A stretch of 64,000 nucleotides of DNA from Topomyia yanbarensis (taxonomy: Eukaryota > Arthropoda > Insecta > Diptera > Culicidae), in NCBI RefSeq assembly GCF_030247195.1, contig NC_080671.1:2942501-3006500 (forward strand), in the 5' to 3' direction. Under the pieces are notes generated by a model. That model did no database searches and was not told where the DNA came from. It worked only from the letters and a program-made list of their open reading frames with translations. Positions 1-64,000 of the stretch are shown in pieces. The translations under genes and the position numbers were made by a program. Numbering within the stretch: the first letter of the stretch is position 1; each line of letters starts with the position of its first letter.

Positions 1-1926
1 TTTCCTGGATATGTTTTCAATGCAAAACGATGTGAAGCTAACTAAATTCGTCTCAACCGATCGACCAGGGAATAATCTGTGCTGACAAGGGCTTATGTAA
101 TGTGTACTAGCAAAAAAACAGCACCTCGTTGCTAAGCGCTTGGAAGATTTTTGACTCAACTCTCAACGAAGTGATTCCCCGGTAGTTCACGATGTTGCTT
201 TTGTCATTTTTATTGTGTACCGAAAACATAACTGAAAACTTCCAATCATCGGGAAATTTTCGCTGCTGAAGCGACACATTGAAAAGGTGCGTCAGTGGGA
301 TCGCTAAGATGTTGGAACATTTTTTCAGAACAGCAGACGGCATAGCACTTTGTCCTGGAGCATAAGACGATTTTGTTTTTCGTATTGCAGAGAGAACCGA
401 TTGTACTGAAATAGTGAATGCATCCATATCCACTGCACCAATGGGAACATCTCGGGTCGCGTTTTCGAGCTCGATGGCAGATGGCACATCAGTCATGAAG
501 ACACTTGAGAAGTAGCTGGCAAATAGGGAGCATTTTTCGGCCGTTGTAGTCGCTACTTCGCCATTGTAGATCATCCTAGACGGAAGACCCGTTTCATTTC
601 TCTTCGTTTTAACAAAAGCCCAGAATCCCTTCGGATTTCGTCGTAAGTTTTGTTGGATGCGGTTCACATATCCTTTGTACAGCAATTTATTGTAACAGCG
701 GTACTCATTGCTGGCGAGTGCCGAAAAGCGCTTGAGAATAGGACATCGACGATTTGCGTACGCACGTAGGGCTTCGGCACGGATGCGTTTCAGATTCCGA
801 AGCATAGCGTTAGACTATGGAGGCTTCTTGGGAGGTTGATATTCAGGCACGGATTTTTCAACACAGTCAATGAGTAATCGGTTATAGAGATCGACTGCAG
901 GATTTACATCAACTTGATCAAGTAGTACACTCCAGTCAATCAGCGATAGGGTGAGACGTAGTGCTGCTAAATCAGTTTTGCGAAAATTACGACGATTCAC
1001 AGCTAAAGCTTCTTCATATTGTGGTGAACTAATGATGGAAATGGATATTTCTAATGCGGGATGATAGTTATCCAAAGGAACGATAACACTGGAAGCTTTA
1101 CTCACAGAACACTCAGGCAAAGCATTCTCACTGACGAAGACAAGGTCAAGAAAACGGGATTGATGGTTGGAAATCGTGCTTACTTGATTTAGTCCGTGAT
1201 GGCTTTCATCTCGTCCAGAAGTAAGCGGCTGGCAGGATTTGTTGTCGAGGATCACGGGTTAGGGTAAGCGTATCCACGTCCAGAAGAAACCCACATCAGT
1301 ACTGGTTGGTTGAAATCACCAAGAACTATTATCACATCGTTTGCTTCTGTCTGAGAAAAAGCATGTTCTATAGAGTCGAGATGAAGCTGCGTAATAGTGC
1401 AGTCAAGTTGCTTTTCTGGAGGAATGTAAACAGCTCCAATAAAATAGTTCTTCGTCTGCGTAGTAATCTTCGTCCAAACAACTTCAATGCTTGATGAACT
1501 ATCCACACCAAATTCACAGGAGGCTAGTGCGGAAGAAACAGCGATCAAAACTCCCCCGCCGCGACCATGAACACTGTTATGTGCGCTTCGATCCGCACGA
1601 TAAACCGTATAAGAATCCCCGAAGAGCTACATCGATGCAATACGATCATCAATCCAAGTTTTCGTCAGAACATAAATATCGTAGTCTCCGTCAAGAGCAT
1701 CCAAGTACAAGTCCTCGATTTTCGTTCTTAGTCCTCTGACGTTTTGGTAGTATAGCCGTAAATCGTCAGCGTCGCGTGGCAATCGTGCCGACATGCTGAA
1801 GGGACGTGATGTACCCGATGGCATGCTAGAAACCAAGAGGTTTTCAGGGAGTGGATCGTCATTTAAAGCAAAATACTCGCCTGAGAAGGGAGTTTGGAAA
1901 GTTTTAAAGACTATCAAACAGAACAT
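1..1926 (-). mobile_element. Decayed non-LTR retrotransposon (CR1/Jockey type), endonuclease plus start of RT
   Basis: Read on the minus strand from about 1926 down to the window edge, the sequence encodes an AP-like endonuclease (start motif YYQNVRGLRTKI, then GDFNQP near 1320 and a conserved RFLDLVF segment near 1140) followed by the linker and N-terminal fingers of a reverse transcriptase (GFWAFVKTKRNE, FPDDWK). Lesions are visible: a stop near 1627, a frame change near 1253 and a stop near 815. The RT catalytic core would lie left of the window or is lost in frame changes below 107. No target duplication can be seen because the 3' end is not recognisable. The order endonuclease-RT without an RNase H in view fits CR1 or Jockey; the exact clade is not certain. 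Dead copy. Confidence 0.85.
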
Positions 1927-2034
1927 TGCCTATGTGTGTCAGACACGTGTATTTATTTCTTCGGCTCTGTGGCAACTGTATTCATACAGAAATTATTCTT
2001 TTTCCACATAGAAGTGTATTTGAACTGTATATTA

Positions 2035-3215
2035 GAGTGCCCAGAAAAATAACGAATTTTTGAAAACTCAATCGGCCCACCCCTGAGTCGATTTCTAGTC
2101 CCACCAGGAGTACTTGCTCCAAATTTGAAGCAAATCGGACAAGTCTAGCTACCGGACCAACGTGCCTGAAGTTTGTATGGGATTTTTCGACAATTTACAT
2201 GGAGAAAACCCAGTAATTCGCATTTTCGCCGCTAGGTGGCACTATATGCGTCGTATTATCACTGTAAGTGAAAATAAGCAAAATAATTTAATTTCCTACA
2301 ACTTTGTCGAAGACTGTTAGTCAATCCGGCTTTGGTAAAAGAAGTTATTAAACTTTTAACGAAGTGATGTCTGAATCAGTTTTGCATGGGGCCTAGCAGC
2401 GCATAGTTGTGGATCAGTAATCGATTACCACCAACTATACATTTTTGTGAGATAATGGTTACATTTAGCAGAATAGTATATTCACAAGAATTGTAGTACA
2501 TAATACGAGTTATGTTTTGGTTAGAAAATTTTAGTTCCACCTGTGACCGCATAGAGGGCGCCAACACTAACTTTTCATAGGAGTGAGATAGAATATCGAG
2601 ATGTTCGGAAGAAATATTTAAAAATGCTTGCTCTACAATTTTGTGGAAGACACCTAATCTATCTCTTTTCGTTAAAAAGTTAGTGTTGGCGCCCTCTATG
2701 CGGTAAAATGTGGAACTAAAATTTTCTAACTAAAACATGACTCATATTACTTACTATAAATCTTCCGAACATACTATTGACCTAAACCTAACCATTATTT
2801 CACAAAAATGTTGTGTTCGTGCGAATCAAGTATTGATCCACAATCATGCACTGCTAGGCCCCATGCAAAACTGACTCAGACATCACTTCGTTAAAAGTTT
2901 AATAACTTATTTTACCAAAGCCGGATTGACTAGCAGTCTTCAACAAATTTGTAGGCATCTAAATTATCTTTCTTATTTTCACTCTTAGTGATAGTATGAT
3001 GCATATAGTGCCACCTAGCGGCGAAAATGCGAGTTAGTGGTTTTTCTCCATGTAAATTGTCGAAAAATCCCATACAAACTTAAGGCACGTTGGTCCGGTA
3101 GCAAGACTTGTCCGATTTGCTTCAAATTTGGAGCAAGTACTCCTGGTGGGACTAGGAATCGACTCAGGGGTGGGCCGATAGAGTTTTTAAAAATTCGTCA
3201 TTTTTCTGGGCACTC
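2035..3215. repeat. 1.18-kb foldback element with about 540-bp inverted arms and TA duplication
   Basis: Positions 2035-2576 and 2674-3215 are long imperfect inverted repeats of each other around a loop of about 100 bp. The termini are GAGTGCCCAGAAAA and its exact complement, flanked by TA on both sides (2033-2034 and 3216-3217), as expected for a Tc1/mariner-mobilised nonautonomous element. There is no transposase frame. A shortened relative sits at 49595-49986. It lies between a minus-strand and a plus-strand retroelement fragment. Confidence 0.9.
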
Positions 3216-3217
3216 TA

Positions 3218-5012
3218 ATGGGCCTTCCCTCAGAGCTCAAATCTAAGCTCCCTTCTTTACAATTTTACGTGAATGACATTGCCGAATGTCTTGTGAATTC
3301 CTGCACGCTAAGGCAGCTTGCAGATGACAGTGTGGTCTCTATTACAGATCCCAAAGCTGTCGATTTGCAAGGACCATTGCAAGATACTTTAGACAATTTG
3401 TCTGCTTGGGCCCTCCAGCTAGGTATCGAATTCTCCACGGAGAAAACTGAGCCAGTCGTATTTTCAAGGAAGCCTGAACCACCACAACTACAGCTTCAAA
3501 TTATAGGTCAAACTATTGGTCAGGTTTTAACTTTCAAATATCTCGAGGTCTGGCTCGACTCTAAAGTACCTGGGGTATCTAAAATAGGAACATGGTGGGG
3601 TGCCCACCCAGGAAACCTAATCAGGTTGTACCAAACAACGATATTATCGTAGATGGGCTACGGGAGTTTCTGTTTCCGCTCCGCAGCGAACATACATTTC
3701 ATCAAACTGGAGCGAATTCAAAATTGTTGTTTGCGTATTGTGTTATGATGCATGCACTCGATGAGTCTAGAAGTGCTAGCGGGCGTCCTTCTGCTGAAAA
3801 ATAGATTTTGGAACCTCTCATATCGATTGCTCATCCGATGCAATGTTTTGAACTCGTTGGTAATTGCCAATTTCGAGAGGCTTGTCGAGATCAATTCTCA
3901 ATCCCGATTTATGTCTTTGTGCTTCGATTACATGGATCAATATTTCTCCATATTATCCCAATCGTGTCAAGCTCCCTCACGTTTCTGATTTAACTGCAAT
4001 CTTCGAAACATTCATAAAAGGTGCGATTCGCAAAACCTCGGATCACATACGCCCGCAAGTGATCCCAAACACTTTTCATAGAAAATTTCGAAAATTCGAC
4101 TTTAACAAGATATTTAACACCGACGCACGGATCAATTCTCAACGATTCCTCTGGCTTCGGTATATTCAATCAAAACCTCACCGCCTCTCTCAATCTCAAT
4201 GATCCTGCGTCTGTTTACGTTGCAGAACTCGCTGATGTTCAATATACCCTTAGGATTATTGATACGCTGCCCACCGATCATTACTTTATTGTTTCGGACA
4301 GCCTCAGCTCAATAGAAGCTCTCCGTTCGATGAATCTTTTAAAGCACATTCCATATTTTCTAGGGGAAATATAAAAATTCCTGCGTGCTTTGTCTGTAAA
4401 ATCGTACAAGATTACTTTAGTTTGGGTTCCCTCACATTGCTCCATTCCAGGTAATGAAGAAGCGGACTGTTTGGCTGAGGTGGACGCTTTAGAAGGTGAC
4501 ATATACGAAAGACCAATCTGCTTCAATGAATTTTTCAATATCTCTCGTCAGAGGGCGTTACAAATTTGGCAGACTTTATCCGTGTGATGTCTCAGCTCAT
4601 GTCCAATCACTACACACTGGACGCTCATCTGCGACGTATTGGGCTCGCGAATAGCGGTATCTGCGCGTGTGGCAACTGTTATCACGATATCGACCATATT
4701 GTCTGGGCATGCGCCGAGTGCTGTTCTGCCAGAGCTCAACTATTGGACTCTCTTCGGGCCCGAGGAAACTTACCCAATGTCCCGGTTCGAGATGTACTGG
4801 CAAGCAGTAATCTCCTCTATATGTCTCTCGTATGCAGCTTTCCAAAAACCAATTCAATACACAGATTCAACTGCCCGTATTATCTTTTTTATCATTCTCA
4901 TAAGTGCACTCTTTCACCTGTATCGCATACCAACAATGATTTGATGCGACTTCAAGCTGGCACGAAACATCTCTGTCAACTATGTCACCACTTTTTCATC
5001 GATACCCAGATG
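3218..5012 (+). pseudogene. 3' half of an RNase H-bearing non-LTR retrotransposon
   Basis: Plus-strand frames in series encode the RT palm (FYVNDIAECL, then LADDSVVS where FADD or YADD is usual), the RT thumb and connection (3640-4000), an RNase H domain (VSDSLSSIEAL near 4300; WVPSHCSIPGNEEADCLAE near 4425-4480, containing the typical GNEEAD segment) and a C-terminal cysteine-histidine motif (CACGNC...HIVWAC near 4660-4720). Several frameshifts and a stop near 4370 make it non-functional. The RT-RNase H order is known for I-like, Loa and some Jockey-group mosquito elements; I do not assign a clade. A second decayed member of the same family lies at 32010-33130. The 5' side abuts the foldback element at 2035-3215, and what was upstream is not recognised. 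Confidence 0.8.
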
Positions 5013-6840
5013 TAGGAGTTCAAAACCCCCCCTCGTCCTGAATATCTTCCCAAAACATAGGGGTTGTACACAAATGACGTAGCTTTTTGCAACGATTTGT
5101 GCCCTCTCCCTCGTAGCATTTTGTCACAAAATTCTAACCTCCCCCTTGTAAATAACGTAGCATTTTTCCACGAAAGGCGGCCGGCTAGTGAAAAAAAAAT
5201 TAAATATGTTTTGTATTATTCTTCTGAAAACATGTGATTACAATTTTTTGCTAACTTTCATCAACATTTTCATTACAAAAGCAAATTACATACATTTACA
5301 TTACGTGTTTTATCAAATAAACTAATTGAATAAGAAAAATGATTCCTGTTTTAATCCACCTAGTGGTGCAAATATGCTTTTTTTCTTTTCTCCCATTTCT
5401 CCATGGCACAAATCGCTGGGGGATTGTGCTAACGAAAGAAAGGTCGGACATCGTCCTGTAGATGGGCAACATCGTGCCCGAAACCGGTCGACTAAAAGAT
5501 AATTTTAAGCCCTTTTTTCGTTTGTAAGAATAATAAGTGTTGTGTCCTGTCTCGCGTCGCGTTTTCACGATTCCATGGCAGGTTATCTTCAATAAAATTG
5601 TGGAAATGTCTTTTAAATTATTAGTACACCTTGTACGTATATACAATGGCTCGCCAGCCACGAACTTGATAAGCTACGTGTTGATGTTGAGAGACTTGAA
5701 ATAATAAACATCATACTTAATTAGCTTAATAACATTAGTTCAATTTTGTCTACTGGCTATCTTATTTGAATATGCGGAGGTTTTATTTCATTTCATTTAA
5801 GCCTAATATTGTGAGAGTCGCAATATATGTGAACAACGCGTAGATCCAATTTCGGAAGTTGGCCATTTCCACGGATCTTCCGGAATCCTCAACGATTCAA
5901 AATGTGGTCAAAGAGACATTGAACCACAACTCTGATTCCAATAGAATTTAATAGCAGTTAATAGCTACAACATTCATTTGAGACTAAATTTTAGAAAATC
6001 GAGTAAGAAATTTCTGAGAAGCAGATTCCGGTACCGCCGAAGGTGGCCAAAGTGGTCAATCCAAGCAATTTGGAGCACATATTATGAAGTTTTGTATCTT
6101 TTAGATAATATGCAGACTCCGTTGGTTGAAAAATCGATTTTCAGAGTGATTGTATACAGGGCCGTCGAGAGCCGCGTCGGGCCCCAAGGCTTGTATTACT
6201 GCCGGGCCCTTTTAAACCTAGGCCCTCTAGTTCAGTGTGTGAGTCCGTGGTTTCTATTAGTCTCCGGTTGACTCATATTGCCACGTCCACAGATAGCGTG
6301 CAAGACATGTGAATTTCGATAGCTTCTTATTCCGTGGTATCCAAATCGGGTAAAATTGCCATAGCTACGAGTTTTTTAATTTGTGGGTACTCAGGAATCA
6401 GTAACATCTAGCTCAAATGGCACGTTCCCCATGTTGATGGGAGATTTGTGCCTTGCCATGAATCATCTTTACATGATTTCCCTGATGGGAAGGATTGGGG
6501 AAGTGGTAAGGTTAGGAGTAAGAAATATACCCAAAAGACCACGAAGCATTATTTAATGGTTTTAGAAATGTTCTATATTCGCATACTAAACATATTCTTT
6601 ACGGTTTCATAGTTCTATAGAGATCATTAAGGCATATTTAGTGATAAAAAAGAGAATCAGTATGCCAGAATAGAGCTAGTTCAGAAGCACCTTTATGGCT
6701 GTCAGCAATGTTAATATAGAGCCGTGTTTATAAAAAAAACTTCCCTTCTTTATCGACACAGCAAAAGATAAAATTAACTTTCAATACCGTACCAACCCCC
6801 TTCCTCTCTTCTTTCGTTTCACATGCCGACTGTTTAAATT
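5013..6840. other. Gene-free AT-rich stretch
   Basis: No convincing coding region. Bases 5040-5175 contain two related segments with the core AACGTAGC or GACGTAGC next to pyrimidine-rich CCCTCTCCC/CCTCCCCC, probably a degenerate interspersed repeat. An open minus-strand frame at 5296-5661 has no recognisable domain and looks like chance. The remainder is unique-looking AT-rich DNA. Confidence 0.5.
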
Positions 6841-6854
6841 GACGATTTAGTGCC

Positions 6855-6900
6855 TATATAAATGGGATTCGATTCGCAGTCGAAAACCTCGTCTCAATTT
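6855..6900 (+). promoter_or_regulatory. Possible plus-strand core promoter
   Basis: A good TATA box, TATATAAA, lies at 6855-6862, followed by GCAGTCG (6876-6882) and TCTCAATT (6892-6899) as possible initiators. The spacings are only roughly right. The small candidate coding exon at 7525-7560 lies 650 bp downstream. Weak prediction. Confidence 0.22.
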
Positions 6901-7114
6901 GGTATACGCGTTTGATCACTGATCTGTGAGAAGATTTGCATGTATACTTCGTTTATTCCAAACTCTACCTAAATGTCTGGTTGGAATTACGTAAACGTCT
7001 ATTGTGGATTATATTTGCAGTTGCATTTTTTCGAAAAATCGTGCAGAATTTGCATTTTGATTTTAAGTTTATTGCATCATCATTTATTAAATGAAGGCAT
7101 GCGAGTTTAGGTAA

Positions 7115-7137
7115 CTATTGGAACGCATACGTATATT
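7115..7137 (+). repeat. Left copy of a 23-bp direct repeat
   Basis: CTATTGGAACGCATACGTAT followed by ATT occurs here and again at 9149-9171, without mismatch. It may be the target duplication of a composite insertion that begins with the SINE at 7145. Confidence 0.8.
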
Positions 7138-7144
7138 TGAACGA

Positions 7145-7371
7145 TGCCGGTGGTTGAGTGGTTAGCGTGGCCATAGTTGTAGTTGGCCTGGGTTCAATCC
7201 CAGCCGAGGTCGTTGAGATTTTTCTGAGGTGAAAAATCTGTGGTCACGCCTTCCTTCAGAAGGGAAGTAAAGCCGCTGGTCTCCGGTCCATGAGTTGATG
7301 GATCGAAATCTATTCCAGATAGTGGAGTCACTTCTCTGGCGTCGTTAACGAAGAAGTAGAATACAACTTTT
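7145..7371 (+). mobile_element. tRNA-derived SINE
   Basis: The head resembles a tRNA with an internal RNA polymerase III promoter: A box TGGTTGAGTGG at 7151-7161, and B box GGTTCAATCCC at 7191-7201, which fits the GGTTCRANNCC consensus exactly. A T-arm stem CTGGG/CCAG surrounds the B box. The acceptor stem does not pair well, so this is not a functional tRNA gene. The tRNA-unrelated body runs to about 7371. Feilai-type SINEs of Aedes have this plan; the family name is inference. Confidence 0.75.
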
Positions 7372-7524
7372 TTACGATTGCGGGTGATTCTAGGAGATTG
7401 AAACGTCCGTTTAGCAGATTATACTGTAGATAGCTTTTAAGCTCAAATTCATTATTAATTCATTAGTTTACTTATATAGAATTCACAATTTAATCCAACT
7501 CACGTTCAATTTTATCTCCTACAG

Positions 7525-7560
7525 AAACCATAATGGAACACGATCCGGAAGCTACCAGCG
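7525..7560 (+). CDS. Possible short coding exon (hypothetical)
   Basis: An acceptor-like TTTTATCTCCTACAG is followed by AAACCATAATGG (good start context), then the codons for MEHDPEATSG up to a donor-like GTAACA at 7561. If it is not spliced there, the frame ends at a TGA after 20 codons. No downstream exon could be identified and I do not recognise the peptide. Confidence 0.2.
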
Positions 7561-7830
7561 GTAACAAATTCTGTGGCGATGAATCACAGTGACCAGTCTT
7601 TCCATCGATCGAGGCTGTATTTAAGGATTAACTGGGATGCACTTGAAAAGATTCTATGTCTCGAAAGAAGTTCACTTCGTTCTTTTCCCCACGTTCTCCC
7701 GTTCCTTTTTTTCTTCTTCGTTTGTTTTGATTTTAACGATGACAGCTGCAGATTGGCAGTTTTCAACACAACTTCTATACTTACTAACAAATATTCTCCT
7801 CCCGTGATACTTGCGGAGTGCGCAGTAGTA

Positions 7831-8082
7831 TACTGCCCATAAAAGCATAGCAGTCCCATATGGATTTTTGTCGAAAATGAGTTATCTGTTGGATTATATT
7901 CTGTATGACCACTGAATCACAATGCTCAAATAAGATTACCAGATTTGTTTAGAAAATATCGAAAAAAAATACCAAAACATGGTTGTCCCATCCATAAGGC
8001 TCAAGAAAAAGTGAATCTTGAGCATCGTTTTTCTCGGCTTGCTGTTTTTCAATATGGGACTCTTATGCTTTAATGGGCAGTA
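7831..8082. repeat. Hairpin mini-element with TA flanks (252 bp)
   Basis: The left end 7831-7860 (TACTGCCCATAAAAGCATAG...CCCATA) and the right end 8053-8082 (TATGGGACTCTTATGCTTTA...GGGCAGTA) are imperfect complements. Both are flanked by TA. It belongs to the family also seen at 46293-46376 and 52380-52443. It is non-coding; an open frame crossing it has no domain. Confidence 0.75.
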
Positions 8083-8960
8083 TATACGGTCTCTAGAAAA
8101 AGCAAGTATCGGACTAATATCCCTTCCCTTTCCTTTCGTGATTTACGTTCGGGCCTGGCCGGCGCCGGTATTGATCAATACCCGGTCAAAAAAATGCGGA
8201 CGAACATGGTCAGGCGATTTAAACAGTTTGACGTTTGACTCAACTCGCCTGTGCCTGTGCAATTTGCGAATGCAATTTCAACACTTGGACCAAGACTTAG
8301 ACAAATTTTCTGGCGGCTGAAATGGACTTGGATGTTTTTTGCGTTTTTCAAACATGGCGGTTCATGTTTGACTAAAGCTTAAAATTGTTTTTTTAAACAA
8401 TTGGCGTGTTCTCGCTTGTATTTTGTTTGTCTAGTGCACTTCATTTAGCTAACGAATGTGGGAAATTGTGAAATCATGTGTAAGTATAGTAGAACAAGAT
8501 CTCTGACCTAGAGTCTTAATGAAAGTCAGATTGTGGTAAGTTTTGGTACAAATTCCACCATTGATTCTTCCTATCGTTTGGTGGTGATTACCTAGTGTAC
8601 TGATAAGTTTATGTTAGTAGATAATGAATCCGAAAATAAGTATTATTTGTAATTTTCATATTAGGCAATCAAGGGCGATTAAATAACCAGTTCCCTGGGC
8701 GATTTAGGGGCGATTTAAGGACGGGTAGAGCGACAAAAAAATGACGGTGGCGAATCGCCCAAATGTTGCATTTAAAATAGCCCCCTAATTGCCAGCAATT
8801 TGCTGGCAAATTGAAGGGCAATTAGCGCATCCGAGTTGGCAAATAGCCCCCTCGTTAGCCAGCAACTTGCTCTTTTTGACTGGGTAATCACTTTGGAATT
8901 TCCAAGAGTTTCGCTACTCTCAGCCCTGTGCAACTTCAGCTAGTTCAGATCGCCCTCTAA
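8083..8960. other. Gene-free stretch with interspersed-repeat texture
   Basis: No gene seen. Bases 8660-8900 contain reiterated short motifs (GGGCGATT three times, GCCAGCAA twice, TAGCCCCCT twice with partial complements), suggesting a decayed repeat. Nothing else is recognised. Confidence 0.45.
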
Positions 8961-9090
8961 GAACGGTTGGTTTCAAAATCGTCTAATGAAGGACGTTCGT
9001 TGGACCAATTTGGACAACGTCCAAATAACCGTTCAACAAACGTCCATCGTTGGACCCGTGTTGAACGATTTTGAAACAATTTTTTGAACG
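8961..9090. repeat. Imperfect foldback repeat (about 130 bp)
   Basis: Arms containing TTGGTTTCAAAATCGTC (about 8967) and ACGATTTTGAAACAA (about 9065) are inverted copies, with ACGTTCGTTGGACC / GTCCATCGTTGGACC between them. Small nonautonomous element, decayed. Confidence 0.55.
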
Positions 9091-9148
9091 TCTCAGTGGG
9101 CGATAACGGAGTAGCAGCTAGGGGTGGTCGCACAAGCTCAAGCTCAAG

Positions 9149-9171
9149 CTATTGGAACGCATACGTATATT
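9149..9171 (+). repeat. Right copy of the 23-bp direct repeat
   Basis: Exact copy of 7115-7137. It is preceded by a short tandem tail (AAGCTC repeated three times, 9134-9150), such as is found at the 3' end of some SINEs and non-LTR elements. Confidence 0.8.
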
Positions 9172-9779
9172 CTTTATTGTTCGATGTCTCAAAGCATTAT
9201 AAACATATTCTATATTAGCACTTAGAGCATGTTCAGAATTGTTTCTGTTCTAGCTTCATAATTTTGACAGTTCTATTATATAAAACTGAAAATTTTAAAA
9301 CTAGAACATGCTGTGCCCATAAGCAGTTTTAGCGGATGTTCTATTCAGTTTAAAATTCATGTCTTGCCATGCCTTCAGCATCACTGCATTCAAATTGATT
9401 TTCCCCAGTCTATCGGGAATAAGTGTCTGTACTGAAAAGTTTGCATGTATTTAAAACATAGTTCTAAACGTGTTTTAAAATCAGCCTCAAATAGAACGGC
9501 GTCGTAAAACAGTTTTAAATATTGAAGCAAAACTTTTCGAAATTATAAAACAAAACACTCTGCTGGGGATGTGAATGTTTCAGTTCCAGTTCTACTTTGA
9601 ATCTCCTATACAATTTTGTAAAATAAATAAAAATAAATACAAGCTCCTGAACATACCCGAGTTTCATAGTATTTATTTTCAAAAGATTTTTAGCACGATT
9701 GTGTTCTGTATGTCGATATAGTGTTTTATATATTATATATTGTTTTATATATTCCATTTAGTCAATTTTTTCATGTCAC
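9172..9779. other. AT-rich sequence, nothing recognised
   Basis: No coding region, tRNA or clear repeat. Short open frames are chance products of AT-rich DNA. Confidence 0.5.
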
Positions 9780-11760
9780 TCTACTGTATATATTTGTGCT
9801 GTACACAAATATTTACTTTTTTCACACAAAAAGCAAACAAAATAAAAACGTTTTCAGCCTCTAGCACAAAGCATGATAAACCCCCGAGAAAGACTTAATA
9901 GCTGCAACGCTAAAGAAGAATGTATGAGGCAAGCGAGCAGAAAAACCAAGGAAACCATCTATCAACAAGTAAATTTAACAACGATCCCGTCACTAACTAC
10001 CGAAAGATTAGATAGTTTACCATAAAACGTGTGAAAAATCTATCAGAAAATATGTAACATAAAAAAAAGATTTCGAGTTTAAATTAAATTTTCTATAATT
10101 TGTGATGTTAGTTTGTGAAATAAAAATATTCAAGAGCAGAAAAAAAACTAATAAATAGGTTTCTAGTGAACTGCACTACCGACTACTAATGCCAAATAAC
10201 AACAAAACAGATACAAACGAACAAAATGGGTCCAGAGTAAGTAAAAGTCCGTCAAATGTTTAGCCTCTTCCTTCCGACACTATAGAAACAGTTCAAACTT
10301 CAAGCTTCATCTTCTCGTTCTTTGTAGCGCGGTACGGTACGGAGCGGTAGTAGTTCTCGTCGGGTCACTTTTTCCTGTGAAAGAGTTTCACATTTTTTCT
10401 CGAAGACCTTGAAAGAAAAACATTTCCAGTCTAATCAAACAACTAAAATTTGTTTATAAGATAGCTGCTTAAGCGCCTCGCTTTGAGTAATTTTCCGAAC
10501 CGTGGAATCGTCCAATAGCAAACAGCTTGGAAATTCTCTACGAGTTTTAAAACATATTTTGGAAATGTTTTGCTTACTTGGATGTTCTTTTCGGGTAAAA
10601 GGGTCTTCAAGAAAAAAGGGAAAGACGAGAGCTGAGTATATCATCGCGACACGATTCCAACAACCCAACCAACAGCAATTGTAGCAGTTTAGCAATGCAC
10701 AAGGCCTTACTAGGTGAAAAACACAAACAGAACAGAAACTACAATATAGAAACGGTGTTGACGACTAGCTAGGGAACCTTGCTTCCAACCGAGGCTGTAG
10801 GTTTGCAATCCGAACCGATTGTGTTGTAGTGCTTTTGCATTTTTTTGGTATCCTTCTTTCCGCGTCTATTTTTCCTAGGTCGACACAATTATGTAGATAT
10901 GATACGGGATATAGAAAGAGTGTATTTAATATTCTAACAAAAACGAAAACAGTGGATGAATAGGTATATATATTTTGTAAATGTTTTTGTAACGTTCTCG
11001 AAAGTGGAAGTGTTCTCAGAGAGTCATACCCCACTTCGAAAGTATCAGTTATGAGAAGGTTTGAATTTTTGTCTTTACTGATCTTTCCCTATAACAACGG
11101 GTTTTTACCAATCAAAATATTTCCTCTAAGTGAGCGGTACAATTTGAATCACGTCATAAAAAATAGGAGCTCTCGAAATGAGGATAACATTCGATAAACC
11201 CCACGATTGCCAATGAAAGCGTTGGTTGATGCAATCAATCGATCACAACAATTATACTAATCTTAATGTGCAATAAAAACAAACAAACACACACACCGCC
11301 ACAAATAACGCAGAAAGAGTAAAAGAGTGAGACAGTCGTGACAGAGTCAACAACACAATCTACTAGTATGTAAGTTTTCTGAGAAGGCTGATTCGATCTT
11401 TGATTAAAGAAAAAGAAGATGAAAAAAATAAGTCGTTTGTTTCACTCGTGTAACCCAGTTTGACAATTGATAAAAATTAGCGTTATTCTCGTGTTAAATA
11501 CAAAACAGGCTTACTACTCCTTCCTTACTTCCTTCAGAATGAAAAATACATATTCTTACAATAGCGAAAGCAAAATTGAAAGTAAAAATCCTTCAGGAAG
11601 AAAAAAATAAACAAAATAAACAGATGTATTCGTAGCTTGTAGAATTTAGTTAACGCTCCATGTACGAAATAATTGCACTATATATATAAATAAAATTTAT
11701 TTAAGAGAGATAAGAAAATATATTGAATCAGGAGAGAGAGATTGACCGTGACAATGGGCT
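9780..11760 (+). other. A-rich unique sequence, possibly 3' UTR of a plus-strand gene
   Basis: About 2 kb with strong A bias on the plus strand, many AATAAA-type hexamers (for example near 9840 and 11270, and AATAAATAAA near 9625 just outside), CA-rich runs and no transposon similarity that I can see. The texture mirrors the T-rich presumed 3' UTR of the POU gene at 39.9-42.1 kb, read on the other strand. No coding exon that would end here is visible in the window. Confidence 0.3.
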
Positions 11761-11804
11761 AAACAACGGAAGAAGAAGTGAAACAAAGCGTAAAAGTTAA
11801 GCAA

Positions 11805-11960
11805 ATGGACGATTATTCCAATTTATCTATCGCATTAAAGCGCATTCGTAAAGATTACATAGACGAAGTGACTGCAGTACCCGGAAACAGAGGAGGAGTT
11901 TCAACTGCTTTACTCGATGGCAAGCAGTACGAACCGGTGGAAGGTACTAGCGAGAAATAA
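11805..11960 (+). CDS. Small open frame, hypothetical (51 aa)
   Basis: An ATG at 11805 opens a 51-codon frame (MDDYSNLSIALKRIRKDY at the start, acidic and basic residues mixed) ending in TAA at 11958. The frame is also open upstream to about 11778. I recognise no domain. It lies directly after the A-rich block and before the decayed Ty3 region, so it could be a remnant of a retroelement gag, a terminal exon or chance. Confidence 0.2.
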   Translation: MDDYSNLSIALKRIRKDYIDEVTAVPGNRGGVSTALLDGKQYEPVEGTSEK

Positions 11961-12525
11961 AGTTTCAGTTAAATTGCTTGAACTTTGTGTTTTACTGGTG
12001 AAAGAAAATTAAAGCAAGTATTGGTTATTGTTTGACCTTTTTCGTTGAACTATGTTTTTCTTATTTTTATTCGAAGATCTTCGAACCTAGGAGTAGTGGG
12101 CTAACTTCCGAACGATGATTTCTATCCGTGGTCCGGAGAACAGGAACTAGGAATAAACTTCTGGAAAAAATCAGAGTTAAAGCGGTTTGTTTCACATTGG
12201 AGACCGACGTACAGGACACTGAGCTGAAAGAAGACGAGTCCATGGAAGAGCTGATTGTTGAGCAACAACAGCAACTTGTGATGTTCCCAAAAGCGAAAAA
12301 CGGAAAAATAGGCAGGATATTGATGTCGGACAAGCAGTACCACGCAAGCAACGCTACTATGCAATGTCCCCGTACGGGCGTTCAATAAAAAATGAGTATT
12401 CAAATATCTTTCTGTAATTGAAGTAAAGAGCGTAATATTTTTCTCTCTAAGAAAATTGCTCTCTGAACTCCCCAGAAATGGGTGGCATGTTACTTTTCGC
12501 CCGGATGCTGTCAGTTAAATCAAAG

Positions 12526-12630
12526 ATGGCGTCGAGACAGCAAGCACTCCGCGAGCGTGTTGTACGGTTTTACGAAACGTATGGTCATCGTGGGAAAAAG
12601 TACGGTAGACCATTTTAGCGACGAAAGACG
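12526..12630 (+). pseudogene. Possible N-terminal fragment of a Tc1/pogo-like transposase
   Basis: The frame gives LRERVVRFYETYGHRGKK, continuing after a one-base slip as TVDHFSDER. This resembles the helix-turn-helix start (RVVxFYxxxGxxGKKxTVxHF) of some insect Tc1/pogo-type transposases. It stops at the palindrome at 12634. The similarity is from memory and short. Confidence 0.33.
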
Positions 12631-12633
12631 GAC

Positions 12634-12713
12634 CCTATTCTCACGGTCACGTCACCTAGTGACTAGAAAAAAATTTCCTTCTAGTCACCAAGTGATGTGA
12701 CTGTGAGAATAGG
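12634..12713. repeat. 80-bp palindromic mini-element
   Basis: CCTATTCTCACGGTCACGTC... at 12634-12668 and ...GTGACTGTGAGAATAGG ending at 12713 are inverted copies of 35 bp with four mismatches, separated by about 10 bp. It would fold into a near-perfect hairpin. It sits at the upstream edge of the Ty3 RT remnant and has probably inserted there. No clear target duplication. Confidence 0.85.
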
Positions 12714-12714
12714 C

Positions 12715-13450
12715 CCCCTCGTCGATAGATTTGAAGGATGCGTTTTGGCATTTGTCACTACATCGAGAGGACACATCCAATTTAAGGTTGTCCCATTTGG
12801 TCTGTGTACAGCCAGTCAAGCCCTAGCGCGTTCGATGACGCCTACTGTTTGCAGACATGGAGCCGGAAGTACTACCTGGATGACGTCATCATTTGCTGCA
12901 GGACTTTCGAGAAACACATAAAGACGCTCGAGGAGGTAGCCAAACGGCACGCGAACATGACTATATCAACGGAAAAATCAAATTTCTGCCGGCGTGAAAT
13001 CAAGTATCTCGGCTACATTCCAAATGAAAATGGATAGAAAATGGATGAGGACAAAATCGAAAGCATTAGCTTCTTCATCAACTAGAAAGGGAGTTTTAAA
13101 GTTCGTTGGTATTTGTGATTGGTTCCGGCGATGCATCGTAGACTTCTCAAGAATCGCTGCTCCAATCACGGAACTAACGAAAACGAAAACTTGATTCCTG
13201 GAATCCGCAGAAGGAACAGTATTTCCTGAAACTCAAAGCAGCGTTTGTGTCGGCACCGATATTGGCAATGCCACATTACACGAAACCGCTTTGCTGTTAC
13301 GGTTTACGGGGTACGGTGACCACGCAGCGTTGAGTTACATAAGGTCGATGAAAAACCCGACGGCGCTAATGAGTACATGGTTGTTAATATTGAACGCGTA
13401 TGACTTTGACATCAAGTTCAACCGTCAGGAGGAAAATTGCAGGGACATCT
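12715..13450 (+). pseudogene. Ty3/gypsy RT and RNase H remnant
   Basis: Frames in series encode the RT palm (LKDAFWH, HIQFKVVPFGLCTASQALAR), the catalytic box YLDDVIIC near 12870, STEKSNFCRREIKYLGYI, the connection FVGICDWFRRCIVDFSRIAAPITELTK and a decayed RNase H ending in FDIKFNRQEEN near 13430. Frameshifts and stops are frequent. Integrase pieces of what looks like the same element continue at 14185-14282 and 17552-17963, so this is a single old Ty3 copy split by two later insertions. Confidence 0.85.
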
Positions 13451-13456
13451 AAAAAC

Positions 13457-14165
13457 CTACTATCAGAACGTGAGAGGGCTACGCAAAAAAAAAATGATGA
13501 GCTGTTCGTCGCTGCTTCGCATGTTGTTCATGATGTTATTGTTCTGGCCGAAACGTGACTGAATGATCAAATCAACTCGCTCCAATTATTTGGCTCAAGG
13601 TACTCGGTATATCGTAATGATCGTGATCTCAATAGTGCAGGGAATAAACGTGGTGGTGGTGTGCTCATTGCAGTCTCCAACCGACTCTCATCCAAACACA
13701 AAAATGACACAATCTCGAGCAACTCTGGGTAAATATTCGTGGCCCCTATACTAATCTTTGTGCGGGTGTTGTATTTATTCCCCCTGATTCAGCAAGTGAT
13801 TTAGAAATTATTCAGAAGCACATAGACTCCGCACTTGACATCGCAACGTCCATTGAACCCAACACGGCACATTTACTATTTGGTGCCTTCAACTAACCTG
13901 AACATACCCTCCGGGTATGCCTTCCCAGACCCTTCTGAATCAACTTTCTCGAGGGCGAGTACTATCTTACTGGACGGAATGTCTGTACTGAACATGCGAC
14001 AAATGTCTACAGTGAATAATAGGCGAAATCGAATCCTGGACCTCCTGTTTATAAATGAAGAAGCTTCAATGAACTGAACCGGAATTCCTGGAGAAGGAAG
14101 TATTTTTGAAATTCTCACGCTCTCGGATAGTACTCCGACAATGCGAAGCAATTTGAGTCAATGAC
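13457..14165 (+). pseudogene. Endonuclease fragment of a CR1/Jockey-type non-LTR element
   Basis: It begins YYQNVRGLRKKNDELF, has an in-frame stop where a tryptophan is expected (ET*LNDQI), then GGGVLIAVSNRLSS, GVVYIPPDS and FGAFN, and, after a frameshift, NNRRNRILDLLFINEE. Same endonuclease type as 1-1926 but opposite strand and diverged. It lies between the RNase H and integrase parts of the old Ty3 copy and therefore probably inserted into it. Confidence 0.8.
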
Positions 14166-14184
14166 ATTTAAATCGCTACTGTCA

Positions 14185-14282
14185 CGACACAAAATTACCA
14201 ACATGAAGACGGCGTCCAATGGTCAACAACAGGGTCAACAGAGTCCTAGTAACATGTATTCGTTAGATGGAGTTCACCGGCT
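14185..14282 (+). pseudogene. Ty3 integrase fragment, left of the RTE insertion
   Basis: The short frame VNNRVNRVLVTCIR at about 14220-14262 resembles the integrase segment after the catalytic glutamate (ERVNRVL...). It reaches the RTE target duplication at 14272-14282, and homology resumes at 17552. Confidence 0.5.
14272..14282 (+). repeat. Target-site duplication of RTE copy 1, left
   Basis: GTTCACCGGCT here equals 17541-17551, immediately outside the two ends of the RTE element. Confidence 0.88.
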
Positions 14283-17200
14283 TGGTCGGCAATGACTAGG
14301 CAGTGCGTAAGCCTCTTGTATCTGAAGGCATAAAATAGACCCCACTTGCGGTCCTTAGCTTCCTGCCCAGTAATTCCTAGCCCTGGCCTCCTCGTGGCGT
14401 CGACTGGGATACGAGTAACCTTAGTGAAGATCGGGTAACCAACAACGGTGGGAACTTTGGTCGTATGCTGGCAGGGAAGGGGGGGTTACCCTTCTTCGGA
14501 AGGTGTAAATCTGTCCTGGTGTCCAGGTGGGACCTTAAGCAGTCCTGGCACGATGGCCCACCGGCGAGACAGGTGGTTGGCGTAGGCCCTATAAGCCGCC
14601 CCTTAAAAAACCCACATAACGAACAATACAGAAGATAATACTGGAAACTCGGAACATGGAACTGCAGATCGCTCGGCTTCGCAGGATGTGACAGGATAAT
14701 CTACGATCTAATCTACGACGGGACAGAAGGTGTGGAAAAGCGGGCATCGAGCGGCTACCTTCTACCAGAGCTGTGGGACAACCAACGAGCTGGGAACCGG
14801 CTTCATAGTGCTGGGCAAGATGCGCCAACGTGTGATCGGGTGGCAGCCGATCAACGCAAGGATGTGCAAGTTGAGGATCAAAGGCCGTTTCTTCAACTAC
14901 AGCATCATCAACGTGCACTGCCCACACGAAGGGAGACCCGACGACGAGAAAGAAGCGTTCTACATGCAGCTGGAGCAGACATACGACGGTTGCCCTGTGC
15001 GAGACGTGAAAATTGTCATCGGCGACATGAACGCACAGGTAGGAAGGGAGTCAATGTACAGACCGGTGATCGGGCCTAACAGCCTGCACTCCGTATCAAA
15101 TGACAACGGCCAACGATGTGTGAACTTCGCAGCCTCCCGTGGAATGGTAATCCGAAGCACCTTCTTCCCTCGCAAAGATATCCACAAAGTCACCTGGAGA
15201 TCACCGGACCAAGTAATAAAAAATCAAATCGACCGCGTTCTAATCGACGGTAGATTCTTCTCGGACATCACAAACGTCCGCACTTATCGCAGTGCGAATA
15301 TAGATTCGGACCACCACCTGGTTGCAGTATGCTTACGCTCAAAACTTTCGACAGTGCATAGCTCTCGTCGAAGCCGAACGCCGCGACTAAACATCGAGCG
15401 GCTACAAGATGGCAGAGTGGCTCAAGAATACGCGTAGCAGTTGGAAGTGGCACTACCAACGGAAGAGCAGCTAGGCGCAGTTGCCCTTGAAGATGGCTGG
15501 AGAGATATCCGATCCGCCATAGGTAGCACCGCAGCCACTGCACTAGGTACGGTGGGCCCGGACCGAAGAAGCGACTGGTACGACGGCGAATGCGAGCAGT
15601 TAGTCGAAGAGAAGAATGCAGCATGGGCGAGAATGCTGCAACACCGCACGAGGGCGAACGAGGCGCGATATAAACAGGCACGGAACAGGCAGAACTCGGT
15701 TTTCCGGACCAAAAAGCGCCAGCAGGAAGACCGAGATCGCGAAGCGATGGAGCAGCTGTACCGCGCTAAAGACACACGGAAATTCTACGAGAAGTTGAAC
15801 CGCTCGAGCAGGGGCCACGTACCACAGGCCGACATGTGCAGAGATACAAACGGGAATCTTCTCACGGACCAGTGTGAGGTGATCCAGAGGTGGCGGCAGC
15901 ACTACGAAGAACACCTGAACGGCGATGCAGCAGACGACGAGGATGGCACGGTAACGCACCTGGGAGCACGCGCGGAAGACATTACACTACCGGCTCCGGA
16001 TCTCCAAGAAATCCAGGAGGAGATCAGCCGGCTCAAAAATAATAAAGCCGCTGGGGTTGACCAAATACCAAGCAAGCTACTAAAACACGGTGGCGAGCCA
16101 CTGGCTAAAGCGCTGCACTGGGTGATTACCAAGATTTGGGAGGAGGAGATTTTACCGGAGGAGTGGATGGAAGGTGTCGTGTGTCCTATCTACAAAAAGG
16201 GCGACAAGCTGGATTGCTGTAATTACCGAGCAATCACCCTGCTGAACGTCGCCTACAAGGTACTCTCCCAAATACTATGCCGTCGACTATCACCAATTGC
16301 AAGAGAGTTCGTGGGGCAGTACCAGGCGGGTTTCATGAGCGAACGATCTACCACGGACCAGGTGTTCGCTCTTCGTCAAGTACTGCAGAAATGCCGCGAG
16401 TACAATGTGCCCACACATCATTTGTTCATCGACTTCAAAGTCGCATACGACACTATCGACCGAGATCAGCTATGGCAGATTATGCACGAGTACGGATTCC
16501 CGGACAAACTGACGCGATTAGTGAAGGCGACGATGGATCGGGTGATGTGCGTAGTACGTGTCTCAGGGACGCTCTCGAGTCCCTTCGAATCACGCAGAGG
16601 GTTACGGCAAGGTGATGGTCTCTCGTGTCTGTTATTCAACATCGCGCTGGAAGGTGTAATAAGAAGAGCAGGGATCGACACGAGTGGTACGATTTTCACA
16701 AAGTCCGTTCAGCTACTTGGCTTCGCCGATGACGTTGATATTATTGCACGAAACTTTGAGAAGATGGAGGAAGCCTACATCAGACTGAAAAGAGAAGCCA
16801 AGCGCGTCGGACTTGCCATCAACACGTCGAAGACAAAGTACATGATAGGAAGAGGTTCACGAGAAGAGAATGAGAACCGCCCGCTTGCATCGGTGGCGAC
16901 GAAATCGAGGTGGTTGAAGAGTTCGTGTACTTGGGCTCACTGGTGACCGCCGACAATGATACCAGCAGAGAGATTCGTAGACGCATCGTGGCAGGAAATC
17001 GTGCTTACTTTGGCCTCCGCAAGACACTTCGGTCGAACAGAGTTCGCCGTCGTACGAAGTTGACCATCTACAAGACACTGATTAGACCGGTAGTTCTCTA
17101 CGGGCACGAGACCTGGACCATGCTCGTGGAGGACCAACGCGCACTTGGTGTCTTCGAACGGAAAGTGCTGCGTACCATCTACGGTGGAGTGCAGATGGAA

Positions 17201-17540
17201 GACGGCACATGGAGACGGCGAATGAACCATGAGTTGCATCAGCTGTTGGGGGAGCCGCCCATCTGTCATACAGCGAAAATCGGACGACTACGGTGTGCCG
17301 GGCACGTAGCCAGAATGTCGGACAATAGCCCGGTGAAAACGGTTCTCAATTGCAATCCGACCGGTACAAGAAGACGTGGCGCGCAGCGAGCACGATGGAT
17401 CGACCAGGTGGAAAACGATTTGCGGACCCTTCGCAGACTGCGTGGCTGGCGACGCGCGGCCATGGACCGAGTGGAATGGAGGAATCTTTTGTATACGGCA
17501 CAGGCCACTTCGGCCTTAATCTGTTAATAAATAAAAAAAA
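14283..17540 (+). mobile_element. RTE-clade non-LTR retrotransposon, near full length, copy 1
   Basis: Bounded by an 11-bp duplication and ending in TAATAAATAAAAAAAA. 14283-14640 is a GC-richer 5' leader. The endonuclease follows (LGTWNCRSL in one frame at 14648, then after an internal deletion MWKSGHRAATF to VIGDMNAQVGRE and SDHHLVAV), then the RT (LFIDFKVAYDTI, LRQGDGLSCLLFN, LLGFADDVDII) and the typical RTE C-terminus (IYKTLIRPVVLYG, ETWTML, VFERKVLRTIYGG, RRRGAQRARWID). Lesions: deletion/frame change near 14700, stop TAG at 15435-15437 and a one-base frameshift near 16890. The polyprotein is single-ORF with no gag, as expected for RTE. A relative in the other orientation is at 22808-31022. 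The insertion split a Ty3 integrase. Confidence 0.92.
14730..17527 (+). pseudogene. RTE endonuclease-reverse transcriptase ORF with stop and frameshift
   Basis: The product would nick DNA (exonuclease-endonuclease-phosphatase fold; acidic and histidine motifs GDMN and SDHH present) and prime reverse transcription from the nick. The first part runs 14730-15437, ends at TAG and continues in the same frame 15438-16890. The last 210 codons are in the +2 frame at 16890-17527. The RT motifs A (FIDFK) and C (FADD) are intact, so only a few mutations separate this copy from an open frame. No RNase H, consistent with the clade. Confidence 0.9.
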
Positions 17541-17551
17541 GTTCACCGGCT
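17541..17551 (+). repeat. Target-site duplication of RTE copy 1, right
   Basis: GTTCACCGGCT, identical to 14272-14282, directly after the A-rich 3' end. Confidence 0.88.
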
Positions 17552-17963
17552 ATCAACAGAGCTAAACATGAGGCGACCGGCGTAACTCCGCACGCTGCAA
17601 ATTTCGGCAGTGACAGATCTGTATAAATAGCAAGAACTGAACTGTCAGAGCGACCCGAAAGAGGCACAGGACATGCGGTTATCGAAGATTACGTTAATTT
17701 AGCAGTTCATCGCAGAAAGCATACAAAACAACCATGAAAAGGCAAAGCAACGTTACGACTTCCGTAAGTGAACAGTATTATTAAAGAAGGGGAACCTGGT
17801 GTGGCGAAGAACATTCGGTCTGTCAGCAAAGGCGATCCACGTCAACCAGACACTGGAGCCAAAGCTCACACCGGCCATCGGAGCCGATCTATATTTACTG
17901 GAGGATGTACTAACAGGAAGGCAGGGCAGATACCATGCGAAGGCCATCAATGCGGATTAGAGA
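17552..17963 (+). pseudogene. Ty3 integrase C-terminal remnant
   Basis: The reading passes through HEATGVTPHAANFG, then FIAESIQNNHEKAKQRYDFRK, LVWRRTFGLSAKA and LYLLEDVLTGRQGRYHAK, the order seen in the C-terminal half of Ty3/gypsy integrases. Stops and frame changes interrupt it. It continues the fragment at 14185-14282 once the RTE copy is removed. Confidence 0.78.
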
Positions 17964-18479
17964 AAATTTACTCAGCTATGTCGGCAGGTTCCAGCCTGGT
18001 AACTACGAGCATTATACTCCAAAGACACCGTTAGCCGATCGGTACAAATTGTGCCCTCTCATGGTGTGGCGAGCAACAACTTGTTTTCAAACTACCTCCC
18101 CCATGGCACACCAACCAGCGTCAGTTGAATACGAGGACATGTCTAAGAAGGCCCACGACAAGTCGTAGTCGCAGCAAGGAGCTGTCGGGACGTGAGGAAC
18201 GGGACAGGACTTCTACCAACAAGGACAGAAACCTTCAGCAGACTTTCATTCGGGAGAAAACGCATCTCGAGAAAGAAGCCTTCAGAAGGCTCGGTACGTC
18301 GAGAAAGCCAAGCGTTCCGCAGATAGAACGCGAGGAACATTGTTGGATACAGCGAAGCAGTGAAGCAGAATAGAAATTGAAATTGAATCACGGACCGACA
18401 GCCACGCCATTCCACTACCCTAGTAAGGATGGGTAACGCTTCCGCGCCAACCCTCGCATGCGCCCGCCGAAAAGACGCT
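17964..18479. other. Retroelement-derived sequence, not assigned
   Basis: GC-balanced sequence with several short basic open frames (Arg/Ser/Glu-rich), probably the 3' end of the Ty3 remnant or the 5' UTR of the following R1 copy. No LTR could be identified. Confidence 0.4.
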
Positions 18480-21400
18480 GAAGACCACGGGGATAGCGAA
18501 ATCATAAGCCTATGAGACGCCGAAGTATGACCGGTATTCTCGTTCTGTGAAAAGGAAACACCAGGAGAGGAGGAGGAAACGAAGAAGCCCAAGAAGGTCG
18601 GTGAAAGACAGCGAAACAGCCGACATCTGCAGAGTGAATGGCGAATCGCAGAAACCGCAGAAGAGAGTAGGGAAAAAACAGAAAGAAAAGGAGCAAAAGA
18701 TGGAAGAAGACCTTCGGCCGCGTCAGGAGAAGTATAGGGGAGATGCTCTAGTTGTCAAAGCAAACGACGGCGTGACGTATCTTCAAAAGGGTGCGGTAGG
18801 ATCCCAAGCTGGAGGAGCTGGGTGAGAACGTTATAAGAACCAGGCGTACTCAGAAAGGCGAGGTACTGTTCGAGCTGAAGAAAGATCCATTGATCAAGAG
18901 CTCGGCCTATCGGGAACTCGTGGCAGAAGCGGTGGGAGGAGAAGCGAACGTGAGAGCTTTAGTTCGGGAAGTTCAGGAATCTGGACGAGATCACAACGGA
19001 AGACGAAGTGAGGAGCGCACTAATAGAGCAATGTAAGCTGGAGAAAGAGCACATGTCAATCAGGTTGAGTAAGGTGTATAGTGGCACACAGTCAACGATA
19101 TGTTTATCGCCAACCGCAGTCAACCAGTTTCTGTCGACCGGTAAGATCAAAGTCGGATGGTCGGTATGCTCGTTACGATTGATCCCTAGAGCCACTAAAT
19201 AAACGGAGAGCTGTTTCAGGTGCCTGGGTTTCGGCTATTAGGCAAGCAACTGTTGGGGCTCAGACAGATCTGATCTGTGCAGAAAATGTGGGGAGAAGGG
19301 ACACATTGCTAGAGACTACAAAGCAACCGAAGCTCTTACTCTGCACCAAGGATAACATGACGGGCCCAACAAACAACGAAAGCTGAACAAGCCTTTACTA
19401 CGAAGGAACAAGCAGAACAAGAACTTTATAAGCCATTATCCAGCATAATTGTTTGTTGGGGGAGGCTTCTTATGCCCAGAGTACAAAAAGGCAAAGGCAG
19501 GCCAATGCTGATGGAGATAACCCAGCTTAATCTCAATCATTACGACATTGCACAGCAACTTTTGTGGCAGTTGACAACACAAACAAAGTGCGACGTTGCA
19601 ATTATTGCAAACCCGTACCGCGTTCCTCCAGATAACGGTAACTGGGTTGTGTATAGTGCAAGGGATGGCGGTTTCCCTTTCCAAGAGGTGCTTGACAGCA
19701 TACACTAACGCTTCGTGATCGTCAGGATCAACGGCGTATTCGTGTGTAGCTGTTATGCTCCCCCACGGTGAACACCAGAGCAGTACAATCGGATGCTGGA
19801 CGCACTAATCGACTGGTTGGTCGGACAAACGCCGGTTGTTATAGGAGATTTTACGCTTGGGCCGAGGAGTGGAGTAGCAGGCTGACCAACGCAACCAACG
19901 GCTTGTTGGAAGTCCTGGCGAAGCTGGATGTAAGGCTGTGTCACGAAGGTTCCGCTAGCACATTCCGTACAGACGGTCGGGAATCCATTATCCGCGTAAG
20001 ATTCTGCAGTTCGTCGCTGATGGATAGCATGAATTGGCTAACGAGTGAGTAGTACACACATAGCGACCACCAGGCGATCCCCTACACCATTGGTCGGTGG
20101 AATTGCACTGTAACGCAAAGTGTGAGCACTGGCAATCGGAAGGGGAAAATAGAGGACTTCAACAAGGATCTGGCAGCCTCACATCTATTCTGAATGCCAA
20201 TGAGCTGTCGGAAACAGTGAAGGCGGAACATAATAATGCCGAGGTAGTAGGAAAGCAAGATCTGAGGTAGTTAGAAAAGAGTGTAAGGTGACATTGCGGG
20301 CTGCCAATGCCGCTTTTAAACGCGAGATAGTGCTTAGTAAATCCACCTGCTACAAGGAGCTGTGCAGAGAAGTAGACGCTAATCCCAGGGGCAACGCTTA
20401 CCGTGTCGTGTTGGCCAAGATCACGGTCCAATGGCGTTAGATTAAATTTACGCTGACAAACTAAAAATTATCGTGGAGGCTCTTTTGCCGAAGCACGATC
20501 CAACGGCATAGCCGCTTACGCCGTACGTTGATACAGACGGTGGTAATACTGCTGACAGTCGAGTCTCCAACGATGAGTTTTTTATAGTGACAAAAGGGCT
20601 GAAAGCGAAGAAAGCTCGCGGTACAGACGCTGTCCCCAACGTGGCACTGAAGACAGCGATCCAGACGTGTCCGGACATGTTCAGAATAGTCCTGCAGAAA
20701 TGCATGGACAAATGCTACTTCCCGGATAGATGGAAGATCCTGAAGCTGATGTTGCTGCCAAAACCAGGGAAGCCACCAGGAGACCCAGCATCGTATCGGC
20801 CTATATGCCTGCTGGATACTCTTGGCAAACTTCTGAAAAGTGTCATCTTCAACAGCCTGATGAACTATGTTGAAAGTGAGAACTGACTATCGCAGAGGTA
20901 GCTCGGATTCCGGAAAGGGAGCCTAGATTGCGGGTCCCGGACTTTTTTACTAGCTTACTTTCTGAACCGAGTACTGGTCTACGAAACGAACATGGGGAAG
21001 AGGTCGATTAGTGTCACGGCGAGAGTACCTCAGGGCTCCATACTCGGCCCAACACTGGAATATAATGTACAATCGAGTGTTAACACAGATCGTCGGCTTT
21101 GCAAATGATGTTGTCCTGACGATAACCGGCGAGACCCTTGAGGAGGTGGAGATGTGGACGGCAGAGACAATATGCATCGTGGAAACCTAAATGACCGACG
21201 TCAAGTTGCAGTCGGCTCACCAAAAGACAGACAGCAACCGTAAAAAATCCAGCGTATCGTTATTAGCGTCGAGGACAATCCATCCCATGGATGCGTGCGC
21301 TGCAGCGCCTGGGAGTGATGATCGACGATCGGTTAAATTACAACAGGCATGTCGATTACGTATGTGAGAAGGCTTCGAGAACAACTAACGCATTGGCAAG

Positions 21401-21890
21401 GATCATGCCGACTAACGGAGGAGCAAGATACAACACGAGACGTTTCCTGGCGGGTGTCTCTTCCGCAATACTGGGGTATGGTGTACAAGCCTGGGCTACT
21501 GCACTGAACTCAAAGCGGAACATGATGAAGTTGACAAGCACATTTCGCCTAATGACTGTTCGTGTCGCGATCGTGTACAGAACGATATCGTCGGAGGTGG
21601 TATGTATCATTGTCGGGAAGATTCCCATCTGCATCATTCTGGTTGAGGTCGTAGAATGCTACCATCAGAGAAATGCTCGAAATGCAAGGAGACTGTTCCA
21701 AGCGGACTCGTTGGCTAAGTGCAGCAAGGGTGGGACAACGCGGAGAAAGGAAGGTGGACCCACCCCACCGACTCAATAAAAATGTGTCGCCTTGGGTGCT
21801 TAGGAAGCATGGAGAGGTAAACTTCCATTTGATGCGTTTTTGTCCGAGTATTTCCGCAGCGCCGCTGACTAGAAGGCCGCCGTGAAACAA
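18480..21890 (+). mobile_element. Old R1-clade non-LTR element, heavily decayed
   Basis: A gag-like ORF1 remnant at 18500-19440 contains a Lys/Glu-rich region, FGKFRNLDEITTEDEVRSAL, KIKVGWSVCS and zinc knuckles of CX2CX4HX4C type (CRKCGEKGHIARD). ORF2 follows from about 19505 (MEITQLNLNHYDIAQQLLW, YRVPPDNGNWVVYSA, FVCSCYAPPR) with decayed endonuclease, the RT segments KPGKPPGDPASYRPICLLDT (20760-20815), VPQGSILGP (near 21030), IVGFANDVVLT (the second Asp of FADD lost, near 21095) and a C-terminal VSPWVLRKHGEVNFHL near 21790. Dozens of lesions. Clearly related to the fresher copy at 23503-29007. Confidence 0.85.
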
Positions 21891-22479
21891 CAAATCGGAA
21901 TCAGGGGGACCACCAGGTTCGGGTCATCGGGGCGCCAGCGAAACGGACGCAAGGATCCACCCGGAATCGTCAGGATCCACCGGAATCGCCAGACCGACCT
22001 CGACACCCTACTGGGTAGCTCGTGAGTGGACTAGATCCGCCGTCGGGTACTAGATCGAGTAGACCGCGACGAACAGCCAGCAGCGGGTCGGTGTGGTGCC
22101 AACGAACCGGAAGCTACGTTCCGGCCGAAATCACTAGACAGACCTCTGCAGGACTAGATCGAGTAGATCGGGACGAAGCCACTGTCGAGGAATACGCTGT
22201 AGGGTGGATTCTAATTTGGCTGGGAGCTGATTGGTTTCTCTCGGTATCGAGAGAAATTCTCCGTCGGGTAACTCTCAGTCGGAGTAGGGTTAGAGATAAG
22301 ATTAACGGAGAGTGTACGAAATATAACTTAAAGCCTCATCATCAGGGAACAAATGCACAGGTCGCAGGAATAATTATTTGATCTGAATATCAATAAGGAA
22401 AGCCTCCTCCAAAGACTGACTAATCTTGGCGTAGTCACTTAGTCAGAGGTATGTTTAATAGACATTATCTATCTATGGC
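21891..22479. other. GC-rich stretch with short internal repeats
   Basis: Pairs of near-repeats are visible: GGATCCACCCGGAATCG/GGATCCACCGGAATCG near 21954 and 21975, and CTAGATCGAGTAGACCGCGA/CTAGATCGAGTAGATCGGGA near 22051 and 22154. It may be the 3' UTR of the preceding R1 copy. No gene. Confidence 0.45.
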
Positions 22480-22792
22480 ATCTATATTGCACGAATGAAT
22501 ATTCGTAAGTACACGTGGAAATACCCAGTTGGCGAAGTGTGCAGTCAAATCGGTCATGTTTTGATAGATAGTCGCTATTTTCCTATGTTATTGATAGCGA
22601 GTTAGAAGCCGAACGCTTGCAGCGGTTATACGTCCGATCAGGAAGTAATAAGCTGCCCGAAGCAATCAAGTGCATGATTGGGATGATCTTGGTGGAAGAA
22701 ATTTTTTTTTTCTAGAAGCGCCATATTTGACAACGTTCCTCAATATAGCCTATAAGCTAATCTCCAGTGTTCTGTTTGGCACACTCCATCCG
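22480..22792 (+). pseudogene. Old endonuclease/RT fragment (outermost host of the nest), left part
   Basis: It encodes MNIRKYTWKYPVGEVCSQIG and HVLIDSRYF (end of an RTE-like endonuclease), then SNKLPEAIKCMIG and, after an insertion of T, FLNIAYKLISSVLFGTL (RT fingers). The reading continues on the other side of the RTE insertion at 31038 with DQMFTLRHILNKFQ. Very decayed. Confidence 0.65.
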
Positions 22793-22807
22793 TTGCCTGA
22801 ATCGTAC
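22793..22807 (+). repeat. Target-site duplication of RTE copy 2, left
   Basis: TTGCCTGAATCGTAC, identical to 31023-31037. Confidence 0.9.
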
Positions 22808-23491
22808 TTACCTTACCATTTAGGCTAGAGCCTTGTTGTCTCTTGCTGTATGCAGAAGTCGTCTCCACTCCACTCGGTCCATTGCTGCTTGTTGCCAGCC
22901 TCGCAGTCTTCGAAGGGTCCGCAAGTCGGCCTCTATCTGGTCGATCCACCGTACCCGCTGTGCGCCCCGTCTTCTTGTTCCTGTAGAGTCTCCCTCAAGA
23001 ACCATCGTCAACGGGTCGTCGTCCGACATTCTTACGACGTGTCTAGCCCACCGCAAACGTCTTATTTTTGCGGTATGCACGATGGATGGTTCTTCCAGTA
23101 GCTGATGCAACTCATGGTTCATTCGCCTGCGCCACGTTCCGTCTTCCATCTGCACGCCACCATAGATGGTAGGCAACACCTTTCGTTCGAAAACTCCAAG
23201 GGTGCGTTGGTTCTCCACGAGCATAGTCCAGGTCTCGTGGCCGTAGAGGACCACCGGTCTAATCAGCGTCTTGTAGATAATCAACTTCGTGCGGCGGCGA
23301 ATTTTGTTCGACCGGAGCGTCCTCCGAAGTCCAAAGTGGGCACGATTTCCCGCCAAGGTCCGTCTCTGAATTTCTCTGCTGGTATCATTGTCGGCGGTTA
23401 CCAGTGAGCCCAAATACATGAATTCGTCGACCATCTTCATTGCGTTCCCGTCAATCCGAGCTCGGGATGGGAGGTCCACATTGTCGTCTCT

Positions 23492-23502
23492 AGAACCTCT
23501 TC
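23492..23502 (+). repeat. Target-site duplication of the R1 element, left
   Basis: AGAACCTCTTC, identical to 29008-29018. Confidence 0.9.
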
Positions 23503-23948
23503 TCCGCTAGCAAATGACGGATCTCAATAGTAGCATGTCTGTAATAATATACGTACATGGAACTATTGAGAACCAGAGCTACAGGTCCAAAGCCCTGGTA
23601 AAGGAGGATGGTTGTGATGATCTGGGCCGAGGTCACCACGTAAAGCAAGGTAGGTCGTAACCCCAATTCCAAGGCGTGAAGCGACCCGTGCCGAGGGATG
23701 AGTGATCGAGGGGGTGAAAAAGATGCTCGATCGTTAACGGAGCCTGTGGGGTACCTGGGCAACCTTCACAGTAAGCGTCCCTTACCACGTTAATGCGGAG
23801 CTCTGGCGTGGCGGACATCTATTCTCGCGCTACTCGTGGGATTTTACATGGAGTTAACAAAAAATAAAAATAAACAGTCGGAGGTGCCAAACCCCTTCGC
23901 TAGAGGTTGTTTGGCGAGGTCTCCCCCCGTGGGGAGAGTAGTGGAGCG

Positions 23949-25325
23949 ATGAGTGCTGCATCTGAAAGCACCAGTGACCCCCCAGCAGCGGTAGGCATTA
24001 GCCCTACCAACGCACCGGACGGGCCATTATCGGCGATGCGCAAAGTGGTGGAGCAGCTCGATGCAATAATCGAGTACACTAGCGCAAAGCAAAACATAAG
24101 CAAGGAGTTAAAATAGAGTCTCCTGGAACTCCGAAAAACTGTTCGTGTCGCAAGACAGAAACAGCAGGCTTATGCCAAGAGGGTGGAATGTCGGGAGAAG
24201 TCCGACAGAGAAACCCAGACAGTGGCCTCCAAGAAGGAGGGAAAAGAGAAGGTCGATACGGGCACTCAGACAGTGCCCTTCACCTTCTATGGAGCAGCCA
24301 CGTCGCTTGAAGCGGCGGCCGAGTTCCCCTCGAAGGGAAAAGGCAAGGGCAAGGGCAATCGCAAGACGGCGTCGAACGCGAAGCGCCCTAGGAAGTCGCC
24401 AGGCGAGGGTGCAAAAAGCGACACCACACGGCGTGCAACCGTTAAGGTCAAACGCCGTTTGGGCGAGGTAAGCGAGGGTGAGAGTGACCTCGCTGAGCAG
24501 AGTTTTGGTACCAGCAACCCGGCGCGGCCGGGGCAGGGGGGCCCAAACCCCTGGACGCTGGTCACCAGGAAGAAGCCGGCACCGACACCGGAGGTACCGC
24601 GGCCCGCAAAGAAGGCCAAGGACAGAGGCGAGGCCTTGTGGTTGAAAACCGACAAGGACAAATATGCCGATGTCCTAAAGTCGATGAAGGCGGCCGAAAG
24701 CCTTTCGGCCCTTGGGCAAGATGTGCGTAGCGTGAGACGCACCAACACGGGAGAAATGCTTCTGGTGCTGAAGCGAGGCGCACAATCTAGTGCGGTATAC
24801 AAAGCCTTGGCCCAAGAGGTCCTTGGTGAGGGCGCCCAAGTCAGGTCGCTAGGGGCGGAAGTGACTCTCCAGTGCAAGCACTTGGACGAGTTCACGACCG
24901 CAGAAGACGTCGTCACAGCCGTTAAGGAGCATTGCGACGTCACAATCGAGCGGGCCTCTGTGCGATTGAGAGATGGACCCTCTGGCACCCAAGTAGCCTA
25001 CCTCAGGCTACTGAAGGCGGATGCCAAAAAGGTAACCGAGAAAGGGAAGCTGAAGATCGGCTGGTCGGTATGCCCTATTAGTATACCCCAGCCGCCTTCA
25101 GTGGATAGGTGCTATCAGTGCCTTGAGTCCGGCCACAAAGCATACGAGTGCAAAGGCATAGATAGGAGCAAACTATGTCGTCGCTGCGGCGAGGAGGGAC
25201 ATAAAGAGCGGGGGTGCACTAAGGCACATAAGTGCCTTATCTGCACCGCTAAGAAGCAAGCCCATAAACATGCTATGGGCGGACCTTCGTGTCCCTTCGG
25301 TGAGTTAAATAAGAAGAAGCCGTGA
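23949..25325 (+). pseudogene. R1 ORF1, gag-like RNA-binding protein with one nonsense codon
   Basis: The likely start is ATG 23949 (MSAASESTSDPP); the frame is open from about 23907. Codon 56 is TAG (24114-24116), lying in a helical KELK*SLLELRK segment where GAG would be one base away. The frame then stays open to TGA at 25323. The N-terminal half is a Lys/Arg/Gly-rich low-complexity region, the middle has the R1-type gag fold (LDEFTTAEDVVTAVKEHC, KLKIGWSVCPI), and the C-terminus has three cysteine-histidine knuckles: CYQCLESGHKAYEC, CRRCGEEGHKERGC and a third starting CLICTAKKQ. It would coat element RNA. Size about 458 codons, usual for the clade. Confidence 0.9.
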
Positions 25326-28286
25326 ACGTCACACAGCTAAATCTTAACCATTGTGCAGCAGCCCAACAGCTGCTGTGGCAGTCGGTCTCGGAGTCGAGGA
25401 AAGATGTCGCCCTCTTATCAGACCCGTACCGCATCCTTGCCGGCAACGGCAATTGGGTGTCGGACGGGTCTGGAATGGTGGCAATCTGTACAACGGGACG
25501 GTTCCCGGTTCAAGAGGTAATACACTCCTCCGCCGAGGGTGTGGCGATTGCCAAGATCAATGGTGTGTTCTATTGCAGCTGCTACGCCCCACCAAGGTGG
25601 CCAATAGAACAGTTCTACCAGATGATCGACAGGCTCTCGTCGGACCTAGTGGGCCGGAAACTGGTAGTCATAGCGGGAGACTTTAACGCTTGGGCAGTGG
25701 AGTGGGGCAGCCGCTGTACAAATAGCAGGGGTCAAGCGCTAATGGAAGCGCTTGCGAAACTCGATACTGTGCTAGCTAATAATGGCTCCGCTAGTACATT
25801 CCGTAGAAACGGAGTGGAGGCGTGGATTGATGTGACCTTTGCCAGCCCGAGTCTGGCTCCAGGCATGGAATGGAGGGTAGACGAAGGCTACACCCATAGC
25901 GATCATTTAGCAATCCGCTTTAAGATCAACTATGGTGTGCAGCATCCGAGGGCGGGAGATCCCTGTCAGGTACGCGGGTGGAAGTCCAATCACTTCGATA
26001 GCGAAGCTTTCACCGCGGCCCTGGGACTGGAGGCCAACACCGACAGTCTAAGCGGGGATGCGCTGGTAGCTGTTCTATCACGCGCGTGCGACGCCACTAT
26101 GCCGAGAAAAACACTGCCAAGAAACGGTAGATGCCCGGTATACTGGTGGAGTGCCGAGATTGCAGCTCTACGGTCAGCCTGCCTCAGAGCTAGACGTAGG
26201 ATGCAAAGAGCTCGCACCGAGGATGCAAGAGAGAACCGCCGTGAAGTGTTTCGAGCTGCGAAATTGGCCCTTAACAAGGCCATTAAAAGCGGCAAGAGAG
26301 CGTGTTTCGACAACCTGTGTGAGAGTGCCAACGCGAATCCGTGGGGTGACGCCTACAGGATTGTGATGGCCAAGACCAAAGGGGGCTCCTCACCCCCAGA
26401 ACTGTCTCCGGACCGGTTGGCAACGATTATCGAAGTACTCTTCCCGTCTCGAGCCACAAGCCCCTGGCCACCTGCACTACGAGACAGTGCGGGCACGGTC
26501 GAAATGGTGGCTCCAGTGACGAATGAAGAACTACTCGCAATGGCTAAATCCCTAGCAATGAACAAAGCTCCAGGGCCGGATGGAGTTCCAACCAACGCTC
26601 TCAAGGCAGTGATCATAGCGAACCCGAACATGTTCAGGCTAGCTATGCAGAGATGCCTTGACGAGTGCCGTTTCCCCGATAGATGGAAAAGGCAGAAATT
26701 GGTGCTGTTGCCGAAGCCCGGGAAGCCACCAGGCGATCCATCGGCGTACAGACCAATCTGTCTGATCGACACGACTGGCAAACTGCTTGAGAGGATCATC
26801 CTCAACAGGCTCACCCCGTACGCGGAAGGTACGGACGGTCTGTCAAGCAACCAGTTTGGCTTTCGGAAGGGTAAGTCCACAGTGGACGCTCTCAACTCAG
26901 TGATAAATACTGCTGAGATAGCGATCCAACGAAAAAGGCGAGGTATTCGATACTGTGCGTTAGTGACATTTGACGTGAAGAACGCATTCAACAGCGCAAG
27001 CTGGGATGCCATCGCGCTCTCGTTACACCGGCTTAGCCTACCGGTGGGTCTGTACCGGATCCTGGAAAGTTACTTCCAAAACCGCGTACTGCTATACAAG
27101 ACCGATGCCGGTCAGAAAAGGGTTCCGATTACCGCCGGAGTCCCGCAGGGCTCGATCCTAGGCCCGGTGCTATGGAACCTCATGTATGACGGGGTTCTGA
27201 GACTGAAGTTCCCTCCTGGGGTCAAGATCGTCGGCTTTGCCGACGACGTAACCTTGGAGGTCTACGGGGAGTCAATTCCTGAGGTAGAACTAACCGCAGA
27301 ACACGCGATTAGCACGGTGGAGGAATGGATGAGCGCGAGAGGCCTGGAGCTCGCTCATCACAAGATGGAGGTAGTTATCGTCAACAACCGCAAGTCGGCA
27401 CAACATGCAGTTATCCATGTGGGAGAAGTCGCGATCACTTCACAGCGAAGTCTGAAGTCTCTCGGAGTCATTATAGACGACAAGCTGACCTTCGGCAGCC
27501 ATGTCGACTATACGTGCAAGAGAGCGTCGACTGCTGTTGCGGCTCTATCGAGAATGATGTCCAACAGCTCAAAGGTGTGCGCCAGTAGACGTAGGTTACT
27601 GGCAGGCGTTGCCGTATCTATCCTCAGGTACGGCGGCCCGTCATGGTCAAGAGCACTGAGGGTAATAAGTTACCTACAGAAACTGGAGAGCACCTACCGC
27701 GTGATGTGCCTCAGAGTGATATCTGCCTACCGCACGGTATCACACGATGCATCCTGCGTGATAGGGAGCATGATGCCAGTCGGGCTGGTCATTCGGGAAG
27801 ATGAGGAGTGCTTTGAGTTACGTGGAAATAGGGGAGCCCGCGAGCGCACCAGGGTGACCTCGGTCGCCAGATGGCAGCGTGAGTGGGAAAGGTAGGTGGA
27901 CCCACCGCCTGATACCTAGCATATCGAGCTGGGTGGGAAGACCCCATGGGGAAGTTCACTTCCACCTGACACAATTCCTGTCAGGCCATGGCTGTTTCCG
28001 ACAGTACCTCCACAGGTTCGGGCACGTGGAGGTCCCAGTCTGCCCGGACTGCCCAGGTGTAGACGAAACTGCCGAACACATACTGTTCGTATGTCATCGG
28101 TTCGACGTCGAAAGAAGAGCAATGCTTGACGTCTGTGGCTGGGACACAACCTCTGATACCCTTATTCAGCGGATGTGTCAATCGGTGGAGAAGTGGAACG
28201 CAGTCTCGGCTGCTACCATCCAGATTGCCAGTAGGCTACAGGTAATCTGGCGAACCGAGCAACAGACGACGGGCACGGCTAACTAG
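25322..28286 (+). pseudogene. R1 ORF2, endonuclease-reverse transcriptase with C-terminal frameshift
   Basis: Opening at 25322 (GTG overlapping the ORF1 stop), the frame begins with the endonuclease (VTQLNLNH at the start, GDFNAWAVEWGS at about 119-130, WIDVTF at 168, THSDHLAIRF to 200). The RT follows: NKAPGPDGVPTNALK near 414-428, FDVKNAFNSAS with the first catalytic Asp at 551, AGVPQGSILGPVLWN near 605-619 and GFADDVT near 638-644. It stops at 27893, but the homologous C-terminus continues one frame over at about 27885-28286 (GRWTHRLIPSISSWVG, then a CX2CX8HX4C motif starting CPDCPG). Thus one small indel near 27890 removes about 130 residues. There is no ATG before codon 52, so initiation must depend on ORF1 translation (see findings). 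Confidence 0.9.
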
Positions 28287-28536
28287 TGATTGGTTAGCTG
28301 GAGCGAAAAAGGCCAAGCGCAAAAAAAAGGGAGTGAATGGTCTGTTCATGCCGAGGCAGGTTTGGCGCAGCGAATGGCAACCGCGTAAGGGGTAAACCCA
28401 GCCACCCCGAAGCAAGACAGAAGAGTGAGTGTATAGGCGTATAAGTGGACTGCCTCATGCCAAGACGGGAGGGTCGTAGCGTAGTATGTTGGAACTTAGC
28501 TATCGATGCCTCATGGCGTGGCAGAGGAGTGAAAGG

Positions 28537-28773
28537 GTGAGCATCCAAGTCAGTCTCACACGGCATGTTAAGGGTGAGCATAAAAGTCAGCCTCACAGGT
28601 ATGGTAGAGGCTAGCACAAAAGTCAGCCTAGCAAGGAATGAGTAAGGTGAGCACACAAGTCAGCCTCGCATGGAACGTAAAAGGTGAGCACAAAAGTCAG
28701 CCTCATGTGGGAGTGTTTGAGAGTGAATCAAAGTGCGATTGAGAGAGCACCCAAGTAAGCCTCATACAGGATG
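28537..28773 (+). repeat. Tandem array of about 37-bp hairpin units in the R1 3' UTR
   Basis: Units start at 28537, 28574, 28610, 28647, 28684 and about 28742. Each has the form GTGAGCA(c/t)(a/c)AAGTCAGCCTCAC, in which GTGAG pairs with CTCAC, so each unit can form a small stem. The last unit follows a longer spacer. Confidence 0.85.
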
Positions 28774-29007
28774 TATGAACGCATGAGTGAGAGTGAATGA
28801 GTACATCTAGTATAGCCATCCCCCCCGAAGTAATACCGAGAGGTGGTTCCTGGGAGGAATGATGGCGGAGCCCAATGGAGTTTAGTCGGTATTAATGGCT
28901 GGTCACCATTCGAGTCCGACACGCCCCCAGTGCACCCCGTGTGGTAGATTGGACCCTACCAATAGCACGTGTACTGGGCTAGGACATAAAAGTCTTCTGT
29001 AAAAAAA

Positions 29008-29018
29008 AGAACCTCTTC
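29008..29018 (+). repeat. Target-site duplication of the R1 element, right
   Basis: AGAACCTCTTC; the interrupted RTE frame continues directly on its right side (minus strand). Confidence 0.9.
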
Positions 29019-31022
29019 GTCTTATGTATTTTGTCTTCGAAACGTTGATGGCAAGTCCAATCCTGCTGGCTTCAACCTTCAGTCTGATGTACGTTTCCGA
29101 CATCGCCTCAAAGTTCCCTACCATTATGTCAATGTCGTCGGCGAAGCCAAGAAGCTGGACGGACTTCCTGAAGATCGTGCCACTCGTGTCTATCCCCGCT
29201 CTCCTTGTTACACCTTCTAACGCAACTTTGAACAGCAGGCACGATACACCATCACCTTGCCGTAACCCTCTTCGAGATTCAAAGGGACTCGAGAGTGTCT
29301 ATCCTCTAGTGCGCGTGCTCCAAGATCCGTTGCCATACCGCCATCGTCCTCTGCTGCTTCACCGTCAAGGTGCTCGTCATAGTACTACTTCCACCTCTCA
29401 ATCACTCGTTCGTAAGAAGGTTGCCGTCTAAGGCCCTGCACATATCGGCTTGTGGAACGTAGCCTTTGCGCGAACTGTTCAGCTTCTCGTAGAACTTCCG
29501 TGTGTCGTTTACGCGATACAGTTGTTCCATCGCTTCGCGATCTCGGTCCTCCTGTTGGCGCTTCTTTCTCCGGAGGACCGAGGTTTGCCTGGTCCGTGTT
29601 TGTTTGTATCGCTCCACATTCTGTCTCGGTCCGCGCTGCAGCATCCTCGCCCGTGCTGCATTCTTCTCCTTTATTAACTGCTTACATTCATCATCGAACC
29701 AGTCGTTTCCTAGTTTTGGAATCGCTGTACCTAGTGCCGCTATAGCAGTACTTCCTATGGCGGAACGGATCTCCTTCCAGCCATGTTCAAGAGTAGCTGA
29801 GCCCAGCTGTTCTTTCGTGGGTAGTGCTGCTTCCAGCTGATGTGCGTAGTCTTGGGCAATCCCCCCGTCCCGAAGTTACGCGATGTTGGGCCTTGGCGTC
29901 CGAATACGACAAGTGTTGTACACCGTCGAGAGTTTTGAGCGCATGCATACTGCAACTAGGTAATGGTCCGAATCTATATTCGCACAGCGGTAGGTACGAA
30001 CGTTGATGATATCAGAGTAGAATCGCCCGTCGATTAGAACGTGATCGATTTGGTTTTCGGTGCGTTGGTCAGGTGATCTCCAGGTTGCTTGGTGGATATC
30101 TTTGCGGGGGAAGAAGGTATTTTGGACTACCATGCCACGGGAGGCTGTGAAGTTCACGCATCGTTGTCATTCGATACGGTATGCAAGCTGTTTGGCCCGA
30201 TTACCGGTCTAAATATTACCTCCCATCCTACCTGAGCATTCATATCACAGCCGTCGTACACCTCGTCCAGCTTCACATAGAACGCTTCCCTCTCGTCGTT
30301 GGGTCTCCCATCGTGTGGGCAGTGTACGGTGAAGATGCTGTAGTTGAAGGAACGGCCTTTGATCCTCAACTTACACATTCTTGCGTTGATCGGAGTCCAT
30401 CCAACCACGCGTTGACGCATCCTACCCAGCACTACTACGTTGGTGGGGTCACAGCTCTTGTAGAAAGTATCCGCCCGATGCCCGCTTTTCCATACCTTTT
30501 GTCCTGTCAAGCAAGTGCTACGACTTCAAAGTTGCGTGGTTGGAGTTCGTCGTAGATTATTCTGTCGAAAGAGTGAACTGCAGATCCATGTTCCGAGTTT
30601 CCAATCGTAGTCCTTATTTCGTCGCGTAGGTCTTCGCCGATTGTTCCGATTCGTATTTACTTCTTCATTGTTCGTAAAGGTTAGTTTTCCCGGGCGGTTT
30701 GTTGGGCCTTTCCCAACCCCCTGTCTCGCCGGAGGACCATCGTGTCAGCTCTGTTTAGAGTCCCACGCTGACACGAGTACGATACATTAGCCGCCTCTAA
30801 CATGGGGAACAGGCGCTTGGATGGACTCACCCTCCGAAAAGAGGAGCGCCCTTCCCTGTCAGCATACGACCATGGTCCCACCGGGGTTGGTTACCCGATC
30901 TTTCCTATGGTTACTCGTACCCCAGCTGGCACCGCGGGGAGGTAGGGATAGGAGTTACTGGACAAGAGGCTAAGGACTACTGTGGCGAACCACAGGGTCT
31001 ATATTACGCATTGCCCAGTCAT

Positions 31023-31037
31023 TTGCCTGAATCGTAC
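31023..31037 (+). repeat. Target-site duplication of RTE copy 2, right
   Basis: TTGCCTGAATCGTAC, identical to 22793-22807. Confidence 0.9.
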
Positions 31038-31115
31038 GACTGCGATAATCGGCCGATCAGATGTTTACACTACGACACATCCTGAATAAATTTCAACTTT
31101 GAGGACTCATCAACT
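31038..31115 (+). pseudogene. Old RT fragment (outermost host), right part
   Basis: The frame at about 31051-31090 reads ADQMFTLRHILNKFQ, the RT segment that follows the fingers found at 22740-22792. It is short and frame-shifted relative to the left part. Confidence 0.6.
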
Positions 31116-31375
31116 GGTCAACTTCCAGAGCAAATATTAGCCTTTTAACACCAATCGTTATTCCGCTTGATCTAACTAAACAACACTCGGGCGTGTACGA
31201 AGAAGTATTTTGTGTACGTACACGCCCGTGAAGTAGAGATTGATGGTGTAGTATCCGAGAGGGGTCTTAGTTGCGTAATATGGGGTTGGTTCCTTCCAGA
31301 ACCCGTCGCTTCAATCAGTGAAAATTCTGGTATGCCAGCAATTGCGTTCAGCAAAAATCGAGGAGTATAAGAACA
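31116..31375. other. Unassigned repeat-like sequence
   Basis: Contains a short inverted pair, CGGGCGTGTACG (near 31189) and CGTACACGCCCG (near 31217). No gene. Confidence 0.4.
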
Positions 31376-31399
31376 ACTTATTTTCCATCAGCCTCATTT

Positions 31400-31720
31400 C
31401 GAGCTTTTTGTCGGATCTGTTCCTCAAAACGTCTAACTGTTGTGTCTTGTACCGCGGAACATAAGCTGCCGTCGTTGCAAACAATGTGACCATAGAGTTA
31501 CTTATTGTAGAAACAAGGCACAGTGTGGAAAATGCGGAGAGCAAGTTTCCTTTTGGTGGCCAGACTGCGCTTGAACTGTCGACATATCCCGCATTTAAAT
31601 TATACGGGGAAAACTGAAGCATTGTTTTGAGAAACGCTCCGAGAAGAAATCGTAAAGATTCATCGTCCACGACTAGTTTCTACGCTTCTCTGTTCACTAA
31701 AGAGCCAGATTCTGATAAAC
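31400..31720 (+). pseudogene. Gag zinc-knuckle fragment of a non-LTR element
   Basis: The plus-strand frame contains CDHRVTYCRNKAQCGKCGEQ at about 31480-31540, a gag-type cysteine-knuckle segment, followed after one stop by ENYSIVLRNAPRRNRKDSSS. It probably belongs to the same decayed element as the RT and RNase H pieces downstream. Confidence 0.5.
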
Positions 31721-32009
31721 TGATAAAATAAGAGGAGAATAATTTCCTTTACTAAGCATCCTCGTAAAGGCCTCAGAGTGTCCCGTGATGGGTGCTGTTA
31801 TAGAACATCAGTCCTATTATTTTCGTAGGCTTAACACAATGCATAAATGAATAATGCAAATTTGCCTTAAATAAAATCTGGTTAACTTCCGACGTAGATC
31901 TTCCAGGATTTTAACATTATTCGAAAAAGCACTAAGTAGGAGCATTTTGGGGATCAAAACGTGCAAAACGAAGTGTCAAACGTTTTGACTGGCTTGATTC
32001 ACTACACTG

Positions 32010-33130
32010 CGATTAAAGGTCAAACGAAACGAGTACCGGGCGCGACCAATCTTGGACGGTCTCCCACTCCGTGATGGGCTCCGAATAGTACGCGGACTTT
32101 CTAAACGTCGAATTGCCGAATTTTTTCCGAATATGCGCGACGTTAGAAACGGAAATGAAAGCTGAAAAACGCGGTTATTGGCACCGGTTCGTAGACAGAT
32201 TAACGAGTGAAACAATATTTCGTCTGGTGGCTAGGCCCTACGTTGTATACTCGATTAAACCATTTGATCGGAATACACGGAATCCTTTTACGGCAACAAC
32301 GGCACGATGAAATTATAAAACTGCATATAAACGTCATGATTGGTCTTTAAACACGCGAATTTATCTGACAGCTAAGATGCTGATACTAAGCATTGTAGTG
32401 CACAGCACACCGTAACGTTCATTAGATAATGAGAGCTATGCACAGCTTCTATGCTAATTATTATCGCAGTAGCGGTGAGGTTGTGCTGCAAACATTCTCC
32501 CACAAAACTTATGGTTTTATATTTATCTATCAACAGCCACGCCCATATCGTTACAGTTTCAATGAGGCTCTCCGTTTGCTGGAGCATGGAAAGCACTCCT
32601 TGTTTTTCCTGGGGGAAATATGGGAGGTCCCGAGTGCCTTATCTGTAAAATCGTACCAGATTACCAGATATAAGTATTAGTTTGAGCTTTTGCGCGTTGG
32701 TCCATTTCGGGTAATAAGAAAGGCGAAACGTAGCTTATTTATATTTTTCAAAAATCGCGCTGTTTTTCACTATTTATTGTCAGAGAACTCTCGAGAGTTG
32801 ACAAATTTCGTGGAACAATGGAAGTTTAGGAATTCCAAATATATTAACAACCCTTGGTTAAAGGGGATGGATGAAGGTCGTGACTTCCTTCAGCTTGTAT
32901 CTCCCGGTTATGTTCAATAATTGTACGTTGAATGCGCATTTCTGGCGTATTAAGGTCGTGGATAGCGGCCTTTGCGCTTGTGGTGATCGCAACACTGAAC
33001 ATGTTGTCTGGTCGTGCGGCTATTGTCCTTGTCTCCGTTAAACGTGTTCATTCGTCTTTGTTCCAGTACGAGATGTGCTGACTACCCTCGATATCTCCTA
33101 TATGTCTCTCATATAGATATTTTTAAACGC
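32010..33130 (+). pseudogene. Second decayed RNase H-type non-LTR element
   Basis: The pieces, in order, are an RT linker (MKAEKRGYWHRFVDRLTSET near 32150-32215), RNase H (HSLFFLGEIWEVPSALSVKSYQIT near 32595-32668, matching FLGEI...ALSVKSYKIT at 4350-4410) and the C-terminal cysteine motif (SGLCACGDRN, then EHVVWSCGYC near 32960-33030), followed by VRDVLTTLDISYMSLI. The corresponding sequence at 4660-4830 is recognisably the same family. Endonuclease and most of the RT are missing. Confidence 0.75.
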
Positions 33131-33947
33131 GACAGACATACAAATTTATTCATCTCTTATCTTTTGGTTGACTTGCTAACAGCTACCTGGTAATCTGATC
33201 CCAAGACTTCCCAGCGGATTCAAGGAGGCCAGTCGGCGATCCGGTTCATGATGTCCTGACATTGATCTTCCGTTTGTAAAAAAAACTTTAAGTTTAATTT
33301 CTTTTTTCCTTGTCATTGTTGTCCGCCCTCTCTTCACTTTCCCTGATATGGTCTCTGCTACTGATATTTGAATCAACCCCTCTTGAGAATGTCTATTCTC
33401 TTACAAAAATTCTACTAGTGTTTCTGCTTGTTTCAATTTTTAATCAACATTATTCTTATTAAAAATTTACAAATTGTATATCAAGTTTTTAAAAATATTT
33501 CTAACTGCATCCTTTAGTCTGAATAAAATTGCATTGATATTTTTTGTATATCGATCTGAACTCCTCTTTTTAAGATGTCATGTATCAAAATGTATTTTCC
33601 TTAGCATAAATATAAAAAATAATTTCAATTTTCAAACCAATCTTAAATATTATCCCATATTTTCAAAAAATTTAAATTGCGAAGCAAAGAAATTTGTATC
33701 TGAATAAAATTGTGAACTTGTTGTACATCGAGAATTTCAGACGAATGCATTTTGTGCGCGAGACAATGCAATGCAAGATTCGTTCGAAAGCGATTCGATC
33801 GAATAGTAAGCCCATTTGATTTTGCTGTCGTAAACGGGAATACAAACCGCTTTCGAAAAAAATCTCGCATTCGTCGTAAACAAAATAAGGGTGCATATAT
33901 TTTGAATACTAGTGACATGTGATACTGATGTTAGCCGCAACATATAA
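33131..33947. other. AT-rich stretch, nothing recognised
   Basis: No gene, RNA or repeat structure apparent. Overlapping minus-strand frames at 33643-33943 show no domain. Confidence 0.5.
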
Positions 33948-34179
33948 ATGAGTGTTGCGGCTGTGAATAGTTCTTCTAACAGTTTGTTCAGTCAGCCTAA
34001 GTTTCGTAGACTACGCACGCGCACGAATCTTGTGGTATACAAATCGCTGACACTCCCTGTTTCTCCGCATTGCCGTGATGTGTTGTCGTGGAAGAAGACA
34101 GACTATCTAGTGGTGGGTGTGTTTGATAGAAGAATTTTTGGCGGCACAATGGAGAATTGAGATAATGAGCTATGCCTTC
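33948..34179 (+). pseudogene. RTE-like RT C-terminal fragment
   Basis: PKFRRLRTRTNLVVYKSLTL and VGVFDRRIFGG (34000-34145) match the pattern RTKLxIYKTLxxPV...LGVFERKVLRxIxGG of RTE-type elements, diverged from the two copies above. The LTR element starts directly after it and probably inserted into it. Confidence 0.55.
34175..34179 (+). repeat. Probable target duplication of the LTR element, left
   Basis: CCTTC here versus CCTTA at 39847-39851: four of five bases agree. Confidence 0.5.
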
Positions 34180-34288
34180 TGTAGTGTAAGAAATATATCA
34201 AGTAGGCTAAGAAACCGATTGTGAATAAACTGATCATTCAGAGCCGTTTTTTCAGTAGTAACTGACGTCTTTAGTCTGGGCTATTACA
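34180..34288 (+). repeat. 5' LTR
   Basis: Begins TGTAGTGTAAG and ends GGGCTATTACA. About 96% identical to 39737-39846, with differences near 34189, 34224, 34250 and 34254. No obvious TATA box. Confidence 0.92.
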
Positions 34289-34289
34289 T

Positions 34290-34305
34290 TGGCGACGAGT
34301 GGGAG
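34290..34305 (+). promoter_or_regulatory. Primer-binding site
   Basis: TGGCGACGAG lies one base after the 5' LTR. It is complementary to the 3' end expected for an insect serine tRNA (...CTCGTCGCCA), the primer used by mag-type elements. The tRNA comparison is from memory. Confidence 0.7.
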
Positions 34306-34396
34306 CTCGAAGAATACGCGAAGATCTCAAGAATTTTCTCACAGTCCAGTTTTCATTACAAGTTGTGAAGAAAAACACTTTGACAGGATGTCCCGT

Positions 34397-34752
34397 GTAA
34401 GTAGAGTGTATATCATGATAAAATATTAGAAATTCAGAGCAATTTATTCCATGTGTTAATCCGAATTTAGAACCATGTGTTCGTTCGTTTACCTTCTTAA
34501 CGATGGGACTCAAGTCCATCGGTAATCAGAACCATCCGTTCGTTTGATTAGATTTTTCACGCTTATGAAAAAAAAAGATTCCAAAAAAAAAAAATCCTGA
34601 CAACCGTTGCTAAGAAACATAAACACAATTATGTGATGGTTACTGGGATGCGTAACCTAATTAGAAGCTATAAAAGGAATAAATTGAAACTGAATTTTTT
34701 TCAAATAAAAGGAACAGTGGAAAACTAACTCAATTTATTTCACAATATTCAG
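34397..34752 (+). other. Intron-like interval A (356 bp)
   Basis: Donor CGT|GTAAGT and acceptor TTCACAATATTCAG|C. AT-rich with several stops in all frames. Joining the flanks is phase 0 and gives the gag exon an ATG. Confidence 0.7.
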
Positions 34753-35231
34753 CTGGATTTCAATATCGTGCCTTTTATAGAAAATGGTGATGGTCAAACA
34801 AATTCTAGGTGGGAAGCATGGAAAGACCAATTTATGGCATATTTAGCCCTCAAGTCAGTTGAAAATCACGATGAAAAGTATAAAGCTCTCATGTGTTTCG
34901 GTGGACCAGATGTTAGGAAAATCGCACAAACCGCAAATTTTCGTGCGTTTTGGATGATTATTTCTCGCCAAAAATGTCTCTACGCTATGAGAGGTTTAGA
35001 TTTCGTCAAATTAAATTTAACCCTCAGGAGAAACTGGACCATTTTGTTGTGCGTCTACGATCACAAGCTGTTAACTGTGATTTTGGTGATCAATTGGATC
35101 ATATGATTATGGATCAAATAGTGTTCGCTACAGAATCAGATGGTAAACTTAGAGCCAAGTATCTCGAATGCGATAGACCTTTGGACGACATGATGAAGGT
35201 TGGTCGTACACATGAGTCCGTTAAAGCTCAG

Positions 35232-35298
35232 GTATATAAATGTAATACCAATATTATGGTTTATATTTATTAATTGATGATTGACACTGATGTAACAG
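35232..35298 (+). other. Intron-like interval B (67 bp)
   Basis: Donor CAG|GTATAT and acceptor GATGTAACAG|G. Very AT-rich. Joining is phase 0 and continues the capsid C-terminal helix. Confidence 0.65.
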
Positions 35299-35315
35299 GT
35301 TCAAGAGCTTCGAAA

Positions 35316-36245
35316 CCAACCCTCCCGCAACTTGACGTTTGGCCTAAGTTGCATGAAACCACCGTGTTTCGAATGATGTCGCCACCATAGAACTCCGTCC
35401 ACAAATTGCGATACTGTAAATTTCTATGCAAGAAAATAATTCCGTGACGTCTTTTACGAACTTGTTTTCTTTATTTACATTCGGAAGCGGTAATCAAGAT
35501 GATAATTTCAAAACAGCGTAATAGTTTAATATAAATACAAACAAGTTAATTCGTAATTTTGGATTTTCATAAAAGGATTACACATTGTGCCGAATGTAAA
35601 ATGCATGATTTGATTTGAGTGCGCTTCTAGTGAGAACTTTTTCTTCTCCCGTCGCCCTTGAAATATCTTTCGCATATTCTCGAAAGTTTGTCGTTAATCT
35701 TAAATACATTTAGTTTTGTGGTTATCATTTTTCACTTCGTGTTTAACAAAGACGGGATTGACTTCGATTGTTTATTTCTGACAGCATGCGACATTTACGG
35801 TGCAAAGGTTTCCACAAAATTCAGATCTGATGACAGCTCATTTTCCATCGGAGAGGGAGAAAAACAGTCCAGTATCATTGTGTGTGTTGTTTACATTGCA
35901 ATGCAAATATTACTACCTAATATCTTAAAACCAAATGAATATGCTCACTCACTAGCATAAACGCCGCTTGTTTGTATGCTGATGATTCCAAAAAATCATG
36001 AATCATTTAAAAATAATGCATCGGAATAAAGATGCATTATTTTTATAATAAAACAACACCAAACCCAAAAAGTCTTCAAAAATGAATTATCGGAAGTAAA
36101 AAATCTGAACAAGAAAATTTTCAATTTGAACAAGTTTACGCTTTTTTTTAGAAATTGCTCTTGAATAAAGATTGATCCGCCATTTTAGACCCACAGACCC
36201 AAAAAAAGTGGTTTCAACGATTTGTATAGGAGCTGTCAAGTTGTT
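35316..36245. repeat. Insertion of about 0.93 kb between capsid and zinc-knuckle regions
   Basis: The ends carry the inverted 9-mers CAACTTGAC (35328-35336) and GTCAAGTTG (36235-36243). Gag-like coding sequence appears to resume just right of them. No transposase frame is visible. Boundaries are approximate. It could alternatively be a long intron. Confidence 0.45.
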
Positions 36246-36951
36246 CCCCCTTTGGTCGAAACAAACCAGCATCAAATACGGCAGATATATGTCAAATCAA
36301 TTTGAAAGAAGGTTAAGTGTAACAGATGCTCCGTAAACCATTTGGAGAATGATCCAAAATGTCCAGCACGTTCTGAGGTATGCCGGTTATGTGGAAAGCT
36401 CGGACATTTCGCGAGATGCTGTAAGACCGATCGGAAAAGTTTCCATAAGATGGCTCGTAAGAATGTACCCGGAGTTAAACCATACAGTCATCAGAATCAA
36501 AACCATCAACAAACCAGGAAACAGAAGTTTATTCGAGAAGTTGACGATGTTACCGAAAAGGTCGAAATTCACGATCTGTTCCATCTAGAGGGAAAACGAT
36601 CAATTGAGGTTGATGTAGGTGGAGTTTCGGTAAAGTTTATCGTGGATACAGGCGCAGATGCAGATGTATTGAGTTTGGCTGATTGGAAGATGATAAAACG
36701 CGTTGAATTTACAGGGTTTGATGTTAGGAAGGGCAGTAACAAGATTTTTCGGGCTTATGGAAGTAACAAACCGTTGATAGTGCTTGGAGAAATAGATGCA
36801 GAGATCAAGCTTGGAAACAAAAGTTGTGATACAACATTGTTCGTTATTCAAGATGGGAAGTGTTCACTACTATCTGGCAAAACATCTGAAGCTCTAGGCA
36901 TCGTGAAGTTTCTACATGTAGTTTCTCAAACACCATTCCCTGCTATTAAAG
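36246..36951 (+). pseudogene. Zinc knuckles and protease of the LTR element
   Basis: From about 36312 the frame encodes a first cysteine-histidine motif (CNRCSVNH...C), a classical knuckle CRLCGKLGHFARCC at about 36384-36425, a basic linker and an aspartic protease with active-site VDTGADADVL (Asp-Thr-Gly at 36645-36653) and a later VLGEIDAEIKLG. The exon ends at AAAG|GTAAAG. Upstream, SPFGRNKPASNTADI (36245-36290) seems to be gag sequence in a frame one base off. The protease would cut the polyprotein. Apart from the upstream slip the region is open. Confidence 0.8.
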
Positions 36952-37009
36952 GTAAAGGGCAGTAATTTAATTTTAACTATTTTACATAATAAATAATAGT
37001 AAATATTAG
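36952..37009 (+). other. Intron-like interval C (58 bp)
   Basis: Donor AAAG|GTAAAG and acceptor AAATATTAG|AT, with a branch-like TTTTAACTATT 30 bases before the acceptor. Over 80% A+T with stops. Joining is phase 1 and exactly in frame between protease and RT. Confidence 0.75.
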
Positions 37010-39696
37010 ATATGTATGCATCGATTAAAATAAACAAATCATTCCCACCTGTAAGACAATCTATTCGGCGAATACCTATACCATTAGAAGAACTCACTCT
37101 ACTCAAATTAAAGGAATTAGAAAGCCAGGATATAGTTGAACGAGTGAATGAAGCGTCCGAGTGGGTTTCACCTATGTTAGTAAAACGGAAAACTGCGGAT
37201 GAGGTTATAACTATTTTATAATGCTTTAAATAATTAATAATTTGAAATATTCAATTCAAGGTAAGAATAATAATCGATTTACGAGAAGCAATCAAGGCTG
37301 TCATACGAGAAGTTCATCCTTTAACGACAATGGAACAAATGTCTTCTCGATTAAAAGGCAGTAAATTTTTCACAAGGTTCGCTATCAAACAAGCGTTCCA
37401 TCAACTTTTGTTGCGAGAAGATTGTCGATATATCACGACGTTTATCTCTCCGCTTGGCCTTATGCGATACAAGCGTTTAGTTTTCGGGTTATCGGCAGCG
37501 CCAGAACTGTTTCAAAAATGCATGGAAACCATATTAGGCGATCTCCCGTGGATTATCATTTTCATTGACGATATCCTAATTCACGCACCTGACGAGCGTT
37601 CATTGAAAACAAGAACAGAAATTGTCAAGAACCGTTTACGCGAGAGAAACGTAATTTTAAACGAAAGCAAAACTGTAGAATCTGTTAAAGAATTAGAATT
37701 TATTGGATATCACCTATCTGAAGAAGGAGTTAGAGTTTCAAGTACTAAGTTAGAAGCCATCTTAAAATTTCGGCAGCCTAGAACAGCCGAAGAAGTACGA
37801 AGTTTTCTGGGACTAATAACTTTTGTAAATCGTTATATTCCCAACTTATCTACTATTGCAAAACCTTTAAACACACTAACAAAGAAAGGTATCTCATTCA
37901 CATGGGCAGCTAATCATCAAGAAGCATTTGAAAGATTAAAATCGATACTTGCGAAGAATGAAACTCTTTCGTATTATGATTCACGTTTGGAAACTTTTGT
38001 CATGGCCGACGCCAGCCCTGTGGGGTTAGGAGCTGTTTTGTTCCAGAAAGATACCACTGGAATTTTTCGTGTTGTAAGTTATGCGTCCAAAACGCTTTCT
38101 GATGTTGAAAGACGGTATGCTCAGATCGAACGTGAAGCTCTTGCTTTAGTTTGGGCGGCCGAGAAATACTATTTTTATCTTTATGAAAATTTTTTTTGGC
38201 TCATTACGGACCACAAACCGCTAGTTACCATTTTTGGAGAAAGAGCAAAACCAAGTGCCAGAATCGAGAGATGGATATTGAGGCTGATGTCTTTCAATTT
38301 CAAAGTTATTTACCATCCAGGAAAAGCCAATATCGCTGACCCATTTTCAAGATTGTGTCAGGAAGATAGAAGCTTTGTTGAAAGTTTTGACGAGGAAGCG
38401 GAAAGGATAATTCATTTAATTTCCTCTGACGAAATAATCAATGCTACCAAAGACGATGCCGAATTAACCGAGCTCATAAGATGGTTATCATATCCAACGA
38501 AAAGATGGCCCAAAGTACTGTATCGATATAGAATGATCGCAAAAGATTTATCAACAGACGGGAAAATTATTTTAAAAAACAAAAAGATCATTATACCAAG
38601 ATATTTGCAGAAACGTGTTTTAGAGTTGGCTCATGAACCCCATCTAGGAATTGTTGCAATGAAGAAACGCTTACGGGAGAAAGTTTGGTGGAGCAGGATT
38701 GACTGCATGATTGAGGAATTTGTAAATGCATGTCAAGGATGTCTAATAGTTTCTGATTACTCCACAGAACCAATGATACGATCACCAATACCAACAGGTC
38801 TATGGAAAAAAGTTGCTCTTGATTTCACTGAAATTAGAAATGACACACATCTACTAGTTATTGTTGACTATTTTTCGAGGTATCCTGAAATAGAGATCAT
38901 GCCATCAATGACAGCCTGCGCCACCATTTTCAAACTAAAAATTATTTTTGCGAGATTCGGATTTCCCGAAGAAATAGTTTGTGACAATGGGCCACCATTT
39001 CACTCAGCGGAATTCAAGAAGTTTTGTAGCAATAGTGGAATTAACATTAACTATTCGGTACCATACGCACCGTTCCAGAATGGACTAGTAGAAAGATTCA
39101 ATAAAACATTGTTGAAAACGGTGAAGATTAGTGCTGCAATGGGAAGGGATTGGAAAACAGATCTACAAAATTTTCTTCTTGCTTATCGTTCTACTCCTCA
39201 TTCTATTACGAACGTGGAACCAGCAAAACTTCTGTTTGGACGAAGAATTAGAGATAAGATTCCAACAATAAATAGTGAAAAAATTGACGAAACATACAAT
39301 GCAGTTCAGGACATCGATAAAATAAGGAAAGAAAAAGGAAAAGTGTCGGGAGATCTAAAGAGAAAGGCTAAAAATTCAAATATTGATCTAGGTGATCAAG
39401 TAGTTATTAAAAATACGATCACAAGAAACAAATTAACAACCAATTTCAATCCACAACCTCATATGGTATTGAAAAGAGCTGGAACAAGATTGACTGTCAA
39501 AAACATGGCAACAGGAGCTGAGATGGACAGGCATGTAAATCATGCAATAAAACTAGTATCTGCAAATCCTTTTGAGAAGCCAGAGATGCAAGAAGATGAC
39601 AGAGCTAAAACAGGACCAGTACGACTTCGTGAAACTAAAAGACAAATCAAAAAGCCTAGTTATTTAAAGGATTATTCAATATATAGATGTAATTAA
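37010..39696 (+). CDS. Pol of the LTR element: RT, RNase H, integrase (one internal intron-like interval)
   Basis: The exon 37010-37203 encodes the RT N-terminus (RRIPIPLEELTLLKLKELES, SEWVSPML). After the 57-bp interval the frame runs 37261-39696. In residues counted from the Met at 37330: RT to about 175 with the catalytic box FIDD at 78-81; RNase H about 222-335 (MADASPVGLGAVL, ITDHKPLV); integrase zinc finger H435/H438/C468/C471; catalytic D498, D552 and E588 (35 residues between the last two); and a basic C-terminus. RT motif A reads FAIKQAFHQ where Ty3 elements have a catalytic Asp in the second position; the codon GCT at 37381 is one base from GAT. The RT of this copy is therefore probably inactive although the frame is open. 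Confidence 0.88.
37204..37260 (+). other. Intron-like interval D (57 bp)
   Basis: Donor GAG|GTTATA (weak) and acceptor ATTCAATTCAAG|GTA. About 85% A+T. Joining is phase 0 and restores the conserved RT segment (residues DE then VRIIIDLREA). Confidence 0.72.
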
Positions 39697-39718
39697 AATC
39701 ATAGAAGTTTAAATCACT

Positions 39719-39736
39719 AAGAAAACAAGGAAGAGA
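39719..39736 (+). promoter_or_regulatory. Polypurine tract
   Basis: AAGAAAACAAGGAAGAGA directly before the 3' LTR: purine-rich, the usual plus-strand primer position. Confidence 0.7.
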
Positions 39737-39846
39737 TGTAGTGTATAGAAATATATCAAGTAGGCTAAGAAACCGATTGTGGATAAACTGATCATTCAGA
39801 GCCGTTCTTTCGGTAGTAACTGACGTCTTTAGTCTGGGCTATTACA
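39737..39846 (+). repeat. 3' LTR
   Basis: 110-bp partner of 34180-34288, TGTAGTGTATAG to GGGCTATTACA, followed by CCTTA. Confidence 0.92.
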
Positions 39847-39879
39847 CCTTACATCAGAAGGCGAGCAAAGAAAGAGGGA

Positions 39880-42106
39880 TATTCTGTAGAACACAAAAAC
39901 AAACATTTTTTTCAATCTTTCCAGTATTTATTTACTCATATTCATCTAGGATTTTATTTATAGCTGATTTTTTGTTCTTTTCCCATTTCGTCACTTATGT
40001 ACACACCATTGAATTGATTTATTTATAGTATCGCGAACCATACAATAGAAAAATATATATGTAGACAAAAACTAGTTCACTTCACGTTCAACTTGTTCGT
40101 GCATTGTTTCTCATAATTTCCACCAGTTTGTTCAAACAATTTCTTTTTCATTCCAACCGCACCGGGGGAAATAACTGAAATGACTTCTTTCCTCCGCGCG
40201 CTCGGTTTCGTGTTATTGCAGAAAATTTTGGGAAGAAGCAAATCTAACAAAAAAAATATCTCTAACAATTCGCCTCTCAACTATAACTCGTCAATGTCCT
40301 GCGAGAGAACTCCGGAGAGCTGAAAATTGCTAACCGCACACGCTGTGGATGTGACCAATGCATACAATGAATAGGAACTTTAATCCGTTCTGAACTATAA
40401 TAGGGTCTACTACTACTACTATTACTGCTATTACTAATAATAATAAACAATATCTATGCTTGCTGTTTTGTATCGTTTTTTTTACGAGTTTGTTCTATTC
40501 TGTCTTATTATTGGCTGGAAGACTGGGAGAGCATGGCTGCGCAGAGAGCGTCGCTCTCGTCTCTCTCTCTTTTTAACGTTTGTTTTGTTACTATTGGTTC
40601 CTACTGCAGAGTTAGTTGTAGAAAAGAGTGAAATTTGAAGCCTCTTGTTATTTTGTATTTTAGGTGTGTGTGTGAGTGGGTGTTGATAAGTGGAAATTAG
40701 TTACGTTCAGTTGCTCTCTCCTTAAAAATTACTATTTGTAGGTTTTCTGTTTCTTTGGATATATTTTTACGCCTTACTTTTAATTTTGTTTTAGAGTTGT
40801 TTTGCAAGATTTTAACTACATTTTTTTACAGAATGTGATTTTCGATCACCGTAGTTTCCACAGATTGTTGTAGGAACATGTCCGAAAAGATGGAAATTTT
40901 ACACTTTACTACACATTGGTTTTGTTTGTCTAAACGTATTCTTTGTTTACTTTTCAGTTATAATTTTAAATAGTACATGGTTTGTTTTTAGTATACATAT
41001 TTGTTTCTTGTCGTGTCAATTTTTTATGATACTCGAAAAAGGGTGTGTGTGTGTGTGAAAATTCCAAAAACAAAAACGAAAAACGTGGATTTCATGCTTG
41101 GTGCTTTCTAATAAGACTAAGTAGTAATTTTAACTAAAACTACGCTTCATACAGGCATAAACCGATTGGATAGGAATAGCGTATGTTTTAATGAGAACAC
41201 CGGTATGCGAATTGCACAAAAATATATCAGGCCATAGTTGGGATTGTTAGGAATTTTCCAAACATAATACCCAGCGACGTCAAGTTGGAACACATGGACA
41301 GACAAAAGGAGCGAAACAAAAAGTACAACTAATGTTTTACATTAACTCAATTTACAGTTTTGGAATTATGTACAGATCTTGTTCCATAAAGCGAAGAAGT
41401 GGCAATGGTCCTTGCAAAGTTTTGCTTCTTGAGTAGTAACAAAAAAAAACTTTTAAACGAGCATTCGTCGGTCTTCATGCATTTACAAACGCGACGTAGT
41501 TCTTCGCTTTATGCAACAACTTCTCCTCTTCAAGTGGGGGAAGGTGTAGCAGGAATGTTAGAAGAAATAATAATGCTTAAAGCTTCTTTTGGAATGATAT
41601 TGTGGCTCTCGTGTCTTCTTTTCCTAACTCCTATAAAAAAGTTTTTCTTCGATTGCTTCTCTAGGGATGCACATCTTTTTACACACGACGTCGATGACCT
41701 ACAACGCACGACACCTAATATTGATTTAATTAAAGTTATTCGCTCTCGTCGCTTGATTTGTTTGCTTTACAGAACACATCCATGTAAATATCCTTGCTCA
41801 GTTGAGTCAATAAATTAAGATTTGATGTGATTTTTTTTTCACGGGAGGGCGGGGGTACTGCTAGCAACTTCTCAGAAGCGCACTGCCAGATGACTGTTAA
41901 CCGGAACTCTCCAGGGTTCGATGATGGTTGATATGTGCTTGTGGACATACAATAGGGGTTTGAGAGAGACAGAGAAAGGATTCAAGGTATGGGACGGTTG
42001 GAACTGCTTACATCAGAAACGGATGCTGATGTGCTGGCGAGGAGCCACCGAGAGCAGGTTCATCACTCGCGAAGGACAACGTTGTACCGCTGCCCCCGTT
42101 TATTAG
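39880..42106 (-). other. nub: Presumed 3' UTR of the POU gene
   Basis: T-rich on the plus strand (A-rich as transcript), without transposon similarity, immediately after the stop codon. Possible polyadenylation signals (plus-strand TTTATT) occur near 39926 and 39953. Contains a (TAC/TAT)-type trinucleotide run near 40409-40449 and a (TG) run at about 41043-41058. The extent is a guess from texture and from the LTR element boundary. Confidence 0.45.
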
Positions 42107-42539
42107 TCATTCCTGCTTGATTCCCGGCATGCCCTGGTTGCTGCTGGCAGCTGACAGCGGATGGTGGGGCTGATAGAGAGGATTCTGCATGGCACCGAGG
42201 GTGCCGGATATGGAGGAGGACGTCGATGACATCGTGGGTAGTTGGAACATTTCACTGCTACCGGACGAGTGGGTGGGACTTTCCATACCGTTCGGGGGGT
42301 TTATCCGTTTCTCCTTCTGGCGCCGGTTGCAGAACCATACCCGCACCACTTCCTTCTCCATGCACAGGTTGTCAGCTAGGTTGGTGATTTCTTCGCTGGT
42401 CGGTTTGCTGTTGACGAGAAAGGCTTTCTCCAGGGCCACCCGGACGGAGGTTTCGATCGAAGTGCGCTTCTTGCGCCGGCGTCCCACGATCTCCGGTGTG
42501 GTGGCCGTGTTGGTCAGGGTGCTCGGGCTGAACATGCGA
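42107..42539 (-). CDS. nub: POU class II transcription factor, last coding exon (POU homeodomain)
   Basis: Minus strand: acceptor CTCTTTTCCAG before 42539, stop TGA at 42107-42109. The exon begins with two bases completing the codon left by the 52989 exon (phase 2). It encodes the linker [17 protein letters not shown], then the POU homeodomain [10 protein letters not shown]...KPTSEEIT...[20 protein letters not shown], including the DNA-recognition helix with WFCNRRQ, and a Ser/Thr/Pro-rich tail ending GMPGIKQE. Function known for the family: binds octamer-like DNA together with the POU-specific domain and regulates neural and wing/leg development. Sequence features fit nubbin/pdm2; which of the two paralogues cannot be decided here. 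Confidence 0.93.
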
Positions 42540-42744
42540 CTGGAAAAGAGGGAGATAGAAGAAAATAATTGTTATCAGTTGGGTTCTAATACGTACGCGA
42601 TTTTAGACAATATCGATTCATTAATTTTTATCAATTTCGTAAAATAATTCTATTACTCCTGGTTCGTTTGATTTTCGATTACGAAGCATTCAAAAATTAC
42701 ATTTCTGGGTTTGCTTTGAAAACTCAAGCTTGAGCATAAAAGCT

Positions 42745-43120
42745 CTATGTTGACAACATTACGGAGAGCTGAGAACGTGCCCATAACCGCCCAGCCGCAG
42801 AAACCATGCTTTCTCGCGGAACAGATCGCAGCAAGCTACGGTGAAAAACGGACGAAAAAAATTATATTGGGCATTCATTTGGAGTCTGCATTTGAATATT
42901 TGCACGTGTTAATATTGTTGTCCGCAGTGGTGTTCCAGGAAGTGTTCTTGTGCAGTGTTTGTCCAGTCGAAACTGTCCCTGGGTCATTTGGCAGCAGACT
43001 AACGGATGCGAAAAATCTGTTCTTGGATAGTGCTGTGATTTTTTTTTTTTCGTTTTTCACGTGGTTTAGTGGTGGAGTATTATTTTTGAGCAGATCAAAA
43101 CTCAAACCATGTAAGTACTG
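42745..43120 (+). repeat. Diverged intronic repeat, copy 1
   Basis: Starts after CATAAAAGCTCT (42736) with TGACAACATTACGGAGAGCTG, includes CGCAGCAAGCTACGGTG, and ends ACTCAAACCATGTAAGTACT. Similar blocks occur at 43998-44420 and 44460-44845. It is antisense to the POU gene and ends in a perfect plus-strand splice-donor sequence. Confidence 0.6.
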
Positions 43121-43997
43121 ATTCAATGGATTCAATATTATTTTACTAGTCATATTCGTCCTGGTGTGAATTGGTAATAGTAATATTTTTTTAAAGAAGC
43201 TGCTACGCAGCGATATAGATTCATTTTCTATTTTGCTTTATCTACAAGTGAAAATATTGTTGCTAAAAGCTATTCAAAATAGGCTCGAACAGAAAATTTA
43301 ATATTTTTTCATCGGTTGCTGTGATAGAAAATTTACCGGGCGAATCCTTTTTTGAACGAATGCGACTCCCATGTGCTTTCGCTGTCGTTATTTAGAATGC
43401 CGTCTTTCGTACTAATCTTGACTAGTGATATCTGATTGTTGCAAATAATCGACGCACTATTTCATTATTTATTCTCAATATACTAACAATGAATTTATAA
43501 TCCGATTACCCCAACTCTCCGAACGCATTGACGTTAATCAAAAACGGCACAAGCTGCTCAAACCAATGCCCAGTGGTCCATAAAGCAGCAGGATTTTTTT
43601 TACATTTTAGTTAAACTTAACAATTTAGTCTGACTATGTCTTTGGGAGTGTTTACGTAGTTTGTGAGCCGTTTCTTTTTGTTTAAATTAGTTAGTTTCGT
43701 AGTTTTCAGGAAGAAACAAATTTTAAAAAACTTCGTCGAAGGCACTGAGGCTCTTTGTATTGTACTTTTCATTTTACAAGAAATTCACAAGAAATATGAT
43801 GTTTCTTGAAAATGGTTCAATTGATATAGGTAACTGTAGCAGTTATGATTTTTATTTTAAATGGCTTTAAAATACTTTCAGATGTCTCGAAGGACAATAG
43901 TTTATCTCAAAGTACCGACCTTCTAGCTTCTTTCGTTAGACTATTCACTATTATCATTTTTTTAAAGACACTATTTTTCGAATAAATATCGCACACG

Positions 43998-44420
43998 TTT
44001 TTTGAGCAAGTGCGAGCAGCATAAAAGCTCTTCGTTGATAACATTCCGAATAGCCGAGAACGTGCCCACAACAGCACAGCTGCAGAGATTATGATGCATT
44101 CTCGTGGAATAGATCGCAGCAAGCTACGGTGGAAAATCACGGAAAAAAAGTATCGGGTGAACATTTTCAGTCAGCATTATTTTTTTCCCGTGAAGACTCT
44201 CTAATGGTGTTCCAAGAATTTTTCGCGTTTTTTGATTCGGAATAGTGCAGTGTCGCGTTTTGGTCTGCGGAAACCGTCGCGGATCACGAAGCTATTAAGT
44301 CGTGGAGGGACGGATAAAAAACGGAAAAAATCTGTTAGATGGTGAAGTGAAATATTTATTTTTTTGGCAGGTTCTCTGTTGGTTGGCGGAATATTGCACG
44401 AATTTAAAGTTTTTTTTTAT
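43998..44420 (+). repeat. Diverged intronic repeat, copy 2
   Basis: Shares CATAAAAGCTCT, GAGAACGTGCCCA and ATAGATCGCAGCAAGCTACG with copy 1, then diverges in an AT-rich tail (CGGAAAAAATCTGTTAGATG, also like copy 3). Confidence 0.6.
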
Positions 44421-44459
44421 ATTTTTGTGAAGGCAACAATGCTCAGGTGATTGCGCAAT

Positions 44460-44845
44460 ACTTATTTTCGAGTCTCGTGTTCTCGTGGATTTGGTCGAAG
44501 AAAGCAGCTACGGCAGAAAATGACGGAAAAAATATCATGTGTTAATTTACAGTTCCCATTTCTTCCCCGTGACTATCATGTCCATAACTGTATTTTAAGA
44601 AGTGTTTGTGTTCTTGTGTTTTAGCTGTGTTCATTTTTGTGATGTTTCTTGATCTATAAAATCTGTCCCGGGGGCATAAGGCTGCAGGGAGATTTTCCTA
44701 GATGGTGCAGTGATTTTTTCGATTTGATTCCATCAGGATCTTCAGGTACGGTGGAGGAATATTGCTTGTGCTGGATAGTTATTTTTATTGTTTTTATATA
44801 GTTTTTTGCAAGTTGTTACGAAGCTCAAACCATGTAAGTATTAAA
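44460..44845 (+). repeat. Diverged intronic repeat, copy 3
   Basis: Shares the middle and end of the unit (GCAGCTACGG, TTTCTTCCCCGTGA with copy 2; GGTGGAGGAATATT; AGCTCAAACCATGTAAGTAT with copy 1). The start is truncated. Confidence 0.55.
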
Positions 44846-46292
44846 CACTTTCTTTGACATATTGCTTCAGGTGATTGGGCAATATTATTTTTCAGAAAGT
44901 ATGTTGGGACGCATCGATTGCTAATATATATAATACCGTTTTCCGTTCATCCAGCGCAACGCTGTTTTTACAGTGTTATGGATTTAAATAGGCCTAATTA
45001 AACAAAATAATTTTGCATGCAGTTCGGAATTTTCCTAGTAAAAATATTCTAATATATTTGGTCGGTTCGATTCGCAACCCCGCACATAGCGTTAGAGATT
45101 TTTCTAACGGAATTTCTCTAGCGCAAAAACAGAGGCGAATGACCCTAAGGTTAAAACCTCTATAATTGAAATAAAGAAAAACGATCAGTTGCTTAAATTG
45201 AACCCAAATTAACAATCAGAACTGCCATTGAATTTTCTGCTGGCTTGACTGCGTCAAATAACGCAGTTGGCTGCATAAGATGTCTTCTCAAAATGAGTTT
45301 GGCGTGTAGTGACTGGGGTTTTAGTTATGTTCCACAACAATTTGTCAACTTTTATGGTGCATTGCGCAAACAAGAAGTGTGATTAAAAGTATAGGAATCC
45401 ACATACACCTCTTTTATGAACGAATTCGAACTGTTTCTGTTTTGACCATTTTTCCAAAGAGAGAACTTTAATCCCTCATTTTTTCATGGAGTAAGCATTT
45501 AATGCATTTTTGAGCGCTTATTAAAAATAACGTTTCCAGTAGATTTTTTTTACTAAAATATCCTTCCGGAGAGCTACATATTTCCACTATTTTTAAAATA
45601 TGAAAACATTTCAATAAGAATCTTCAATATTTTGTGTAATAATTCATAACACAGAATCCATTCATTTTGACTCCACAAGGTCACTTTTTACCTTGAGTAT
45701 GGCCCCCTGCAGGTAATCTGTCGGGATTTTGGCCCATTCAGTATTTTGCAGCATTGCAATACTAGCGTGTTTTCTACTTCAAACCTAACTCTCTAAAATG
45801 GAACAAAGAGAAAATCCCATAGGATTTTCGTCTTGGTAATAAATGACCGTGCAAATTGTGGGAGCGATTAGTTGCTCCTCGGATTTAAGCATTGCGTTTA
45901 AAATTTGTATGGAACTGATTTTTTGCATCTCACTTAGTTCACTCACACTGAAAAACTAATGCTATAAATAGTTGTGTCCAACAATTTTACCAAAAACTGT
46001 AACTAGCTAGGATTTTTAATAAAATATTATGATTTTATTTTATTTATGGGTTAAAAAATCGCAGCAAATTAAATTTTTCGTCAATACTGCATATGTTTCA
46101 ATATTCTTAACATCTCAAAACCCTATCATAGCAGAGACGTGTAATCTTCTATAGAATCTTTCAGCACAATTTTCTGAATTACATGCGAGTAGTTGGGACA
46201 TTCAATAAACGGATTTAATTCACCTGACAGTGAGATCGAACGATTCATCAAACGTTTTATTTGCATTTGTTCTATCAATTGCCAAGATCTGA
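44846..46292. other. Intron sequence, nothing recognised
   Basis: AT-rich intron of the POU gene. No gene, RNA or inverted repeat stands out. Confidence 0.45.
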
Positions 46293-46376
46293 TACACTGC
46301 CGTTATAAGCATATTTGTCCCATATTCTATGGGTTTCCCTATATACATGGGACAATTATGCGTAGAACGGCAGTAC
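46293..46376. repeat. Hairpin mini-element (84 bp)
   Basis: Left arm TACACTGCCGTTATAAGCAT...GTCCCATA, right arm TATACATGGGACAATTATGC...CGGCAGTACA. Same family as 7831-8082 and 52380-52443. Confidence 0.75.
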
Positions 46377-46555
46377 AGGTCTCTTAAATATCAGGAATCA
46401 GAATATATTGGCTTAAATGGCACGTTCCCCGTATGTAGTCTAGTAACAGTAGAAGCATTGTATCAAACTTGTAATAGCAAAAGGGCACACATTATGTAAT
46501 AAGTGATGGAATAGCGAGCAACGCAGACAGTCGAAGAGTGATCGCCCGCCTAGCG

Positions 46556-46563
46556 GTGGAGAG
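46556..46563 (+). repeat. 8-bp target duplication of the hAT-type element, left
   Basis: GTGGAGAG, identical to 48410-48417. Confidence 0.8.
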
Positions 46564-48409
46564 TAAGAGATGGGCGGGTACGGGTATTTTTACCCGATAC
46601 TCGACCCGAACCCGTACCCGTAGGAATCGAGGCGGGTTCGGGTTTTGTTATCACCGGGTACGGGTTTGGTCGGGTTTTTACGAAATATTTCGCATTTACC
46701 CGTAAATATGTTTATGAATGTTTGGATGACCTTTTCCCGCCAATATCAGAAAGTGATAACTTATCCTTGTTGGAAAATATTAAAGCAAGCGTTATATTTC
46801 CATTTTGACATAGAGTCGTCCTATAGATTAGCGTGTATCGAATGAACGGGATTATCCATAGATTTTGAACTGGAAGTTCATAATCTAAATTTGACTGTAC
46901 TATTAAACAGGCAAACATTGCTTTTTGTGAAGTTCTTCGAGCATTTTTGAAGTATTAGTATTAATGTTGTAAATTAAAATCGTATACTGAATCCAAAATT
47001 GAAGTCCAAACATCTTACCGTCAGTTTTCGAGTCAGAGTGATAAATAAATTTCATCTTTAAAATAAAAGGTACGTTTAGTAAAACCCAAATATCTACGGT
47101 TATAGCGCATCGACATGGAATATTATTATGTTTAAGGTTCAACTGAGAACGCCTCAATAAGCGGCCATCTTGGAAAACGAAAAAAGCAGTTTTCTCGCAC
47201 ACCGTTGGGAACATCTTTATGAAAATGAATCAATGTATTTCGGGCATTGATAGAGTATTACTGATTGATTTTCTTGAAGATTTTTCCAACGGTGTGAGAA
47301 AAAACTGCTTTTTTCATTTTCTAAGATGGCCGCTTTTCCAAACTTTCTTAGTAGAACCTTAATTAAAGGTAATTGCATGTATTTTTGGTTGTCCGAGCAT
47401 TCCGTTTTAGTGCGACTAATAGTTCTGGCCGTATTTCGAGTTTATTTTTAACTTTTTCTTATTTTTCTTCGTCTTTAGAAAAATGAGCGCTTGTTCAAAA
47501 TTTTGGGCAAGATAAAGCAATTTAAAAAAATATTTTTTGAGAGAAACTGAAAGCTTGCTAACGACCAATGAAAATAAACACTTGTTTTTTTTTTTGAATC
47601 AGATGAAAATTGCGAAAGTTATTCATTTTTTTGTAAAATAGGATTTTTTTGAGTTTCTCTGGGTCATTGAAGCGTCACTTTTTCTAGGGCTCGTTTCATA
47701 AAAGATGAAGGGTTCTCTATTAGAACACTGTTAAAAAAATAAAATGAATTTTGAGAGATTTTGAGTTGTGGTAATATTCAACAATAACAATAAATGTGAT
47801 AAATCATTGAAGGATTGGTAATGTTTACACGTGTTATACAGAAAATAACACGCTTATGATACAAAACTCGTTGTAAACTCAACCCTCACACGTCATAAAG
47901 TTTCATATCTTGAAAGTCAAGCTACAGGAATATGTTTTGTGCAATGATAATACAAACCTTACAACATACTAGTTCACGAAAGACGAAAGTTGGCGGAGTT
48001 TTTTTTTCTATGTTTGTATTAGGCACATGGCCCTGTCTCTCATTTTTTACCTTAAATTATGTAAAATATGTTTTCATATGTTGCATTTCATTTTGTTTTG
48101 TAGAATTCATGGGTGACAGTTTTCGAACGTAAGCGAATTTCCTTTAAAAATGAAAATATAGCTATCTAGCCTTTGGGCTTCTCTACTCCTTCGAATCAAG
48201 TAGGTTAAATTTTTTGATTGAAAATCGGGATCGGGTCGGGCACGGTTTGTAATTTTGTAATTTTTGTAATAATACGCTTGCGAGCCGGGTTTGGGTCGGC
48301 TTCGGGTTTTGTATTTTTATAAAATACGGGTACGGGTCTGGTTCGGGTAAGCTTACAAAAATAATATTCGGGTTCGGGTCCGAAAAATCCCATACCCGTC
48401 CATCTCTAA
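46564..48409. mobile_element. Nonautonomous hAT-type DNA element (1.85 kb)
   Basis: The termini TAAGAGATGGGCGGGTACGG and (reverse complement of the right end) TTAGAGATGGACGGGTATGG are inverted repeats, flanked by an 8-bp duplication as in hAT elements. Both subterminal regions (about 120 bp left, 200 bp right) are packed with CGGGTA/CGGGTT motifs in both orientations, probably transposase-binding sites. No transposase frame. A TTAA-flanked foldback element is nested at 47132-47362. Confidence 0.85.
47132..47362. repeat. TTAA-flanked foldback element (231 bp)
   Basis: TTAAGGTTCAACT...AAGCGGCCATCTTGG...GCAGTTTTCTCGCACACCGT on the left mirrors ACGGTGTGAGAAAAAACTGC...AAGATGGCCGCTT...AGTAGAACCTTAA on the right. 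TTAA at both ends suggests piggyBac-type mobilisation. Nested inside the hAT-type element. Confidence 0.82.
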
Positions 48410-48417
48410 GTGGAGAG
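48410..48417 (+). repeat. 8-bp target duplication of the hAT-type element, right
   Basis: GTGGAGAG, identical to 46556-46563. Confidence 0.8.
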
Positions 48418-49594
48418 TGAACAATAGTACGAGTGAATGGAGATTCGTGATATAAGTTTATGCGTCCGACGATGGCTGAAGAGCAGTAAGCCGAAATGTT
48501 ACCTGTAACAATGGTAAAATTTTGAGTTTTCATTTTCACCGAGAAAAGTCAACAAGTCCATGAAATAAATTATAATAAATACTGACACCGAAAATGCTTT
48601 CTGTTTGATTTTGAACAGAGGACGGCTTATTAACGTGTCTTGTATCTATCATCAGCCAAAGGTAATTGATTGGGAAATGTTATCAGAATGATCCAGTCTC
48701 ACTGTTAGGTGGATTGAATCGGCTTTTGATTTTCCAACTGAGTTCATGTGATTCAGAAAATAATTGTGAAGAATTCTGTGGAAGACACAAAGTGTTTGCG
48801 ATGAACATATTCTGAAATATTGAGGATTGATACGTACGTGTTATGGTACATCGGCAGTGTTGCCAGAATCTAAAAAAAATCTGCGTATTATTTTTCCCTC
48901 TATTTTAAAATCGTCTAAACATTTTTATAAAAAATCTTGGTTACAAAAGTGCTATCCTGGAAAATGGCATATGTCGAGCCTCTCTAATGCTCCCTCTGAA
49001 GCAGTTTCTAAAATATTTTCTCGCTAAAAGTTCCTATTAATGTTGATTGGAGAGCATCTTTTGGCGGAAACTGCCGTCCACATTTTTTATGGTCAACCGA
49101 AGGCATTAAACTATCGTAAGTAAGCTCAGTTAGGTGAACAATATCATTTTTGGGGTATACAACCTGTTTAATCAATATTTTTTACTGATTGGAAAACACA
49201 ATGTTCGCAAATTGACCAAATACAGCAAAATCGATGCTTTACCTTTTTTTCGATTTATCTGAGGCGTGGTGGATTGTTAACAATAGAATAAGCTATCATC
49301 AATGGAAATTTAGCGTACCTCACACGAGCATAGCAGACCTACCGAGTTAAAGCTGGTAACATTGAATATCTGCCCTTCTGTAGTATGCAATTTCTAGCAT
49401 GGTCCTAATCTTTTCACGTGAACAAAACTTATTTTTCATTCATAGTACACTGCCAGCCAAAACACCGGCTCGAGATTGGAAAACACAATTTTTCCATTTT
49501 CAATTCCCATTTGATGCACAAAAACTGGTTGTTTGCATGTAGTGCGATGATCCTAACACACTTCCAACAGTATCGTCTTTATGCATGGGCACTA
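48418..49594. other. Intron sequence, nothing recognised
   Basis: No gene or clear repeat seen. Short open frames without domains. Confidence 0.45.
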
Positions 49595-49986
49595 GAGTGA
49601 CAGGAAAAAAATTACCCCTATCGGCCCATGCCTGAGTCGATTCGACTCAGACATCACTTCGTTAAAAGTTTAATAACTTTCTTTAACAAAGCCGGATTAA
49701 CTAACAGTCTTCGACAAAGTTGTAGGCAATTAAATTATATTTCTTATTTTCACTTACAGTGATAGTACGATGCACACAGTGTCACCTAGCGGCGAAAATG
49801 CGAGTTAGTGAATTTTCTCCATGTAAATTGTCGAAAAATCCCATACAAACTTCAGGCACGTTGGTCCGGTAGCTAGACTTGTCCGATTTGCTTCAAAATT
49901 GGAGCAATTACTCCTAGTGGGACTAGGAATTGACTCAGGGGTGGGCCGATAGAGTTGTCAAAAATTCATCATTTTTCTGGGTACTC
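49595..49986. repeat. Internally deleted relative of the 2035-3215 foldback element
   Basis: The right 345 bp match 2875-3215 closely (for example CACCTAGCGGCGAAAATGCG and CAGGCACGTTGGTCCGGTAG). The left about 50 bp are the truncated other arm (GAGTGACAGG...CCTGAGTCGATT). TA flanks at 49593-49594 and 49987-49988. Confidence 0.88.
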
Positions 49987-49988
49987 TA

Positions 49989-52379
49989 ATGGGCACACTA
50001 AGCCAGGGCCAGGGGCACCGCGATTTTAGGGGCCTGCGCTTAGGATTAATATAAAATCATTCTACAGACTAAACATCGAAAAATAGTCGCAATCAATTGT
50101 TTATAACGTTTTAGCGTGTAGGTAACAATAGATCGGTAGCAGCTCGAAATCGCACACTGTACCGTGCCCCATGTGATCAAGATGTTCGAAGGGCGCCAGA
50201 GCGATGCTGCATAACTGTTGAAACAATTCAAACGTCAATCCAACATTTCGATTCAAGTTTCGATTTATTTTTAACAACAATGCAATGAAACGTTTGGTAC
50301 ACCGCGTATACAAAGTTTGGAAGGTACTGGACCATGGCCAACCAATCAGAAAACTTTGTTTGGCAAGCATTCTGCGCATGTGGAAAAATGTCTGGAAATG
50401 GACAAATCCACATGAAAGCGTGGAAAGTGTCTTCTCGAGGTCTTACGAAGATTCGACACATATTGGCTGGATTGGCAGTTTGAAAATCAACTCTAACTTT
50501 ATCCTAGATTTTATTAACCCTCCACAGGGCGCGTAAATGGTTCAGGTATTAAGTCGACTCCGTTTAGTTTCATCATATCAGAAACATACAAAAGCTATCA
50601 TGCCTGGAAGAATACTAATTGAAACAATATAAGTGCAAATTACATCAAATATTCCAAAAATTATAAACTGCTAGTTACACATAACGGAGTATGTGCGATG
50701 AAATTTTTGCTACCCTGGATAACGTTCCAATAATGGACGTTTAACCCAACCTACTCCAACATTCCTCCTTATTGACCGAGACATTCTTAGTTCTCAAACA
50801 ACGTCTTACAACTTTCAAAGTTCATATTACACCGTTTGGAAATATTATAGAATAGCTGGTCAGCCCATTACACTGTACGCAGCTCACCTGAGCTCAAACT
50901 CGCACCACCGCATATAGTGTGTTAGGCCGTGTTTGCTACTATCGGTCAGATCGGTTAGAAAAACAAATAATCTTTCAAGATGTACTCAGTTTCGCTTGCG
51001 ATTTTAGACGATGTGTGGATATCAGCAACAACACCTGGTTGTGGAAATCTGAAATCGTCTTTCTTGTCCGTATATTTTGAAACGCACCTTTTTTTAATAA
51101 TTTCAACACGGCTGACTGATGTGGCTCAATTTTGGTTAAGGTCTCAGGGTGGCATGAAGAAGAAATGGTTCCGTAATACTGGGAATCATTTTTTGATCAT
51201 CCTACTCTACAGCTGTTCATACCTGTTCAATTATAGGGTCCCCTTAGCTCAATAAAGCCTAAGGATCCCGCGTAGTCTTAACACGGCCCTGACTTCCAAA
51301 CATGGTATGAATAATTTGTAAAACTTATTACTTATTTCTGAAAATATTGGATCGTGCTCCACAAGTACCGAATTTGAAACCCAACTCATGGAACAATCTC
51401 AAACTTGAAGAATTGTAGAACAATATCGATTGCATGCGACCAGAAAAAATGGATCGGTGTTAATAATGTAATGTTAGTCAATATACTCAAATTCAAAGTA
51501 TAGGGCTGTATTGTATACTGCTGGAGTGGATTATTATAGCTATGTGGTTTATCCTGGATATATAATAAATTTGATGCATAATATAAATGACATTCGAAAC
51601 TATAACGAAGGTTGACAGTAAGCTTCCTTTTCAGCTGAGTTTGTATTGGCTCTATATTGGCGTATTCAACTTGAGAAAGACGAGTAACAATACAGGAAAT
51701 TTCGATGTACACAACTGACTTCTGGGCTGCGCAATCTTATCGTGCCTATATCAAGTGTCACACAGCACAGCATGCGATTTTAAAAACATTCCGGAATAAT
51801 ATCAAGAAAGAAGGCAGATATCCGTTGTGTGTCAAACAAATCTGTAAATATGCCGACAATGGAACCCGAGTACCCGTCAGTTAAAAGGCTCCCAACTATG
51901 ACATTTTCCATTTTATCGTTATGGGACCATATGACAATTCGACCTTTCGAACGACCACACACGGGAACCTGCTCCGGAATGTTTGTTTCGGAATCAAAGC
52001 ACCAAATAGTTCTAAAACCATGAGATTTAGTCTTCTACTAATGCAAATTCAAGAATTTTGATACCATCAAACATAAATTCTTCAGAAATCCAAACAATTC
52101 CAATCGTATCATCATCGTGGTTGCTGTCTTGATGTTCGCAACTAGATGTTCTTCTTTGCTTCATACCATTTCGGGCCTAGCCTGATGGCACTGGTTGTTG
52201 ATTTTGAGGTACTTGTTGCAGCTATTGCAGTCCTTCTTCTTCTTCTTATTATTATTTGAACAGCAGCCACAAATTGGACAACAATTTGTGGTTCAGGTTA
52301 TGGTATTGGAGACTGATTGTTGTCTGTGGTATGCCGTGTGTTCACAAAGCTGATACGTATTAATCTGCATTTGATATGT
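49989..52379. other. Intron sequence, mostly unassigned
   Basis: No gene recognised. A small perfect stem, CCACAAATTG/CAATTTGTGG, lies at about 52268-52292. Open frames at 50101-50536 and 51780-52023 have no domain that I recognise. Confidence 0.4.
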
Positions 52380-52443
52380 GCATTGCCGCTAGAAGCATAA
52401 CTGTCCCATGTTCATGGGACAGTTATGCTTCTAGAGGCAGTGC
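52380..52443. repeat. Near-perfect 64-bp palindrome
   Basis: 31-bp arms (GCATTGCCGCTAGAAGCATA... and its complement) with two mismatches and a 2-base loop. Shares AAGCATAACTGTCCCAT with the elements at 7831-8082 and 46293-46376. Confidence 0.85.
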
Positions 52444-52988
52444 ATGGCTATACCACGTTGGGTTAAAGCACCTGCATGTTCACCTTAAGAAATTACTGCT
52501 TCACAGTTATGTGATGCCAGATCATGTACCTTGATTTAAACATTATAAACACACAACCAAACCACTTATTTTAAGTTGTTATGCAAAATGAATCAGATCA
52601 CCTGAGACAATTAGTTGAACGTTATCAGCACTGAATGCCTGACATGATCGAACTGAATAAATGCCATGGTTCCAAAACCCTAAGTTCCATTTTCATCTAC
52701 AGCAAATATTCCACATCACGAAGGCTTGGTCTTACGCAAAAACACTGGAAGCCAATAGTTATAGTGTTTGGCCGAAGTATCACTCATCTCGATAAAAAAG
52801 TGTGCTCTAGATGAGATCGCCAATTTTAAACCGCGAGTTTCGAATCGTAATCCCGAGAAACACTTGGTTTTATGTGTTCGCATTCTAATTGACCCAGAAT
52901 TAATCTGGTTCACGTTCTCGTATGTTCCGAATCGAATTGGCTTATTGCACTAAAATGTAAAAACAAAAAAAAAAAAAATCAAACTCAC

Positions 52989-53548
52989 CCGGCCGGATTG
53001 GAGATGCTACTGTCGGCATCCTCGAGCCACTTCTGCAGTAGCGGTTTCAGCTTGCACATGTTCTTGAAGCTCAAATTCAGCGCTTCGAATCGGGAGATCG
53101 TCGTTTGGGAGAAATCATTGCCGTACAGTTTACCCATCGCCAGACCCACGTCACCCTGGGTAAAGCCGAGCTTTATCCGCCGCTGTTTGAAAGTTTTGGC
53201 AAATTGCTCCAACTCTTCCAGATCGGTCGTTTCCTCGGGCGACGGTTCTAGGGCACGAGGGGCGGCCGCATGGTGCTTCTGCATCTGTGGGGTGTGCGTT
53301 CCGGAGCTGGGAGTGGAGGGTGTTAGGATGCCACCGACGTTCATCTGATTGATGTTCGGTGGGGTCGTTTGGCTAGATCCGAGCAGGTTGGTGTGGGAGG
53401 TTGCATGGTGATGATGTAGACCAGGACTGCCGGCTGGGCTGTGCAGCGGAGACGTTCCGGAGAGATTGGCTGGGGTAGGAGTGGAGCTGGTTTTAAGCTG
53501 ATGTTGCTTCTGCTGAAGGGCCTGCAGTTGGGCCACTGCTTGTTGGAC
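52989..53548 (-). CDS. nub: POU gene, exon with Gln-rich segment and POU-specific domain
   Basis: Minus strand: acceptor TCTTCCAACAG before 53548, donor GGCCGG|GTGAGT after 52989; 560 bases, phase 0 in, phase 2 out. It starts [17 protein letters not shown], then a Ser/Thr/Pro/His-rich stretch, then the POU-specific domain from [20 protein letters not shown] through [27 protein letters not shown], to [16 protein letters not shown]. The [15 protein letters not shown] helix contacts DNA. All conserved positions are present. It is joined to the homeodomain exon across a 10.4-kb intron. Confidence 0.95.
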
Positions 53549-53636
53549 CTGTTGGAAGAGAAACGGAAAATGGATTATTAGGATTTACCGAGCAGAGTAA
53601 ATAGATCTAAAGAACTAGTTTTTGGAGGGGTCGAAC

Positions 53637-53786
53637 CTGCAGCGATCGTGCTCCATCGTGCGGTAGTTTAAGGTTAGTGGTAGCACTGGTTGTGATAACG
53701 GGAGGATGCGTGTTGTTAGTATTAGCAGTCGTGACACAAGAACTGTTAGTAATGGACTGAGGTGGAGTGGGATAGCTAGGGTTCAG
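53637..53786 (-). CDS. nub: POU gene, 150-base Thr/Asn/Pro-rich exon
   Basis: Minus strand: acceptor TTTTGATTGTAG|CTG before 53786, donor CTGCAG|GTTCGA after 53637. The 50 codons are fully open and phase 0 on both sides (LNPSYPTPPQSITNSS at the start, LPHDGARSLQ at the end), joining in frame to the neighbours. Composition is that of the disordered regions around it. Because length and phase allow clean skipping it may be alternative. It has no start codon and was found from splice signals. Confidence 0.7.
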
Positions 53787-53874
53787 CTACAATCAAAACA
53801 AGACGAGAAGAGAGAAAGAAAGAGATTGTGATTGATAGTGTCATTCCTTTCGGATAGATGACTCGTTTAATTAC

Positions 53875-54213
53875 CTGATTCTGCATGAGAAACTGTGCTG
53901 CTGCTTGAGCCGTGGCTTGGGCGGTTGCGTTACCATTTCCACCGGGAGTTCCCTGAGCTTGCAGGAGCATGTAATTTTGCAGTTGTTGCTGGAACGAAGC
54001 TTGCTGAGCTTGAAGAGCCTGCTGAAGGACGTTCAATTCCTGACTGGACAGACCACCGAGCGTTCCAAGTCCCAGCTGATTCTGCAGGAACAGAGAACCC
54101 AGCGGAAGCTGGTTCTGAAGAGCTGCCAGAGCGACTCCGATATTATTGTTGCTTGGGGCATTGCCTGGCGTTTGAAGGGGTGGTGAAGGTGTACGTCGGG
54201 AGGCGTCTGTGAT
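53875..54213 (-). CDS. nub: POU gene, Gln-rich exon
   Basis: Minus strand: acceptor TTATAATTAACAG before 54213, donor CAG|GTAATT after 53875; 339 bases, phase 0 on both sides. It encodes ITDASRRTPSPPLQTPGN, a Leu/Gln-rich stretch (VALAALQNQLPLG, LNVLQQALQAQQ, FQQQLQNYMLLQAQ) and an Ala/Thr/Gln run ending FLMQNQ. Gln-rich regions of this kind act as transcriptional activation segments in class II POU proteins. Confidence 0.88.
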
Positions 54214-54274
54214 CTGTTAATTATAAAAAAGTATGTTAGTAGAGTTTCTTGATTTAAATTTGATTATTTCTCAC

Positions 54275-54372
54275 CAGGTTGAGAGGAGTAACTCGTTCCG
54301 GCCGCTCCATCGGTATTGGACTGATGGCTTGTTCACGATCACTTCCATCATCACGATCACTGTACACATCAC
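54275..54372 (-). CDS. nub: POU gene, upstream coding exon
   Basis: Minus strand: acceptor CTCCTTTCAG before 54372, donor CTG|GTGAGA after 54275; 98 bases. The frame DVYSDRDDGSDREQAISPIP, then MERPERVTPLNL, joins in phase 0 to the next exon. The first two bases complete a codon from an exon further upstream, not found in the window. An internal Met (MERPER) could serve as a start only if a promoter lies close by. Confidence 0.78.
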
Positions 54373-57300
54373 CTGAAAGGAGAAATAAAATAAAATGTCT
54401 TATTAGGGATGAACATTAATCGGAAGGGTGCCGATGGCCACGTGCTGTGAATATGTTGTCAATGACCTAGTTAAGAAAATGTTTCTCTCACCATTCAATA
54501 GAGGAGAAAACGAAGAAGCTTCGGCATGACTTTCTTCCACAATCGAGAAGTCAACACATTGAAGAGGAAATCCTTTCTTTCTCAAAACTCGAAGGGCGCC
54601 CGGTTCAACCCCTTTCGTTTACCGTATGAGGTAGAAATGATTTAAAAGTAACGACTGCAAAAAACAACAATAGGAACAAAAATGGAAGGGAAGCTGCCGG
54701 TTTTAAAATCAAAACATGCATTTAACCAATCAGTCGCGGATTTTTCCTATCCGTCATAGTGTGTGCCAAGGGCGGAAGGGAACCAATTTGCCGACATATC
54801 GCAGCAGGCGCAGCGAATTCATTCCGAACTGTTTCTAGGCAGAGGGGATGCGTTTTAACCACTCAGTCTGTTGTAACTATGTACGCGGTGCGCGCGGACT
54901 GTCGTTGTACAGATGCAGAAGGGTTGCTGCGATCGTGAGTAAGAACCCCTTCTGAAGGTATGCCGGGAAGAAAATAAATGCAGGGGGAAGTTTAACAAAT
55001 GGAATCACTGTTGATGATGACGTTTTAGGTTGGATAATGTACATGCCTAAGTTCCAGCTGGTTGAGATGTTATTGCGTTGGAAATGGCGAGAGACGAGAA
55101 GGCGAATTTCTGGCGGCATTTTGTTATGTTTCGTTTTGAGTTTCGACCTAGGGCAATGTTCAATGTTTGCTTTCACTGTTGCGGAATCAAGTTCAAGGGC
55201 TTGACAATGACTACCAGTTATTTTAGAATGTTTAATTCTATGAATGTTTATGTCCATAAATGTTAAAATTAGAGGAAAATAATAACTGAACAATTTATGT
55301 TGTGACAGGATCGGTTGTGCAACTGTCAACTCAGATTGAAGATAGAAAGCAAAAAATAATTTTTCCATTATTTTTTGGAAGTCAAATGAAATGTGATTTT
55401 TTCAATAAATAATTAAAAATAAACTGTTGATTTCACAAGCACAATAACCTAAAACGAGGATCACATTTACAGTGTTGTTTGTTATAATTACTGTCGTTCG
55501 AATAGTGTTTAAAAAAAAGGTGCATTAAAAAACTGTGAAGAATTTTTGTATTCAATGAAACTAAGAGCTTTTTGGCTAGAAGTTAGCGAAAATTTCTTTC
55601 CAACAATCACATCCACTTCATTCTCCGAGCAGAACGTTTGTAAGGTAATCATAGTAGCCACTACCAGTATGTAGCAGTTGGAATTTTGTTAGCATAAGTC
55701 TTGCGCGGCCAAATTTCATGAACCATCTCAAATGAATTTTTAGCTGAAATAAAAAAGTTAAAGATAAAATTTGTCGTAAAATGGAACAGGAAGCTCTGAT
55801 TTGTTTATTGCTGGTCATCACGGTTTCACGTTAATTAGGACCATTTTCTTATTTTATGCAAAGGTCTGATCCCAATCGATCGAAGAAAAACCTTTCGATG
55901 ATTTCACCCCATTTTCTCTGTGAAACATATTGAAAAGATCAGAAGGTGTCGTCTGGACTTCACATGCCTTAGTGATAGTTTAAATACGTATAGCGTTAGT
56001 AGTGTTTACGAGAGTAGTAAGGCGTCGAAGGCAAGTGCTCAAAAAAGATTTAGCTAGATTTTAAGAGCGGGTGCCTTCAGCGAACTGTATCCCTAGCTCT
56101 GTGACCAAAGCCGTGTAGTCATTCTCTCATACTCCGAGGGAAATGGAAAAACGGGATATCTCTCCCTGTCCATCAAAAAAAGAACTTGGAACTTTGAATC
56201 GTGTCTGTGAGTTTATCGGCTCTTTTCCGGTATATGAATCGCACTATGGAGAAAGATTTTCAGGGAATTCGAACTGAAAAATGGAAAATGTATTCCATAT
56301 AACTTATTTTGACAAATTTTTAATACCGAATTTAAGCGACGGACACCTGCAAAACCTGTGACTCTTTGGATGAGTCTTTGAAAGATTCCCAAATATTGGC
56401 GGATGGAAAGTCTAACTTAAAAAACAACAAATAAAAAAACGAGTTTTTAGAATGGGTAGAAATTGAAAAAACCTCTGAGCACAGCTCTATTGACATTCGA
56501 TCTACAGAAGGCATTGCCAACGACAAATATACCAATAGGAGACGCTTTTTACAAGTTCCATCTTTGGATATACAATCTCTGCATTGTAAACGATCTTAAA
56601 TAGAATTATGTGTAATATTATATATGTCATTGCCGTGTCCATGTCGCAAAAAGTGGCAAAACCGACTCCTGCACTATATTAGCGATGAATCGAAGCACGA
56701 GATAATATGTGGGGCCGATCACGTGGATAGAAATACCTTGACTCTCCCTCCGTTGATAAACGTGAACAATCTCAGTAAGCCCTACCCTCGCCTACCCACG
56801 ATGTCTACGAGGACTTTTCTAATTTTTTGTAGATGCTGGATGTGATCCCAGACATATACTACTTTATTTTAGAATGAAAATCGTTTAAACCTTCCCTCCC
56901 CTAGGTTGAGGGGTTTGACGGTATTGCAAACATCATCAAGCATATTGCATGCATAAGTGCTACAGAACCTCTGACAGACAATTGCTTTAAGATGATGTGG
57001 CACATCGACGGGACCGAGAGGGCTTATGGGTCTTTTCTATGTTATATGTCTTTTCATACTCTGCGCCAACCCATACTAACGCTCAACGACTAGCCTCTGC
57101 GCGCTGACGTGGCCGGTTGGCGGGTCGACGTGGATTGACTTTTGCTGTGGGCTGTGTTTGATGGCATTATTCCACAGCTTAATGGTAGTATTGGTGGAGG
57201 AGCTCGCAGTGGAGGTCACTGTGTGTCCATTTATCGGTCGACTTCGTCATCGTGCGCAGGCTGATTAAACTAATTTAATAATTAAATTAATTTGATAAAT

Positions 57301-57879
57301 ACATCAGTAGAAATATATTAGTTATCGGTAGTTTTTGGTACTAGTTTACAATTGTTATATGCTAGTCGTATGTCTATCTGTGTATATGTTCGTCTGAATA
57401 TTTGTGATCGTTGGGTCAGGGAATGGATGCAGAACTGGCTTATATGATATAATAGTGGGTAATCCTTCCGGTGTTCTATTTGTGCACTCAATTCTATTCA
57501 TTCGAGAAGGTTGGATTGGATGTATTAAGGAACAATTAATTTACCGACGCACATGAATCGTCCATTCTCGGTCAGCATAGCATGATGAAAGTCTAACAGA
57601 ATGCAATTGTCGCTAATGGTAAATAAACAACATTTGAACGAGTTAAAGTTGTTCGATTTTATGTTACATGTGTTTTTCTATTCTACTTCATTAGTCTGTT
57701 CTTTTATACATTTATTAGTTTGCTTTTCCATTACTCATGTATACCAAAATACTATCGGTTCAATTTATGCACTTCTAATTTATGCATCTTTTTTTCTTTA
57801 CTCTGCGTGTTATGATTCCTTTTATTAGTATACTCTATACTATACTCTATCTATACTCTATCTATACTAATATAGGTCC
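54373..57879. other. Presumed upstream intron of the POU gene, no gene recognised
   Basis: AT-rich. No coding exon with convincing splice signals or domain was found. Open frames such as 54877-55368 (minus) lack any recognisable domain. Confidence 0.4.
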
Positions 57880-59330
57880 AACCGCACAAACGCTCGTGGT
57901 TCTCGCGATAACACAAACCTGGTCACAAACGCGACCATGCAAATGCAATCCTCTACACATACGCCCGCTATTTTGCCAACATTAAAACACCCCGGTAGTT
58001 AAGAAAACGTAGCACCTATGAACTTACAAACGCGGTCTCAAACATTAATCCACCACTCGCGCGATCTTGAAAGGTCACGTCGGGAAGTCAAACCCCGGTC
58101 CTAGCAGCCTAGACTAATGCCTCCAGGTGAACCAAAAATGACGCTCATACTCACTACACAACACGTTCCATGGCGACATGACATGGAACTCTAGTGATAT
58201 GGGAAAACTGACTCTCTTCTACCATCTTTACCATACACTAAAAATTAAGCATCAGATTCACGGGCCGCGCGCGATCGTTCAAAAATACACGCCACATGAT
58301 TATAAAATCGAAATTATACACGCAAAGTCACATGCACGTGACAAACACGTTAACATACAAATACTTGATCCCTTCGCGACCATCCACGGCACCTACACCC
58401 GCGATCTCGCAAACATGATAACATCCCGGTGATAACGTCTCAGTGCTTATAAATTTTCAAACGCGGTCTCAAGCGTGAACCTAAAAACTCTCGCGCTTGC
58501 ACGATCATGAATTTGTCACTTCCGGATGTTTCTATCTCTGATATCAGCAGACTAGGTCCATGCCTTCAATTGAACCAAAAAAGATAGCTCTCATATCCAC
58601 TCTAGTGATATGGGGTAACTTACTCCCTGTCAGAATGTGAATTGTTCGAAAACTAACTATCAGAATGAAGGTCCGCGTGACGATCCAAGAACGCACGCGT
58701 ATATAGGAATGGCCACACAGTTACAAAATCCAGTTTTGTACACGCGAAGTCACATGCACGCGAGCCTACGTCACAAACACGTTAACATACGAACGTTTAA
58801 GCCCTTCGCGATTAACATCGCACACCTACGCCCGCGATCACGCAAACTTGATAACACCCCGGTAATAAGATGAACGTTTTAGCACTTACGAAGTTTCAAA
58901 TGCGAAACTACAAACGTCCGTCGCGATCACGTCCGGAAACCATTACCCTCTGTCCTAATAAATTAGGTCCACACATTCAGTAGGACCAATCAAAAAATAA
59001 AGCTTATATCCACTAGACAACACGTTCCATGGCGACATGTCCGTGAACTCTAGTGATATGGACGGTCTCACTTTCTTATAGCGTCTGAGCCATACACCAA
59101 AAATAAAGTATTAAATTCACGGTCCGCGCGCGATTATCCAAGAACACACGCGAATATGCGAAAGGCGTATGGTTATAAAATAGAATTTATACACGCGAAG
59201 TTACACGTTAGGTACACGTTAGCATACGCGACATACAAACGCACACGCGATCGAACACGTTAACATACAAATGCTCGATCCCTTCGCGATGATACACGCG
59301 ATCGCGAGTCCCTACGCCCGCAAATCAGAA
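57880..59330 (+). repeat. Tandem repeat of about 0.41-0.45 kb, about 3.4 units
   Basis: ACTCTAGTGATATGG recurs at 58188, 58599 and 59047 (spacing 411 and 448). ACACGTTCCATGGCGACATG recurs at 58161 and 59020, exactly two units apart and missing from the middle unit. CACGTTAACATAC recurs near 58347, 58777 and 59247. Units are rich in CpG (ACGCGCG, GCGATCGCG) within AT-rich surroundings. No coding function seen. Confidence 0.8.
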
Positions 59331-61080
59331 TAGAATCGCCCGCACATACCTGATCCGTACAATGAATATTGTACTGTCTCGTCTGCAAATTGTAGTATGT
59401 GATTCTGACGGGGAGCCCCTCCCGAGAACCTAGGACAATACTCGCAAAAAAAAACAATTTTTTAAACATTAACCACAGAATGTTTTAGTTTTTTTGAACC
59501 CTTTCATGCCCAACTTTTTTCTAGTGCTACATGCGGTGAAAACGGTGGGTTCAAGAAACGCGAAAAGCCTTTTTTCATACAGATAGGTGCTTCCCTCGCA
59601 GTGCTACAAGCTACTCAATTTTTACTTTCCAATGCTCAATACAATTCTCCTAGAATATTTACAATAGTCCAATTGCGTGGAAAACGTAGCCAAAGACAGT
59701 CTAAATTGATAAGTTTTATCAATATTTAATAATATTGCAACATAGCGAAAATATATGAAAAATTCATTTTTCGTCGTCAACGGAAACTGTCCCTGGCAAC
59801 ACATCTCCATCGGAATCCAATCAGACTAATTGTAATAGCTTCAGTTCTAGAGCTCATCCTTGCAACTGTTAGTACTCAAACGAAAGGCAATGAACATATT
59901 TATTAGCCTTACTTGTTTTTGTGAGCACATCTTGCCTCAATAAAAAGTTATAGCTGTTTAAAAAGGTTGTTGTCCACAAACAACAGGGGCATAAATGGGT
60001 TAAAGGACACTTTTTTGCATTCATCTTGCAAAATTAAAAGTTGCAAAATTGCAAGTAACCTATGAATTCTTGAATTGGGTCATGTAACAAGTTATAAATG
60101 TTAATGGGAATTGACGAAGATGGGATCAAATGCTTCTGGGCTCAAAATTGTGTGATGTCAGCTGCCACAGCTGTTTTCGTTATACAGAAATACGATTTAA
60201 TCAATTCCCTGGCAACCCTATACCAACATAGGGAGTTTCACAGCGACCATATATGGATCGTTATAGCTATAAAGCCCTAAACAAAGAATTATGTTCGGCG
60301 CTATGCACAAAATTCAAGCATTCCACAGGACGTTTTGCATCTTGCAGGATGACTAACTACCATATCATTCAGAAAATCGGCACTTAGTAACCAAATACAG
60401 CTTTTAATGATTCGATCCAAAATTATTGTTTTGATTTTAATGGCAGTAATGCTGGCTGTACAAAGATGCCATCCTTGACAGGGGGCTGGATTTAACCCCT
60501 TGCGATGTAGTGGGAGTATACGTCCTATCTACTACTCCTAGGTTTTAATTGGAATTCTAGTTAGCGTTGACGAATTCTTTCTTCTAATCAACTCTTAGGG
60601 ATGTAAGGTGTACAACTAGCACAAAAAAAATTGAATTTGTTATGGGAAAATGTACTTTTGCATATAAAATATTGAAAATAATCCATAAAGGATTGTAAAA
60701 CGATCCATAAAGAAGTTGTCCATGTTCCATAAAACAAAACTGAAAATTCATTAAACAATGTGAATGATCCATAAAAAGGGGTGATTTGATCCATAGATTA
60801 TGTAAAATTGAACCATAAAATGGTCGCAAAAGAGCACTAAAATAGTAATAAAAGAGCATTGCACTAAATAATAGATTTTTGTAGTATTTTTTGTGATCAG
60901 TTTCCATGAAATTTTTTTTATCAAAATATGCAAAAATGAAGTTTATTATTATGTTGGTTTACAAAAAAATTCTGAGAGACAGGGATAACTTCTCAACTAG
61001 CATAAAAATAGATTATGTGGTTTTTGACGTCGCTGATTAAGATTCTGATAACAAAATTTAAAAAATTCAAAATGGCGGAC
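59331..61080. other. Intergenic or intronic AT-rich DNA
   Basis: Nothing recognised except, at 60640-60800, repeated ATCCATAAA/TTCCATAAAA words that suggest a degenerate short tandem repeat. Confidence 0.4.
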
Positions 61081-61084
61081 AAAT

Positions 61085-61300
61085 ATAAAAAACATGAAAT
61101 TTAGTCAAGCACAGTCACTATATTGGATCCGCCATTTTCAATTTAACATTTTCGACGTCAGAATCAGAATCAGTGACTTCAAATGTTCGTTTGTAAGACA
61201 TTTTAGGCTAATATAAAAACATGAAATTTAGCCAAGCACAGTCACCATATTGGATCAACCATTTTGATTTTTACATTTTCGACGTCGAAATCAGAATCAG
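61085..61300 (+). repeat. Direct duplication, period about 129 bp
   Basis: AACATGAAATTTAG(t/c)CAAGCACAGTCAC occurs at about 61089 and 61218, followed each time by ATATTGGATC, CATTTTCGACGTC and AATCAGAATCAG. Confidence 0.75.
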
Positions 61301-61481
61301 CGCCCTGAAAGTCTAAATGAAGCTAAAAATAACAGTATTAACCCTCCGGAAGTCGCGGAAATGGCTCTCAAAACAAGCAGCCGCAGCTGCTCTAAGACAA
61401 TTTCGCTAGATTTTCAGACCAGCGTGCACTCAGTGCATTTGAAGCAATGAAAAGGATCCCTGGAGTTAGGTTTCATTCCAA

Positions 61482-61486
<5 letters not shown>

Positions 61487-61514
<28 letters not shown>
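61487..61514 (+). repeat. (TC)14 microsatellite
   Basis: Uninterrupted TC dinucleotides over 28 bp. Confidence 0.95.
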
Positions 61515-61639
61515 CAGCAGGCATAACACCTCCTCATCGTTGGTACCAACAGATTAAAAACAACCAAATGATACATTTCACAGCGTATTTCTACAACTAA
61601 CTCTAACACCCTAATTTTGCTTCAGTAGAACTAACATAG

Positions 61640-62655
61640 GGACAAAAACTAACTTGACAAGGAATTAACAAACAATCGCTTGGTGAAGATATGGCAAAGA
61701 TGAGAGGTAAAGACGTGGGAACATCGGTTGAATAAACGACACTGGCGAATGACTCATTGTGACCATAATTGGTTCAGGCAATAGGAAGACGAAATAATCG
61801 AAGACTACGACGACGGATATCGAACTTCAATAACTGTAGAAGATCAGGGCAGTCGATTCGTGATTGAAGTAGATCGGCGATAAAAGTTGCTTTGGAAACA
61901 TCCCGATGAACGGATAGGAGATCTAAATCGACGAGTAGGCCGGGACCGCTTAGACCGCTTCGATGTATTGAATATCCTTTTTTATAATACCCAAATCAAA
62001 CGCTGCATACTCAAGCGTAGAACGAACTAAAGCACAATATAGTGCCTTTAAACAGTGTACATCAACGAATTATCTTGTAACACGAACAATAAATCCGAAG
62101 AGTTCGGAAACTTCGGAAATGGTGTATCCTATGTATTCTTTGAAATTCAGTTTTGAATCTAGCAAGTTCTGCACGGATGATTCACGTTGAAGAGCAGTTT
62201 GAGAAATATTATAGTCGAACATGATCATTGAATGTTTGCGGCCGAAAGGGATGACTGAGCATTTAGAAGCATTAAGTTGCATCCTGTCGACATGACGTCA
62301 ATTCATAAAACTATTCAACTGAAACTGTAAAGAATTCAACATCGGTGGATGTTTTAATGAGGGGGAATAGTTTAAAGTCGTCGGCACACGATAGCTTCAT
62401 ACATTTTGCCGAGAAATTTAAGTCGTTGAGGTAGAGCAAGAATATGAAAGGTCCAAGATGACTACCCTGCGGAATCCCAGAGCTGGCAGCAAATGGAGAA
62501 GCCGTGCAGTCTCCAATTTTTACAACAATTTCTCGTCCAGATAGATAGCAGTGAAACCAACTCAAACTAGAGTCACCGAATCCAAGCATGTCTAGTTTAG
62601 AAACTGTTATCTGGTGGTTGATCTTGTCGACAGCTGCTGGAAAGTTAGTGTATCC
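61640..62655 (-). pseudogene. CR1/Jockey-type RT, C-terminal half
   Basis: Minus strand: VDKINHQIT, LGFGDSSLSWFHCYLSGRE, SSGIPQGSHLGPFIFLLYLN and CADDFKLF (RT boxes) at 62640-62311, then LNASKCSVIPFGRK and a thumb with DVHCLKALYCALVRSTLEYA near 62050-61990, decaying towards 61640. At least two stops or frameshifts. It may be the same family as 1-1926, of which it would be the complementary part. Confidence 0.78.
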
Positions 62656-63110
62656 TACCTAGGCTTCAGAAGTGGGGAATATATATTTCGACATAGACAT
62701 GCAATTTCAAGACCTTCAAAACTCATATTACACATTCGTTTTAATAACTCGTGTCTCAGTAAAATTTTGCGTTGATTAATAGATCCAACGCGTTCTATGC
62801 TCGTCAAAACCACTATTCAACGTTTTAAGATATCTAATGTATCTAAAAAATAGGTTGCCCTCCCCGGGTACTGAAATGGTGAATTTCAACGCAAACGATC
62901 TGAACAGAAAAGTGTTTCTTTAGTCCAGTAAAAGCAGCATAAATTTTCGGTCTGGGCTTATTTTACGTTTTGGAGTAAATGTTTTGAGAATGCTTAGCTG
63001 TTATTGAGTATAATTTGAACAATCTAAATGAAAACCATTTTAAACCAATCCCTTATTTACTTGCTCATGAAAGTGGTTCTTGCTTCAGAAACACATATAA
63101 TGGCTATATG
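62656..63110. other. AT-rich spacer, nothing recognised
   Basis: No coding region or repeat structure stands out. Confidence 0.4.
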
Positions 63111-63123
63111 TTCGAGAGTGCAT

Positions 63124-63990
63124 TTAGAGCAGACCATCCTCGGAAGATTTAACTTTTACTAGATTGTGTAGATCCAATGAATGTACTTGGATTTGAGTCC
63201 CCATGATTTGCCAAAAGTCCGTTTGCATTAGCCGAAAACCATACCAGCTCTCTTGATTCTGAAATCGATGTGAGCAGACCAAAAAGAGATACGGTTTTCC
63301 ACATAAAATCAAAAGGTGTGTTACTGCAAATATCGAATACCATTATATGATCATCCTCGGCGAAACCATACGTCGGAAACCCAACCTCATTAAGTTTCCA
63401 CAACAAGTCATTGGTGACAAGTTTCCACAAAAGAGGTGACATCACATCATCTTGAGAGCATCCGCAGACACTCCTTATCTCTACTAGTCTCAACGATGAG
63501 CACTAATGTCGGTTGCTAAGCATTGCGTGTATTCAGTTCGTAATATATATAAGTACTCCGTGATCTCGTGCTGCTTCCAAAAGGGATTCGAAAGACACGT
63601 TAGCACCTTCAATGTCAAGAAAAACTCCTGAGCTTGATTGATTCTGCGTAAAAGATTTTTCTATATTATAGGCAACGTCTTTAAGAAGGTGGTAGTAGAC
63701 TTCTCAGCTGATATGCATGTTGCATTGCATGCAGCGGGTGTTGGACCAAGCTAACAACCCGAATGTAGTGGTCAATTAAACGTCCCACTGATTTGAGAAT
63801 CAGACTGCTCAGTCTAAAGCTCTTTGTCTCATCATGTCCTCTTTGAAGTAGAACCGTAATGATTCCACCTTTTCCTGGGAAACTTATACGGAGCAAAACT
63901 TTCAATCGTCCATTTGATCGATCCGGTTGCCACAATTCTACGAGCAAATGCCCAAGAATCCGAACCTTAGACTTAGAGGCAGTCGTCAGG
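63124..63990 (-). pseudogene. Non-LTR RT fragment of a different family
   Basis: Minus strand: FRLSSLILKSVGRLIDHYIR and HPLHAMQHAYQ (63830-63690; equivalent to RPISL...LKxxEKLIDxYIR...QHAY), then GCSQDDVMSPLLWKLVTNDLL and YGFAEDDHIMV (63450-63340; equivalent to GxPQGxVLSPLLW and YADD, with a small insertion). The segment between them is frame-shifted. The RT type fits the RNase H-bearing groups better than CR1, but the clade is uncertain. Confidence 0.7.
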
Positions 63991-64000
63991 GATAGCTCAT

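Follow-up and report, generated by a model that had tools for sequence, protein, structure and literature searches.

A dead Ty3/gypsy LTR retrotransposon of Topomyia yanbarensis with four intron-like intervals in gag and pol

Retroelements are expected to lose introns when spliced RNA is copied, so that one which has kept introns is an oddity. Introns or splicing have already been reported for the LTR elements Ogre, copia, BARE and Cer1. Transcripts of Ogre, a plant Ty3/gypsy element, are reported to be spliced between ORFs (as cited in passages of PMC3735527 and PMC12786077), and its LTRs of more than 5,000 bp are accompanied by an extra ORF before gag (sections of PMC1142308). In BARE, translation and replication draw on different RNAs (parts of PMC3735527), and in the Ty3/gypsy element Cer1 of C. 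elegans, CERV, produced from a spliced five-exon mRNA, is required for export of the unspliced genomic RNA (excerpts of PMC10309623). Transposon splicing under piRNA-linked control is described for Drosophila gypsy and the P element in portions of PMC7776569. Among mosquito elements, those of the Mag type in Culex quinquefasciatus are Ty3/gypsy elements with short LTRs, primer binding sites for tRNA-Leu or tRNA-Ser and target site duplications of 4-5 bp (parts of PMC3286476); the 12 of 25 intron mentions covered in that paper concern host genes. For Anopheles gambiae, all eight places with "intron" or "splic" in PMC3026039 refer to insertion sites or lineage counts, and neither string occurs in PMC3212995. 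Among the matches listed, literature titles and abstract openings showed no LTR element of an animal whose gag and pol both contain introns, which does not imply that none exists.

The element found in the 64-kb window, that is, the whole stretch of DNA analysed, is genuine as such (Table 1). Its LTRs differ by three substitutions and one indel. As an earlier note on this DNA had it, they are about 96% identical and are adjoined by a primer site and a polypurine tract, namely TTGGCGACGAG and AAGGAAGAGA. TTGGCGACGAG may correspond to a tRNA-Ser primer site; scans for tRNA genes, covering the window and a 200-kb sample of the genome, retrieved none. Besides these Ty3/gypsy hallmarks (LTRs, primer-site-like sequence, polypurine tract and a short target duplication matching at 4/5 bases), Pfam and PDB searches recovered the Ty3/gypsy order of protease-like, RT, RNase H and integrase regions, with protease matches below curated cut-offs. 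The element is a Ty3/gypsy LTR retrotransposon, probably of the Mag type. It shares short LTRs and a short target duplication with the Culex Mag elements, but differs from them in that they are listed with one or two ORFs in table rows of PMC3286476. The element has neither the very long LTRs nor the additional ORF upstream of gag that mark Ogre-type elements, the leader between the 5' LTR and the ATG being 99 bp. Neither the window nor 200 kb sampled from the genome, the latter searched with five pieces and the element DNA, yielded further copies, and viral contig scans gave no relatives. A pattern search of genome contigs returned an apparent bacterial chance match (L001) and a damaged element whose RT start was not usable (L002), comparison of pol with phages a single insertion-sequence match, and comparison of the protease piece with plasmids no match.

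Table 1. Features of the element in window coordinates, with the evidence for each
Feature	Position	Strand	Evidence
Target duplication, left copy CCTTC	34175..34179	.	sequence; 4/5 bases equal to right copy
5' LTR, 109 bp	34180..34288	+	blastn, 96.4% identity with 3' LTR
Primer-site-like TTGGCGACGAG	34289..34299	+	sequence; abuts 5' LTR
Three-codon first exon carrying ATG	34388..34396	+	sequence; donor GTAAGT
Interval 1, intron-like, 356 bp	34397..34752	+	donor rank 3/274, acceptor rank 1/345
Foldback insert within interval 1 (arms 34430-34450, 34676-34697)	34430..34697	+	arm score reached in 2/500 shuffles
Gag-like N-terminal frame	34753..35106	+	open frame (ORF 34729-35106); no Pfam match
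Gag capsid-like frame into interval 2	34917..35231	+	ORF 34917-35273; PNMA E 0.012, weak, below cut-off
Interval 2, intron-like, 67 bp, phase 0	35232..35298	+	donor rank 7/274, acceptor rank 63/345; scan match
Short open stretch 3' of interval 2	35299..35373	+	sequence; ends at stop 35374-35376
Foreign-looking DNA in gag, about 0.93 kb	35322..36255	.	flanking near-repeats and two collinear inverted 9-mers
Zinc knuckle and protease-like piece	36306..36951	+	Pfam, below curated cut-offs: Asp_protease_2 E 1.6e-4, zf-CCHC E 0.0096
Interval 3, intron-like, 58 bp, phase 1	36952..37009	+	donor rank 5/274, acceptor rank 89/345; scan match
RT N-terminal piece	37010..37203	+	local alignment to moth element RT; score reached in 1/1000 shuffles
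Interval 4, intron-like, 57 bp, phase 0, weak donor	37204..37260	+	donor rank 64/274, acceptor rank 32/345
Remaining pol: RT, RNase H, integrase, stop codon included	37261..39696	+	Pfam and PDB
RT motif A, Ala replacing catalytic Asp	37381..37383	+	alignments to Ty3, CaMV-type RT and moth element
Polypurine tract AAGGAAGAGA	39727..39736	+	sequence; abuts 3' LTR
3' LTR, 110 bp	39737..39846	+	blastn partner of 5' LTR
Target duplication, right copy CCTTA	39847..39851	.	sequence

The coding region of this element is interrupted by four intervals, all of which begin with GT and end with AG at the bases given in Table 1, with one or more stops in every one of the three forward frames. The earlier note's coordinates, its short and very AT-rich trio and its three-codon ATG exon with a GTAAGT donor were all recovered. 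The AT content of intervals 1 to 4 (0.69, 0.78, 0.83 and 0.86) is higher than that of four measured coding stretches (0.59-0.63). Unspliced, the reading from the ATG is a 13-codon ORF, and because stops also lie in every interval, only spliced RNA would be able to give Gag-Pol. Two further ideas were discarded: that intervals 2, 3 and 4 are copies of one another was unconvincing (scores of the three pairs reached in 777, 184 and 30 of 1000 shuffles), and the leader together with interval 1 did not stand out as structured (z -0.29).

Besides the four intervals given in the earlier note, the coding region is broken elsewhere too: gag changes frame between the N-terminal Gag-like ORF 34729-35106 and ORF 34917-35273, and meets a stop at 35374-35376 after interval 2. 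Beyond its first codons, the short open stretch that ends there belongs entirely to an inserted block, so that interval 2 is followed by few native codons, a point against the intron reading, and the zinc-knuckle frame opens only at 36306. The near-repeats on either side of the block (35310-35321 and 36256-36267) match at 11/12 positions, such a pair arising in 13 of 500 shuffles, while the alignment of its arms is not significant (76/500 shuffles). We tentatively read it as a DNA-transposon-like insertion; because of these end repeats it was judged an insertion and not a fifth intron, which is a judgement. The earlier note put its case too strongly: the copy examined is dead, as evidenced by the gag frame change, the gag block and the replacement of the motif-A Asp by Ala, interval 1 carries a foldback insert, and the donor of interval 4 is weak. 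The damage also bears on the alternative raised in the earlier note, a retroelement gene turned host gene that gained introns; its LTRs would then be relics. The multi-exon layout would fit such a gene, and loss of the catalytic RT Asp would suit a non-enzymatic role, but near-identical LTRs, a primer site, a polypurine tract, a near-perfect target duplication (4/5) and a gag lying in two frames and split by the block make it very improbable.

Downstream of gag, the large pol frame is open over 811 residues. Removal of interval 4 places Trp and Arg on its two sides 16 residues apart, exactly as in the uninterrupted RT of a moth element, although the program alignment makes the junction one residue longer than in that relative and the exact fit needs ungapped placement. 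The 64-residue N-terminal RT piece itself found no match in PDB. The earlier claim that frame continuity is restored at each removal is backed by comparison with a relative at interval 4; for intervals 1-3 continuity was judged by open frames alone. The motif-A substitution raises the alternative that the introns are real and the lineage non-autonomous or a relic, mobilised in trans by intron-free relatives, so that splicing would be irrelevant to its own replication. The published Culex Mag elements with one or two ORFs would fit the part of such relatives. Against this stands the otherwise open pol frame, and the Ala may have arisen after integration. We regard trans-mobilisation as improbable. 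Integration most likely preceded the foldback insert, the gag block and the frame change in gag, and the motif-A change could be older than it.

Splice signals were ranked among all 274 GT and 345 AG sites in the element. Three of four donors score well, those of intervals 1, 2 and 3 all falling within the top seven (ranks 3, 7 and 5), as does one of four acceptors, that of interval 1 at 34752 being the best of all; the acceptors of intervals 2-4 and the donor of interval 4 are unremarkable, and the best donor of the element lies at 37261, the first base 3' of interval 4. A scan for short AT-rich introns retrieved on the forward strand only the donors 35232 and 36952, against a mean of 0.15 in resampled elements, 2/300 of which held at least two, under thresholds chosen after the donor scores were known; the reverse strand holds one intron-like pair of the same kind. 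With intervals 2, 3 and 4, a bare GT..AG pair at the exact length arose in 0.052, 0.31 and 0.14 of the shuffles, which makes it weak evidence alone. These figures weigh on the reading that a dying copy has gained private AT-rich stretches by insertion or decay, which resemble introns but are never spliced. The foldback insert, the block and the frame change reveal that insertions without splicing do occur in this copy, and the ordinary donor of interval 4, the ordinary acceptors of intervals 2-4 and the shuffle frequencies of intervals 3 and 4 would agree with it. High donor ranks in three intervals, one top acceptor, the rarity of two scan donors in resampled elements, the exact RT spacing across interval 4 and three lengths within 57-67 bp speak against it, and we consider it unlikely.

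The four intervals are best explained as introns, a reading partly supported by this one defective copy. LTRs enclose the intervals, and the simplest reading is that these were part of the reverse-transcribed RNA; if they are introns, the RNA copied was unspliced, and Gag and Pol would depend on a spliced mRNA. We put at roughly 60% the probability that the lineage of this dead Ty3/gypsy copy carries spliceosomal introns, unspliced RNA having templated the copy and spliced RNA giving Gag-Pol. These introns would interrupt the start and the interior of gag, the protease-RT junction and the start of RT; the template of the examined copy would have been the full-length unspliced RNA, and Gag-Pol could come only from that transcript once spliced. 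This scheme presumes that splicing happens, that the introns are family-wide and that the unspliced RNA undergoes export and packaging. More tentatively, and with somewhat less than even odds, it may extend to an insect Ty3/gypsy family that obtains Gag and Pol only through four-intron splicing and transposes through unspliced RNA, splicing being an obligatory switch. Control of such a switch by tissue or by piRNAs, as the earlier note suggests, is speculation, with precedents in the P element and gypsy of Drosophila (PMC7776569).

Such an arrangement would depart from each of the known systems. Unlike Ogre, this element has LTRs of about 110 bp and four intervals, one of which parts the start codon from gag. 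Splicing parts RNA pools or products in BARE and copia as it would here (sections of PMC3735527), but both are of the Ty1/copia type, and the single facultative intron of BARE yields an mRNA for Gag alone; in the present element Gag-Pol itself would depend on splicing. Cer1 makes Gag and Pol from unspliced RNA, which in this element would encode neither. Splicing of gypsy gives the env mRNA, and the P element is a DNA transposon. A lineage that keeps several introns in gag and pol would need a strict split of packaged and translated RNA. If such a lineage exists, each new copy would record the RNA pool that was reverse transcribed, and splicing would offer an obvious point of host control, comparable to that of the P element and gypsy in Drosophila (portions of PMC7776569).

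LTRs of 109 and 110 bp bound the element and differ by 3 substitutions and 1 indel. With TTGGCGACGAG and AAGGAAGAGA also in place, this bears out the earlier note's claim of both LTRs, a primer site and a polypurine tract. The final open stretch has Pfam matches to RT, RNase H, H2C2 and the integrase core that all exceed the cut-off, and the protease and zinc-knuckle matches of the preceding piece both fell under it. On the basis of these domains, the LTR anatomy and Ty3 as the best match among solved structures, the element is classified by sequence as Ty3/gypsy. Comparison with the Culex Mag elements, as described in PMC3286476, makes a Mag assignment likely from its short LTRs and Ser-like primer site. 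Within the window, the LTR matches its partner alone, and five protein pieces used as queries hit no further locus at E < 0.03; a 200-kb genome sample contained no match to the element.

Features of the element and other sequences in the window
Feature	Position	Strand	Remarks
LTR retrotransposon	34180-39846	+	
Primer-site-like TTGGCGACGAG	directly 3' of 5' LTR		Ser-like
AAGGAAGAGA	directly 5' of 3' LTR		
Element flanks			CCTTC (left) / CCTTA (right)
Interval 1	34397-34752		356 bp; AT 0.69
Interval 2	35232-35298		67 bp; AT 0.78
Interval 3	36952-37009		58 bp; AT 0.83
Interval 4	37204-37260		57 bp; AT 0.86
Foldback arms	34430-34450, 34676-34697		in interval 1
gag ORFs	34729-35106, 34917-35273		frame switch between them
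gag block	35322-36255		~0.93 kb
12-bp repeat	35310-35321, 36256-36267		one mismatch
Fourth exon	37010-37203		N-terminal RT piece
Last piece	37261-39696		rest of pol
~350-bp repeat	2031-2377, 2873-3223, 49644-49994		~92% identity
drz-agam-1 ribozymes (Rfam)	14364-14480, 30850-30964	+, -	
LINE-like copies	14351-15973, 29311-30977		69-75% in alignment
Non-LTR retrotransposon	24117-27895	+	
Homeodomain exon (Pfam)	42107-42571	-	
POU-domain exon (Pfam)	52985-53584	-	

The homeodomain and POU-domain exons look like parts of a single host gene, presumably of nubbin/Pdm type; the element lies ~2.3 kb beyond the former, on the opposite strand. Elsewhere in the window, the non-LTR retrotransposon has two long overlapping ORFs (zinc-knuckle-like repeats by eye in the first, endonuclease and RT domains in the second), the two ribozymes adjoin the ends of the diverged, oppositely oriented LINE-like copies, and the first two copies of the ~350-bp repeat are oppositely oriented with ~500 bases between them.

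As previously claimed, all four intervals start with GT, end with AG and contain stops. The stops occur in each of the three forward frames, and the AT content of the intervals (0.69-0.86) exceeds that of four coding stretches (0.59-0.63) and of the flanks and gag block (0.64-0.66). Scored with an approximate matrix, their donors rank 3, 7, 5 and 64 among the 274 GT sites of the element, and an equally approximate score places their acceptors 1, 63, 89 and 32 among 345 AG sites. Against an intron reading, the top-scoring donor is 37261, the base immediately 3' of interval 4, and shuffled sequence reproduced GT..AG at the exact length with a frequency of 0.052 for interval 2, 0.31 for interval 3 and 0.14 for interval 4. 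A rule scan of the 64 kb (donor score of 6 bits or more, length 50-80 bp, AT content of 0.75 or more, AG end) returned 5 pairs on the forward strand and 10 on the reverse strand. Of the forward pairs, 4 lie inside the element and share just two donors, 35232 and 36952, those of proposed introns 2 and 3; 1 of the reverse pairs is also inside. Dinucleotide-resampled elements held on average 0.15 such donors, and at least 2 in 2/300, in a test biased in favour of introns by thresholds chosen once donor scores were known. We put the probability that the intervals are introns at roughly 0.6.

A tblastn search of pol against plasmid records revealed a 5,332-bp circular record (NZ_CP087956.1; E 1e-57), which is catalogued as a plasmid of Wolbachia from a moth, Corcyra cephalonica, and whose annotation lists protease, RT and RNase H-like genes. 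What the record (1-5332) encodes, an integrase as well as these three, is similar to our pol, and it is probably the moth's own Ty3-type element, assembled as a circle. Two plasmid records of Bacillus licheniformis from chicken ileum (NZ_CP065944.1 11485-14088, NZ_CP065945.1 13810-14496) carry stretches with 24-27% identity to pol, possibly host retroelement sequence. The RT pieces flanking interval 4 were aligned to the Corcyra RT separately, without joining exons (scores reached in 1/1000 and 0/1000 shuffles). In this unbroken RT, the Trp in the N-terminal motif and the Arg that aligns with the second residue of our last piece delimit 16 residues, both ends counted; ungapped and counted by hand, ours has 14 from Trp to the fourth-exon end, then Val-Arg, likewise 16. 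The alignment program inserted one gap in the short piece, rendering our junction one residue longer. The claim that frame is kept where Ty3 proteins are continuous is compatible with the ungapped count at interval 4. The relative spans the interval 4 junction only; intervals 1-3 are supported by open frames and splice signals, with just a few codons 3' of interval 2 before the inserted gag block.

The four intervals had been described as the coding breaks of the element; they are present, but further breaks accompany them, namely the gag frame switch, a stop (35374-35376) ending the frame 3' of interval 2, and the inserted block, with the zinc-knuckle piece opening at 36306. The repeat pair flanking this foreign-looking block (such a pair in 13/500 shuffles) and two collinear inverted 9-mers in its interior tentatively suggest a DNA-transposon-like insertion; when its arms are simply aligned locally, no significant match results (76/500). 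Interval 1 was probably once shorter, because a foldback (2/500) now lies inside it. With Ala in place of the catalytic Asp in motif A, the RT of this copy should be inactive.

In such elements a single round of reverse transcription yields both LTRs and the interior, and the LTRs here are nearly identical. Inheritance of the intervals via the template RNA is likelier than four later frame-fitting GT..AG gains in one copy. Inherited intervals imply a template that would have been unspliced at all four sites. Gag-Pol production would need the spliced form, since the ATG exon is separated from gag and unspliced RNA offers a 13-codon ORF from that ATG. Two RNA pools and export of the unspliced RNA would follow. 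The respective sources describe distinct RNA pools in BARE and cite Ogre as a precedent for LTR-element splicing (PMC3735527; for Ogre also PMC12786077), a requirement of Cer1 unspliced RNA export for its CERV protein (PMC10309623), and Piwi-linked splicing control of the P element and gypsy (PMC7776569); introns upstream of gag were, according to PMC1142308 (2005), unreported for any LTR retroelement at that time. This family may, at somewhat under even odds, maintain two RNA pools, one spliced for Gag-Pol and one unspliced as template.
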